From positions 1-44,203 of the forward strand of contig PLDW01000050.1 in the NCBI GenBank assembly GCA_003136315.1: a stretch of DNA of 44,203 nucleotides, written 5' to 3'. How positions within the stretch are numbered: the first letter of the stretch is position 1; each line of letters starts with the position of its first letter. The DNA is from Gemmataceae bacterium. GTDB taxonomy: Bacteria > Planctomycetota > Planctomycetia > Gemmatales > Gemmataceae. The notes beneath the pieces were generated by a model, which saw only the letters and a list, made by a program, of their open reading frames with translations, ran no database searches and was not told the DNA's origin. The translations under genes and the position numbers were made by a program. Below, one piece after another: positions 1-44,203 of the stretch.

Positions 1-101
1 GTGTGGTTCACCGGGGCTGCTACAGGCCGCTTGACTCTCTTGACTAAAAAACCATTCGACCATCCAAGTGACCAACGACTTCAGTAGAACTAACGGACGC
101 C

Positions 102-1169
102 CTGCTCAAGCAGTTACCCGACTCGACGTCTTACAAACTGGTCCGCGACTACTGGAAGAAACTCGGTCATCCACCAGCGGACGAAGGCAAGGGATCGTCC
201 AAAGGCACCAAAAAGAAGAAGGGGACGAAGGTCGTCGCCGTAGCCGCGCCGCGCGGGGGCGTGGGGAAAACGACAGTAAGCTATTTCCTGGCCGGCCGGC
301 TCGCCGCCAGCGGCTTGAAGACCTGCTTCGTCGAGCTAGACATCGCAGACCCGACGGTCTACTTCGTCGATGAAAAGCTCCGAAAACACCTCCAAAACCG
401 CGCCGACAAGGGGAAGGGCGACGACAACCCGATCGCCACGCTCTGGAATGCGTGGGTCGATGACGGCCGTAAGGGCATGCAGAAAGTCATCGAGGATCTT
501 CCGTTTCCGAAGGCGGTCTATTCGAAGGAGCGCAACGAACACACGAAGGATCGCAAGAAGTACACGTTCGACGTGTTCGCTGCCGTCCCCTTCGAGGTGA
601 GCGGCCGTGCAGCCGAACTGCTCGCGGCGGCTTCCTCCTCAAAGAACCACACCTCGTTCCTGTCGGCCCTCCTCGCCGCGCTGGAGGAGAGCGGCGAGTA
701 TGACTACGTGATCGTGGACACGGCCGCGGGGCTTCGCGACTTCTCTGAGGCCATGATCAACCTCAAGGAAACAAACGTCGTCCTGATGCTTGCCCACCCA
801 ACCAAGTTGTCGATCCTCAGTAGCCTGGAGAGCTTCGGCCACCGCCCGAAGGGAAAGTCCGCCAAGCGGTTGTTCGTCCTAAACGCCGCCCGCGACATTG
901 ACCGGGAACTCTTCGCGGGGGTGGAAGAGATCATCGACTTCTGCACTCATTGGTCCCGTAACGGGGTCACCAGGTCCACGTTTAAGAAAATGGACCAGAT
1001 GATAACTCAGCTCCGCGCCAACTGCGAGGGGTTCTGCCTCATCCCGTGGAACGAGGCGTGGATGAGGATGGAAGTGAACGTCGATGCGGACGACCTGCCG
1101 GCCAGGGTGGACCGCTTGTCGGAAGAACTTGTCAACACGGTGCGGCGCGCCGCCGAAGGAGACGATTAA
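102..1169 (+). CDS. ParA/MinD-like P-loop ATPase (5' end uncertain)
   Basis: This is a deviant Walker-A ATPase of the ParA/MinD (SIMIBI) type. The motif PRGGVGKTT is encoded at about 249-275, and a Walker-B-like YDYVIVDTAAG lies near 700-732. Members of this family hydrolyse ATP to position DNA or protein complexes. The only canonical start in frame is GTG at 261, but it falls inside the Walker-A motif and would destroy it. Protein-like sequence continues upstream (…KLVRDYWKKLG…) to a stop at 69-71 with no ATG, GTG or TTG. I therefore set the start at CTG 102 tentatively. A sequencing or real indel linking to GTG 68 is the alternative. The gene ends 1 bp before the next ATG (1171), which has a good AGGAG site, so the two form an operon. 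No ParB-like partner is visible. The family call is solid; the biological role is unknown. Confidence 0.75.
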   Translation: MLKQLPDSTSYKLVRDYWKKLGHPPADEGKGSSKGTKKKKGTKVVAVAAPRGGVGKTTVSYFLAGRLAASGLKTCFVELDIADPTVYFVDEKLRKHLQNRADKGKGDDNPIATLWNAWVDDGRKGMQKVIEDLPFPKAVYSKERNEHTKDRKKYTFDVFAAVPFEVSGRAAELLAAASSSKNHTSFLSALLAALEESGEYDYVIVDTAAGLRDFSEAMINLKETNVVLMLAHPTKLSILSSLESFGHRPKGKSAKRLFVLNAARDIDRELFAGVEEIIDFCTHWSRNGVTRSTFKKMDQMITQLRANCEGFCLIPWNEAWMRMEVNVDADDLPARVDRLSEELVNTVRRAAEGDD

Positions 1170-1170
1170 C

Positions 1171-3387
1171 ATGTCGCCCATCAACTTCGATGCCCGGACG
1201 ACGACGGGCCGCCTGGCCGATCTGAGTGCGCGGTACATGCCGACGACGAAGTCCGGAACGCCGCGCCACGCCCTGTACGACGGGTCCAGGGGCTGGACGG
1301 ACGAGGCGGTGTGGCGAAAGTTCCAGCTCACTCCGCACCGCCTCTCGGAAGTGTTCGTGACAGAGGAGTGCCAGAAACTGGTCTCCGGGTTGCTGACCCT
1401 CACCCGAGCGGTGGGCGGCTCGACCAACCCCTCCTTCCTCCTCCGGTTCGTGGCCGCCGTCGCCAGCAGACACCTAGAGATCCTGGCCCACTTGGAGAGC
1501 GTCAAGCGGACGGTCTTCGACGCGGCGCTGATCCACCCCGCGGACACCTCCTCGCCAGAGAAGCGCCCACTGAAGGACCATGTGCTGCACGCGGGGTGTG
1601 TCCTCGACGCGGCCATCGCATTGCTCGATCAGACTGGACACGACGGGCAGAAGCTCTTTCTTCGCCTCTTCGACGCGATGCGACAGGCGTACGACAATAT
1701 CTTCACGGGTCCGGAGGCGGCTCCGAACCCGCTTGCGAACATCACCTCCGATGCCGAGCGCAAGGCGTTCGTCACCGACTGCTGCGTCGGAGCGGTGCTG
1801 GCCCATGACAACGGCTATCTGCCTATGTTCGAGGTGCATCTAGGGGACGCGCACGTCGGGCACCTCATCGGATTCCTCAAGCGGAAGCAGTCGGCCCGCG
1901 AGGAGTTGAGGGGGTGGTTGGACAAGGTGACTGGGAAGGTGTCGGCTCAGTTGGTGAGGGATGGAGCCGACGTGACGGCGATCACGCTCCTCCTGCCCCC
2001 GTTCACCAACGCCTGGATGACGGAGAAGGATCTCAACGAGAAGCCAGACAAGCTGCACGGCTCGGTGTCCGGCTACCAGTTGCTCGACTACTTCTTCTGT
2101 TCCAAAACGGCCGCCAGGAAGGCCCTCGTTCCGGCAGAACAGTGGATGCTGCTGATGATCGCGGGCGCGAGCATCTTTCACGGCGCCGAACTCCCCGCCC
2201 TCTGCGACCCAATCCTCTCCCCGGAGGACATCGCCGACCGGTCGCTGCTCCGCGCCGACTTGGCCCGGTCCGACAATCCGGTCCGTCAGGCGCTCGTGAA
2301 CGAACCTGACGGGGCCAGCCTCTTGCAGCAGGCGGATGAGATCGAGGGCGACGATAGCTGTCTTCTGGCGGTTCTGACTCGTTTGAATGCGTGGATCGAC
2401 TGTGAGAGTCTCCAGAATCGCTCGGAATTTCAACAGTCGCTGAAGCGGAATCCGTCATACGAGCTGCGGGAGCTCCTGCGGGGACGGGAGAAGGACAAGG
2501 GCGAGCACGCGGAGGCGTGGCAGACGCGACTGAACCGCCTGATCCTGGAAGCCAGCCTCCAGGGCCTTCGCCCCGCTCTGGACCACACACTGGCCCGCGT
2601 GTGGGCGGTTAACCCCTTGGGGCTGTACCTGTATGCCGTGGATGCGATGCAGGAGTGGGTGCGGTTGACTTGGGAGACGACCCACTCGAACGATACCGGA
2701 CCAAACGTGAAGCCGCTCCAAAAGCGCACGGCGGCGGGGACAAAGTCGGTGCGGCTCCTGAGTCAGCACCTGGGCCTGAACCAGATCGAAGGTCTCAAGG
2801 TGATCATCGGGCAGTCGCCGATCCCGAAAACAGTGATCGAGTTCTTCCCACGGGGCAGGACCAGCGACCGGACCGAGCGTATCGAGATCCGCTACCCCGA
2901 GGTGGACCCCCCGGAGAATCGGTTCGTCACCCAGTACGGCTTTTATGACTACCGCAGGATCACGGGGGACTTCCAGAAGGCTCGAACGATCCCGGCGGCG
3001 ATGCGACTGATCACCGGTTGCGCCCGCGTCGATTGCATCCTTCCCGACCGCACCGAAGTGGCGTTAGACGCGGTTGTCGATGCGCTCGAGGGCGTGGTGC
3101 GAGAGGTCGCCGGTCGGGACGAGTTGCCCGAGCTGTCGATCCCCAGCACTGGCACCCAACGCAAGAGGCGGCGCGCGGCCGTGAAACCCCACCTGAAGCA
3201 CATCGACATCCACGGGCATGAAGCCTACCGGACCGCCGCCGCCCTACGGTTCCGGGACGATCTGAATCGCATCCACGAATCTTTGCGGAACCCGTCCGTC
3301 GCCGATCACGGTCCCACCGATCTTGACAAGTGGCTCAAGGATTGCGTAAAGGCCACTACCGAGAGGTTCCGAGCGGGCGACACCTGA
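1171..3387 (+). CDS. Unknown 738-aa protein with HD-like metal-site pattern
   Basis: I do not recognise this 738-aa protein as a whole. ATG 1171 is preceded by AGGAG 9-13 bp upstream and follows the ATPase gene by 1 bp. Visible in the first half is an H…HD…H arrangement reminiscent of HD-domain metal-dependent phosphohydrolases: H140 (VLHAG), H212-D213 (LAHDNGY) and H337 (IFHGAEL), in predicted helical, leucine-rich sequence. The C-terminal ~250 residues contain a basic patch (QRKRRRAAVKPH, about 675-690) and no motif I know. There is no signal peptide or membrane segment. It sits between a ParA-like ATPase and an M78 metallopeptidase, so the three probably act together. The HD assignment is inferred from residue pattern only; the spacings are long (72 and 124 residues) and could be coincidental. 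Confidence 0.7.
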   Translation: MSPINFDARTTTGRLADLSARYMPTTKSGTPRHALYDGSRGWTDEAVWRKFQLTPHRLSEVFVTEECQKLVSGLLTLTRAVGGSTNPSFLLRFVAAVASRHLEILAHLESVKRTVFDAALIHPADTSSPEKRPLKDHVLHAGCVLDAAIALLDQTGHDGQKLFLRLFDAMRQAYDNIFTGPEAAPNPLANITSDAERKAFVTDCCVGAVLAHDNGYLPMFEVHLGDAHVGHLIGFLKRKQSAREELRGWLDKVTGKVSAQLVRDGADVTAITLLLPPFTNAWMTEKDLNEKPDKLHGSVSGYQLLDYFFCSKTAARKALVPAEQWMLLMIAGASIFHGAELPALCDPILSPEDIADRSLLRADLARSDNPVRQALVNEPDGASLLQQADEIEGDDSCLLAVLTRLNAWIDCESLQNRSEFQQSLKRNPSYELRELLRGREKDKGEHAEAWQTRLNRLILEASLQGLRPALDHTLARVWAVNPLGLYLYAVDAMQEWVRLTWETTHSNDTGPNVKPLQKRTAAGTKSVRLLSQHLGLNQIEGLKVIIGQSPIPKTVIEFFPRGRTSDRTERIEIRYPEVDPPENRFVTQYGFYDYRRITGDFQKARTIPAAMRLITGCARVDCILPDRTEVALDAVVDALEGVVREVAGRDELPELSIPSTGTQRKRRRAAVKPHLKHIDIHGHEAYRTAAALRFRDDLNRIHESLRNPSVADHGPTDLDKWLKDCVKATTERFRAGDT

Positions 3388-3425
3388 ATCTCCCGCTCGG
3401 CCCGGCACCTTCACGACGAGTGGTC

Positions 3426-4448
3426 ATGGAAGACCGCCTCGGCGGGACGAGCGAGTTGGGCCTTTGGCTCTGCCGGACGACGGGCGCAACCAACCCCCGG
3501 AAGGCGCTCGCGGATCGCTGCGCCGAACTGATTGCCGCGCTGGGTGATCGACACCCGCCGACCCGGGTCGGACCGCTTGGACAGTTGTTAGGTCTGGAAC
3601 CGGGACCGCGTGTCCGACCGCAGATCCCGCGCGGGATGCTCGACCTCACATCCGGCCAAACTTACCTCCGCTCGTTCCGACCCATTCGCCCCGAAGGTTC
3701 GCTCGACCTGGAGACGGGGGTCATTTCCGTACAGGATCGAGCCGATCAATTCCGTCCGCTGACCTTTGGTGAACGGGCGCGGATGCGATTCACCTGTGCC
3801 CACGAGATCGGACACGCGCTCTTCTACAACTTCAACACTCGCCCTGCCCGGCGCAGCGCTCCTCTTGGTCCCCGACTGGAAGAAGAACGCTTTTGCGATT
3901 ATGCAGCGCGACATTTCCTCCTGCCAGCGGCCTGGATCGAACCCGAGTTCGCAGCTCATCATCGCCCGAGCCTTGCGCTCTTGCGAGCCTGTGCTGCCCG
4001 TTATATCGTGAGTCTTCGCGTGGCCGCCGCCAGGGCGGCAGAGTGGTTCGCACCTCGGCTGGCTGCCAACGATTTCTACCTCCTCTCGCGAGTGACGACC
4101 AACGCCGCGGGGGGAGGGGTCAAGAAGCCACGTTGTCTGGGTGTCTTTCTGTCAAATCGACTGCGTTCCGAGGGGGTTTCATTCCTCAGAGGGTATCAGG
4201 GATTGGCTGGGGTAAAGCGTGTGGGCGTGCGAGTGCATGACTGGTCGCTGAACGAACTGCACGCCGGCCTGTGTCGGAAGCAACCTGGACTCCAGAGTGG
4301 CCCGCACGTCGAGATCCTCCGCTGCCCGGACGGGAGTATCGTCAACCTCACCTCAACGCATTTCCGTCTCGGATGCACAACGACGGTCTGGACGGAAGGA
4401 CGAATCGAAGTCGTGGCGAACCCCACAAGGTTTCGCCGCGCGGCATAA
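3426..4448 (+). CDS. ImmA/IrrE-type (M78) metallopeptidase
   Basis: This 340-aa protein carries the zinc-peptidase motif HEIGH (residues 126-130, CAHEIGHALFYNF). About 25 residues later comes EERFCDYAARHFLLP, the usual position of the third zinc ligand and the typical 'E..A..FL.P' helix of M78 peptidases. The family includes ImmA and IrrE, which cleave repressors in response to stress or phage/mobile-element cues. Here no XRE repressor is fused or adjacent, so its substrate is unknown. The start is ATG 3426, with GTG 3420 as an alternative, 38 bp after the upstream stop. It is the last gene of the ATPase-HD-peptidase operon and lies ~0.9 kb before brxA. The C-terminal ~150 residues after the peptidase core are not recognised; they may be a sensor or substrate-binding part. 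Confidence 0.85.
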   Translation: MEDRLGGTSELGLWLCRTTGATNPRKALADRCAELIAALGDRHPPTRVGPLGQLLGLEPGPRVRPQIPRGMLDLTSGQTYLRSFRPIRPEGSLDLETGVISVQDRADQFRPLTFGERARMRFTCAHEIGHALFYNFNTRPARRSAPLGPRLEEERFCDYAARHFLLPAAWIEPEFAAHHRPSLALLRACAARYIVSLRVAAARAAEWFAPRLAANDFYLLSRVTTNAAGGGVKKPRCLGVFLSNRLRSEGVSFLRGYQGLAGVKRVGVRVHDWSLNELHAGLCRKQPGLQSGPHVEILRCPDGSIVNLTSTHFRLGCTTTVWTEGRIEVVANPTRFRRAA

Positions 4449-4662
4449 ACGCGCACCCACCTTTTCTGGATCTTACCTTTGCGCAACGCAGTGGGGTCAC
4501 CGACATCCGAAAGCCCCTCAATGAGCCTCTCACGGAGCATGTCGTCCCCACCTCGGCGAAATTCTCGATCTTCGATCACACCAGCTCGAACACTTCGCAT
4601 GGCTCACGGTCCATGCACCAGGCAACGAACGTCAGGATCTCCTCGGCCCCCCCTTTTCCCAC

Positions 4663-4742
4663 TTGGGGAGGTAGGAGGAAAGGGAGATAAGGGAGATAAG
4701 CCCCCCTTACCTCCCTTTCCTCCCTTTCCTCCTACCTCCCAA
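4663..4742. repeat. Long inverted repeat (hairpin) with GGAGGTAGGAGG core
   Basis: The left arm (4663-4700) is purine-rich and the right arm (4706-4742) is its near-perfect reverse complement, giving a stem of about 35 bp around a C-rich loop. The outer core is GGAGGTAGGAGG / CCTCCTACCTCC. The same core and layout recur at 26,755-26,827 at the end of a primase gene. It is too large and lacks the T-tract of a simple terminator. Its function is unknown. Confidence 0.8.
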
Positions 4743-5274
4743 CCCTGTGATTGAGGGTGGCGACCGTGTCCCCATCCTTCCCCGGCGAGCTGCTACAACC
4801 AACCCCACGACTCCCTCGTCTGTGGATGATCGGGTCAGTTTTGACGGCGGTGGGGTTCTCGCGCTGGAGAGATGTGTTTACGGTCTGAGGTCCACACCAA
4901 CTGGCGGTGAGGTTGGCTGGAATCCTGGCGGAGCGCGGCGGGGTTGGGATGAGTTCGCCAAGGCCCTTGGCTTGGCGGGAAAGGCGGGGAACCTCACCCG
5001 ACGTGCTCAGTTCGCTTCTGCCGGGCGATCAGTGGGATGGATGGGTTGGAGGTCATCCCCGATGATCGAGGCAGGGCGATGGACTGGCGCGGTCGGGAAG
5101 TGTGCAGTGTCACGATGTCACCCAGCGGGGGCTCAGCCTCAAGAACCTCACCCCGGCGATGACGAGCAGTAACCCGGCAATGTGGGGAACCCCAAACCCC
5201 CTTCACGGCACCCCCACACCCGCCCTTGCGACGATCCACCCCGACTCGTAGTTTGTTGGCGTAATTGTTCAACG

Positions 5275-5308
5275 CCCCACGTTGGGGAGCAACCCGCCAA
5301 ATTGGCGG
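5275..5308. promoter_or_regulatory. Two dyads upstream of brxA (candidate operator)
   Basis: CCCCA-CGT-TGGGG (5275-5287) and CCGCCAA-A-TTGGCGG (5294-5308) are adjacent perfect inverted repeats. The second ends 16 bp before ATG 5325 and 46 bp before the chosen brxA start at 5355. They are suitable as repressor sites for the BREX operon. No BrxR (WYL) regulator gene is found in the window, so the protein that might bind is unknown. Confidence 0.4.
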
Positions 5309-5354
5309 TCCCGGAACCGTGGGCATGGATGCCGCAACGACCGAGGACCGTGAT

Positions 5355-6176
5355 ATGTCCGTCCGCAAGCATTCGGCGACGGAGGTACAGCCCCGACCAA
5401 AAGCCCTCTACTCCTCGAAGATCATCAAGGCTGGGGCACTCCTCGCTGACACGAAGACCCTTTTGGCCCACTGGGATGTGGCCAGTACGGCGGCGGATAA
5501 CGTCCAGCGGTTGCGGCGGGAAAACGTGTTCGGTAAGGCGTCCCGGTCGCGGGTCGAGGACATCCTGAACATTTTCCGTCAGCGATATCTGGCCGATGAG
5601 GCCGTGACGAGGGCGCTCGTCATACTGGTGAACAGGAAACTTCCCGCCGCCTCGCTCGACCGTATCTTGTACTTCCACGCTGCTCGTTCCGACCGGTTGC
5701 TTCACGATGTCGTCGTCGAGGTCTTGATGCCCTTGCAGGCGAGGGGTTTCAAAGACATCGACGTGGTGGACATCCAGACGCCGCTGAAAAAGTGGGTGGA
5801 CGATGGAATGACCACTGCCCCGTGGTCGGAGCCGACCATCGTGCGGATCGCCCAAGGGCTCCTGTCCGCACTGAGGGATTTCGGCGTTTTACAGGGAGCC
5901 GCCAAGAAGCGGATCGCCCCGGCGTACTTGCCAGTCGAGGCGTTCTCTTACTTGATGTTCTTCCTCAAGCAGCACGAACCCTCGGGGGCAAAACTCGTTG
6001 AACTTCCCGACTGGAAGCTGTTCTTCCTGTCACGGGAGGGGGTCGAACGGTTCTTGTTCGAGGCCCACCAGCAGCACCTTCTGGAGTACCATGCGGCGGG
6101 CAGCGTGACCCGGTTGACCTTCCCTGTCGGCACTCTTGAGGAATACGCGAATGTCCTCGCTGAAGGAGCGCATTGA
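5355..6176 (+). CDS. brxA: BREX protein BrxA
   Basis: First gene of the type 1 BREX operon. The 273-aa product matches BrxA (DUF1819) by position, size and character: a mostly helical small protein with …SRSRVEDILNIFRQRYL… near the start and …DWKLFFLSREGVERFLFEAH… towards the end. BrxA is a small DNA-binding-type BREX component whose exact role is unclear. ATG 5355 is chosen because GAGG lies 8-11 bp upstream; ATG 5325 would add ten residues. It overlaps brxB by 26 bp, indicating co-translation. No defects are seen. Confidence 0.85.
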   Translation: MSVRKHSATEVQPRPKALYSSKIIKAGALLADTKTLLAHWDVASTAADNVQRLRRENVFGKASRSRVEDILNIFRQRYLADEAVTRALVILVNRKLPAASLDRILYFHAARSDRLLHDVVVEVLMPLQARGFKDIDVVDIQTPLKKWVDDGMTTAPWSEPTIVRIAQGLLSALRDFGVLQGAAKKRIAPAYLPVEAFSYLMFFLKQHEPSGAKLVELPDWKLFFLSREGVERFLFEAHQQHLLEYHAAGSVTRLTFPVGTLEEYANVLAEGAH

Positions 6177-6732
6177 ACTCCTCGAAAATGACCTGAAGGC
6201 GGTGCCTTCCCGAATCAGCGTGTACCACGACCTTCCGTTCGCAATCCTGCGGTACAACCCGGACGAAGAGTGGGATCTGCGGCGGGAGGTCGAACTGCTG
6301 GCAACCCGGCTGGAGGCCACGGGCAAGGAGGTTCATTCCATCTCGATGTCGGAGTTCCTCTGGAAAGCGATTGAAGAAACCGAGGGGCTCGATGAGGTGG
6401 TCGCGTTAGAGCAGAAACGGGGCTACCTTGAGGCCCAGGACCAGGTGACGACCTACCTTTCCGACCGAGATTGGCGACCTCTGGCCGGGCTGCTTGCCGA
6501 GCGGCTGGGCAAACTCAACCCTGCCAGGAGCATCGCCTTCCTGACCCGGGTCGCGGCAATGGCCCCTGGTATCTACCACATGTCGAAACTCCTCGACCAG
6601 ATGCACGGCAAGACACGGGTGACGACGATCCTGTTCTACCCCGGCTCCATTGAGGGTACGACCGGCCTGCGGTTCATGAACCTTGAGGATCGGGACGCGC
6701 TGGGCAACTACCGGGTCAAGATCTACGGCTGA
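6151..6732 (+). CDS. brxB: BREX protein BrxB
   Basis: This 193-aa protein is of the BrxB (DUF1788) type, with the N-terminal MSSLKERIELLENDL helix, a DLPFAILRY segment and a C-terminal LFYPG-x-E-G segment ending in YRVKIYG, all typical of the family. ATG 6151 has GAGGA 10 bp upstream; an in-frame TTG at 6136 is less likely. It overlaps brxA and precedes brxC by 13 bp. BrxB is an essential, biochemically obscure member of type 1 BREX. The gene looks intact. Confidence 0.88.
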   Translation: MSSLKERIELLENDLKAVPSRISVYHDLPFAILRYNPDEEWDLRREVELLATRLEATGKEVHSISMSEFLWKAIEETEGLDEVVALEQKRGYLEAQDQVTTYLSDRDWRPLAGLLAERLGKLNPARSIAFLTRVAAMAPGIYHMSKLLDQMHGKTRVTTILFYPGSIEGTTGLRFMNLEDRDALGNYRVKIYG

Positions 6733-6745
6733 GGTGAAGCGCCCC

Positions 6746-9700
6746 ATGAAAACCATCGCCGAATTGCTGCAACGCGACCTCAGCCGCAAGATCGAGGAGA
6801 TCATCCAGGTCGATCAGGCGGACGACGAGTCGGTTCTCGCCGAGATCACCGAGTACGTCGCCACTGACAGCATTCGGGAGCAGTACCACCAACTGTTCAA
6901 GGCCATTGCCGAGGCTCCATCCGACCCGCAAGAGAGTATCGGAGTGTGGGTCTCGGGGTTCTTCGGCTCGGGAAAGAGTTCGTTCGCCAAAAACCTTGGC
7001 TACGCCCTCCAGAACCGCACCCTGATGGGGAACCCATTTGCCGACCTTTTCAAGCAACAGATCGGCGACAGTCGCATCGGCGACTTGCTCGACCTCATCA
7101 ACGTGAAGACGCCCACGGAGGTCATCTTCTTCGAGGTCGCCAAGGAACGGGACACCCGGAAGGTGACGGAACGCATCGCGGAATTGATGTATACCGTCCT
7201 GCTCCGGGAACTCGATTACGCCGAGGATTTCGACATTGCTGAGCTGGAGATCGAACTTGAAGCTGAGGGCAAACTCGACCCGTTCGTCGCCGCCTGCAAG
7301 AAACTCCACAAGCTCGACTGGCGGATGGTCCGCAAGGGCGCCCAGAAGCTCTCCCGCGCCAGCGCGGTCCTGCACGATCTTGACCCGACGACGTACCCCG
7401 CCGCGGACTCGTGGGCACACTCGCAACGAAACAGGGACGCCGCGATCACGGTCAGCAAGGTCGTGGAGCGGACCTTCGAGCTTTGGGGGCGGCGGCGTAA
7501 GGGCAAGGCCCTCGTCTTCATCATCGACGAAGTGGGGCAGCACGTCGCCCGCAGCGGCGACAAGATCGAAGACCTTCGGGCCACGGTCGAGGAGTTTGGG
7601 AAGGTCGGTAAGAACCTGCTGAAGAAACGCAAGATCGCCGCCCCCTGCTGGGTCGTTGTCACCTCGCAGGAGAAGCTTGACGAGGTGGTGTCGGCTCTCG
7701 GGGATGACAAGCGGATTGATCTGGCCAAGCTCCAGGACCGATTCCGCCACAAGGTCGATCTCGCCCCGTCCGATATCCGCGAAGTCGCCACCAAGCGGGT
7801 GCTCGCCAAGAGGCCGGAGGCCGTGCCGCTGCTCAGGAAACTGTTCGCCGACAATCTGGGGTCGCTGAACGCCGCCCTCCGACTGGAGCGGACCACCCGC
7901 CGCACCGACATCAGCGAGACCGATTTCGTCCGGTTCTACCCGTACTCGCCGCACTACATCGACCTGTGCATTGGCATCATGTCTGGAATCCGCCTGCAAC
8001 CGGGTGCTCCCCGGCACTACGGCGGCAGCAACCGGACGATCATCAAGCAAGCCTATGAGATGCTCGTCTCGGATCGCACGGCGTTCGCCAAGAAATCGAT
8101 CGGTGCGATGGTCACGCTGGACAAGGTGTATGAGTTGGTCGAGGGGAACCTCTCCAACGAGAAGCGCACCGACCTCGACGAGATCAGCCAACGGTTTAAG
8201 CTCGTCCCGGACGATCAGGGCTGGGCGCTGCGGGTCGCCAAGGTCGTCTGCCTGTTGGAGTTCATCCGGGATCTTCCCCGCACTGAGGCCAACCTCGCCG
8301 CCTTCCTGGTCGATGAGGTGGGCAAGCCCGCTCCGCTGAAGGAAACGCAGGCGGCGGTCAAGCGGCTGGAGGACGCCAAGTTCATTCGCAATACCGAGGA
8401 TGGGTGGAAACTCCAGACGGCGCAGGAGAAGACGTGGACGAACGAAAGGGGCACCCACCTCGAACCGAAGCCCCGAGAGCGGAACGACCTGACCCGGCAG
8501 GCACTCCAACAGATCTTCGACGAGCCCGAGTTCAAGACTTACCGCTACCAGAACTACCGCTCGTTCCGCATCGGCATCAGCGTTGATGGGTCGAGTCTCA
8601 GCGACGAAGGCGATCTCCCGCTGAGCCTCTGTATCGCCGATGACGACGACGATTTCGCCAAGAGGTTGACCGAGGTGCGGGAGGAAAGCCGCCAGAAATC
8701 GCACGAGAACGACCTGTACTGGTTATTCTCCTTCACCCCGGAAATGGACGAGCTTGTTGCCCAACTGCACGCCTCCCGCAAGATGGTCGAGAAGTACGAC
8801 CAGTTGCGTGCCCAAAACAAGATTACGACCGACGAGGCGACGTGCCTTCAGGACGAGAAGACCGCGACTCTCGGCTTCCAATCCCGATTGCGGGACAAGC
8901 TCACCGAGGGCATGGAGAAGGGCACCGGGATGTTCCGGGGCGTCCAGAAGGACGCTGCCGGGTTGGGTAAGGGCCTCGGGGAGATCCTCAAGAAACTCTT
9001 CGCCCACGTTGTCCCATTCCTCTACCCGAAACTGGAGATGGGAGCGCGCTCCCTCAAGGGTGACGAGGCCGAACAGATCCTCAAGGCGGCAGACCTCAAG
9101 GCACTGCCAAACGTGTTCTACGGGTCCGAAACTGGGCTCGGGCTGGTGGTCAAAGACGGGGTGAAAAACGTCATCTGCACAACGGCGGAAGTCGCCAAGG
9201 AGATGATGGACTACCTCAAGAGTGAGCACAGCTACGGCAACAAAGACTCTCGCATGGGCAAAGCGCTGGAGCGGCGATTCTGTGGGACCGGCTACGGCTG
9301 GGAGCAGGATATGGTGCGTCTCATCCTCGCCACCCTCTTTCGCGCGGGCGAGGTCGAAGTCACCTACCAAGGCAACCGTTTCGCGAACTACCAAGACCCG
9401 GTGTCGCGGACGCCGTTCACCAAGACCCCGGCCTTTCGCTCCTCCCTGTTTTCGCCCCGTCAATCGGTCGGGCTCAAGATGCTGACACAAGCGGTTCAGC
9501 AACTTGAAGCCCTGACCGGCGAGGAGGTCGATGTCGAGGAGGGGGCGATTGCGACGGCCTTCAAGAAAGTCGCCGCCGAGGAGCTGGAGAAGCTCCACCC
9601 CCTAAAGGCCCTCGCCGAAGCCAACCGCCTGCCGGTCGTCTCGGTGCTGACAGAGTACCAGCAGACGCTCGTGGGTATCCAAGGCTCGGCCTCCGACGAC

Positions 9701-10417
9701 TGCGTGCGCATCCTAACCGAGACCGGGGCCATCTTCGGCGAAACCCGCGAGAAAGTGCGGAAGCTCCGAGAGGGCCTGAACGACAAGGCCCTTGGCCTGG
9801 TGCGGCTAGCCCGCACGGCGACAGAGCAGGTCTGGCAGCGGCTCGCTGCACACGGGCCGTCTCCGGAGGTTGGACAGTGTGTGGAGGATTTGAAGGGGCT
9901 GCTCGGTTCGGAGCAATTCGTTGACTCGCTTGATGCCATCGCCGCCAAGACGAAAACTGTGCGAGGAGCCTACCAGCAGGCGTACCTGACGCTCTTCGAT
10001 TGCCGGGCCGAGTTGTATCGGAAGGCCATTGACGAGATCAGAAACCGGCCCGAGTGGGCTCCGCTGGCACAGACCAACTCCGTTCTCGCCGAGTCCCTGT
10101 TGTCGCCACTCGTCGGGCGAGTTGGTGCCAACGAGGACCGTGTCGCCGTTGCCAACGGCACAGGGTTGGGCAAGGCCAGCCTGACCGAGATGGAATCCGA
10201 TCTGGCGGCGGTGGACGGGTTGCGCTCCTCGGCCCTCTTCAAGCTGCAAGAGTTGTCGATGGGCGGCGACAAGAAGCTCTTGGTGCGGCGGGTGCGGGTG
10301 GCCGAGATCTTTAACCGCCCAATCCAGACGCAGAAGGACTTGGATGACGCCCTCGGCCAGCTTCGGGACGCGCTCCAGAAGTACCTCGACGAAGGCGCTG
10401 CGATCATTCTGGAGTGA
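6746..10417 (+). CDS. brxC: BREX ATPase BrxC (PglY-like)
   Basis: Large P-loop ATPase, 1223 aa, the usual size of BrxC. The N-terminus MKTIAELLQRDLSRKIEEII is characteristic. Walker A is GFFGSGKS at residues 71-78, and a Walker-B-like ALVFIIDEVGQH lies near residue 255. The remainder is helical with coiled-coil-like stretches (for example 'ARKMVEKYDQLRAQNK' near 675). BrxC/PglY is an AAA-family protein that acts with the PglX methyltransferase and PglZ in BREX exclusion of phage DNA. ATG 6746 follows the brxB stop by 13 bp with GAGGTGAAG upstream. It ends 3 bp before pglX. No frameshift is seen. Confidence 0.95.
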   Translation: MKTIAELLQRDLSRKIEEIIQVDQADDESVLAEITEYVATDSIREQYHQLFKAIAEAPSDPQESIGVWVSGFFGSGKSSFAKNLGYALQNRTLMGNPFADLFKQQIGDSRIGDLLDLINVKTPTEVIFFEVAKERDTRKVTERIAELMYTVLLRELDYAEDFDIAELEIELEAEGKLDPFVAACKKLHKLDWRMVRKGAQKLSRASAVLHDLDPTTYPAADSWAHSQRNRDAAITVSKVVERTFELWGRRRKGKALVFIIDEVGQHVARSGDKIEDLRATVEEFGKVGKNLLKKRKIAAPCWVVVTSQEKLDEVVSALGDDKRIDLAKLQDRFRHKVDLAPSDIREVATKRVLAKRPEAVPLLRKLFADNLGSLNAALRLERTTRRTDISETDFVRFYPYSPHYIDLCIGIMSGIRLQPGAPRHYGGSNRTIIKQAYEMLVSDRTAFAKKSIGAMVTLDKVYELVEGNLSNEKRTDLDEISQRFKLVPDDQGWALRVAKVVCLLEFIRDLPRTEANLAAFLVDEVGKPAPLKETQAAVKRLEDAKFIRNTEDGWKLQTAQEKTWTNERGTHLEPKPRERNDLTRQALQQIFDEPEFKTYRYQNYRSFRIGISVDGSSLSDEGDLPLSLCIADDDDDFAKRLTEVREESRQKSHENDLYWLFSFTPEMDELVAQLHASRKMVEKYDQLRAQNKITTDEATCLQDEKTATLGFQSRLRDKLTEGMEKGTGMFRGVQKDAAGLGKGLGEILKKLFAHVVPFLYPKLEMGARSLKGDEAEQILKAADLKALPNVFYGSETGLGLVVKDGVKNVICTTAEVAKEMMDYLKSEHSYGNKDSRMGKALERRFCGTGYGWEQDMVRLILATLFRAGEVEVTYQGNRFANYQDPVSRTPFTKTPAFRSSLFSPRQSVGLKMLTQAVQQLEALTGEEVDVEEGAIATAFKKVAAEELEKLHPLKALAEANRLPVVSVLTEYQQTLVGIQGSASDDCVRILTETGAIFGETREKVRKLREGLNDKALGLVRLARTATEQVWQRLAAHGPSPEVGQCVEDLKGLLGSEQFVDSLDAIAAKTKTVRGAYQQAYLTLFDCRAELYRKAIDEIRNRPEWAPLAQTNSVLAESLLSPLVGRVGANEDRVAVANGTGLGKASLTEMESDLAAVDGLRSSALFKLQELSMGGDKKLLVRRVRVAEIFNRPIQTQKDLDDALGQLRDALQKYLDEGAAIILE

Positions 10418-10420
10418 ATC

Positions 10421-12460
10421 ATGGACCAGGCGATCCGCAACAAGCTCCGGGGTGTGGTGACGCAGTGCCGCAGGCTGCTTGAAGACTCGGTGCGTGACGA
10501 ACTTCAGGGGAAGTTCGGTGTCTATGCTGCCCTGAAAGATGATGTGCAGGTGGACGACGACGCCCGCATGATGCACCTGGGCGACGAGGAGCGGGCCGCT
10601 CGGAAAGACATCCTCGACCACTTCGCTCACATCAAAGCCCGTGGGTTCAAGCCGAGGGAATCCCTTGACCAACTCGTTCGGGAAGTCGCCTTCACGCACC
10701 TGAACCGGTTCTGCGCCTACAAGATGATGGAGGCCCGGCAGGTCTACATCGGCGACCAGCGGTTCCGCGAGGCCGTCAGTCGGGCCGTGAACTCCAATGG
10801 CGTGAAGTTCTACCTTGCCGACCACCCCGACGACGAACGACTCTTCACCACCGGCCAACAAGACGTGGCCTACCGGCATTTCCTCGACTGGCTGGGCGGG
10901 CTGCTCTCGGAAGAGATCGGCGTCCTGTTCAGTCCCCATGATCCTGCCAATCGGCTCTACCCGCCTCAGCGGGTGCTCGACGAGGTGTTGGACCTCATCA
11001 ACGACGAGGCGCTGGCCGACATCTGGACACAGGATGAGACCATTGGCTGGGTGTACCAATATTTCACACCCAAGGAACTGCGGGATCAGGCCCGGAAGGA
11101 GAGCCAAGCACCCCGTAACTCCTACGAACTGGCCTTCCGCAACCAGTTCTTCACCCCCCGCTACGTCGTCGAGTTTCTGACCGACAACACGCTCGGCCGC
11201 ATCTGGTATGAGATGCGGAAGGGCGATACGAAACTCAAGGATCAGTGCCGGTACATGGTGCGCCGTCCGAGTGAGGTCTTTCTCGCCGAAGGGCAGAAGC
11301 CTGCCGAAGATGCCGCCAAGGATCGGGACGACCTGCCGCAAGACGAACTTCTCAAGTTGCCGGTACACATCCCGCACCGCCCGAAGAAAGACCCTCGGGA
11401 ACTGAAGATCCTCGATCCCGCATGTGGCAGCGGGCACTTCTTGCTGTACTGCTTCGACTTGCTGCTATTGATCTACGAAGAAGCCTACGGCGATCCCGAC
11501 CTCGGTCCTGCGCTCCAGCGGGACTATCCGACGCTGGACGCCCTCCGGCGGGACGTGCCCCGATTGATTCTCGCCCATAACCTGCACGGCATCGACATCG
11601 ACCTGCGGGCCAGCCAGATCGCAGCGCTTGCCTTGTGGCTCCGGTGCCAGCGGGCCTATCAGGACATGGGCTTGAAGAAGGACCGGCCCAAAATCACCCG
11701 CTCGAACTTCGTGTGCGCTGAGCCAATGCCCGGTGAGGCGCACATGCTCAAGGAGTTCGTGAAGCAGATCGAGCCGAGGCTCCTTGGGCAACTGGTCGAG
11801 GTCGTCTTCGACAAGATGAAGTTGGCGGGAGAAGCCGGTTCGCTCCTCAAGATCGAGGAGGAGATCCGGGACGCTATAACTGAAGCGAGGAAACAGTGGT
11901 TGGCCGGTCCAGTCTCGATCCAGCCGAGCCTTTTCGACAACGATCAGCCGATAGTAAGGCAGAAACGGTTCGACTTCTCGGGAATCACCGACGCCCAGTT
12001 CTTCGAGCAGGCCGAAGCCAAGGTGGTCGATGCGCTCGGTAACTATGCGGAGAATGCCCAAACTGGTCAGCGACTACAGCGACGGCTTTTCAGTGAAGAC
12101 GCCGAGCGAGGCTTCGCCTTCGTTGACCTCTGCCATAAGCGTTTTGATGTGGTGCTGATGAATCCGCCGTTTGGTGAGTCCAGCAAGCCCGCCAAGGGGA
12201 TCATCGAGAAGCACTACCCCCGGACCAAAAACGACCTCTACGCCGCATTCGTTGAGCGGGGCCTGGATCGGCTGGATCGTGGAGGGATGCTCGGTGCGAT
12301 CACGTCCCGGACTGGCTTTTTCCTCACCTCGTTCCAGAAATGGCGGGAAGAAGTGGTGTTGGGAGAGGCCGTCCCGACTGTTTTCGCGGATTTGGGCCAG
12401 GGAGTTCTCGACACTGCAATGGTCGAGACGGCGGCCTACTGCCTTCGGAAGTGCTGGTAG
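10421..12460 (+). CDS. pglX: BREX methyltransferase PglX, N-terminal part (split)
   Basis: The 679-aa product is the catalytic half of the BREX adenine-specific DNA methyltransferase. The SAM-binding motif DPACGSG is at 332-338 and the catalytic NPPFG at 581-585. The upstream helical region (…EEIGVLFSPHDPANRLYP…) is typical of PglX. An intact PglX is about 1200 aa. Here the frame stops at TAG 12458-12460 just after TAAYCLRK, and the missing target-recognition half resumes in the same frame at 12830 after a ~0.37-kb insert. PglX marks host DNA so that BREX tolerates it. Whether the two halves assemble into an active enzyme cannot be told from sequence. Confidence 0.9.
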   Translation: MDQAIRNKLRGVVTQCRRLLEDSVRDELQGKFGVYAALKDDVQVDDDARMMHLGDEERAARKDILDHFAHIKARGFKPRESLDQLVREVAFTHLNRFCAYKMMEARQVYIGDQRFREAVSRAVNSNGVKFYLADHPDDERLFTTGQQDVAYRHFLDWLGGLLSEEIGVLFSPHDPANRLYPPQRVLDEVLDLINDEALADIWTQDETIGWVYQYFTPKELRDQARKESQAPRNSYELAFRNQFFTPRYVVEFLTDNTLGRIWYEMRKGDTKLKDQCRYMVRRPSEVFLAEGQKPAEDAAKDRDDLPQDELLKLPVHIPHRPKKDPRELKILDPACGSGHFLLYCFDLLLLIYEEAYGDPDLGPALQRDYPTLDALRRDVPRLILAHNLHGIDIDLRASQIAALALWLRCQRAYQDMGLKKDRPKITRSNFVCAEPMPGEAHMLKEFVKQIEPRLLGQLVEVVFDKMKLAGEAGSLLKIEEEIRDAITEARKQWLAGPVSIQPSLFDNDQPIVRQKRFDFSGITDAQFFEQAEAKVVDALGNYAENAQTGQRLQRRLFSEDAERGFAFVDLCHKRFDVVLMNPPFGESSKPAKGIIEKHYPRTKNDLYAAFVERGLDRLDRGGMLGAITSRTGFFLTSFQKWREEVVLGEAVPTVFADLGQGVLDTAMVETAAYCLRKCW

Positions 12461-12581
12461 GCAAATAACTTGGGGGCGATTATGGCCAGGCCGAAGCCAC
12501 GACCACCCACGCCCCCCTTAATGCTCTTCACCACCAGTAGTTTAACACGGGAACAGGACGAATCAAGAGGTAATATCGGCG

Positions 12582-12833
12582 ATGCGCGTGATTGTCCAAC
12601 TCGATTGCCTCGTACAGCGGCTGAACTGGATGGTCTGCACGACAATGGACGTGCTGATCTACCAGTTTGCCAGCCATCCGAAGCGGACACTACGGGAACT
12701 CCACGAGTGGAACATTGGGAGCTTCCGGCTCTGGAAAGAGACTCTCAACAGCGAGAAACCTGTCGTGCTGCTCTCGGACATTCTCAAGCCGGTGTGCCAC
12801 GGCCTGCCGACAAACGCGGGGGGGCCGGCATGA
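12582..12833 (+). CDS. Unknown 83-aa ORF inside the pglX insert
   Basis: This small ORF begins at ATG 12582 with AAGAGG about 11-16 bp upstream. It stops at TGA 12831-12833, overlapping the ATG (12830) of the PglX C-terminal half as ATGA. The composition is protein-like (…LHEWNIGSFRLWKETLN…, …PVVLLSDILKP…) but I recognise no family. It occupies most of the insert that interrupts pglX, and its stop/start overlap suggests it helps translate the downstream half. It could be a captured gene fragment rather than a functional protein. Confidence 0.5.
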   Translation: MRVIVQLDCLVQRLNWMVCTTMDVLIYQFASHPKRTLRELHEWNIGSFRLWKETLNSEKPVVLLSDILKPVCHGLPTNAGGPA

Positions 12834-14740
12834 CGACCTTCTTTCGCCTGCTGCAATCGGAAGACCGGGTGACCGATTTACGGGCGGCCGTCGAATCGCA
12901 CAACACTGGCCAAGCATCTGCGATGCTGAGCGAGGTCGATCCCGCCGAGTTTGAGCAGGTGCCTGGCTCACCGTTTGCGTATTGGGTAAGCGAACGAGTC
13001 AGGAAGTTATTCTCCACATTGCCAACATTTAGTGGCAATGGCAGACACGCCTGCCTAACCAATCAGGCAAGCGATGACAAACGCTATTTCCGTTGTTGGT
13101 GGGAGGTCGGGAGCCGAGAAATTGGCAGACAGCAGCGATGGGTGCCACTTTCCAAGGGTGGAGCGTTCTGTAGATACCATGCCGATATCCATCTCCTGAT
13201 TGATTGGGACGACAAAAATCGCACCTTTCGTGGATTTGAGGGGACGCTTCATCGCCCAATGAAAAAACCTGCCTCTGTCGATCACTTCTTCCGGCGCGGG
13301 ATAACCTATTCGTCTCGTACACAGATCGGATTCAGTGCCAGAATTCTGCCTGCCGAGTGCATTTTTCACGCAAAAGGGCCGGGGGTTTTCCCCAATCCAG
13401 GAGAGGAGTACGCGGTTCTCGCCGTGATGAATTCGCGAATTTATCAAGCACTGCTTGATATCCAGATTTCTTTTGGTTCTTATGAAATCGGTGTAATTAA
13501 TCGCACGCCGCTGCCCATCAAATTCGGAAAGCATCATGAACCTCTATCGGAAGCGGCTCGCAACTGCGTTGCAAGCAAGCGATACCTCGAAGCACTGGAT
13601 GAGACGACTCACCTATTCGCTGTCCCCGCATGTGTGCGCATGCTGTCGAAGACGATTCTGGAGTGCGTCTTGCACCATAATGAACTTATCGATCGCGAGT
13701 TAACCACACTCGCATTATACCAAGATAAAATTGAAGCGATCGTATTATTATTATATAAAATTAATATAGATATCGATTTTGTCACAGAATCGAGTATGCG
13801 CATTAAAGAGACAAATGATAAATATGATGACAGTGATGAATTGCAAGAGCAGCATAATTTTGTTGACACATATAGCGAAACAATTGAAATATATTCCTAT
13901 TCTATTGGATGTGTATTTGGTCGCTGGGATATCGCTTACGCGATGCACGACAAAGTAGCGCCGGATTTGTGCGATCCATTTGAACCGCTTCCTGTTTGCT
14001 CGCCAGGAATGCTAACCGGGGTGGACGGACTGCCTGCGACTGATGCCCCGTCTGGCTACCCGTTGCGGGTGCAGTGGGACGGCGTGACAGTCGATGATCC
14101 CGACCACCCAAGCGACATCGTGCGGCGGGTCCGTGAAGTGTTGGAACTGATCTGGCAAAACCGAGCGGACGCGATCGAGAAGGAAGCGTGCGAGATCCTG
14201 GGTGTTGAGGAACTGCGGGACTACTTTCGCAAGCCGGGTAAAAGCGGATTCTGGGAGGACCACGTGTCCCGCTACTCCAAAAGCCGCCGCAAGGCCCCGA
14301 TCTACTGGATACTCCAGTCGTCGAAGAAGAACTATGCCATCTGGCTGTACTACCACCGCCTCGACAAAGACCTGCTTTTCAAGGCACTGGTGAATTACGT
14401 CGAGCCAAAAATTAGGCTGGAGGACAGCCGCCTCGAATCTCTCCGCACACAAAAAACGGCCGCTGGCGATTCGGGGCGTGAAGCCAAGCGGCTCGGCAAA
14501 GAGGTTGAGCGACAGGAGGAGTTCCTCTCCGAACTGCGAGATTTCGAGGACAAGTTGCGCCGGGCGGCAAACCTGCACCTCGAACCGGATCTCAACGATG
14601 GAGTCGTCCTGAACATCGCCCCGCTCCACGAACTCGTCCCGTGGAAGGAGGCCAAGAGCTACTGGCAGGAACTGCTCGAAGGCAAGTATGAATGGTCGTC
14701 CATCGGCAAGCAACTGCGGGAGAAGGGGCTGGTAAAATGA
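12830..14740 (+). CDS. pglX: BREX PglX, C-terminal target-recognition part (split)
   Basis: This 636-aa product continues PglX. It opens with MTTFFRLLQSED, followed by VPGSPFAYWVSERVRKLF, RYFRCWWEV and LPAECIFHAKGP…VLAVMNSR, all standard for the PglX region after the methyltransferase motifs. A charged coiled-coil-like segment lies near the end (about residues 530-590). It is in the same frame as the N-terminal half and stays open throughout. The stretch 13,000-13,950 is much richer in A+T than the flanks (13,730-13,800 is almost all A/T codons), fitting a horizontally exchanged specificity domain. The stop overlaps ATG 14737 by ATGA. Translation probably re-initiates at 12830 by coupling to the 83-aa ORF. 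Confidence 0.88.
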   Translation: MTTFFRLLQSEDRVTDLRAAVESHNTGQASAMLSEVDPAEFEQVPGSPFAYWVSERVRKLFSTLPTFSGNGRHACLTNQASDDKRYFRCWWEVGSREIGRQQRWVPLSKGGAFCRYHADIHLLIDWDDKNRTFRGFEGTLHRPMKKPASVDHFFRRGITYSSRTQIGFSARILPAECIFHAKGPGVFPNPGEEYAVLAVMNSRIYQALLDIQISFGSYEIGVINRTPLPIKFGKHHEPLSEAARNCVASKRYLEALDETTHLFAVPACVRMLSKTILECVLHHNELIDRELTTLALYQDKIEAIVLLLYKINIDIDFVTESSMRIKETNDKYDDSDELQEQHNFVDTYSETIEIYSYSIGCVFGRWDIAYAMHDKVAPDLCDPFEPLPVCSPGMLTGVDGLPATDAPSGYPLRVQWDGVTVDDPDHPSDIVRRVREVLELIWQNRADAIEKEACEILGVEELRDYFRKPGKSGFWEDHVSRYSKSRRKAPIYWILQSSKKNYAIWLYYHRLDKDLLFKALVNYVEPKIRLEDSRLESLRTQKTAAGDSGREAKRLGKEVERQEEFLSELRDFEDKLRRAANLHLEPDLNDGVVLNIAPLHELVPWKEAKSYWQELLEGKYEWSSIGKQLREKGLVK

Positions 14741-14760
14741 CCCTGGAGGGAGAACCCAAT

Positions 14761-14991
14761 ATGGCGACCGTGACGATTCAAGAAGCGCAGGCTACCCTTG
14801 CAGACCTCATCCACCGGCTGACGCCGGGCGATGAGGTGGTGATTACCGAGAACGATCAACCCGTGGCTCGGTTGGTGCCGACGCCGGCCACGCCCCCGAG
14901 GAAGGTGCCGCAATTCGGGACGTTGAAAGGAACCGTCCTGTCGATGGAACACTTCGACGATCCGCTGGAGGAATTCGAGGAGTACATGTGA
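14761..14991 (+). CDS. Phd/YefM-type antitoxin
   Basis: This 76-aa protein starts MATVTIQEAQATLADLIHRL and continues GDEVVITENDQPVARLVP, the classic Phd/prevent-host-death antitoxin N-terminal fold that binds its own operator. The acidic tail (DDPLEEFEEYM) would wrap the toxin. ATG 14761 is preceded by GGAGGGAGA with ideal spacing; ATG 14737, overlapping the pglX stop, is a longer alternative. The stop overlaps the toxin ATG at 14988. The pair is wedged between pglX and pglZ on the same strand. Confidence 0.88.
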   Translation: MATVTIQEAQATLADLIHRLTPGDEVVITENDQPVARLVPTPATPPRKVPQFGTLKGTVLSMEHFDDPLEEFEEYM

Positions 14992-15380
14992 TGAGGTTGC
15001 TCCTCGATTCGCACACGTTGATCTGGGCAGTCGATCAATTAGCCCAGATTCCCGTAGCGGCCATGACCGCAATGGCGAACATCGCAAACGAACGACTCGT
15101 TAGCATGGCAAGCATTTGGGAAATAGCGATCAAGTACGGGAGAGGACGGCTTCCTCTGTCGTTGCCTTACCGCCAGTGGATGGACAAGGCCATCAGCGAC
15201 CTCGACTTACTTGTGCTGCCGATCTCACTGGAGCACGCTGGGCAGGTAACCGGGTTGCCGTGGCACCACAGAGACCCCTTCGACCGGCTGCTGGCGGCGC
15301 AGTCGCTCGTCGAAGGCGTGCCGCTCGTCAGCGCCGATGCGATCTTCGATCAGTACGGAGTCAATCGAATCTGGAAGTGA
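14988..15380 (+). CDS. PIN-domain toxin (VapC-like RNase)
   Basis: This 130-aa PIN-domain protein is a predicted magnesium-dependent RNase whose activity is blocked by the preceding antitoxin. The acidic residues expected of PIN domains are present: D7 (LLLDSHTLIW), E45 (ASIWEIAIK), D96/D99 (HRDPFDRLL) and D117 (SAD). The subfamily with Phd-like partners fits the antitoxin next door. It ends 10 bp before pglZ, so the module is transcribed within the BREX operon. Residues appear intact, hence it is probably active. The likely effect is stabilisation of the operon or abortive response if BREX expression fails; that is inference. Confidence 0.9.
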   Translation: MMRLLLDSHTLIWAVDQLAQIPVAAMTAMANIANERLVSMASIWEIAIKYGRGRLPLSLPYRQWMDKAISDLDLLVLPISLEHAGQVTGLPWHHRDPFDRLLAAQSLVEGVPLVSADAIFDQYGVNRIWK

Positions 15381-15390
15381 GCGTCTGTCG

Positions 15391-17976
15391 ATGGCCGTCG
15401 TCACCGAATACCTGTTCCAGTTGATTACCAAGCAGGTCGAGGACCGTGGCCTCGTCGTTTGGTACGACCCGGAGAGAGCCTTCGTATCGGTGGCGGCAGA
15501 ACTGGTCATCCCGAAGACGACCGTGGCCTGCTACGACGGCAGTTTCTTCCGCCTCCGCCACGCGATTGACCACCTGATGAACGGCGACCTTCCGCCCCGT
15601 CTGGTCGTGTACGTGCCCGAGGAGCAGCGCAGCACTCACAATGCTCTCGTTGAGTTGGAAGCCGCCGGGGTCGTGATCCAGCCCGGCCAGCAGCCCCCGA
15701 ACCGCAATACCCGGCTGGCCGTCGTCGCCCGCAATGCCCTGAAGCCACTCCTCGGCGACGATCAAGTACTTGAGATCGAGAAGCAGGTCGAGAGCGGCAA
15801 ACTCACACTGGACGACCTGAATACCCTCGCTGACAAGGGGCGGGACTTCGGTGTACTCTCCCTGATCTTCGGCTCGGCCAACCCGCAGGAAGTCGCTTTG
15901 GCCTTCCTGCATGGCAACGACCACGACGGCGAGATCGAAACGAAGTCGGTCCAGCACGACCTGCGGAATCTGCTCCAGCCGAGTTTCGATATCGAGGAGT
16001 TTCCGGCCTCGGCCACACTCAGCACACTCCGGGAGCGATTGGCCCGCCATGTCCTGCTCACCGACCTGATCGCCGGACTTGGCCAATCCGTGCCGCCCTC
16101 ATTGTCCTCGATCAAGCTGGCGACCTCGCCGGGTGGGGTGGATGCGTGTGTGCGGCTGGCCCACTCGTGGCGGAACAGCCGGGACGACCGGGACAGCTAT
16201 GTGGCGGCGGCGAACACCGTCGAACAGGAGTTCTCGCTCGGCCAACTGGCCTTCGACCCCAAGAACCTTGTGGGGATCGAGACCTTCCACGCGGTCGAAC
16301 GGGCACTGCTGCGTCATGTCGAGAACGAACTGCTGGACAAGGCCCGCCCCGATCTGCTGCAACTGGCCGTATCTCGCCTGTCCCGCTTCTGGGGCGAGGC
16401 CGAGCCCACCGTGCAAGCCCGCTGGGCGCTCATCGCTGCCGCGGCCGAGGTGCTACTCGAAGCTGACCGGGTGGCGAAGGAGGTCAAGAAGCCGCCGACC
16501 ACCGTATCCGATCTCGTGAAAGCTTACGCCGAGGACGACCAGCCGTGGTGCCTGCTCGACACCCACCACCGGCACATGGAGAGCCGCAAGTTTAACTTTG
16601 AGTTCGACGCCGCCGCGGAGCATCACGGGCTGGAGAAACTCATCACCAAGGCCGGACAGCGGTATACCGAGGTCGTCTCGGCGCTGGCGAAACACTTCGT
16701 TACCCAGTTCTCGAAAGCCAAACACCCGATCAAGGGGCTGTTACGCCAACGGGACTTCTTCGAGACGCAGGTGAAGCCCAAGTTGGACGCGGGCAAGGTC
16801 GCCTACGTCTGGGTGGATGCCCTGCGGTTCGAGATGGCCCGCGAACTGTGCCGGCTGCTCAAGGATGACTTCGACCTCACCCTCCAGCCCGCCATCGGCA
16901 CAATGCCGACCATCACCGAGATCGGCATGGCGGCTCTCTTGCCCAAGGCGCATGAATCGGCGAAGGTGGTCTCCGTCGGTAGCGGCAAGCTTGGGCTGGA
17001 GGTCGGCGGCAAGATCATCAAGGATCGCAAGGATCGGGTGGCTTTCCTCAAGGAGCACGCCGGGGTGCCGGTGTTCGATTGCAAGCTCGACGACCTGCTA
17101 CCCAAGCCGAAGCCGAAGGTGAAGGAGGGCATCCAGAACGCCAGGCTGGTCCTCGTGACCTCGCAGGAGATCGACGAGTTCGGCGAGAGTGACACGAAGC
17201 TGGCCCGGTTGCAGATGGACAGCATGTTGAATTATTTGAAGCGGGGCGTCCGCATTCTCAGCGACCACGGGGTCAAAACCATCATTCTCGTCGCCGACCA
17301 CGGGCACCTGTTTGCTGACGAGATCGGCGACGACATGAAGATCGACGCCCCCGGCGGCAAGACAGCGGACCTGCACCGGCGAGTTTGGGTGGGGGAAGGT
17401 GGCGCGACTGACAAGTCGTTCCTGCGCTGCCCCCTCTCGTCGCTGGGGATCGACAGCGACTTCGACATCGCGACCCCGTGGAACACCGCTATCTTCAAGG
17501 TCGCAGGTGGCAACCTCGCGTATTTCCACGGGGGCTTGTCGCCGCAAGAGTTGATCGTGCCCGTGGTTGTCCTGACCTCGATTGCCAAGTCGGGCGGGAC
17601 GACCACCGGGATCGCCTGGACTCTCACCCCCGGAACGGCGAAACTGACGACACGTTTCTTTTCCGTGCAGGTCGCCGGAGTACAAAGCGAGTCGAGTCTC
17701 TTCGGGTTCGACCCGCCGAAAGTCCGCATCGAAATTCGCGCGAACAAGAAGGTTGTCTCGGTGCCCGTCAGCGCTTCCTACGGCTTCGAGGATGCCACGG
17801 GCGAGATGAAGCTGAAGGTCGCCGAGCAGGACGTCAAGCGGATCGAACCGAACACGATGACCCTGATGATCGGTGAGGACATCACACAAAAAACAGTGGG
17901 GGTGTTTCTCGTCGACGCCACCACGGGCGCAGAACTGACGGCCCCGCTCACCGTCGATGTCGCCATCTCGATGTGA
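15391..17976 (+). CDS. pglZ: BREX PglZ, alkaline-phosphatase-superfamily protein
   Basis: This 861-aa protein contains the PglZ domain. Its metal-binding signatures are VDALRFEMA (D476) and LVADHGHLFADE (D636, H637, H639), as in the alkaline-phosphatase superfamily. The N-terminal half is helical (…DRGLVVWYDPERAF…) and typical of BREX type 1 PglZ. PglZ is a core component of all BREX types and is thought to act with the PglX methyltransferase. ATG 15391 lies 10 bp after the PIN toxin stop; its ribosome site is weak, so translational coupling is likely. The size is normal and there is no frameshift. Confidence 0.95.
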   Translation: MAVVTEYLFQLITKQVEDRGLVVWYDPERAFVSVAAELVIPKTTVACYDGSFFRLRHAIDHLMNGDLPPRLVVYVPEEQRSTHNALVELEAAGVVIQPGQQPPNRNTRLAVVARNALKPLLGDDQVLEIEKQVESGKLTLDDLNTLADKGRDFGVLSLIFGSANPQEVALAFLHGNDHDGEIETKSVQHDLRNLLQPSFDIEEFPASATLSTLRERLARHVLLTDLIAGLGQSVPPSLSSIKLATSPGGVDACVRLAHSWRNSRDDRDSYVAAANTVEQEFSLGQLAFDPKNLVGIETFHAVERALLRHVENELLDKARPDLLQLAVSRLSRFWGEAEPTVQARWALIAAAAEVLLEADRVAKEVKKPPTTVSDLVKAYAEDDQPWCLLDTHHRHMESRKFNFEFDAAAEHHGLEKLITKAGQRYTEVVSALAKHFVTQFSKAKHPIKGLLRQRDFFETQVKPKLDAGKVAYVWVDALRFEMARELCRLLKDDFDLTLQPAIGTMPTITEIGMAALLPKAHESAKVVSVGSGKLGLEVGGKIIKDRKDRVAFLKEHAGVPVFDCKLDDLLPKPKPKVKEGIQNARLVLVTSQEIDEFGESDTKLARLQMDSMLNYLKRGVRILSDHGVKTIILVADHGHLFADEIGDDMKIDAPGGKTADLHRRVWVGEGGATDKSFLRCPLSSLGIDSDFDIATPWNTAIFKVAGGNLAYFHGGLSPQELIVPVVVLTSIAKSGGTTTGIAWTLTPGTAKLTTRFFSVQVAGVQSESSLFGFDPPKVRIEIRANKKVVSVPVSASYGFEDATGEMKLKVAEQDVKRIEPNTMTLMIGEDITQKTVGVFLVDATTGAELTAPLTVDVAISM

Positions 17977-17985
17977 GGGTGAACG

Positions 17986-20019
17986 ATGCCCGGCTTGGAC
18001 AAGAAAGCGGCTGCGGTGTTCGCGGGCAAGGTGGTCCGCAAGGATCTCGTTCGCAAGGTGAAGGTCGGGGCGAATGTGCCCGTTTTCGTCCTCGAATACC
18101 TGTTAGGCAAGTATTGCGCGACCGACGACCTGGCGGCCATTGACGCTGGGCTCAAGGTGGTGAACACAACCCTTTCGTCGAACTTTGTGCGGCCTGACGA
18201 GGCGAACAAGGCGCAGTCGATGGTCAAGGCCAAGGACGGAGGAAAGCACACCTTCATCGACAAGGTGCAGGTCCGATACATCTCCGAAGATGACAAACAC
18301 TGGGCGGAACTAAAGAACTTCGGCCACAAGAATGTCCATGTCCCCGAGCATTACCTCCGGGAATTCGACCGGCTTCTCATGGGCGGGATCTGGGCACAGG
18401 TGGAGATTCGCCACCAGTACGACGAGGAGGCGAAAGGGAAGCGGAGCCCGTTCTGGATCGAGAGCCTGAAGCCGATCCAACTGGCGACGTTCGACCTGGA
18501 CGAGTATCGGGAGGCCCGTCGTCAGTTCACGACCGACGAGTGGATTGACCTGCTCCTCCGCACGATCGGGATGGAGCCCTCCCACTTCAACCGGCGGGTC
18601 AAACTGCTCTTCCTCGTGCGGCTGATCCCGCTGTGTGAGCAGAACTACAACTTGGTCGAGCTTGGTCCCCGGGGGACTGGGAAGAGCTACGGCTATCAGG
18701 AACTCTCCCCCTACACCATCCTGCTAACCGGCCCAACAACCGTCGCCAACCTCTTCTACAACATGGCGAGCGGGAAAATGGGGCTGGTCGGGATCTGGGA
18801 CGCGATCGGGTTTGACGAGGTGGCCGACCTCCAGAAGATGCCGAAGGAGGTCGTGACCACGCTCAAAACGTACTGCGAATCGGGGACGTTCGCACGCGGC
18901 AAGGACTCGCTCTCGGGGATGGCATCCATCGCGATGTTCGGGAACACCAACCAACCGGTTGAGGTGATGGTCCGCTCAAGCCACCTTTTCATGCCGATGC
19001 CAGAGGTGATCCGGGAGGACATGGCTTTCCTCGACCGCATCCATTTCTACATCCCCGGCTGGGAAGTCCCGAAGATGCGAGTTGAGTTTTTCACCGATCA
19101 CTACGGGTTCGTGGTGGACTACCTCGCCGAGGCCCTCCGGGAACTGAGGAAGCACAACTTTACCGAAACCCTCGACCGCCACTTCACCCTCGGATCGCAT
19201 CTCAACGCCCGAGACGTGAAGGCGGTGCGGAAGACGGTGTCCGGGCTGGTGAAGCTCCTCTACCCGGACGGGACAATGACCCGTGCCGAGCTACTGGAGG
19301 TGGCCGAACTGGCGGTCGAGGGTCGCCGTCGGGTGAAAGAGCAACTCAAGAAGATGGGTTCATTCGAGTACCACCAGACCAGCTTCTCGTTGATCGACAA
19401 CGAGACCCGAGAGGAGACGTTCGTCGGGGTGCCCGAGCAAGGCGGGCGGGACACGATTTCGACCGACCCACTGGCCCCGGGGTCGGTGTACACCGCATCG
19501 GTGGACGACCAGGGGAAGGTCGGCCTGTACCGGGTGGAAGTAGGCTGCTCCCCGGGCACTGGCAAGCTGAAGATCGCTGGCGGGGTCGAAGGGCCAATGA
19601 AGGAGTCGATACTTCGGGCTTTCGCCTATCTGATGGGTCAGAAGGTCAAGATCGGGATGGGCCAGCAGGTGGACGCCACCGACTTTCACATCGAGGCCAT
19701 CGACCTACTGAGCAACCATGTGCCATGCGAGGCCGGGATTGCCCTGGTGGTTGCCGTGTACTCGGCAGTGAAGCGACAGTCGGTGCAAGCAGGGCTTGTC
19801 ATCCTCGGCGACCTCTCAATTCAGGGCAACATTAAGGCAGTGCGTTCGCTAGCCGAGCCGTTGCAGGTGGCGATGGACAACGGGGCACGCCGGGCCTTGA
19901 TCCCACTGGAGAATAAGCGGAACTTCCTGGATGTCTCGGGGGACATCGTCGAACGAGTCGACCCGATATTCTTCTCCGATCCGATGACAGCGGCTATGAA
20001 GGCCCTGGGGATGACATAA
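17986..20019 (+). CDS. brxL: BREX Lon-like AAA protein BrxL
   Basis: This 677-aa BrxL closes the operon. Walker A is GPRGTGKS at 227-234 (LGPRGTGKSYGYQELSP). The C-terminal ~150 residues resemble the Lon protease domain (…DFHIEAIDLLS…LVILGDLSIQGNIKAV…). In my by-eye alignment the Lon catalytic serine position (GPSAG in Lon) is E582 (PCEAG) and the lysine position is A623, so proteolysis looks unlikely. BrxL is known as a ring-forming DNA-associated ATPase in BREX. ATG 17986 follows pglZ by 9 bp with a GAGGGTGA site. The downstream region changes strand. Confidence 0.93.
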   Translation: MPGLDKKAAAVFAGKVVRKDLVRKVKVGANVPVFVLEYLLGKYCATDDLAAIDAGLKVVNTTLSSNFVRPDEANKAQSMVKAKDGGKHTFIDKVQVRYISEDDKHWAELKNFGHKNVHVPEHYLREFDRLLMGGIWAQVEIRHQYDEEAKGKRSPFWIESLKPIQLATFDLDEYREARRQFTTDEWIDLLLRTIGMEPSHFNRRVKLLFLVRLIPLCEQNYNLVELGPRGTGKSYGYQELSPYTILLTGPTTVANLFYNMASGKMGLVGIWDAIGFDEVADLQKMPKEVVTTLKTYCESGTFARGKDSLSGMASIAMFGNTNQPVEVMVRSSHLFMPMPEVIREDMAFLDRIHFYIPGWEVPKMRVEFFTDHYGFVVDYLAEALRELRKHNFTETLDRHFTLGSHLNARDVKAVRKTVSGLVKLLYPDGTMTRAELLEVAELAVEGRRRVKEQLKKMGSFEYHQTSFSLIDNETREETFVGVPEQGGRDTISTDPLAPGSVYTASVDDQGKVGLYRVEVGCSPGTGKLKIAGGVEGPMKESILRAFAYLMGQKVKIGMGQQVDATDFHIEAIDLLSNHVPCEAGIALVVAVYSAVKRQSVQAGLVILGDLSIQGNIKAVRSLAEPLQVAMDNGARRALIPLENKRNFLDVSGDIVERVDPIFFSDPMTAAMKALGMT

Positions 20020-20267
20020 CCAGGCAGATCGTTCTCGTTTGAGTTCTTGGGCAGCCACCGAGAAACGGTCCCCACTCTCGATGCCCCGTCTTGCTTGATC
20101 TTCGTCCGGTCACCCACGGGCAAAACAGCTTCCCTTGCCCTCGCGGCAGCCGGGATCACCTCTGCGCCCGAGTGAGTGCGATTTCAAGTTGTCACCCCGT
20201 CGGCTGTCGATGACTTGCTGGACGTGGGCGCGGGACTCCGCATGTGGTCTCAGACGGGCTGCGGCGC

Positions 20268-20840
20268 TCACGCCCACTGCGCGAGCATGATCTCGTGGTT
20301 CCCCCACAAGGCATCCGCGACCTCCTCGGCGGTCTGGACCATCGTGATCGGCTTGCCGATCTTCGCGGCCAAGCCCCGGGCCTCGTCTGTGGTCAGCGTG
20401 CCCTCTTGCTCGGCCAGGCTCGCAGCCAGTTTCAGGGCGAGCTTGCCTGGAAAAGTGCCGTTGAAGAACGCCTCGTCGTGCTTGATCCGTTCCAGAAACA
20501 GTCGTTGCCCGGCGGCGTGGACCTGAACGAGATAGCCGTACAACCGACCGGTGTCGTCGAGGTGGGGAGGTGATTGCTCCCACAAGGTGCCGTAGATCCC
20601 CCTGGAGGCCAGGTAGATGGCCGCGAGTTCGAGTTGCTCCATTCGGTGGAACCCGAGCACTGCCAGGAGCGCGGCCGCCCGGCCTGCCGTGTCCGGCACC
20701 CTGATCTGCACCCACCCGGCGGCATTCGCGATCCTGGTGTGCTCGACATCGTCATTTCTGCCCGCAGCGGCCAACAATAGCGACAGTCGCTCAGAGGGGG
20801 AGAGACTCGGGTAGTGTTTGCTCAACTTCGTCGTGCTCAT
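20268..20840 (-). CDS. Unknown 190-aa protein, paralogue of the next gene
   Basis: I do not recognise this 190-aa, mostly helical, soluble protein. It is clearly paralogous to the 196-aa product encoded just upstream: both open with LSKHY, share ER…LLL.A..R.D.VE..RI.NA, VPDT.G.A, and HR.E..ELA..YL at matching positions. It is the last gene of a three-gene minus-strand operon, 27 bp after its paralogue, and converges with brxL (250-bp gap). No catalytic motif is obvious. Confidence 0.7.
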   Translation of the reverse strand: MSTTKLSKHYPSLSPSERLSLLLAAAGRNDDVEHTRIANAAGWVQIRVPDTAGRAAALLAVLGFHRMEQLELAAIYLASRGIYGTLWEQSPPHLDDTGRLYGYLVQVHAAGQRLFLERIKHDEAFFNGTFPGKLALKLAASLAEQEGTLTTDEARGLAAKIGKPITMVQTAEEVADALWGNHEIMLAQWA

Positions 20841-20867
20841 GATATTTTATCCGTTGTTACAATTTAC

Positions 20868-21458
20868 TCAGATAACTTCGAGAACTGCGTCATAGGCTTC
20901 GCGGAGATCCTCCGCGATACTTTCAGCCGTCTTGATCTTGGTCACTGATGGGTCGTCCTGTTGGCAGTAAGCCAAGGCGTCGCGTTCCGTGAACGAGTCG
21001 GATTCGAGCGAGGTCGCGGCCAACCCCAGGATTCTCTCACCGTGCAGCAGCCGCTCGGCTCCCGTCGGGTCGAGGCCGAGCCGGTCGCAGAATAGCTTGA
21101 GCCCGGCTTCGTTGATTTTCACGAGATAGCCCAGGAAGCGCGCAAAGCCGGATCGTTTAGCGACAGACTGTTCCCACCCGGCCCTGGGCATCTGTTCCCA
21201 AGCTGCGTCGACCCTCGCCAGTGCCTCCAGGTAGAGGCCCGCGAGTTCCACGCGCTCCAACCGGTGGAGGGCGAGGACATCCTTGAAGGCGACGGCCACC
21301 CCGAAAGTATCCGGGACCAAAATCGTCACACTCCTGGAGGCGTTCCTGATCCGTTCCATCTCGACCTCGTCACTGCGAGCAACCGCCGTGAGGAGCAGTG
21401 CGAACCGCTCTTCGGGGGTCAACACGGAGTAGTGTTTGCTGAGTCGGGTCGCAGTCAC
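20868..21458 (-). CDS. Unknown 196-aa protein, tandem paralogue
   Basis: A 196-aa helical protein of unknown function, a tandem duplicate of the 190-aa gene downstream. Similarity is strongest in the first ~90 residues (LSKHY, VPDT, HRLERVELAGLYL), with a divergent C-terminus. Its ATG (21458) overlaps the stop of the preceding 108-aa gene by 4 bp, so the three are co-translated. The duplication with C-terminal divergence suggests a shared N-terminal scaffold and distinct partners; this is inference. Confidence 0.7.
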   Translation of the reverse strand: MTATRLSKHYSVLTPEERFALLLTAVARSDEVEMERIRNASRSVTILVPDTFGVAVAFKDVLALHRLERVELAGLYLEALARVDAAWEQMPRAGWEQSVAKRSGFARFLGYLVKINEAGLKLFCDRLGLDPTGAERLLHGERILGLAATSLESDSFTERDALAYCQQDDPSVTKIKTAESIAEDLREAYDAVLEVI

Positions 21459-21781
21459 GATCGTTCTCCCTTTTCACGGTTCTTGAGTACAGATTCGAGA
21501 GCTTCGATCCGGGCGGCCAGGTTTCCGGCCTCGATTGCTCTCAGGCCCACGCTGGCGAGGTATCCGATCGTTCGGGCACGGTCGGTTGTGCCGAGGGTCG
21601 TGTCAGCCTTGACGGCCCCGACCTGTTCCTCAAGAACCTTGACCACATCTGCCGCAGTCCGAAATCGAACTTCGATCGGGATTGCAGGGTGTACGGGGGT
21701 TGAACATTGGTCCCCAGCCCGTCGTGTCCGGCGGTAGGTTTTGGCGTACGCTTTCGCCTTTTCGGGATCTGCGTATGGCAT
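21455..21781 (-). CDS. Unknown 108-aa basic-N-terminus protein
   Basis: This small protein begins MPYADPEKAKAYAKTYRRTRR, a basic, nucleic-acid-binding-like leader of the kind often seen in small phage or mobile-element proteins. A helical region with coiled-coil character follows (…IEAGNLAARIEALESVLKN…). It is the first gene of the minus-strand trio, overlapping the next by 4 bp (ATGA). No family is assigned. The coiled-coil end suggests it oligomerises or binds the two paralogues. Confidence 0.65.
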   Translation of the reverse strand: MPYADPEKAKAYAKTYRRTRRAGDQCSTPVHPAIPIEVRFRTAADVVKVLEEQVGAVKADTTLGTTDRARTIGYLASVGLRAIEAGNLAARIEALESVLKNREKGERS

Positions 21782-22496
21782 CTTCGCTATCCTCCATTCG
21801 ATCAGGCTGTCACTCGCGTGGCTGGCGAGCAGTGAGCGACTTCATTCTCGCTTATACACCTTCCACCACCCTGGGCGGGAACTTATCCGCTGCGTTAACG
21901 ATCACATCCGGTTGGGCTACGATGGCGCGGGAGGGGGTCACCCCCACCGTAGCGAACCAGGCCAATACCCCGCCGTCCATGCTGGTTTCTGGCAAAACCA
22001 CCAGCGTAGCCGTTGGCTGAGCGATGTCATCGAGGTCACCTTGTCAGGATGTACCAACCGTCGGAATGGTGGTCCGGGGGGTGACGGTCGAAAGCCACAG
22101 GTCTCGCCTCCGCATTGCCCCAACAGGATTATCGCGGCTACACCCGGCTCGATTTGGAGGACGCGAACGCCTTGCTGGACACGCCCACCTGACCCTCTCC
22201 GGTGACTCGTAGAGCCTCCCCATCGCGATCAAAAGACTTGCGAGTGGTCGCGAAGTTACCCCTCTCACCTCTCAGTCGTGCGAATCCTTATTTTCCGCAA
22301 ATCCGGTTGTGCCACAGGGGAGAGGTGAGGTCGGTATCGGGGTGAGATCACATAGTCTGGAGTTACCGATGATAGACTTCGGCGTCGGGTGTGAACGGGC
22401 CGGCCGGCTCCGCCACCTCGTCTGGCTGGTTGGACCCTCTGCTCCTGGGGGTTCATCCGGTCGGAGCCCGACGCACGCCTCGACAGGAGCATGACC
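21782..22496. other. Non-coding stretch between divergent genes
   Basis: About 0.7 kb separates the minus-strand trio from the plus-strand 324-aa gene. I see no ORF with coding character. A 10-bp inverted pair, CTCACCTCTC (22264-22273) and GAGAGGTGAG (22320-22329), is the only structure noted. Promoters for both directions presumably lie here but are not recognisable. Confidence 0.5.
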
Positions 22497-23471
22497 ATGC
22501 CCGACCGGACCCCCCGGCGTCAGCGCTCCCGTACCCCAAAAGCCTCAGATCGAAACGCGATTATTGAAGAGGCTAACAAGGTTGGTCATCACCTCCTTCG
22601 CGATCTCGGCCTTATCCAACACGAAGAAGACCCTGCCTCGTTCGCGAATTGTATTGTGTCACTACGCAACCTGCTTCGTGATAAAGAGCAACTCCTTGGT
22701 AAAGCCATAGAACTGTGGGTCGATGATTCCCCTCCGCGTTGGGAACCCACCGCGTCAGGGGCGCTGGAAGGAGTGGTGAAAATCGGCCAACGGGTGGTCT
22801 GTGCGGCATGTCTAGCATCTTGTGTATTTTGGACCGATCCTCATCTAGAAAGCGGAATTACTGAAGGGTTCTGTGCATCATCTATATTCATACACAAGAT
22901 TTTAGTCTATTTCGATATGGAAATAGCAAGAGCAGAGTTGACTTGCTCTGCAAAACGTCTGCTGTCCGCTGCTAGCTCCGTCGCGCCATTTCAGTTGCGT
23001 GATTTAGACATGGGATGGAAATCATGCATATATAAGTTGATTATTTTATTACCAAATGGATATTCAGAACTATCGAGCGATAAACAGCGAGCTGCTGCGA
23101 TCCGAGCGCATCCTGGAAATCGTAGCGTTCGGGAGGTAATCGCCAAATCCCCGTGGGACAACCCCCCGAGAGGAGTGCAACCGTGGGGTTCTGCCAGGCG
23201 AACGGCGAAGGGCCGTGGCGGGCGGAGCCGGAAGATACCCATTTGGTTCCCCCGGTTGGAGGAGGTGTTGGCTCGGGATCTTTGGCAGGGCTGGCGACAG
23301 AAGTACCGCGAACGGGAACTTGATTACAGAATGTTGGCCGCAGAGCTAAACAAGAACTGGGATGGCGACCCTGTTTCCATCGGGGAGATCCAGGAGATCT
23401 TCAAGCGGGAGGTGGGTCGGCAGCTTTTGGAGGAGAATCCCAAGCATAAGCGTAAACTCAAAGCCGGTTAG
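22497..23471 (+). CDS. Unknown 324-aa protein
   Basis: I do not recognise this protein. The N-terminus is basic (RTPRRQRSRTPK). The middle is helical with cysteines (…RVVCAACLASCVFW…) and is encoded by conspicuously A+T-rich codons (about 22,830-23,070) unlike the flanks. The C-terminus is charged and helical (…DLWQGWRQKYRERELDYRMLAAELNKNW…). ATG 22497 is preferred over ATG 22491 because AGGAG ends 7 bp upstream of it. The gene is followed by a clear terminator at 23,503. It may be a regulator or cargo of the adjacent integrative element. Confidence 0.6.
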   Translation: MPDRTPRRQRSRTPKASDRNAIIEEANKVGHHLLRDLGLIQHEEDPASFANCIVSLRNLLRDKEQLLGKAIELWVDDSPPRWEPTASGALEGVVKIGQRVVCAACLASCVFWTDPHLESGITEGFCASSIFIHKILVYFDMEIARAELTCSAKRLLSAASSVAPFQLRDLDMGWKSCIYKLIILLPNGYSELSSDKQRAAAIRAHPGNRSVREVIAKSPWDNPPRGVQPWGSARRTAKGRGGRSRKIPIWFPRLEEVLARDLWQGWRQKYRERELDYRMLAAELNKNWDGDPVSIGEIQEIFKREVGRQLLEENPKHKRKLKAG

Positions 23472-23502
23472 TTTCCGACCGAGATTTTTCCAGATCGATT
23501 CC

Positions 23503-23531
23503 AGCCCCGGTTCTCCGGGGCTGTTTTGTTT
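23503..23531 (+). terminator. Rho-independent terminator
   Basis: AGCCCCGG-TTCT-CCGGGGCT forms a perfect 8-bp stem with a 4-nt loop, followed by GTTTTGTTT. It lies 32 bp after the stop of the 324-aa gene. A 14-bp direct repeat, AGTTTCCGACCGAG, brackets it at 23470-23483 and 23573-23586. Confidence 0.8.
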
Positions 23532-23654
23532 CTCCGGTTCCGCCACTTCTCGGGCGGAAACCCCACCCGCCAAGTTTCCGACCGAGGCGACCTGCTGTGA
23601 TGAGGTGATTCGTGGGCAAATGGCCCCACGGCACACCCCAGGGAGATTAATCAC

Positions 23655-23867
23655 ATGCAGCCCACCACCCCACCTACAGCCCCTCTGGAGCCCCGCCCGC
23701 CTGGCAAACCGTGGACCTTCCAGGAGGCGGCCGCGTTCCTCAGCGTCAGCGTGAAGCATCTGCGATTTCTCGCGGACACGAACAAGATCGCCTGCATGAA
23801 GATCGGTCGCCGCAAACGGCTGATCAGCGATTCTGAAATGAAACGGCTTTGCAAGGAGGGTGTCTGA
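23655..23867 (+). CDS. Excisionase-like helix-turn-helix protein
   Basis: This 70-aa protein has the MerR-like winged-HTH signature of excisionases: WTFQEAAAFLSVSVKHLRFLADTNKIACMKIGRRKRLI. Such proteins bind attachment-site DNA and steer the tyrosine recombinase towards excision, or act as small repressors. It heads the plus-strand module that continues with HNH, primase and integrase; the next ATG is 2 bp after its stop. The element it serves is presumably the one carrying the integrase at 26,883. Confidence 0.8.
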   Translation: MQPTTPPTAPLEPRPPGKPWTFQEAAAFLSVSVKHLRFLADTNKIACMKIGRRKRLISDSEMKRLCKEGV

Positions 23868-23868
23868 G

Positions 23869-24402
23869 ATGTCCCCCCCGGATACGACGACCTTCTCCTC
23901 TCCAGTGGCCGTGCGCGGCGCCAGGTTGCAAGTATCCGAGGATGGGACGATCGTCCAGCAGGAGACCTTATTGGGGTGGGAAACCCTACCTCAGATCCCG
24001 GGCAAATGGGGCAAGGGATATGTCCGGGTCCGTCTACGCGGTGAAAAAGGGAAAACGATCTCCGTTCACAAACTCGTCGCCCTGGCGTTCCACGGTCCCC
24101 AGCCACCCGATAAACCTCTCGTGGAGCACCTCGATGGATCTCGCCGGAATAATCATCGCGATAATGTTAAGTGGTCAACTTACTCTGATAATATGCGAAC
24201 GGCCATTCGCCTTGGCGAGCGTAAACGGAAATATCCAATCATCTTCGATGGTGCAAGCGTTTACGCGATCCGCAAGTCGCGGACATTGGCGGACGTCGAG
24301 CAGATCGCCAAAGAATTCAACGCGGGCGAGCAAACCGTCCGAGATCTCCTCGCTCGGAACTCGTGGCGGGGGGTTCGCGACGATCAACCATACCTGTTCT
24401 GA
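23869..24402 (+). CDS. HNH endonuclease (NUMOD/HNH_3-like)
   Basis: A 177-aa HNH nuclease. The signature is HKLVALAFHG (H67) followed by VEHLDGSRRNN…NVKWST (H87, D89, N94-N95, N99), the pattern of phage and homing HNH enzymes that nick or cut DNA. The last ~40 residues (…DVEQIAKEFNAGEQTVRDLLA…) look like a DNA-binding helix-turn-helix. ATG 23869 has AAGGAGGG 8 bp upstream, overlapping the end of the excisionase-like gene. It is not inside another gene, so it may be a free-standing mobile nuclease that has settled in the replication module. Confidence 0.85.
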   Translation: MSPPDTTTFSSPVAVRGARLQVSEDGTIVQQETLLGWETLPQIPGKWGKGYVRVRLRGEKGKTISVHKLVALAFHGPQPPDKPLVEHLDGSRRNNHRDNVKWSTYSDNMRTAIRLGERKRKYPIIFDGASVYAIRKSRTLADVEQIAKEFNAGEQTVRDLLARNSWRGVRDDQPYLF

Positions 24403-24469
24403 ACCAGTCTCAAGATTCACCCACGGTAGTGGCCGGGTTCGCTCGGCCGCCCCGTCAGGAGCCCCAGAT

Positions 24470-26755
24470 ATGTCAAACGAAACCCAGAGCAAGAAGAAAG
24501 CGTTCTACGCCGACAAGACGACGAAGCCGAAAGTGATCTCGTTCGATTCCGCGAATGTGCCCGCCGAACTCCGGGCTCATACTCGGTGGGTAGCGTGGGA
24601 ATACCGCTGGAAAGAGGACGGAAAGGGTGGCGGAAAGTGGACCAAGCTGCCGCTTTCAGCGAAAACGGGTAAGGTCGCAGACTGCACTCAGGCACGCAAT
24701 CATGGACCGCCGCACCAAGCTCATAACTGGGTTCTCGCGAACAAAGCGGACGGTGTCGGATTCGTGCTTGGCGACGGTTACTTCGGCATCGACCTTGACG
24801 ACCACCGCGATCCCGACACGGCCGAACTGACCCCGTTCGCCCAGAAGGTGCTGGGGCTTTTCCCCAGCTACGCAGAGGTTAGCCCAAGCGGGACCGGGAT
24901 CAAAATCTTCGGCAGGGGCAAGCTACCGGCCGGTTGCCCGAAGCAGAACAAATCCCTTGGCGTGGAGGTGTACGACGGCGGACGATACTTTACGGTCACG
25001 GGGAACGTGATCCCAGGTGGTCCGACCGAGATACAGAACCTCCAACCAGCGATCGACCAGCACCTCGGCGAATTGCTTGGGATCGGCCCTGAACCCAAGA
25101 ATGCGCTCACCTCGGCTCTCGGTGATCAGGGGCATCGAGAAACACCAAGGCCCTCGGCAAACGGGACCACCCCCACCGTTGATGATGTCGAGCGTCGGGT
25201 TCGTAGTCATGCCGAGGGGCAACGCCTGATGGATGGCGACACCACCGCCCACGGTAACGACGAGAGTGCGGCCGACCTCGCACTGTGCAACTTGATCGTG
25301 TTCTACACCGGGGACAACCCTAGCTTGGTCGACGAGGTATTCCGGCGGTCGCGACTGATGCGGTCGAAGTGGTGCGAGAAACACGCTCAGGATGGGCGGA
25401 CTTACGGCGATTTGACTGTCGGCAAGGCGATCGCTGGGAAGTCGCAGTTCTACGACTGGTCAAAGCCGTCCCGCATCAGCATCGAGGCTAGCGAGAATGC
25501 TGGACCGGACCCGCCCACCCTCCTCCAAGTGATCGAACCCCCGTGGCCGCAGATGGCCCCGGCAGCGTATCACGGGCTCGCGGGTGAATTCGTCGGTCTA
25601 ATCAAGGATCAGACCGAAGCAGATCCAGTCGCACTCCTGGTGCAATTTCTGGTTATGTTCGGCAGTGCCGCCGGGCGGAACGCATTCGCCCGCGTCGAGC
25701 GGACTTTGCACTACCTGAACGAGTTCGTGGTTCTCGTCGGGCAGAGCGCGAAGGGAAGAAAGGGTACGAGCGAGGCATGGCCGACCGATCTGATGAAAGT
25801 GGCAGATCCGGAATGGGAGTCACGATGCCGCGTGGGAAAACTGGCATCGGGCGAGGCGTTAACTTCTGCGATCCGTGATCCGACTTTCAGGTGCGTCGAG
25901 GGAGTGGCGACCTGCACAGACGATGGGGTTCCCGACAAGCGGTTGCTGATCACCGAGGGTGAGTTCAGCGTGATCCTGAAGATCGCTGCAAAAGATTCAA
26001 ACACCTTGTCGGATTTAATGCGAGATGCATGGGACGCCAAGGATTTGCAGAACAAGAGCAAGATAAATGCGTGTAAGGCGACCAATCCTCATGTCAGCGC
26101 ACTCGCCCACACAAACGAAAGCGATTTGAAAATGCTATTGACCGAGAACGCGATGTGCAACGGGTTTGCCAACCGGTTCCTGTTCTTCGCCGTCCGTCGA
26201 TCGCAGGAATTGCCGTTCGGCGGCAACGTGGACGAGCGTGCGTTCGAGAAGTTGGCCGAACGGGTGAAGAATCGGCTGGAGTTCGCTCGGCAAGCCGGGC
26301 AAATCAACTGGAGCATGGAAGCCGCCAAGGTCTGGATACGCGAGTACACGGGCCTCACGCGGGAGCGATACGGGCTGGCAGGAAGCCTGACGAGCCGGGC
26401 TGAAGCGCACACCCTCCGACTCGCCATGCTTTATGCAGTTCTCGACGGTTCGAACGTGATCGAGGTGCCGCACCTGGAGGCTGGACTTGCAGTGTGGCAT
26501 CACGCTGAACTGACCGCCTACCGGCTGTTTGGTGGGCTCACTGGCGACCCACTGGCCGACGACATTCTGCGAATGCTCCGCAAGAGCCCGACCGGCAAAC
26601 GACGGTGGGATATTCATCAGGGGTGCGGGAAGAATATTCCTTCCACGCGGATCGAGGAGGCCCTCGCTACCCTACACGGGCAGAATCAGGTGCGGTCCGA
26701 GAAGCAGAAAACAGGGGGGCGGGACGCCGAGGTCTGGGTCGCAGTCACGCAGTAG
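24470..26755 (+). CDS. Primase-like replication protein (prim-pol N-term, DUF3987-like C-term)
   Basis: This 761-aa protein resembles mobile-element replication proteins. The N-terminal ~200 residues carry the bifunctional primase/polymerase-like features GVGFVLGDGYFGIDLDDHRD (acidic metal site) and EVSPSGTGIKIFGRG. The C-terminal part (about 350-700) resembles DUF3987 (…LLITEGEFSVILKI…, …NGFANRFLFF…), found in plasmid and phage helicase-like proteins. A GQSAKGRKGTS loop near 425 could be a degenerate P-loop. ATG 24470 is chosen because the frame upstream of it lacks coding character. The stop codon TAG (26753-26755) sits at the first base of a long hairpin. It likely replicates the excised element. 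Confidence 0.82.
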   Translation: MSNETQSKKKAFYADKTTKPKVISFDSANVPAELRAHTRWVAWEYRWKEDGKGGGKWTKLPLSAKTGKVADCTQARNHGPPHQAHNWVLANKADGVGFVLGDGYFGIDLDDHRDPDTAELTPFAQKVLGLFPSYAEVSPSGTGIKIFGRGKLPAGCPKQNKSLGVEVYDGGRYFTVTGNVIPGGPTEIQNLQPAIDQHLGELLGIGPEPKNALTSALGDQGHRETPRPSANGTTPTVDDVERRVRSHAEGQRLMDGDTTAHGNDESAADLALCNLIVFYTGDNPSLVDEVFRRSRLMRSKWCEKHAQDGRTYGDLTVGKAIAGKSQFYDWSKPSRISIEASENAGPDPPTLLQVIEPPWPQMAPAAYHGLAGEFVGLIKDQTEADPVALLVQFLVMFGSAAGRNAFARVERTLHYLNEFVVLVGQSAKGRKGTSEAWPTDLMKVADPEWESRCRVGKLASGEALTSAIRDPTFRCVEGVATCTDDGVPDKRLLITEGEFSVILKIAAKDSNTLSDLMRDAWDAKDLQNKSKINACKATNPHVSALAHTNESDLKMLLTENAMCNGFANRFLFFAVRRSQELPFGGNVDERAFEKLAERVKNRLEFARQAGQINWSMEAAKVWIREYTGLTRERYGLAGSLTSRAEAHTLRLAMLYAVLDGSNVIEVPHLEAGLAVWHHAELTAYRLFGGLTGDPLADDILRMLRKSPTGKRRWDIHQGCGKNIPSTRIEEALATLHGQNQVRSEKQKTGGRDAEVWVAVTQ

Positions 26756-26827
26756 GAGGTAGGAGGTATCGGAGGAAAGGGAGAAAAAGGGTCGATACCT
26801 CCCTTATCTCACTTACCTCCTACCTCC
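26755..26827. repeat. Inverted repeat at the primase stop codon
   Basis: GGAGGTAGGAGGTA (26755-26768) is the exact reverse complement of the 14 bases at 26814-26827. The interior arms also pair imperfectly. It starts on the last base of the primase stop codon and ends 56 bp before the integrase start. It shares the GGAGGTAGGAGG core and purine/pyrimidine asymmetry with the hairpin at 4,663-4,742. Confidence 0.8.
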
Positions 26828-26882
26828 CCGAATGGGTACGATCATTATCCCGGCCAACGGCCGGCTTACGAGGATACAGGCC

Positions 26883-28403
26883 ATGAACCTATTCAAAAAG
26901 ACCTGGAGCATCTGGACAATCGACGGGAAACGGGTGCCGAAGGGAACGCCCGGGGCGACCCTCACCCGTAACACTTCCAAAAAGTGGCACGTCAGCATCG
27001 ATAAGAAGCACATCCCGTTACACGGAGACAAGAAGGTCGCCCGGGAGATGGCCGCACAACTTCTGGGGAAGAAAGCGGCCGGCACTTTGGGAGTAGTGGT
27101 GTCTGACAAGGATGACGACCGCCGCAAACCGCTCGCCCCGCTAACCGAGGAATGGGGGAGCGCAGTCGGGTTGAAAGGCACCTCGGCGGATCAAGTAGCG
27201 TTGTTACTGACCCGGGTCCGAAAGGTGATTGATGAGTGCGGGTTCGTGAAGGCTCGGGACATGAACGGCGAGACGGCATACAAGTTCGTCGGCGGGTTGG
27301 ACAAGAGCGCCCAGACTCGGAACTTCTACCTCTCCGCCTTGAAGCAGTTCGCCCGGTGGTTGGTCAAGAAGAAGGTGCTCTCAGAGAACCCCTTCGAGGA
27401 TCTGGAGCCCTGGGACGTGAAGAAGGATCGGCGTCACGACCGCCGCGAATTGGCGGTTGAGGAACTGGTGGCGGTGATCTCGACCACAGAGGAGGGGAAC
27501 GTCACCCGCGCAAAAATGTCCGGGATCGACCGGGCAATGCTGTATCGAACGGCCGTTTTCACGGGTTTGCGGTCTGCCGAACTGGGGAGCCTGACGCCCG
27601 AGAATTTCGACCTGGAGAACGCCGAGGTCATGCTCACGGGCAAGTTCACGAAGAACGGCGATCCTGCCCGACAACCGCTTCCACCGACGCTGGTCCCACT
27701 GCTGCGGGACTGGCTCAAGGCCCGCCCTGTAGATCAGCCCTGTTGGCCCGGCCCGTGGGCGAAGAACAAGGGAGCGGGGAAGATGCTGAAGAAAGACCTG
27801 GAGGCGGCGGGGGTGGCATACGTAAAGAATGGACTATTTGCCGATTTTCATAGCTTACGGCACTCCTACATTTCGACGCTGATCCGGAGTGGTACGAACT
27901 TGAAGGTGGCCCAGGTGCTGGCCCGCCACAGCACCATCACATTGACGGCCGACCGCTACGGACATCTTCAGGCCGGGGAGGCGAGAGCCGCGGTCGCGGG
28001 GATGAGTTTGCCGAGCGGATGCATGCCGGATGCATGCGAAGAAGCGGAACCCGACGGAGTGCCTGAAATCCAGGGGTTTGATGAGGCGACCACCGGTCTT
28101 GAAAACCGGAGACGGGCTTGCCCCGTTCGTGGGTTCGAATCCCACTCCCTCCGCTTTTTTCCTTGGTTTTCGTGCGATTCGTTGAGATTTCAAGGGGTTG
28201 CGAATCCGCGACCCCTTCTTCGTTTTCTCGTTCGAGTATGCCAATCGACGCCACCGGAGGACAGGGAGAGACAGCCGCGCGGGCAAACGGCGGGCAAACA
28301 AGATTGCCATCCGTACCCGTCGCTCGGGCCATTTCGGACCCGTCGGCTAACCGCCCCGGAAGGAACCGGGGGAGCTTCTCCGCAGCGTCCGCCAGGTCGT
28401 TGA
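26883..28403 (+). CDS. Tyrosine recombinase (phage-type integrase), left element
   Basis: A tyrosine integrase with the full catalytic set: R230 (TGLRSAE), H323-x-x-R326 (HSLRHSY), H349 (ARHS) and Y359 (ADRYGHL). An N-terminal arm-binding region and a core-binding SAM-like domain (…LKQFARWLVKKKVL…) precede it. It is homologous to the opposing integrase (shared DRRHDRREL). ATG 26883 has GAGGA 9-13 bp upstream. The frame runs 147 residues beyond Y359, reading straight through the tRNA-Ser att core (residues ~404-424) and antisense into the tail of the other integrase, so the last ~100 residues are probably not native. Confidence 0.93.
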   Translation: MNLFKKTWSIWTIDGKRVPKGTPGATLTRNTSKKWHVSIDKKHIPLHGDKKVAREMAAQLLGKKAAGTLGVVVSDKDDDRRKPLAPLTEEWGSAVGLKGTSADQVALLLTRVRKVIDECGFVKARDMNGETAYKFVGGLDKSAQTRNFYLSALKQFARWLVKKKVLSENPFEDLEPWDVKKDRRHDRRELAVEELVAVISTTEEGNVTRAKMSGIDRAMLYRTAVFTGLRSAELGSLTPENFDLENAEVMLTGKFTKNGDPARQPLPPTLVPLLRDWLKARPVDQPCWPGPWAKNKGAGKMLKKDLEAAGVAYVKNGLFADFHSLRHSYISTLIRSGTNLKVAQVLARHSTITLTADRYGHLQAGEARAAVAGMSLPSGCMPDACEEAEPDGVPEIQGFDEATTGLENRRRACPVRGFESHSLRFFPWFSCDSLRFQGVANPRPLLRFLVRVCQSTPPEDRERQPRGQTAGKQDCHPYPSLGPFRTRRLTAPEGTGGASPQRPPGR

Positions 28404-29532
28404 GTCGGGGGTGGGAGTAGCGGGCTGTCAGGACCGGGGTCGAGTGGCGGGCCATCGCCTGAGCCGTTCGCAGACTCACCCCGCCCCGATCGAGCAGGGT
28501 GATGTAGGTATGCCGGAGGGCGTGGAAATCCGCGTATAGCGGCCCGTCAGGCCCCTCGACCGGGTAGGGGATACTGGCGGCCTCCAGATCGATACGAAGT
28601 ATCGGCGCGGCCTTTTTCGACGATGCCCACGTCCCCGGCCAGACCGGCTCGCCTGCTGGCTTCCCGGCAAGGTATGGCCTGAGTTCGGCCGCCAGGTCCA
28701 ACGGGATCGGCTGGGCTGCCGAGGTCCGGTTTTTGGCATCCTCCGCCGACAGCGCGACCACTGGCGTAGTTCCGTCCAGGTTGAAACTCTCTGGGGTGAG
28801 GGATGCCAGTTCGCTTGCCCGGAATCCGGTCCCGCACGCCGTTGCGTATAGCATGTACCGATCCCGTCCGGTCAGTTTCTTGAATTGTTGATCGCTCCCG
28901 CGTGCGGCGGTCAGCACCCGGGTCAGTTCGTCGGCCGTCAACTCCCGCCGATCATGCCGCCGGTCGAGTTTCACATTGCCCCGTTCCAGGTGGCGGAACG
29001 GGTTGTCCGCCGTCCGCCGATCTTTCACCAGCCAGGTAACAAACGCCTTGGCGTTGGCGAGGTAGTGGTTGCTCGTCTGGATCGAAATCCCGCCCTCGGC
29101 CCGTGGCTTTTGCCGTTTCTGGGCGAGCCACTCCGACAATCGAGACGCTGACAGGTCCGGGAAGAACAGGAACCCGCAGCCGGTCAGGACCGCATCACAC
29201 CGGGACTTGACCAGATTCGCGTGATCCTCGGAACACCCTTCCGCCAGCAGACCGCGGTGGTAGTCCTCCAGGTGTTCGGCGAGCGGCTTCCGCTTGTGGT
29301 CCCGGTACTGGTCACCGAGCCCGACCGAATCCAGCGCGGCCTCGGACAGATGCCGAGCCAGCATCTGTCTAGACTTCGCCTTGTCGGTGCAGAGCGGGAT
29401 CGGCCGCCCGTTTACCCGGCCGTACCACTTGGCGGAGAGCACGACCCGCTGAGTTGCCCCGGGTGTTCCGGGCTTCACACGTTTTCCGTCAAGAATCCAC
29501 TGCGTCGTTTGCTTCTTCGTTACCTCTGGCAT
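27937..29532 (-). CDS. Tyrosine recombinase (phage-type integrase), right element
   Basis: A 531-aa ORF with intact integrase residues: R238 (TGFRASEL), H337-x-x-R340 (HALRHTY), H363 (ARHS) and Y372 (TARYSHP). It belongs to the same subfamily as the plus-strand integrase. The C-terminal tail of 159 residues past the tyrosine crosses the tRNA-Ser att core (residues ~460-480, the GIRTHERG-type read-through) and overlaps the opposing integrase ORF for 467 bp. The native end is probably near residue 460. The HTH gene lies 42 bp upstream on the same strand. Confidence 0.92.
   Translation of the reverse strand: MPEVTKKQTTQWILDGKRVKPGTPGATQRVVLSAKWYGRVNGRPIPLCTDKAKSRQMLARHLSEAALDSVGLGDQYRDHKRKPLAEHLEDYHRGLLAEGCSEDHANLVKSRCDAVLTGCGFLFFPDLSASRLSEWLAQKRQKPRAEGGISIQTSNHYLANAKAFVTWLVKDRRTADNPFRHLERGNVKLDRRHDRRELTADELTRVLTAARGSDQQFKKLTGRDRYMLYATACGTGFRASELASLTPESFNLDGTTPVVALSAEDAKNRTSAAQPIPLDLAAELRPYLAGKPAGEPVWPGTWASSKKAAPILRIDLEAASIPYPVEGPDGPLYADFHALRHTYITLLDRGGVSLRTAQAMARHSTPVLTARYSHPRLNDLADAAEKLPRFLPGRLADGSEMARATGTDGNLVCPPFARAAVSPCPPVASIGILERENEEGVADSQPLEISTNRTKTKEKSGGSGIRTHERGKPVSGFQDRWSPHQTPGFQALRRVPLLRMHPACIRSANSSPRPRLSPPRPEDVRSGRPSM
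28093..28154 (+). other. tRNA-Ser(UGA) 3' fragment: attachment-site core
   Basis: The sequence reads as the anticodon arm (stem CCGGT/ACCGG, 7-nt loop with TGA anticodon), long variable arm, T arm (GTGGG-TTCGAAT-CCCAC) and 3' acceptor strand TCCCTCC-G of a serine tRNA. A T6 run follows. The 5' acceptor strand needed to pair (GGAGGGA) is absent: the bases in its place (28053-28059) match only 3 of 7, and the D arm is malformed. It is therefore a tRNA 3' end left by site-specific integration, not a functional tRNA. Integrase genes flank it on both sides, facing it. Confidence 0.8.
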
Positions 29533-29574
29533 GGCGTACCCTCTGGTTGGTTCTCGTGAATGATCCGCCCCGGA

Positions 29575-29814
29575 TCAGCGCTTCCCAGTCTTCCTTCTCG
29601 TTGACGCTGGACCAGCCGGTGAGATCGGCCGTAACTCCAGTCCCAGCGCTGCACACAGTTTGGTGGCCGACGACAGCCGAAGATCCCGCTCCCCGGCCAC
29701 GAACCGATACAGGAGTTCCGGTTTGAGTCCGGCCGCCTTGGCGACCGCGTACAGGGTCCGCCCCTCGCTCTCTGCCTTCGTCAGTGCGTTCTGGATTACC
29801 GTCTTGATGTCCAC
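29575..29814 (-). CDS. XRE/Cro-like HTH regulator
   Basis: A 79-aa helix-turn-helix protein: TLYAVAKAAGLKPELLYRFVAGERDLRLSSATKLCAALGLEL is the HTH_3 pattern (helix 2-turn-helix 3, then 'L..lc..L'). The C-terminus is basic. It lies between the primase gene and the integrase on the same strand, and is probably the repressor of the right element. A perfect palindrome begins 27 bp upstream of its start, suggesting autoregulation and control of the integrase. Confidence 0.85.
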   Translation of the reverse strand: MDIKTVIQNALTKAESEGRTLYAVAKAAGLKPELLYRFVAGERDLRLSSATKLCAALGLELRPISPAGPASTRRKTGKR

Positions 29815-29840
29815 TTCCGCCCCTCATGGTCATGCTTCGA

Positions 29841-29862
29841 TTATACCCTGTTATGGGTATAA
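29841..29862. promoter_or_regulatory. Operator-like palindrome before the HTH regulator
   Basis: TTATACCC and GGGTATAA are perfect 8-bp inverted arms separated by TGTTAT. The site lies 27-48 bp upstream of the HTH gene and contains a TATACC/TATAAA-like promoter core, so a bound dimer would block transcription. A second smaller dyad, AGAATA-GGCA-TATTCT (29873-29888), is 10 bp further upstream. Confidence 0.7.
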
Positions 29863-30004
29863 AGTCCATGTCAGAATAGGCATATTCTAGCACTGCTCAT
29901 TTACGATCGAACGGGCTGACAACTGCTCGCCGTTCGAGGTGACAGCGGGGATGGTTGAACGGCCGGGGGGGGGAGTGCGACCTCGTTCAACGTGGACCTC
30001 CCGC

Positions 30005-30087
30005 CTGGCTGAAACATGTCCCCCATCGCCCCCATGTCCCCCTTCGGGGCGTGTCCGGGGGGGCGATGGGGGACATGTTTCAGCCAG
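30005..30087. repeat. 29-bp perfect inverted repeat at the second primase stop
   Basis: The bases 30005-30033 are the exact reverse complement of 30059-30087. The 25-nt loop contains an inner CCCC-TTC-GGGG hairpin (cUUCGg type). The stop codon of the primase-helicase gene (30080-30082) lies inside the right arm. This would fold as a very stable RNA hairpin on either strand or extrude as a DNA cruciform. Confidence 0.9.
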
Positions 30088-32749
30088 CAGCCGGTTTCCG
30101 GTCCACCTTCACCACAACCCACCGGTTCGCCCCGTGATCCGGGTTCGCTTTGTCGAGCATCCGGCCGTCGAAATTCCGGCGTTGGAAATGTCGGAACCGA
30201 TACCCCAACGCTCGTCCATCGAGCTTTCCACAGAGTTCCTCTACTGCGGAACGGAGGTCGTTGTGCCAGGCGGGGAGGGGGTCGGCAGGCTTGCGGATGG
30301 TGTCGACGATCTCGGCTGTCGTTACGCCCTTACCGCAGGGGTCCATCTGCTCCAGGGCTATCAGCAGCACGGTCATCGCCGCTGCGTCCCGGTCGGCCGC
30401 GATCTGGAGTGCCTGCCGCGTTTCCCCGGGGTCGGGCAGCCCAGCGAACACGATCACTTCCCGGACCACTCCGGACCACTTCTCATACGAACCCCACGGT
30501 GGGAGCCCGTGCGTGGGTTTCCCAGCCGCAAACCACCCCCGAAGGATCGTCAGCCCGGCAGAGAGCAGTTTGCCCCGTATCGACTCGACGTGTTGCCGGA
30601 GGTCAGGGTATTTGAAGTCGACTCGAAGTTCTGGTCGTGCGTCCGGCGATTCAATACGGGTGTGGCATACCCGGCGGGCGGTGTCAGCATGGAACTGGAC
30701 GTTGTTTCCCGTCCCATACCAACAGACCTGGAGCGGTCCGCTAAACCCCCGGTTCCCGCCCAGTAGCCGATCCTTCCACCAGTCGGCGGTCAGGGCCGCG
30801 TCGAGCACGTCGTTCCCGACCAACCCTGACAGGTTGTCGAGTAGTACGAGCCGCTCCCCTTTGATCGCCAGGGTCGTGATCCGCTTCCGCAACTCCTCCC
30901 GATCGGGCGTATACGACATGACCGGGAACCGACGCCCGGTGACAATCAGGGCGATCACATCGGCGAGCAATCCGGCTCCGGCTCCGCGGACGTTCTTGTC
31001 GATCAGATTGAACGGGGCCGGGCCAGTGAACGCGAACCAGGCGAGAGGGGTCAGCAGGGCCGCAAACCATGCCGCCTGGTGTTCCGGCCGCTCGAACGGG
31101 AAATCAGAGACCACGTCTTGCAGCTCGGCCACGGCCTGGGCGACATCCTCCTGGGTGGGTGTTTCCGGCACGGTAACCGTCAAGTTTGAAGGGAGGCAGA
31201 TGAGCAACCTGGAACGCCGATCGTACCCGTTCATCGACAGGATTGACCCGTCCCCAAGCAGAACCGGGTGGGTGACCACGGCTTCCAACCGGCGAACAGT
31301 TGGCCACTCGCCGCGGGCGTGGACGGCCGCGATACACCACGGCGGCGGGTGTGCCGGCGTTCGTTCCTGGTCTTCCACCTTCACCCATCGAGCACAGCGG
31401 GTCAGCCGCTCACGCAAAAGCGGCGGTGAGACTTCGCGAATGACCGGCGAGCCAGCAGGACGACGAATCACTGGCACGGGTTCGGGGTCGACATGCTCCT
31501 CGACGACATGAACCAACATCCCGCCCCGCTTGTAGAGGTCGGGTTCGGACCCCAGGGCAGCGGCCGCCTCCCGGTTCACCCGGTGTTCGTCAGTGCCGAT
31601 GATAATCGTCGGAGCACTTCCGCTCCCGGTATCCCCGTTCGGCTCGCCGGCGGGTGGCATGTCGGCTCCGTACCCGCGGGTACGCAGTTTTGCTGCTGCT
31701 GCCTTGTAGTCGCCCATGTGTTCCAGGGTCGCCAGAAGGGCGAACGCTGTGTACGCCGTTCCCTGCTCCAGTGGTGGGGCGTGGTTCGTCCAGGAGTAGA
31801 ACTTCGGAACCCCGCCCGCCCCGGTGCAGAATCCGAGGGTTCCCGAACACCCGCACGCCTTCCCGGGCCGGGTCCACTCACTCACTCCGTCGCCTCGGTC
31901 CCGGGAGAATGACCACCCGTGCCGCTCCAGCACATCCTTGATAGCGGCCGTGCCGCCCCGGTGGTTAAAGTCATCCCCCGGCCGACCGTCGGCCCGACCC
32001 TGCTTTGCCCCTGCCGAGGGTGTCGCGTCCGTTGCCCCTGCTGCCATCGCCTCGAACGGGATCAAGTCGGGGCTGTCGCCGGTCAGGCTGAGAACGTGAG
32101 CGACTGCCGCTTCACCGTCCAGCCAGTTCGAGCCGTTCCAAACCCGAGGCCAGAAGTCCCGGGTATGATGTCGGCCCACTAGCCGCAGCCAGTTGCCGTA
32201 CTTGCCCGGCTTCACCACCCGCTGCTTGGGGAACGTCTCCGGCAGCTTGCTGAATCCGAACTTGGCGAACTCTCCGGCGAGCCACCGGGCGAACCCGAAC
32301 AGAACCGGCCCGGGGATCATCTCCTCCAGGTCGACCCCAAAGAACACGACGTTGTGGAACCCACCCTTGCCGTTGCTTTCGTAGGTCAGCGGGTGGAACC
32401 CGAACCCTGACGCCTGGGTGTGGATAGCGATAGCGAACTGCTCGTTTGCCACGGGGTCGGCATCCATTCCTGGGTGAGCGTCGACTTCCACCGCCCCCCA
32501 CAGGCCTCCGCCACCTGGGGCAAGGGTATGTGCCCCGATGATGTCACCTGTCGCGGTTGCCCGGAAATGCCGTTCGAGCAGGTCGAGCGTGACGCAGTCC
32601 GTCCTCGGCCCCTTCGTCAGCATCGTGCGTGGTTCCGTCCCCTGCGGACCGGAGAAGTACCCGCCATATCGGTCGCGTCGGACGAAGTACCGGCGTGCCC
32701 ACTCGGCAAGCTCAACTGCCCGAGCGTGCCACGGATGTGTAGGGGTCAT
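30080..32749 (-). CDS. Primase-helicase-like replication protein
   Basis: An 889-aa protein with an archaeo-eukaryotic-type primase region at the N-terminus: GGLWGAVEVDAHPG (acidic metal-binding residues) followed ~45 residues later by YESNGKGGFHNVVFFG, then GRHHTRDFWPRVWNG. A second region (…ATLEHMGDYKAAAAKLRTRGYG…) resembles zinc/primase linker sequence. The C-terminal third (…LVLLDNLSGLVGND…) looks like a degenerate SF3-type ATPase. This suits autonomous replication of the right element. ATG 32749 is preceded by GGAAGGGGG and overlaps the stop of a 42-aa ORF (ATGA). Its stop lies in a 29-bp perfect hairpin. The exact primase family is an inference. Confidence 0.8.
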   Translation of the reverse strand: MTPTHPWHARAVELAEWARRYFVRRDRYGGYFSGPQGTEPRTMLTKGPRTDCVTLDLLERHFRATATGDIIGAHTLAPGGGGLWGAVEVDAHPGMDADPVANEQFAIAIHTQASGFGFHPLTYESNGKGGFHNVVFFGVDLEEMIPGPVLFGFARWLAGEFAKFGFSKLPETFPKQRVVKPGKYGNWLRLVGRHHTRDFWPRVWNGSNWLDGEAAVAHVLSLTGDSPDLIPFEAMAAGATDATPSAGAKQGRADGRPGDDFNHRGGTAAIKDVLERHGWSFSRDRGDGVSEWTRPGKACGCSGTLGFCTGAGGVPKFYSWTNHAPPLEQGTAYTAFALLATLEHMGDYKAAAAKLRTRGYGADMPPAGEPNGDTGSGSAPTIIIGTDEHRVNREAAAALGSEPDLYKRGGMLVHVVEEHVDPEPVPVIRRPAGSPVIREVSPPLLRERLTRCARWVKVEDQERTPAHPPPWCIAAVHARGEWPTVRRLEAVVTHPVLLGDGSILSMNGYDRRSRLLICLPSNLTVTVPETPTQEDVAQAVAELQDVVSDFPFERPEHQAAWFAALLTPLAWFAFTGPAPFNLIDKNVRGAGAGLLADVIALIVTGRRFPVMSYTPDREELRKRITTLAIKGERLVLLDNLSGLVGNDVLDAALTADWWKDRLLGGNRGFSGPLQVCWYGTGNNVQFHADTARRVCHTRIESPDARPELRVDFKYPDLRQHVESIRGKLLSAGLTILRGWFAAGKPTHGLPPWGSYEKWSGVVREVIVFAGLPDPGETRQALQIAADRDAAAMTVLLIALEQMDPCGKGVTTAEIVDTIRKPADPLPAWHNDLRSAVEELCGKLDGRALGYRFRHFQRRNFDGRMLDKANPDHGANRWVVVKVDRKPAAG

Positions 32750-32874
32750 ACTGCACCCCCTTCCTCGTGATCCCGGACCTGTCGGCCGATTGGATCGCGG
32801 AGAATTTCGAGAAACTGATGCGAGGCCCGGATATCGGCCTCCCAGTTCCGCCGATGAGTTGATACGATATACAT
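32746..32874 (-). CDS. Small 42-aa ORF coupled to the primase
   Basis: This short ORF (starting MYIVSTHRRNWEADIRASHQ) has a strong AGGAG site 6 bp before its ATG (32874). Its TGA overlaps the primase ATG as ATGA, a typical leader-type coupling. The CATAGG-TAACT-CCTATG dyad (32872-32888) covers its ribosome site and start codon. No family is known. It may be a regulator of, or a coupling leader for, primase translation. Confidence 0.6.
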   Translation of the reverse strand: MYIVSTHRRNWEADIRASHQFLEILRDPIGRQVRDHEEGGAV

Positions 32875-32888
32875 AGGTAACTCCTATG
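32872..32888. promoter_or_regulatory. Dyad over the ribosome site of the 42-aa ORF
   Basis: CATAGG and CCTATG are perfect 6-bp arms around TAACT. The right arm contains the Shine-Dalgarno and the left arm the start codon of the 42-aa ORF on the minus strand. In mRNA the pairing would hide both; in DNA it could be an operator. Either reading is inference. Confidence 0.4.
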
Positions 32889-32959
32889 GTAACGGGCGGC
32901 GGTAGCTGGGGAGCGCTCCGCCCGTTGCCGTGGGGTGAAAACTCAGGATCGGGATTCCG

Positions 32960-33390
32960 TCACTTCGCTCGTTGCCGTTTCACCGCGTCGAACGCGGATC
33001 GATCGCAACCGACCGACACGAACAACTCCACGTCTGCCAGTCGCCAGACGACTTTGCTGCCACTGCCGACCGTCATCGCATCAGGGAGTTCGCCTGCCGA
33101 CCGCATCCGGGCAATGTGCCGTTTGGAGCAAGCCAGCAGAGCGGCCAGTCCGGCAGAGTCCACGACCAGCGGCCGAACGGCGGCCGAACGGCGGCCGAAC
33201 GAACCGCCGCTTCAAACCGAGCCACGATCGCATTCAGGTCGGTCAGGGGTGGAGCAGTTCCCCCGACCGTGGCGTCCTGCGGCTCCACGACGAGAGGGGC
33301 AATAGACCCGGAAGCTGGGTCGGTCGGGGGTGGAGCGCAACGGGGGCGGCCGTTCGGGGCCGAGGTGGGAAGTGGGAGAATATCAGCCAC
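32960..33390 (-). pseudogene. Excisionase-like HTH gene, frameshifted by an 11-bp repeat
   Basis: The N-terminal part (GTG 33390, VADILPLPTSAP…) and the C-terminal part (…DSAGLAALLACSKRHIARMRSAGELPDAM…WRLADVELFV, a MerR/AlpA-like HTH) are in different frames. They meet at three tandem copies of an 11-bp unit (33170-33202). With two copies the frame joins cleanly as …VRSAAVRP-LVVDSAGL…, giving 139 aa. A minus-strand ORF from 33163 could alone encode the 67-aa HTH part. The GTG overlaps the stop of the 64-aa ORF upstream. It is the right element's counterpart of the excisionase-like gene at 23,655. Confidence 0.8.
33170..33202. repeat. 11-bp tandem repeat, three copies
   Basis: The unit CGGCCGAACGG occurs at 33170-33180 and 33181-33191, and with one change (last base A) at 33192-33202. 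Because 11 is not a multiple of three, gain or loss of a copy switches the reading frame of the excisionase-like gene that contains it. Confidence 0.92.
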
Positions 33391-33577
33391 CGGACACCCC
33401 CTTTCCACCGTTGGGGGAGTCGAGGGGGTCGGCGAATACGACGCGGATACCGACCTCGGCCAGCCAGTCGCGGGCGAGGGATTCGAGCATCCGGTCGCCG
33501 GCCTTACGGGCCGCGAGCAACATCACGAACAGGAACGGGGGGTCGTTCGGTCGGGGGTCGCTAGGGGTGTGGGGCAT
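33383..33577 (-). CDS. Unknown 64-aa ORF
   Basis: A short ORF starting MPHTPSDPRPNDPPFLFVMLLAARKA, with a plausible amphipathic helix (MLESLARDWLAEVGIRVV). It overlaps the downstream excisionase-like GTG by 8 bp and has AAGGAGG about 5-11 bp upstream of its start. It belongs to the right element's minus-strand operon. Function unknown. Confidence 0.6.
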   Translation of the reverse strand: MPHTPSDPRPNDPPFLFVMLLAARKAGDRMLESLARDWLAEVGIRVVFADPLDSPNGGKGVSGG

Positions 33578-33606
33578 GTCGCCACCTCCTTCACCCCTTC
33601 ATTGGT

Positions 33607-33726
33607 CGGTCGGAATTTGGAGCCGACCGAGAACGCCGACGGGCCGGTTTTCCCCTGGAAAACCAGCCCGTTCGCGATTTTCAGATTTTTCTGATCGGTC
33701 GGAATCCGCTGCCGACCGGTCGGAAT
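33607..33726. repeat. CGGTCGGAAT direct repeats and hairpins
   Basis: CGGTCGGAAT occurs at 33607-33616, 33696-33705 and 33717-33726, the first two each followed by an inverted CCGACCG, making small hairpins. Between them is a 14-bp stem with one mismatch and a 5-nt loop (33639-33671) and a TCAGA-TTTT-TCTGA hairpin (33681-33694). This lies directly after the stop of the 423-aa gene. It could be iteron-like binding sites or a complex terminator. Confidence 0.65.
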
Positions 33727-34997
33727 TATTGGCGCGGCTTCCTCTTCCCGCCGTTAAGTGCCCCAGTCCTCGCAACCCGTTCCGCGGCCTGACTTGCCCG
33801 GTATACCTTGATCTGGTCCCAGGCTTTCGTTTGTTTGACTGACCCACCTTTCCCACAGCCGAGGTAATCGCCCCACTGACTCGCAGACCAGTAGTAGGAA
33901 TCGAGGTTTTTCGAGAGCACGTCGAGCATTCGAGCATTGATATTCAGCCCCTTCTTTCCACCGCTAGTTCCGTCCGGAACCAATACCTCTGTTCCGGTCG
34001 GGGGATGGTCGGTTTCCACCGGTGAGATTTCGATGACCGCCTCGGTTCGGTCGATCTGCACTGCAAGATCCGAACTAGCCATGATGATGGGAAGCGGATT
34101 CAAGGGTGCCGCGGTAAGAGTTGAAGGGATAACGGGGGTGAGTGCTTGAGTCGCGTTCTTGACCTGCCGCTGGACCGCCTCCCGGGCAGTCAAATACCAA
34201 CTATGGACATGCGCGACCAAGACCGGCAAAGGGGTGCCAGGGTCCACGATATGAGGGTCATAGCTGATCTCCAGGCAAAGTGAGAGCCCGGGGATAACCT
34301 CCGGAAAGATTCGCCTGGCCCACGCCTCGGGTGGGGCAGGGGTCTCACGGGGTTGGACCGGGTCGATTTGATAAGCCACCCGTTCGAGCCATGCCCAGTC
34401 CGCCTCCGTTGGTTCGTTAAGCAAGAAACTGAGACGATTAAGGAACTGGCCGGCATCTAGCCGTTCAGGGCGTTCTCCATCTGGAAACCAACCAGATTCG
34501 GCTCGTAGGAAGAATGCTGGGTGGTGTCTTCGCACCTCCTCAACAGTCGGCAGGTGGGGGAATCCGACTTGGCTCGGGAAAACAGATGCACAGAACGTGC
34601 CGGATTGTTCACCGAACCCATTGGCCATGACGTAGCGGAGAGCCGCGACGCCAGCGCGGACGTCCTCGACTGCCGCTGCGACCGCCAGAGTCGGGAGACG
34701 GTCGCTTGACCGGATGAAGCCAAGGAACAGGTCTTGAACCCAACGCGAAAGCCAGTTGTCCCATACCGCGTCCGGAATTCGGAATCCCGGGAGACGTGCC
34801 CTGAGTGCATCGAACGCCACCCATGAGTCCTGGGCAAGCGCGTCGGCGTCCGCTCGCTTCGCTGGCCACCGTAGGGCGAAGGGGTCATAGGGGCCGGGGT
34901 TAAGACGGAAATGGGACGGGAATTGACGAAGAGCGGGTCGTGTACCAGACGGGCCAACAGGAGCTGGATCTACTGGAGGGACGGGTGGGATAGGCAT
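33726..34997 (-). CDS. Unknown 423-aa protein of the right element
   Basis: I do not recognise this 423-aa protein. The N-terminus is proline-rich (MPIPPVPPVDPAPVGPSG). The central helical part includes …WDNWLSRWVQDLFLGFIRSSD…. The C-terminal ~75 residues (…GLNINARMLDVLSKN…YYWSASQWGDYLGCGKG…) look like a compact DNA-binding helix-turn-helix. It is the first gene of the minus-strand run that leads through the excisionase-like gene and primase to the integrase. It may be a regulator or replication accessory of the element. Confidence 0.7.
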   Translation of the reverse strand: MPIPPVPPVDPAPVGPSGTRPALRQFPSHFRLNPGPYDPFALRWPAKRADADALAQDSWVAFDALRARLPGFRIPDAVWDNWLSRWVQDLFLGFIRSSDRLPTLAVAAAVEDVRAGVAALRYVMANGFGEQSGTFCASVFPSQVGFPHLPTVEEVRRHHPAFFLRAESGWFPDGERPERLDAGQFLNRLSFLLNEPTEADWAWLERVAYQIDPVQPRETPAPPEAWARRIFPEVIPGLSLCLEISYDPHIVDPGTPLPVLVAHVHSWYLTAREAVQRQVKNATQALTPVIPSTLTAAPLNPLPIIMASSDLAVQIDRTEAVIEISPVETDHPPTGTEVLVPDGTSGGKKGLNINARMLDVLSKNLDSYYWSASQWGDYLGCGKGGSVKQTKAWDQIKVYRASQAAERVARTGALNGGKRKPRQ

Positions 34998-35082
34998 CGT
35001 TGTACCCTGAACGAGAACGGCCCGACGGCCGGAGAGGGCACTACCCGGACTCGTCAGGCCGCCAAAACCGGTTAGCCTCCAG

Positions 35083-35297
35083 ACGGCGATTTATGATGAC
35101 CTGCGAGAACAGGAGAAGCAAGGCAAGTACGCGACCGGTCGAGCGGTCAGCCCTGCCATCGGCTGGGAGAGATCCTCGGGTTCGTGATCGTCTCGAAGAA
35201 GGTCGCCCGGAAGGTGCTGAAGAAACACGGGTCGAAGGTCACCGTTCGGGAGGTCGAGGAGTTCGGAATGATGATGATCGAGCCGGTTCCCTTCTGA
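35083..35297 (+). pseudogene. Frameshifted gene remnant
   Basis: Two protein-like stretches in different frames lie end to end: TAIYDDLREQEKQGKYATGR… up to about 35,172, then EILGFVIVSKKVARKVLKKH…EEFGMMMIEPVPF ending at TGA 35295-35297. Removing one 'AG' from the GAGAG at about 35,170 joins them. There is no start codon upstream in frame. It looks like the C-terminal part of a small gene that has lost its 5' end and frame. Confidence 0.5.
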
Positions 35298-35395
35298 GCA
35301 ACCCAACCGCCCGGAGGAATGCTCCCCTGGGCTGAGGTCGTGATGGGACCGGCCCAGCCGCTCACCGGTCACGGTTCCCGGTCGAAAGTAGTAAC

Positions 35396-36376
35396 TCAGT
35401 CCAGGCGGAAACAGACCCGAAAACCGTACATGTACTCACGGTACGCTGGCCCGCGCCAGCGGCGATACGCGGAGCGGCAGTTAGATGGGTCGTTGAGCCA
35501 GCTACCCCCACGCAGGACGCGATATTCGTTAGATTGTACTGACAATTGTTCAGAACTGATTTGCTCCACTTCTGAATACGGCCTGCCCCAATCCTGGCAC
35601 CACTCCCAGACATTCCCGTGAACGTCGAATAAACCCCATGGGTTCGGCCGGAATGAATTCACATCCGTGGTTTCCCGCCGATTTTTCCCTTCCGGTGACC
35701 CGTTCCAGGTGTACTCTCCGTTGTAGTTCGCCAAATCGGGTGTAATGACATCACCGAAGTGGAACTCCGTCGTGGTCCCCGCCCGACACGCATACTCCCA
35801 CTCCGCTTCCGACGGCAAACCGACCGTCCCGCACCCCTTCAAATGGCCGCTGAGCTTCTGGCAAAATTCCTGGCAGTGTTCCCACGACACATTCTCAACG
35901 GGCCGGTTCTTGCCCTTGAAATGGGAGGGCGTCGAGCCGGTCACGGCCTTCCACTGGGCTTGTGTGACCGGGTGAATACCCAGGTAAAATCCCTTCGTCA
36001 GTGTCACACAGTGGACCGGTTTCTCGTCGGCGTGCCCCTTCGAGTGATCGCTCCCCATGAGGAACGGCCCGGGTGGGATAAAGGAGAAGGTCATTCCTAC
36101 ACCACCTGGCAGCGTGATGGTTTCTTGTGGTACGCACGGCCGCACACCCTCTGCGATCAGGGCAACGATCCGGGATTGCCACTCGCTACGCTCCGGATGC
36201 TGTTCAGGCTCGCAACAGGTCGCCAATAGCTTCCGGTGGAGGCGAAGGAGTTCGGCTCGTCGAGGATCGTCGAACTCTTCCAGCCAGTCTGCCAGTACCA
36301 GCCAACGGGTTTCCTCTTGGGGGACCGACACGATCCCCGCCAGCAAGCCCTCCAGAACGCTCATGCCTATGCTCAT
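35396..36376 (-). CDS. TIGR02996 leader + SUMF1/FGE-like domain protein
   Basis: A 326-aa two-domain protein. Residues ~1-45 (SVLEGLLAGIV…RWLVLADWLEE…RRAELLRLH) are the TIGR02996 leader seen mostly in Gemmata-like planctomycetes. From ~85 on it is a formylglycine-generating-enzyme/sulfatase-modifying-factor fold: LGIHPVTQAQWKAV, PVENVSWEHCQEFC, LPSEAEWEYACRAGT, NPWGLFDVHGNVWEWCQDW and RVLRGGSW…GFRVC. Many such domains bind ligands or phages rather than act as true FGE; the catalytic cysteine pair is not evident. ATG 36376 is used; ATG 36364 is possible. An intergenic repeat copy lies 56 bp upstream. Confidence 0.9.
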   Translation of the reverse strand: MSIGMSVLEGLLAGIVSVPQEETRWLVLADWLEEFDDPRRAELLRLHRKLLATCCEPEQHPERSEWQSRIVALIAEGVRPCVPQETITLPGGVGMTFSFIPPGPFLMGSDHSKGHADEKPVHCVTLTKGFYLGIHPVTQAQWKAVTGSTPSHFKGKNRPVENVSWEHCQEFCQKLSGHLKGCGTVGLPSEAEWEYACRAGTTTEFHFGDVITPDLANYNGEYTWNGSPEGKNRRETTDVNSFRPNPWGLFDVHGNVWEWCQDWGRPYSEVEQISSEQLSVQSNEYRVLRGGSWLNDPSNCRSAYRRWRGPAYREYMYGFRVCFRLD

Positions 36377-36431
36377 CTGCCTGTATGTGGATGGATGACG
36401 ATGGTGCTTTGAAGTGCGTCGGAACGGTCGA

Positions 36432-36490
36432 TCAGGCCGTCCCAAGGGACACCTATTTCAAGTCGGAGGCGCATGAGGGTGGTTCGGCTT
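36432..36490. repeat. Intergenic repeat, copy A
   Basis: Starts TCAGGCCGTCCCAAGGGA and ends GGTGGTTCGGC(TT). It is a diverged copy of the ~60-bp element also at 37,310 and 38,393. It lies upstream of the SUMF1-like gene in the direction of transcription. Confidence 0.75.
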
Positions 36491-36811
36491 GTGCCACCTT
36501 GAGCAGTCATGCCTATTACCTCGGCATCGAAGTTACGCACAACTGAGCGGGCAGTGACCTCGGTTGCCAGTGCTCTCCGAAGTCGACAGTGCTCTACTTC
36601 CATGCCGAGGTAATACGCAACCCTGACTGATCACCAACAGAGAAGTTACAATTCTTCGATGTCACGTCCGAGTACCTATTGCGAAAGTGCGACTCCTCAT
36701 CGACTTGGACAGATCTCACGAGCTGTGGCAGCCGAACATTTTTGTTCGGTGCTGAAATGCCGCCAACTCCGAGCAACTCCATCACATCCGGTGTGATTGA
36801 TTCGGCGTCGT

Positions 36812-37192
36812 TCAGCAATCACCGCGAAACTTGCCAGTCCAACTTTTCGCCCAATGAGTAAAGGACTCGGGTCCACGAAGATAGTGCAGGAACATTTCCC
36901 GCAGTTGCTGGCGACATGACCCACCGAACCGACCGCTTTGATAACCATCCACCGACCAATCCTCCAACTCAAATCTTCCGAAATCCGGATCGTACTTGTA
37001 AACGCCCAAGATGCCCTCCACCCAGTCAGGCGACTCTTCTTCGTCAAAGACGCGCAGTTCAATGTGGAGAAAGTTATCGTATGTGCGTGAAAGACGAATG
37101 AAATTACCCACGATTGTGTCGCTTTTGAACACGTGGCGAACGTCATCCTCTGTAGGATTCTCCAAGACGCCATCGGTTTCGGTTTCAAGCAT
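36812..37192 (-). CDS. Small acidic protein, immunity-like
   Basis: A 126-aa acidic protein (…LHIELRVFDEEESPDWVEG…, …DFGRFELEDWSVDGYQSG…) with a β-rich/helical pattern like polymorphic-toxin immunity proteins. I cannot name the family. It starts at ATG 37192 (37195 adds one residue). It lies between two copies of the intergenic repeat. No toxin partner is visible next to it, which is common for orphan immunity genes. Confidence 0.55.
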   Translation of the reverse strand: MLETETDGVLENPTEDDVRHVFKSDTIVGNFIRLSRTYDNFLHIELRVFDEEESPDWVEGILGVYKYDPDFGRFELEDWSVDGYQSGRFGGSCRQQLREMFLHYLRGPESFTHWAKSWTGKFRGDC

Positions 37193-37309
37193 CATGGTAG
37201 TGCATTCGCGCCTTCCTCGGTCGGGTAAGCGAGCGGCGTTGCCGTCGCCTCCTCCCCTCAGAACTGCCCCCTTTGATAAGCCAATCGTCGAGATACTCCC
37301 GTCAAGAGG

Positions 37310-37369
37310 TCAGGCCGTTCCAGGGACTCGTTTTTCACAAGTATGTGGGCTATGAGAGCGGTTCGGCTC
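37310..37369. repeat. Intergenic repeat, copy B
   Basis: Starts TCAGGCCGTTCCAGGGA, has a CGTTTTTC block and ends GCGGTTCGGCT. It is a second copy of the ~60-bp element, between the 3' end of the SUKH-like gene and the start of the immunity-like gene. Confidence 0.78.
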
Positions 37370-37390
37370 GCCAGGGCACTTGTTCTCGAC

Positions 37391-38200
37391 CTAACCCGGC
37401 TCAAAGGGTGCGGCCTCACCATTGGATGCTTCTCTGATCTGCTCAACCCTGGTGTTCCACATTACTTCAAACGACTCGAACGTTTCCATGCTGTACAAAC
37501 TCCGGGCGTTCAGCAGAACGACCTCGTACTCCGACCGAGCCGGGTCCGTGACTCGGGACGTGTTCCAGACCAGGAAGTCGCAGTTGTCGCCCGTTCCGAA
37601 TCGCACAGAGCCGCGAAGCCAAGGGCGGACATCGGCGGGTATCGAGAGTGCGTCGAGTTGTGCATCGGTAACCGCTTTCCACCCGGACCACTCCCGCTGA
37701 AGGGATACCACATCGCCGGCATTGCCCTTGTGGGGAACGAAAAGCCAGTCGCCGACCAACCGACCGGCACCGCAGGCGTGCGCGAACGACTTCCACGAAC
37801 AGGGCAACGGCAACCCAACCTCCTCCTCGAATGCCGCCACCGCACGACGCATGGTCTTCTGAGCGGGGGTTGACCAGTGCCCCTGCCGTCGCTTCGCCCA
37901 CCGGGCTGCGTCCTCGTCCGCCGGTCGCCCTTGGAGGTAGCGCAGCTTCCAGTCGGCGCGTTCGAGTTGTACGAGCCAGTCCCGGTCACACCTCAAGAGC
38001 AACTTCCGCTCGCGCGCAGCGAGGGTGGCGCGTTTTGCTTCGGAGAGGTCGGGGAGTGATAGTTGCTGACGAACCCGGATCAACCCGCCGCCGGGGTGGT
38101 CGTGTCCGTCGAGCCAGTCAGCGTAGACCAGTCGGGCGGTCGCGTCTTCGGGCCGCTTGAAGATCGCCCCCAGGAACGCCTCGTGCTCATCGATGGCCAT
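37391..38200 (-). CDS. TIGR02996 leader + SUKH (SMI1/KNR4)-like protein
   Basis: A 269-aa protein. Residues ~5-45 (HEAFLGAIFKRPEDATARLVYADWLDG…GGLIRV) are the TIGR02996 leader. From ~115 (RAVAAFEEEVGLPLPCSWKSFAHACGAG) it follows the SMI1/KNR4 (SUKH) pattern 'E..lG..LP..y..fl…GG', including DWLFVP and CDFLVWNTS. SUKH proteins are frequent immunity proteins against nuclease toxins. ATG 38200 is the natural start. The nearest toxin is not visible, so the role is inferred from fold only. Confidence 0.78.
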   Translation of the reverse strand: MAIDEHEAFLGAIFKRPEDATARLVYADWLDGHDHPGGGLIRVRQQLSLPDLSEAKRATLAARERKLLLRCDRDWLVQLERADWKLRYLQGRPADEDAARWAKRRQGHWSTPAQKTMRRAVAAFEEEVGLPLPCSWKSFAHACGAGRLVGDWLFVPHKGNAGDVVSLQREWSGWKAVTDAQLDALSIPADVRPWLRGSVRFGTGDNCDFLVWNTSRVTDPARSEYEVVLLNARSLYSMETFESFEVMWNTRVEQIREASNGEAAPFEPG

Positions 38201-38392
38201 CGCCGCTCCATTCGGGAAGCAAGCCTACCTTGCCGAATGCCCGCAGTTCCGGTGTGTGCTCAAGAGACGACCGCACCCCTCGTACGCAATCGCGGCCTGT
38301 TTTTGCGGGGGATCGACCCCACCGCGTAGCTGATTGTGATGGGACGACTGCCTCGGCGTCAAGCGAATTGCCGAGGAACTCCGGTCGAGTGG

Positions 38393-38452
38393 TCAGGCCG
38401 TCCCAGGGAGTTCGTTTTTCTCAAATCGGTGGGCCATCAGGGCGGTTCGGCG
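38393..38452. repeat. Intergenic repeat, copy C
   Basis: Starts TCAGGCCGTCCCAGGGA, has TTCGTTTTTCTCAAATCGG and ends GGGCGGTTCGGC(GC). This is the third copy, between the zinc-ribbon gene's 3' end and the SUKH-like gene. Similarity with copy B extends ~25 bp further left (…CGTCAAG/…CGAGTGG). Confidence 0.78.
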
Positions 38453-38457
38453 CTTTG

Positions 38458-38880
38458 TCAATGCAAACCTGTCACCAGGGTTCCACATCGAGGGCAAGTC
38501 TCATCCGGTACCGACCATGTGTCGGAAAGCGTCCCAACTTTGCTGCAGTGCGTGCAGTTCAATTCCGAAAACGAAAGCGCCTCGACGGTTCTCACTTCGC
38601 ACTTTATCCACTCACCGTAAAGCTTGCCTCGCTCGTTTGCAACCTCCGGATTTACAAACAATGGCTGTTGTTGTGTCGTAAACTCATCCGGCTTTTGGTC
38701 TGGAAGAAGCTGTTCACCCCCTCGAGGTCGCACGGCATGATGAACGGAGTGAACTGTGCCACATCCACGACAGACGAGGTACGTTCCGCCCCAGTAACCC
38801 TCGTTCGACCAATGATAATGAAACCCCCCGACGCAGTAAAGTAACCAGCATTTCGGACAATGATAATGATAAGGCGGCAT
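38458..38880 (-). CDS. Zinc-ribbon protein
   Basis: A 140-aa protein with four CxxC knuckles: CPKC (8-11), CRGC, CTHC and CPRC near the C-terminus, suggesting two zinc ribbons. The N-terminus is rich in Tyr/His/Trp (MPPYHYHCPKCW…). Proteins of this type bind nucleic acid or protein; no enzyme motif is seen. It is part of the minus-strand cargo cluster and 129 bp after the terminase stop. Confidence 0.7.
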   Translation of the reverse strand: MPPYHYHCPKCWLLYCVGGFHYHWSNEGYWGGTYLVCRGCGTVHSVHHAVRPRGGEQLLPDQKPDEFTTQQQPLFVNPEVANERGKLYGEWIKCEVRTVEALSFSELNCTHCSKVGTLSDTWSVPDETCPRCGTLVTGLH

Positions 38881-39009
38881 CGGATACCTCTTCCGCCGAA
38901 CGCCTAGAACTTAGGTACGTCTGATCGAGAAGCATCGCACTCCCCGGAAGCAATCGCGGCGGGTCTCTGCTCATCTTGCGTGGGGAACGGTTCAAGGCGA
39001 TCCGCCAGG

Positions 39010-40494
39010 CTACGGATTTCCCGAATACGTCGAAGATGCGCCCGGTTGCATATATTTATTCACATAACATACAGAATATTTCATCCCGTCCATCGCGTGA
39101 TTTTTGTCCTCGATGGGCTCATCCTTCAAAGCCTTGGGGTTCCACACGTAGCTTACGAGTTCTTCCACCAAACATGTCGGGTGGCCGATGTCCTGGAGCG
39201 TCCGGTCCGGGTCGTTGTAGAGCGTATTGTGCTTGAAAAGAATCCGCGGTCGGCCGTCCGCGGCGAGATCGAACCGCGCCTGCGTCTCTTCGATCCCCCG
39301 TTTGCGCTCCACCTTGTCGGCGAGCCGAAGACGGAGGCCACTCGCCTTCTCGAATATCTCCTTGTACCCCTCGTTACCCGTGTCGTGGTCACAGAGGATC
39401 GCCTGGGGCTTCGGTTCTTCCCCTCGTTCTATCCAGCCCCCGGCTTGCTGACCGAGGATGTCTTTACGGAGATGGGTCTGATAGATCTCCCGTATCAAGA
39501 TCATCCGGCCCTGGGGATCGACCGCCCAGACCGTAAGCGAGGTAGGAGAGGATTTCCCCCAGTCGATACCCCAGACACGGCGCCAGTTGGCGGGGATGGG
39601 ATAATCGTCGGGGAGCATGTGGCCGGGGTGGATGACTCGGCCAGTCAGGTGGTCGACTTCGGGCTCGGCACGGAAGGCGTAGACGACGCCTTCTGCGGCC
39701 GCCCAGATCCCTTCGAGGAAGCGCGTTCGCTGGTGGCCGGTCATTTGCTCTAACCGACCGCGGACGTAGTCTTCCCCTTCGGGGGTCCACTGCCCGGCCG
39801 TCCGGTCCCAATACCGCGGGTTATCTTGATGGGTCGTCTGGATCAGCCGACACTTCGGATTCGGCCCCTCGGTCCGCTTCTTGAGCCAGTGGTGCGGGGT
39901 CGTCGGGTTGGTATCCGCGATGAGCTGCTGGTAGGGAACGACGTAGTTTCGGCACCGGCCGCCGAGCGTCTCCCAATCAACCTTCTCAAGCTCAATTGCC
40001 TCTGGCATGTACACTATATCACATTTGTTTGATAATATCTTATTCGGTTTGTCCATCCCGCCGAGAACGACAATCGAACCGTTCGGGAACCGGTAGCTCT
40101 GCCGGGTTCGACGCTGGGGGATAGTACCCGATGCACCGAAGAGAATAGGCGAGCTGTCGCCGAGGACGTTTTGCTCCCAATCGGGGAGAACGGTTTCCGT
40201 CAACGATTCCCTGGTCTTCCGGACGATCAGGCAGCGAGCACCATCATATAACCGACATACACAATAAATCTTCAAAAGATTAGACAAAGTTTTGCCCGTT
40301 CCGGCCGCGCCTGAGATGACGTACTCCCGGTCACGGCACTTGAACCCTTCGGCGACACCACCCCAGAGCTGGTACTCCGGGTCGTAGATCGAGAAGGGAT
40401 CAGACGGATTCGGGAGTGGCTTCCCCGCCAATTCGAGGCTGGGGTTTCGAGCCACTACCCTTGCCCTTCGCAGAAGACTGTAGCTTCGTGACAT
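39010..40494 (-). CDS. terL: Phage terminase large subunit
   Basis: A 494-aa TerL. The ATPase part has Walker A SGAAGTGKT (61-69) and an acidic box at CDIVYMPEAIEL. The C-terminal nuclease part has RNase-H-like acidic residues in VWGIDWGKSSPTS, ILCDHDTGNEG and NHAMDGMKY. TerL cuts and pumps phage DNA into capsids. Start ATG 40494 overlaps terS by 95 bp; GTG 40455 is a credible alternative. A+T-rich patches lie near 39,050, 40,020 and 40,270. No portal or capsid gene follows; the next genes are planctomycete cargo, so this may be a remnant, a satellite or a transfer agent. Confidence 0.88.
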   Translation of the reverse strand: MSRSYSLLRRARVVARNPSLELAGKPLPNPSDPFSIYDPEYQLWGGVAEGFKCRDREYVISGAAGTGKTLSNLLKIYCVCRLYDGARCLIVRKTRESLTETVLPDWEQNVLGDSSPILFGASGTIPQRRTRQSYRFPNGSIVVLGGMDKPNKILSNKCDIVYMPEAIELEKVDWETLGGRCRNYVVPYQQLIADTNPTTPHHWLKKRTEGPNPKCRLIQTTHQDNPRYWDRTAGQWTPEGEDYVRGRLEQMTGHQRTRFLEGIWAAAEGVVYAFRAEPEVDHLTGRVIHPGHMLPDDYPIPANWRRVWGIDWGKSSPTSLTVWAVDPQGRMILIREIYQTHLRKDILGQQAGGWIERGEEPKPQAILCDHDTGNEGYKEIFEKASGLRLRLADKVERKRGIEETQARFDLAADGRPRILFKHNTLYNDPDRTLQDIGHPTCLVEELVSYVWNPKALKDEPIEDKNHAMDGMKYSVCYVNKYMQPGASSTYSGNP

Positions 40495-40867
40495 CGACGG
40501 CCTTGAGGAGATCGCTGAGGGCCTTCCGGAGTTCCCGCAACTCCCGACGGTCGGAACCCCAGCGTTCGGGGAACTTGCGTTCAAGGAACCATTGAGCGGC
40601 CCGGACGTCTTCGGCAGTGGCGGTCATCACCCGGCCGACGCAGAGAATTTCTGCACTCCGTTCGGCCTCCAGGAGCGTGTCCAGGAATTGCTTGTAGATC
40701 GGCTCGGGGGTTCTTTTCTTGCCGTTGGCAATCCAGAGGTTGAGAGTCGAGCGGGGGATACCCGCCCACTCGGCTGCGATTTCCCGGTAGTTTCCGCCCT
40801 TGATCGCGTTGAAGAACTTCGTCTGAGCTTCGGGTGTGATTGCGGGCGGACGGCCTCGTTTGGCCAT
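40400..40867 (-). CDS. terS: Terminase small-subunit-like HTH protein
   Basis: A 155-aa protein with an N-terminal HTH (YREIAAEWAGIPRSTLNLWIANGKK) of the kind used by phage small terminases to recognise packaging sites. A helical middle (…ILCVGRVMTATAEDVRAAQWFLERKFPERWG…) typical of TerS follows. ATG 40867 has GGAGGG 7 bp upstream. It overlaps terL and is 2 bp after the methyltransferase gene stop (40870). The neighbour relation to TerL supports the call. Confidence 0.85.
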   Translation of the reverse strand: MAKRGRPPAITPEAQTKFFNAIKGGNYREIAAEWAGIPRSTLNLWIANGKKRTPEPIYKQFLDTLLEAERSAEILCVGRVMTATAEDVRAAQWFLERKFPERWGSDRRELRELRKALSDLLKAVDVTKLQSSAKGKGSGSKPQPRIGGEATPESV

Positions 40868-40869
40868 AA

Positions 40870-41604
40870 TCAGCCCTCCCCGGCCTTGATCGCGACCCAG
40901 GCGGCGAAGTTCATCCACCGCCAGATACAGTCCGCATGGACGAATCCGGCCTGCCGGATCAGGTCTTCGTTCCATGCTGCAGTCACCGGAACGAGAACAC
41001 CTTCAAGGCTCAACCGCTTCCGTTCGATCTGCTCGGGGGTGTAGCCGTGTTCGGCCTTGAGCCCGAGATACTGGTCGGTCATCACCCGATCGATATCCGC
41101 GTCAGCCCCGAGTACCTTTTCGACGAGAAGAAACGCACCGCCCGGGATCAGGTGGCGGTAGACGTCCCGGATGATCCGCTGGCGGTATTCGATTGGCGTG
41201 AACTGGAGAGTCAGCACCGAAAGGATTGCCGACGCCCGCACAGGTGGGAACTTCGCCCGGAGATCGCATTCCCGAATCTCAACGATCCCGCTTGAGATCA
41301 GACCGGCGAACCGCTCCCGGGCGGCAGCGAGCATTGGGGCTGAGACATCGACCCCGACGTAGCGGTTGAACGCTCCGAACTTTTCAACGAACGGGGCGAG
41401 GGCTTCCCCGCGGGAGCAGCCGAGGTCGAGTATGTCCGTCTTCGGTTTGACGAATCGGCAGGCGGTATCGAAGACGGCGGACCGCATCACTTCATACTGC
41501 AGAATCGACCGGCGGAGCATGTCGTCGAATGCCGCGGTCACATCGGCATCGAATGCCCACTTCCCGGCCGGTAGCGTCGTGTCGATCACTTCGGCAGTTG
41601 GCAT
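40870..41604 (-). CDS. Class I SAM methyltransferase (CmoA-like)
   Basis: A 244-aa SAM-dependent methyltransferase. The N-terminus KWAFDADVTAAFDDML is like CmoA-type proteins, and motif I is ILDLGCSRGEALA. CVGVDVS-type motif II is YVGVDVSAPMLAAA, and motif IV/post-I LSVLTLQFTP is present. Phages often carry such CmoA-like enzymes of unknown substrate. ATG 41604 (MPTAEVIDTT) is preferred and overlaps the C5-methyltransferase stop (41586) by 19 bp. Whether it acts on tRNA, nucleotides or protein is not known. Confidence 0.82.
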   Translation of the reverse strand: MPTAEVIDTTLPAGKWAFDADVTAAFDDMLRRSILQYEVMRSAVFDTACRFVKPKTDILDLGCSRGEALAPFVEKFGAFNRYVGVDVSAPMLAAARERFAGLISSGIVEIRECDLRAKFPPVRASAILSVLTLQFTPIEYRQRIIRDVYRHLIPGGAFLLVEKVLGADADIDRVMTDQYLGLKAEHGYTPEQIERKRLSLEGVLVPVTAAWNEDLIRQAGFVHADCIWRWMNFAAWVAIKAGEG

Positions 41605-42917
41605 AGGATCTTGTCCCGGATAACCTCGGCAATGGCTCGCATCATCACCGGCGGAACCGCCCGGCCGAGTCGTTCCCATTGCTGGGCGTAGGTTCCGGTG
41701 AGCAGAAAATCGTCTGGGAAGGCACAGATGCGGCGATTCTCGGCGATAGAGAACTTCCGCCGCTCGGTTGGGTGGGTGACCGAAGCGGTCGACGAATGCC
41801 CTCCTTCCGCGGTAACGCTGAAAGACGGGCCATCAGTCGCAGCACGCTTCAAGTTCAGGTAGCGCTCGTTGCTACCCCCAATCGGGGTTTGGCTCCACTG
41901 CTTCCCGATCGCGAACCGGCTGATATCCGTCTCCGGTTCTGCCCCCGGGGTCACTTCGACGAGCGATGGCGGATACATCCCGTTACCCGTCTGCGGCCCC
42001 GCTCCGATCGCAGGGCTCGGCCGATCGGTCGCCCGAAGGGAGCCACCCCCGAACCCGCCGTTGTCCCCCTGGCGAACAACCCAGGGGAGCGCTTCCCGGA
42101 CGCTGTACCGGTACGGCAGCGGTTTCGGGAACGCAGGCTTGATGCCGTGAGCGTCTACCAGATCAGCCCGGACCCCGATGAAGATCAACCGTTGGCGCAT
42201 CTGGGGGACGCCGAGCCATTGACCGTCGAGCAGCTTCGCTTCGACGACGTACCCGCATCCCTTGAGTTCCTTGAGGATCTCCAGGAAGTACCCCTTCGCT
42301 GTCCCCTTGACGAGTCCGCTAACGTTCTCGGCGACGAACACCTTCGGCTGGACCAAGCGAAGCAGGCGGGCGAACTCGAAGAAGAGGTCGTCGGTTCGTT
42401 GCTTCGTGTCGCTGTACGCCTTGACCTTCCCCCAACCGGCTTCCCGCTTGCCCGCGGTTGAGAACGACGCACACGGGGGCGAACCGTCGAAGAGGTCGAG
42501 CTGGCCCGCCTCCATCTGGATCGCCGAGAGGATATCGCCCGGCTGGACTTCCCGGATGTCCCGGGTATCGAGGATCGTCCCTGGGTGATTCGCCCGATAC
42601 GTCTCCTGAGCGGCGGGGATAAACTCCGACGCCCAGAGAACCCTGAAACCAGCCATCTTGTAGCCGAGGGATGACCCCCCGCAGCCCGAGAAGGTCGAGA
42701 CGGCGTTGAACCCGTTCCACGGCAGTTCCGCGATCTCGGCCATCGACGGCACGCGGTAGGACGGTTTGTCGGTCGCGGTCGTCATCGGAAGTCCGGGTTG
42801 ACCCATAATCAAGCTCAACTCGCTGTTCGTATATCGCCTGCCATGTGATAGCACAGCCGGCGCGGGCTCGTTAATCGAGCGTATCCCCTTACTCGTTCCG
42901 ACCGCTATCGGATTCAT
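41586..42917 (-). CDS. DNA (cytosine-5) methyltransferase
   Basis: A 443-aa C5-MTase with complete motifs: I (STFSGCGGSSLGY), IV (GSPPCASFS, catalytic C149), VI (VAENVSG), VIII (QMRQRLIFIGVR) and a C-terminal IX/X region (…RICAFPDDFLLTG…GRAVPPVM). Phages use it to escape restriction. The first ~44 residues are odd: …SINEPAPAVLSHGRRYTNSELSLIMG… resembles the post-recognition end (motif IX-like) of another C5-MTase. ATG 42785 (MTTATDK) would omit it. It overlaps the upstream 76-aa gene by 29 bp. Confidence 0.93.
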   Translation of the reverse strand: MNPIAVGTSKGIRSINEPAPAVLSHGRRYTNSELSLIMGQPGLPMTTATDKPSYRVPSMAEIAELPWNGFNAVSTFSGCGGSSLGYKMAGFRVLWASEFIPAAQETYRANHPGTILDTRDIREVQPGDILSAIQMEAGQLDLFDGSPPCASFSTAGKREAGWGKVKAYSDTKQRTDDLFFEFARLLRLVQPKVFVAENVSGLVKGTAKGYFLEILKELKGCGYVVEAKLLDGQWLGVPQMRQRLIFIGVRADLVDAHGIKPAFPKPLPYRYSVREALPWVVRQGDNGGFGGGSLRATDRPSPAIGAGPQTGNGMYPPSLVEVTPGAEPETDISRFAIGKQWSQTPIGGSNERYLNLKRAATDGPSFSVTAEGGHSSTASVTHPTERRKFSIAENRRICAFPDDFLLTGTYAQQWERLGRAVPPVMMRAIAEVIRDKILCQLPK

Positions 42918-43119
42918 GAGTCGGCACCCCCTTCCCACCGCTAAAGCGGTATCCGCACTTCGGGCACTGGTGCTGCGTTTCGATCGTCTCGTCATAGCTA
43001 CCGAAGTCCGCCGGAGGTTGGGGCGGTTCAACCGGAACGAGTCCAGCATCCGCGGCGAGCTTGGCCAGCATATCCGCGTCGTTTCGATCTCGCAACGGGG
43101 ATACCGATTCTAAATTCAA
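42889..43119 (-). CDS. Small zinc-finger protein
   Basis: A 76-aa protein with one CPKC knuckle (QHQCPKCGYRFSGG) after an acidic, helical N-terminus (MLAKLAADAGLVPVEPPQPP). Only one CxxC is visible, so a second metal half-site may come from His or a dimer. It overlaps the methyltransferase start by 29 bp, implying co-translation. Start 43119 is used; ATG 43071 is possible. Confidence 0.65.
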   Translation of the reverse strand: MNLESVSPLRDRNDADMLAKLAADAGLVPVEPPQPPADFGSYDETIETQHQCPKCGYRFSGGKGVPTHESDSGRNE

Positions 43120-43249
43120 CCAGCATCGTTGCGGCCTATGGTTTCACTGCCAAGGATTTTTGCCGCGTTCTGGGGGATGGGAAGGGGGAGGGATGGGTAA
43201 AGTGGGATAGTCGCGAGAGCGTCGGTCGAGTTGAGCCCGAATCCTGGGT

Positions 43250-44203
43250 TCACGAGGTTCGACAACCGCCGGACCCCGTGCGCGGTCGTAGGGGCCGAGT
43301 TATTCCCCGTCGTCCTGGGCGGCGACGGTCCAGATACGTTTGAAGGGGAGTTCCAAGCAGTTTCAGTACCTGCTCTAACTCCCCGAACACGTCCTTCAAC
43401 TCGGCCATTGCCTCCGCGGCCAAGTCTTCTGGGTCGGACAACTCGTCCGAGTCCTCTGCCGAGTCCTCTTTCAGCCACTTGAACCCGTCGAGCTTGAACT
43501 CTCGCTTCCGCACCTCACCAATCGCAAACGGCATCCACCGCCCTTCGGCCGAATCCTCCGGCCGCCGCTTGCCTTGCCCGATCGGGTCGAGCCCGAAACA
43601 CGTCTCGAACCCTGCGAAGTGAGCCGGAACGAGAGGGCGGTCTTTCTTGGTGATGCCGGGTACGTTGGTCCGTGCGTCGTAAATCCAAACCGTCTCGGTC
43701 GGTTTTCCTTTCGCGAAGAACACGACGTTCGCCTTCACCCCCTGGCTGTACGGTGTGAACGTCCCCCGCGGGAGCCGCAGGACGGTATGCAGGTCGCAGT
43801 CTTCGCAGAGGATCTTGAACACCTCCCCGGCCTGATCGGCGAACAGGCAGTTGTCCGGGAGAACGACAGCGGCTCGCCCGCCCGGCCGAAGGATGGTCAG
43901 GACATGCTGGAGGAAGTTGAGTTGCTTGTTACTGGTCGAGACGGTGAAGTCTTCCCGCTCCGGGGCCGCGTTCGCCCCCTTGGTGCCGAACGGCGGGTTG
44001 GTCAGGATCACATCGAAGTCCCGCCGGCCCGGGGGCTCGTAGATCGTATCGCCGAGGATGATATTCCCGTCGATGTTGTGGAGATAGAGGTTCATCAGGG
44101 CCAGCCGTCGCGGCCGGGCCACCAGCTCCTGGCCGAAGTAGGTCTTCGTGCGGAACCGGGTAGCGAGGTCGCGGTCCATCGCGGCTAGTAGGTCGTCAAG
44201 CTT
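43250..44203 (-). CDS. hsdM: N6-adenine DNA methyltransferase (HsdM-like), 5' end cut by window edge
   Basis: The C-terminal part of a type I-style modification methylase. The reading frame is open to the right edge (…KLDDLLAAMDRDLATRF…), so the start and SAM motif I lie outside. Visible are LALMNLYLHNI, the catalytic NPPFG (VILTNPPFGTKG), LPDNCLF, and GVKANVVFFAKG, all standard for HsdM/N6_Mtase. The last ~30 residues are low-complexity and arginine-rich (…YLDRRRPGRRGITRPL…); a -1 shift near 43,360 would give the more natural ending …LPFKRIWTVAAQDDGE, so the true C-terminus may be frameshifted. It is transcribed towards the phage-type methyltransferases. Confidence 0.85.
   Translation of the reverse strand, partial: KLDDLLAAMDRDLATRFRTKTYFGQELVARPRRLALMNLYLHNIDGNIILGDTIYEPPGRRDFDVILTNPPFGTKGANAAPEREDFTVSTSNKQLNFLQHVLTILRPGGRAAVVLPDNCLFADQAGEVFKILCEDCDLHTVLRLPRGTFTPYSQGVKANVVFFAKGKPTETVWIYDARTNVPGITKKDRPLVPAHFAGFETCFGLDPIGQGKRRPEDSAEGRWMPFAIGEVRKREFKLDGFKWLKEDSAEDSDELSDPEDLAAEAMAELKDVFGELEQVLKLLGTPLQTYLDRRRPGRRGITRPLRPRTGSGGCRTS

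Follow-up and report, generated by a model that had tools for sequence, protein, structure and literature searches.

Type 1 BREX systems restrict phage and methylate N6 of adenine within a 6-bp asymmetric site. Some type IIB restriction enzymes, such as BsaXI, consist of two subunits. The PglX/BrxX proteins of type 1 BREX from Salmonella (8c45) and E. coli (9ewz/8zek) are made in one piece, with methyltransferase and target-recognition domains in a single polypeptide. In type I HsdM/HsdS and two-subunit type IIB enzymes, methylation and recognition lie on separate polypeptides, which could allow specificity to be exchanged. A pglX gene in two parts is also reported for Regnicoccus frigidus in excerpts of PMC9716671, which read the split as an interruption and discuss neither the cut position nor start signals. 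The main-text literature we searched gave no account of a two-gene PglX; Goldfarb 2015 might hold one. BREX operons also embed auxiliary effectors, including HEPN, PIN, and similar genes, according to parts of PMC12839542; its sections 17 and 35 part 1 make no mention of a slot between two pglX genes, and its main text uses neither "split" nor "fission."

The BREX operon and its divided pglX

We analyzed a 44,203-nt stretch of DNA from a Gemmataceae bacterium (contig PLDW01000050.1), here called the window. It contains the type 1 BREX gene set (brxA, brxB, brxC, pglX, pglZ, and brxL) in one operon, each with a PADLOC match and pglX present as two ORFs, called pglX-M (M) and pglX-S (S) below (Table 1). 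The remaining BREX core genes have intact open reading frames, and the ORFs that flank M and S match BREX families. We found one match to M and one to S (E <= 1e-5) in the draft genome, which comprises 524 contigs and may be incomplete. A separate N6_Mtase ORF lies at 43250-44179 of the window.

Table 1. Positions of BREX genes and associated features in the window
Feature	Coordinates	Strand	Remarks
BrxA	5265..6176	+	
BrxB	6136..6732	+	PADLOC
BrxC	6683..10417	+	
pglX-M	10421..12460	+	Helical N-terminal domain; N6-adenine methyltransferase domain with DPACGSG and NPPF; ends ETAAYCLRKCW, TAG
M-S interval, 369 nt	12461..12829		Single copy in draft genome
3' remnant of ~609-codon HEPN-like gene, 95 sense codons	12546..12833	+	Homology
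GAGG, possible Shine-Dalgarno of remnant ORF	12567..12570	+	11 nt before ATG 12582, by eye
83-aa ORF inside remnant	12582..12833	+	TGA overlaps S start (ATGA)
pglX-S	12830..14740	+	Target-recognition domain, helical spacer, C-terminal region; start MTTFFRLLQSEDR
Phd/YefM-family antitoxin, S/PglZ slot	14761..14991	+	Start picked by eye inside ORF 14692-14991
PIN-domain protein, probable toxin, S/PglZ slot	14988..15380	+	
PglZ	15337..17976	+	PADLOC
BrxL	17986..20019	+	PADLOC

The M ORF encodes 679 aa and ends with a TAG stop at 12458-12460; between 10421 and 14740 the pglX frame contains no further stop. The C-half restarts in that frame at ATG 12830, 2409 nt downstream of position 10421. The TAG, the in-frame resumption, the 83-aa ORF ending in ATGA, and the otherwise open frame had all been described in an initial annotation of this DNA and were confirmed from the ORFs and the sequence. 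The PADLOC profile PDLC02527 (1332 positions) is covered from position 3 to 658 by the N-half and from 665 to 1263 by the C-half, so that only about 6 profile positions are absent at the break. The two halves score 423.6 and 337.9 with NCBIfam NF033452, each under its 500-bit cutoff. The locus encodes the motifs (DPACGSG and NPPF) and the full domain set of PglX/BrxX, as judged from profile coverage and structures, with a stop and a separate start between the methyltransferase and the target-recognition domain.

Predicted models of M and S (pLDDT of 83 for each) both had 8c45 and 9ewz/8zek as first structure matches. The domains and their order are the same as in one-piece PglX, and M and S together cover that protein; the window differs from it in having two genes with an unrelated relic between them. 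We also obtained weaker matches of M to the type I M protein 2okc and to BsaXI, and a profile of intact relatives likewise matched 2okc, while HsdS was absent among the matches listed for S. Unlike type I and type IIB systems, the window has the sequence, operon, and best structural matches of BREX PglX. The cut falls in a turn that follows the final strand of M (residues 669-677) and precedes the initial strand of S (residues 3-5), at about residue 611-617 of 8c45 and before its hinge at 654-659. Where 13 intact relatives show no variation, the window differs from them at 1 of 191 columns in M and at 1 of 72 in S, in agreement with the initial view that the C-half shows no decay.

Recurrence of the two-gene layout

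The initial annotation had considered a split PglX unusual, a view that found no support, and had proposed searching other BREX loci for the same junction. In one scan, 22 of 43 classifiable pglX relatives (45 loci minus the partial L049 and L051) were divided within one shared loop that lies some 40 residues N-terminal to the hinge; L030 was counted as intact, though its frame stops 100 residues beyond the junction. A match to the C-half (S) was present in all 22 split genomes. We also found a Shine-Dalgarno-like motif before 19 of 23 S starts, compared to a background of 961/7998 (12%), with L125 and L126 left out since no S start was found in them. The same motif occurs in the 3' codons of M in 18 of 22 split genes (the window not among them), compared to 1 of the 23 intact genes, a set that was also used in the M tree and consists of 21 genes with L004 and a further PglX from L040 added. 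Among split loci without S-M overlap, where the motif may not serve S, it is still found at the M end in 7 of 9, so part of this signal may reflect protein-sequence constraint. The S start overlaps an upstream stop by 4 nt at 13 of 23 loci (9 with M and 4 with another ORF), and an M-S overlap of 1 or 4 nt is seen in 13 of 23 split loci.

The window shares the traits of this class, in which M ends 2 to 8 residues past the ETAAYxL strand and S opens with an MTT-F-RLL-like sequence, and it has the start-stop overlap, ATGA at 12830-12833. A Shine-Dalgarno sequence before S is a usual, though not universal, feature of the class, and the window is one of the 4 loci without it, with no AGGA, GGAG, or GAGG at -16 to -4 of the S start and likewise none in the last codons of M. 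Isolates also carry the split layout, Devosia soli and Microvirga splendida among them; for example, the complete Thioflavicoccus mobilis plasmid pTHIMO01 has the order M, two genes, S, two small genes, PglZ, and BrxL, and its halves are annotated as "DNA methyltransferase" and "hypothetical protein." The Hymenobacter sp. BRD67 plasmid was rejected as a split case and left uncounted; its BREX genes lie in many short ORFs, probably from sequencing frameshifts.

Recurrence at the same spot points to a real two-part form of the enzyme more than to mere damage, and, as judged from these sequence comparisons, BREX includes a recurrent two-gene PglX (M plus S). The same two-gene layout, cut at the same spot, recurs in many bacteria. 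The TAG, first taken for an amber break within the gene, makes better sense as M's own stop codon. The shared cut, the C-half in every split genome, and the start signal before most S starts also strengthen the earlier proposal of two subunits, a methyltransferase M and a target-recognition S, over random damage.

In the M tree (L001, L002, L003, L005, and L006 handled as self or duplicate rows), the nearest relatives of the window are intact. Of the 12 rows in its starred set, 11 are intact and the window alone is split, so the simplest origin of its split is from an intact gene, perhaps recently. In the S tree (L012, L068, and L069 left out of the alignment), window S lies among mostly intact rows with support of 32/22, a placement that adds little because of this support. 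The split label requires 5 changes in the S tree, at least 4 of them forced, which is fewer than in the M tree.

The M-S interval and its relic gene

The interval had been called foreign-looking; its GC content of 0.577, compared to about 0.56 to 0.60 in the adjoining 300-base windows, does not bear this out. The length of the 83-codon ORF is uninformative by itself, since start-led open runs of at least 83 codons arose in 423 of 2000 dinucleotide shuffles. Homology and codon use place the ORF beyond chance: its homology score is 143 compared to a maximum of 50 in 500 shuffles, and its codon use is +0.586 bits/codon, the 5% point for 83-codon windows of the operon genes being just above, at 0.611. 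The pglX frame across the insert has a codon use of about -0.42 to -0.55 bits/codon (-0.550 over the small-ORF stretch).

We found a homologue of the remnant in a second genome of the same family, a 609-residue protein (L118:455-2284, minus strand) to whose residues 526 to 607 the remnant aligns, and about 525 codons of the parent gene are gone. The small ORF, initially annotated as the insert's own ORF, thus belongs to the last 95 codons of a gene of about 609 codons, and we rejected it as a conserved independent gene, since it forms the end of a larger one and was matched in its own genome and 1 other among 149 searched. With the homologue as query, only its own genome was matched among 392 genomes of the phylum (E <= 1e-6), and no match was found in viral contigs or plasmids; the 83-aa sequence gave a single 26-residue match to plasmids (E of 0.3). 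Mobile-element insertion was also rejected, given one copy of the interval DNA in the genome, no target duplication by eye, and no Pfam family for the 83-aa ORF.

The catalytic motif of HEPN RNases is R-x(4-6)-H. The homologue contains an RNTIVH-like motif, RARNTIVHD, at which the relic has NQEVIS and lacks R-x(4-6)-H. The parent gene looks HEPN-like, a label given by eye only, since Pfam returned no family for the relic ORF or the homologue and PADLOC none for the homologue. A scan for promoters and terminators found no plus-strand site inside the interval; there were 3 promoter-like sites compared to 2.2 (sd, 1.4) in shuffles and 3 terminator-like sites compared to 4.8 (sd, 1.8). At other split loci, whole genes occupy the M-S slot, and HEPN and PIN genes inside the operon, as in the window, are among the effectors described in parts of PMC12839542. 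The decayed cargo in the window's slot may signal operon decay.

Working model, rival readings, and implications

The best reading, and in our judgment a somewhat probable one, is a functional split PglX in which translation of S is coupled to, and requires, that of the relic ORF. In a type 1 operon ordered brxA-brxB-brxC-M-S-pglZ-brxL, PglX would be made as two subunits, M as the methyltransferase and S with target recognition, spacer, and C-terminal region, which would associate by completing the methyltransferase sheet. This pair would take the place of one-piece PglX: it would recognize the BREX site, methylate self DNA, and, together with the other Brx proteins, license restriction. Between the two genes, the 369-nt interval would be a cargo slot that formerly held the HEPN-like gene, of which the last 95 codons are left. 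Because S has no recognizable ribosome-binding site, ribosomes that terminate on the relic ORF probably reinitiate on S at the ATGA. Such coupling by way of the small ORF, as first annotated, is plausible given the missing Shine-Dalgarno sequence of S, the GAGG before the small ORF, and the ATGA overlap.

The main rival, which we think rather unlikely, is a recent inactivation in which a gene piece was inserted into an intact pglX, the halves remain intact for lack of time, and BREX is dead or without modification. The isolated split row among intact relatives, the S start without a Shine-Dalgarno sequence, the fragmentary state of the inserted gene, and the pglX interruptions noted in excerpts of PMC9716671 fit such an event, but the break lies in the loop that is also cut at 22 other split loci, S begins with the class MTT-F-RLL opening and overlaps the ORF before it by 4 nt (NTGA), M and S show no sign of decay, and the remaining core genes are open. 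Our estimate is much lower for M working with an S encoded elsewhere, the local S being a silent cassette; some split genomes do have extra S matches, mostly in long ORFs resembling a second one-piece PglX, but the window's draft genome, possibly incomplete, holds a single S match at E <= 1e-5.

It is very improbable that sequencing, assembly, or binning error produced the TAG or the insert. The 524-contig draft and the single split row amid intact relatives would suit an error, but the insert is single copy, has a homologue in another genome of the family, and belongs to a split type that is also seen in isolates and a complete plasmid. Readthrough or recoding of the amber, which would join M and S through a 123-residue linker, is scarcely credible. 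No stop interrupts the pglX frame within the interval, a condition that just 36 of the 2000 dinucleotide shuffles reproduced, but codon use in that frame is unlike that of the operon genes, whereas the remnant frame is close to them, and on this ground we rejected readthrough. In addition, the 13 of 23 split loci with a 1- or 4-nt M-S overlap cannot be read through, since their frames differ.

If PglX is functional as two genes, swapping S would change specificity, and with M and S separate, one could test which of the two contacts BrxB, BrxC, and PglZ. The C-terminal domain of Salmonella PglX could not be expressed alone, according to excerpts of PMC11341690, and natural S proteins might solve this expression problem. 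The two-gene form would also explain BREX operons annotated without a named PglX, such as that of pTHIMO01. More broadly, and tentatively, BREX may have a true two-subunit branch, made or unmade several times, with S exchangeable as in type I restriction systems; the M/S junction may be a landing slot for other defense genes; and the gene tail in the window may persist as a leader whose translation drives that of S through termination-reinitiation.

Recurrence of the pglX break

The window sits in an 11.59-Mb draft genome of 524 contigs, and its BREX operon encodes PglX as an N-half, the methyltransferase part (M), and a C-half, the target-recognition part (S). The initial annotation had placed the break at an amber codon followed by an insert, and we confirmed both the observation and its coordinates. 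The match of the PADLOC PglX profile to the N-half ends at position 658, and its match to the C-half picks up at 665.

Scanning bacterial genomes with part of the window N-half as the query gave 45 loci. In 22 of the 43 that could be classified, the N-half stops at most 15 residues past the counterpart of window residue 675, and in 21 pglX continues past the junction, a ratio that is not an unbiased prevalence because the patterns were derived from the sequence of the window itself. A VLDTAMVETAAYCL-like stretch and 2 to 8 further residues close the split N-halves, and split C-halves start with a sequence resembling MTTFFRLL. All 22 split genomes contain a C-half match, which in three loci (L013, L022, and L031) is on another contig, so that we infer its pairing with that M. 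In the window's phylum, 8 of the 392 genomes searched matched M at an E value of ≤1e-40, as did 10 of 301 in the phylum around the split locus L027. The names on split rows, which are tree labels and in many cases come from metagenome bins, cover eight phyla; isolates with a split pglX include Devosia soli, Microvirga splendida, Variovorax sp. YR216, and Desulfacinum infernum. Among four loci on viral contigs, two are split (L068 and L069) and two continue past the junction (L066 and L067). A tree of 46 N-halves, 23 of them split and 23 intact, requires 9 changes of the split label, at least 7 of them forced by well-supported branches; splitting, or its reversal through fusion, thus occurred several times at one place. 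The pglX break is a gene boundary common to a class of split loci, and a recurrent two-gene PglX class is well supported.

We also observed that split M and S are directly followed by a second, one-piece PglX in L040:5167-12847. In L033:7230-11685 and L124, a second S-like ORF lies behind the first S of a split PglX, its GTG overlapping the stop of the first (GTGA); the frame of this second ORF breaks off within about 120 codons, similarity resumes in another frame, and the two ORFs are 71% identical across residues 57-699 of the first. A Gemmatales PglX (L016:5133-9042), unsplit at the M/S junction, appears to be frameshifted in its N-terminal domain, around residues 121-145.

A literature search, mostly at listing depth, turned up no account of a two-gene PglX that recurs. 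The main text of a 2026 BREX survey uses neither "split" nor "fission"; the survey describes embedded HEPN and PIN effectors (PMC12839542). The half-length PADLOC PglX model PDLC02526 (640 positions, matched to 637) has an end that agrees with the split, and PDLC02532 begins at the S start, so the clustering behind these models probably saw the halves already, unnamed as such.

Start of the C-half gene and contents of the slot

The S start was located in 23 of 25 loci examined in which one piece holds both M and S. In 15 of these, S begins before M has ended (an overlap of 4 nt [NTGA] in 9, of 1 nt in 4, and of 8 nt and 10 nt in the remaining two), and intervening sequence separates the genes in 8. 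A Shine-Dalgarno-like AGGA, GGAG, or GAGG stands at -16 to -4 of 19 of the 23 S starts, all but those of the window, L035, L050, and L068, compared to 961 of 7,998 other ATG or GTG codons of these loci. In most directly overlapping genes, the motif is encoded by the last M codons, often as Leu-Glu. With the window, whose M end lacks it, left out, the motif is present at the M end of 18 of 22 split versus 1 of 23 intact genes (P = 7e-8 by Fisher's test, without correction for relatedness). It occurs in 11 of 13 split genes with S overlapping M and in 7 of 9 others; in the latter it may have no role for S, and a protein constraint may therefore contribute to this signal. Across the split class, S is a real gene.

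Whole genes occupy the interval between M and S, the M|S slot, in other split loci, and in 4 of the 8 occupied slots for which an S start was located (window, L023, L025, and L036), the stop of the upstream ORF shares 4 nt with that start. The roughly 3-kb slot of L029 contains no convincing ORF. The pTHIMO01 locus has the same layout as the window: M, cargo, S, a UPF0175-DUF3368 pair, PglZ, and BrxL. DUF3368 is PIN-like. Cargo is also found between brxC and M, which makes the M|S slot one of several.

Features of the window and cargo of other loci
Feature	Locus	Position	Remark
ImmA/IrrE-type peptidase	window	3330-4448	capP-like, upstream of brxA
brxA	window	5265-6176	
brxB	window	6136-6732	
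brxC	window	6683-10417	
pglX N-half (M)	window	10421-12460	
pglX C-half (S)	window	12830-14740	
Phd/YefM-PIN pair	window		between pglX C-half and pglZ
pglZ	window	15337-17976	
brxL	window	17986-20019	
Phage-like element	window	23849-44179	adjoins BREX operon; NrS-1-type polymerase domain; C5 and N6 DNA methyltransferases
Phage-family integrase	window	26832-28403	in element; overlaps tRNA-Ser 28070-28154
Terminase	window	39010-40584	in element
M|S cargo	L014		small gene and PIN-domain protein
M|S cargo	L025		HicA-like (below Pfam's cutoff) and HicB pair
M|S cargo	L023		1,222-residue WD40 protein
M|S cargo	pTHIMO01		ATP-binding protein and DUF2290
M|S cargo	L027, L036		unassigned genes
brxC-M cargo	L023	4297-5130	lookalike genes, 270-281 residues
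	L027	3932-4744	lookalike; RiboL-PSP-HEPN resemblance just under Pfam's cutoff (two tested)
	L031	4109-4936	lookalike
	L050	4280-5125	lookalike; resemblance as in L027
brxC-M cargo	L038	3690-5174	Schlafen-AlbA
	L043	3696-5195	looks like L038 gene
brxC-M cargo	L039	4094-5182	RelA/SpoT
brxC-M cargo	L069	2466-5189	UvrD helicase

The window's insert and the function of its PglX

In the window, a 95-residue frame in 12546-12830 can be aligned with positions 526-607 of a protein of 609 residues (L118:455-2284, minus strand) from a genome of the same family, with a score of 143 compared to a best of 50 among 500 shuffles. The insert is thus the 3' terminus of a gene of this kind, about 525 codons of which are absent. 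The homologue carries the HEPN-motif-like RARNTIVHD, and the relic reads NQEVIS; neither protein matched a Pfam family, so HEPN is a by-eye label. On the contig of the homologue, the neighboring ORF (L053:27-395, minus strand) resembles the Lamassu protein LmuA. Codon use of the 83-codon relic ORF (0.586 bits/codon) is near that of operon genes (5% point of their 83-codon windows, 0.611), and the pglX frame across the same stretch (-0.550 bits/codon) is unlike them.

That its cargo is a relic counts against function of the window's PglX, and GGGGGGG stands in place of a Shine-Dalgarno sequence at its S. The relic ORF carries GAGG 11 nt upstream of its ATG (a rather wide spacing, and such motifs precede 12% of background codons) and ends in ATGA on the S start, so termination-reinitiation is a plausible route to S, in line with the coupling through a small ORF proposed in the initial annotation. 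In favor of function, at columns invariant in all of 13 intact relatives the window deviates at 1 of 191 in M and 1 of 72 in S, as low as the intact proteins themselves (1 to 35 and 1 to 12, respectively). The terminal branch of the window in the M tree is also short (0.11 compared to a median of 0.23), although it includes time before the split. Against function, none of the other members of the window's starred set of 12 in that tree is split, which makes its split derived and possibly young. GC content falls to 0.37-0.41 in S region 13600-14049, compared to about 0.6, as would fit an exchange of recognition domains. The window's own split PglX is more likely functional than not. The earlier proposal of a two-subunit PglX rather than simple inactivation is supported in part.

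Position of the cut in the protein

When a profile built from 10 intact relatives is aligned to Salmonella PglX (8c45), M ends at about residue 611 and S begins at about 617, as counted by hand from the printed alignment, in a loop between strands TTAWVIKN and PVFFRL. The published hinge of Salmonella PglX is at 654-659 (PMC11341690), and the hinge loops of E. coli BrxX are at 638-675 (PMC11842806). The cut precedes the hinge, and S thus holds the last methyltransferase stretch, hinge, TRD, spacer, and C-terminal region. AlphaFold2 models of the window proteins (pLDDT 83.0 and pTM 0.86 for M; 83.4 and 0.81 for S) have a final strand at 669-677 in M and a first strand at 3-5 in S, and the top six Foldseek matches of each are all PglX/BrxX. 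From these models, M and S would pair by strand complementation.
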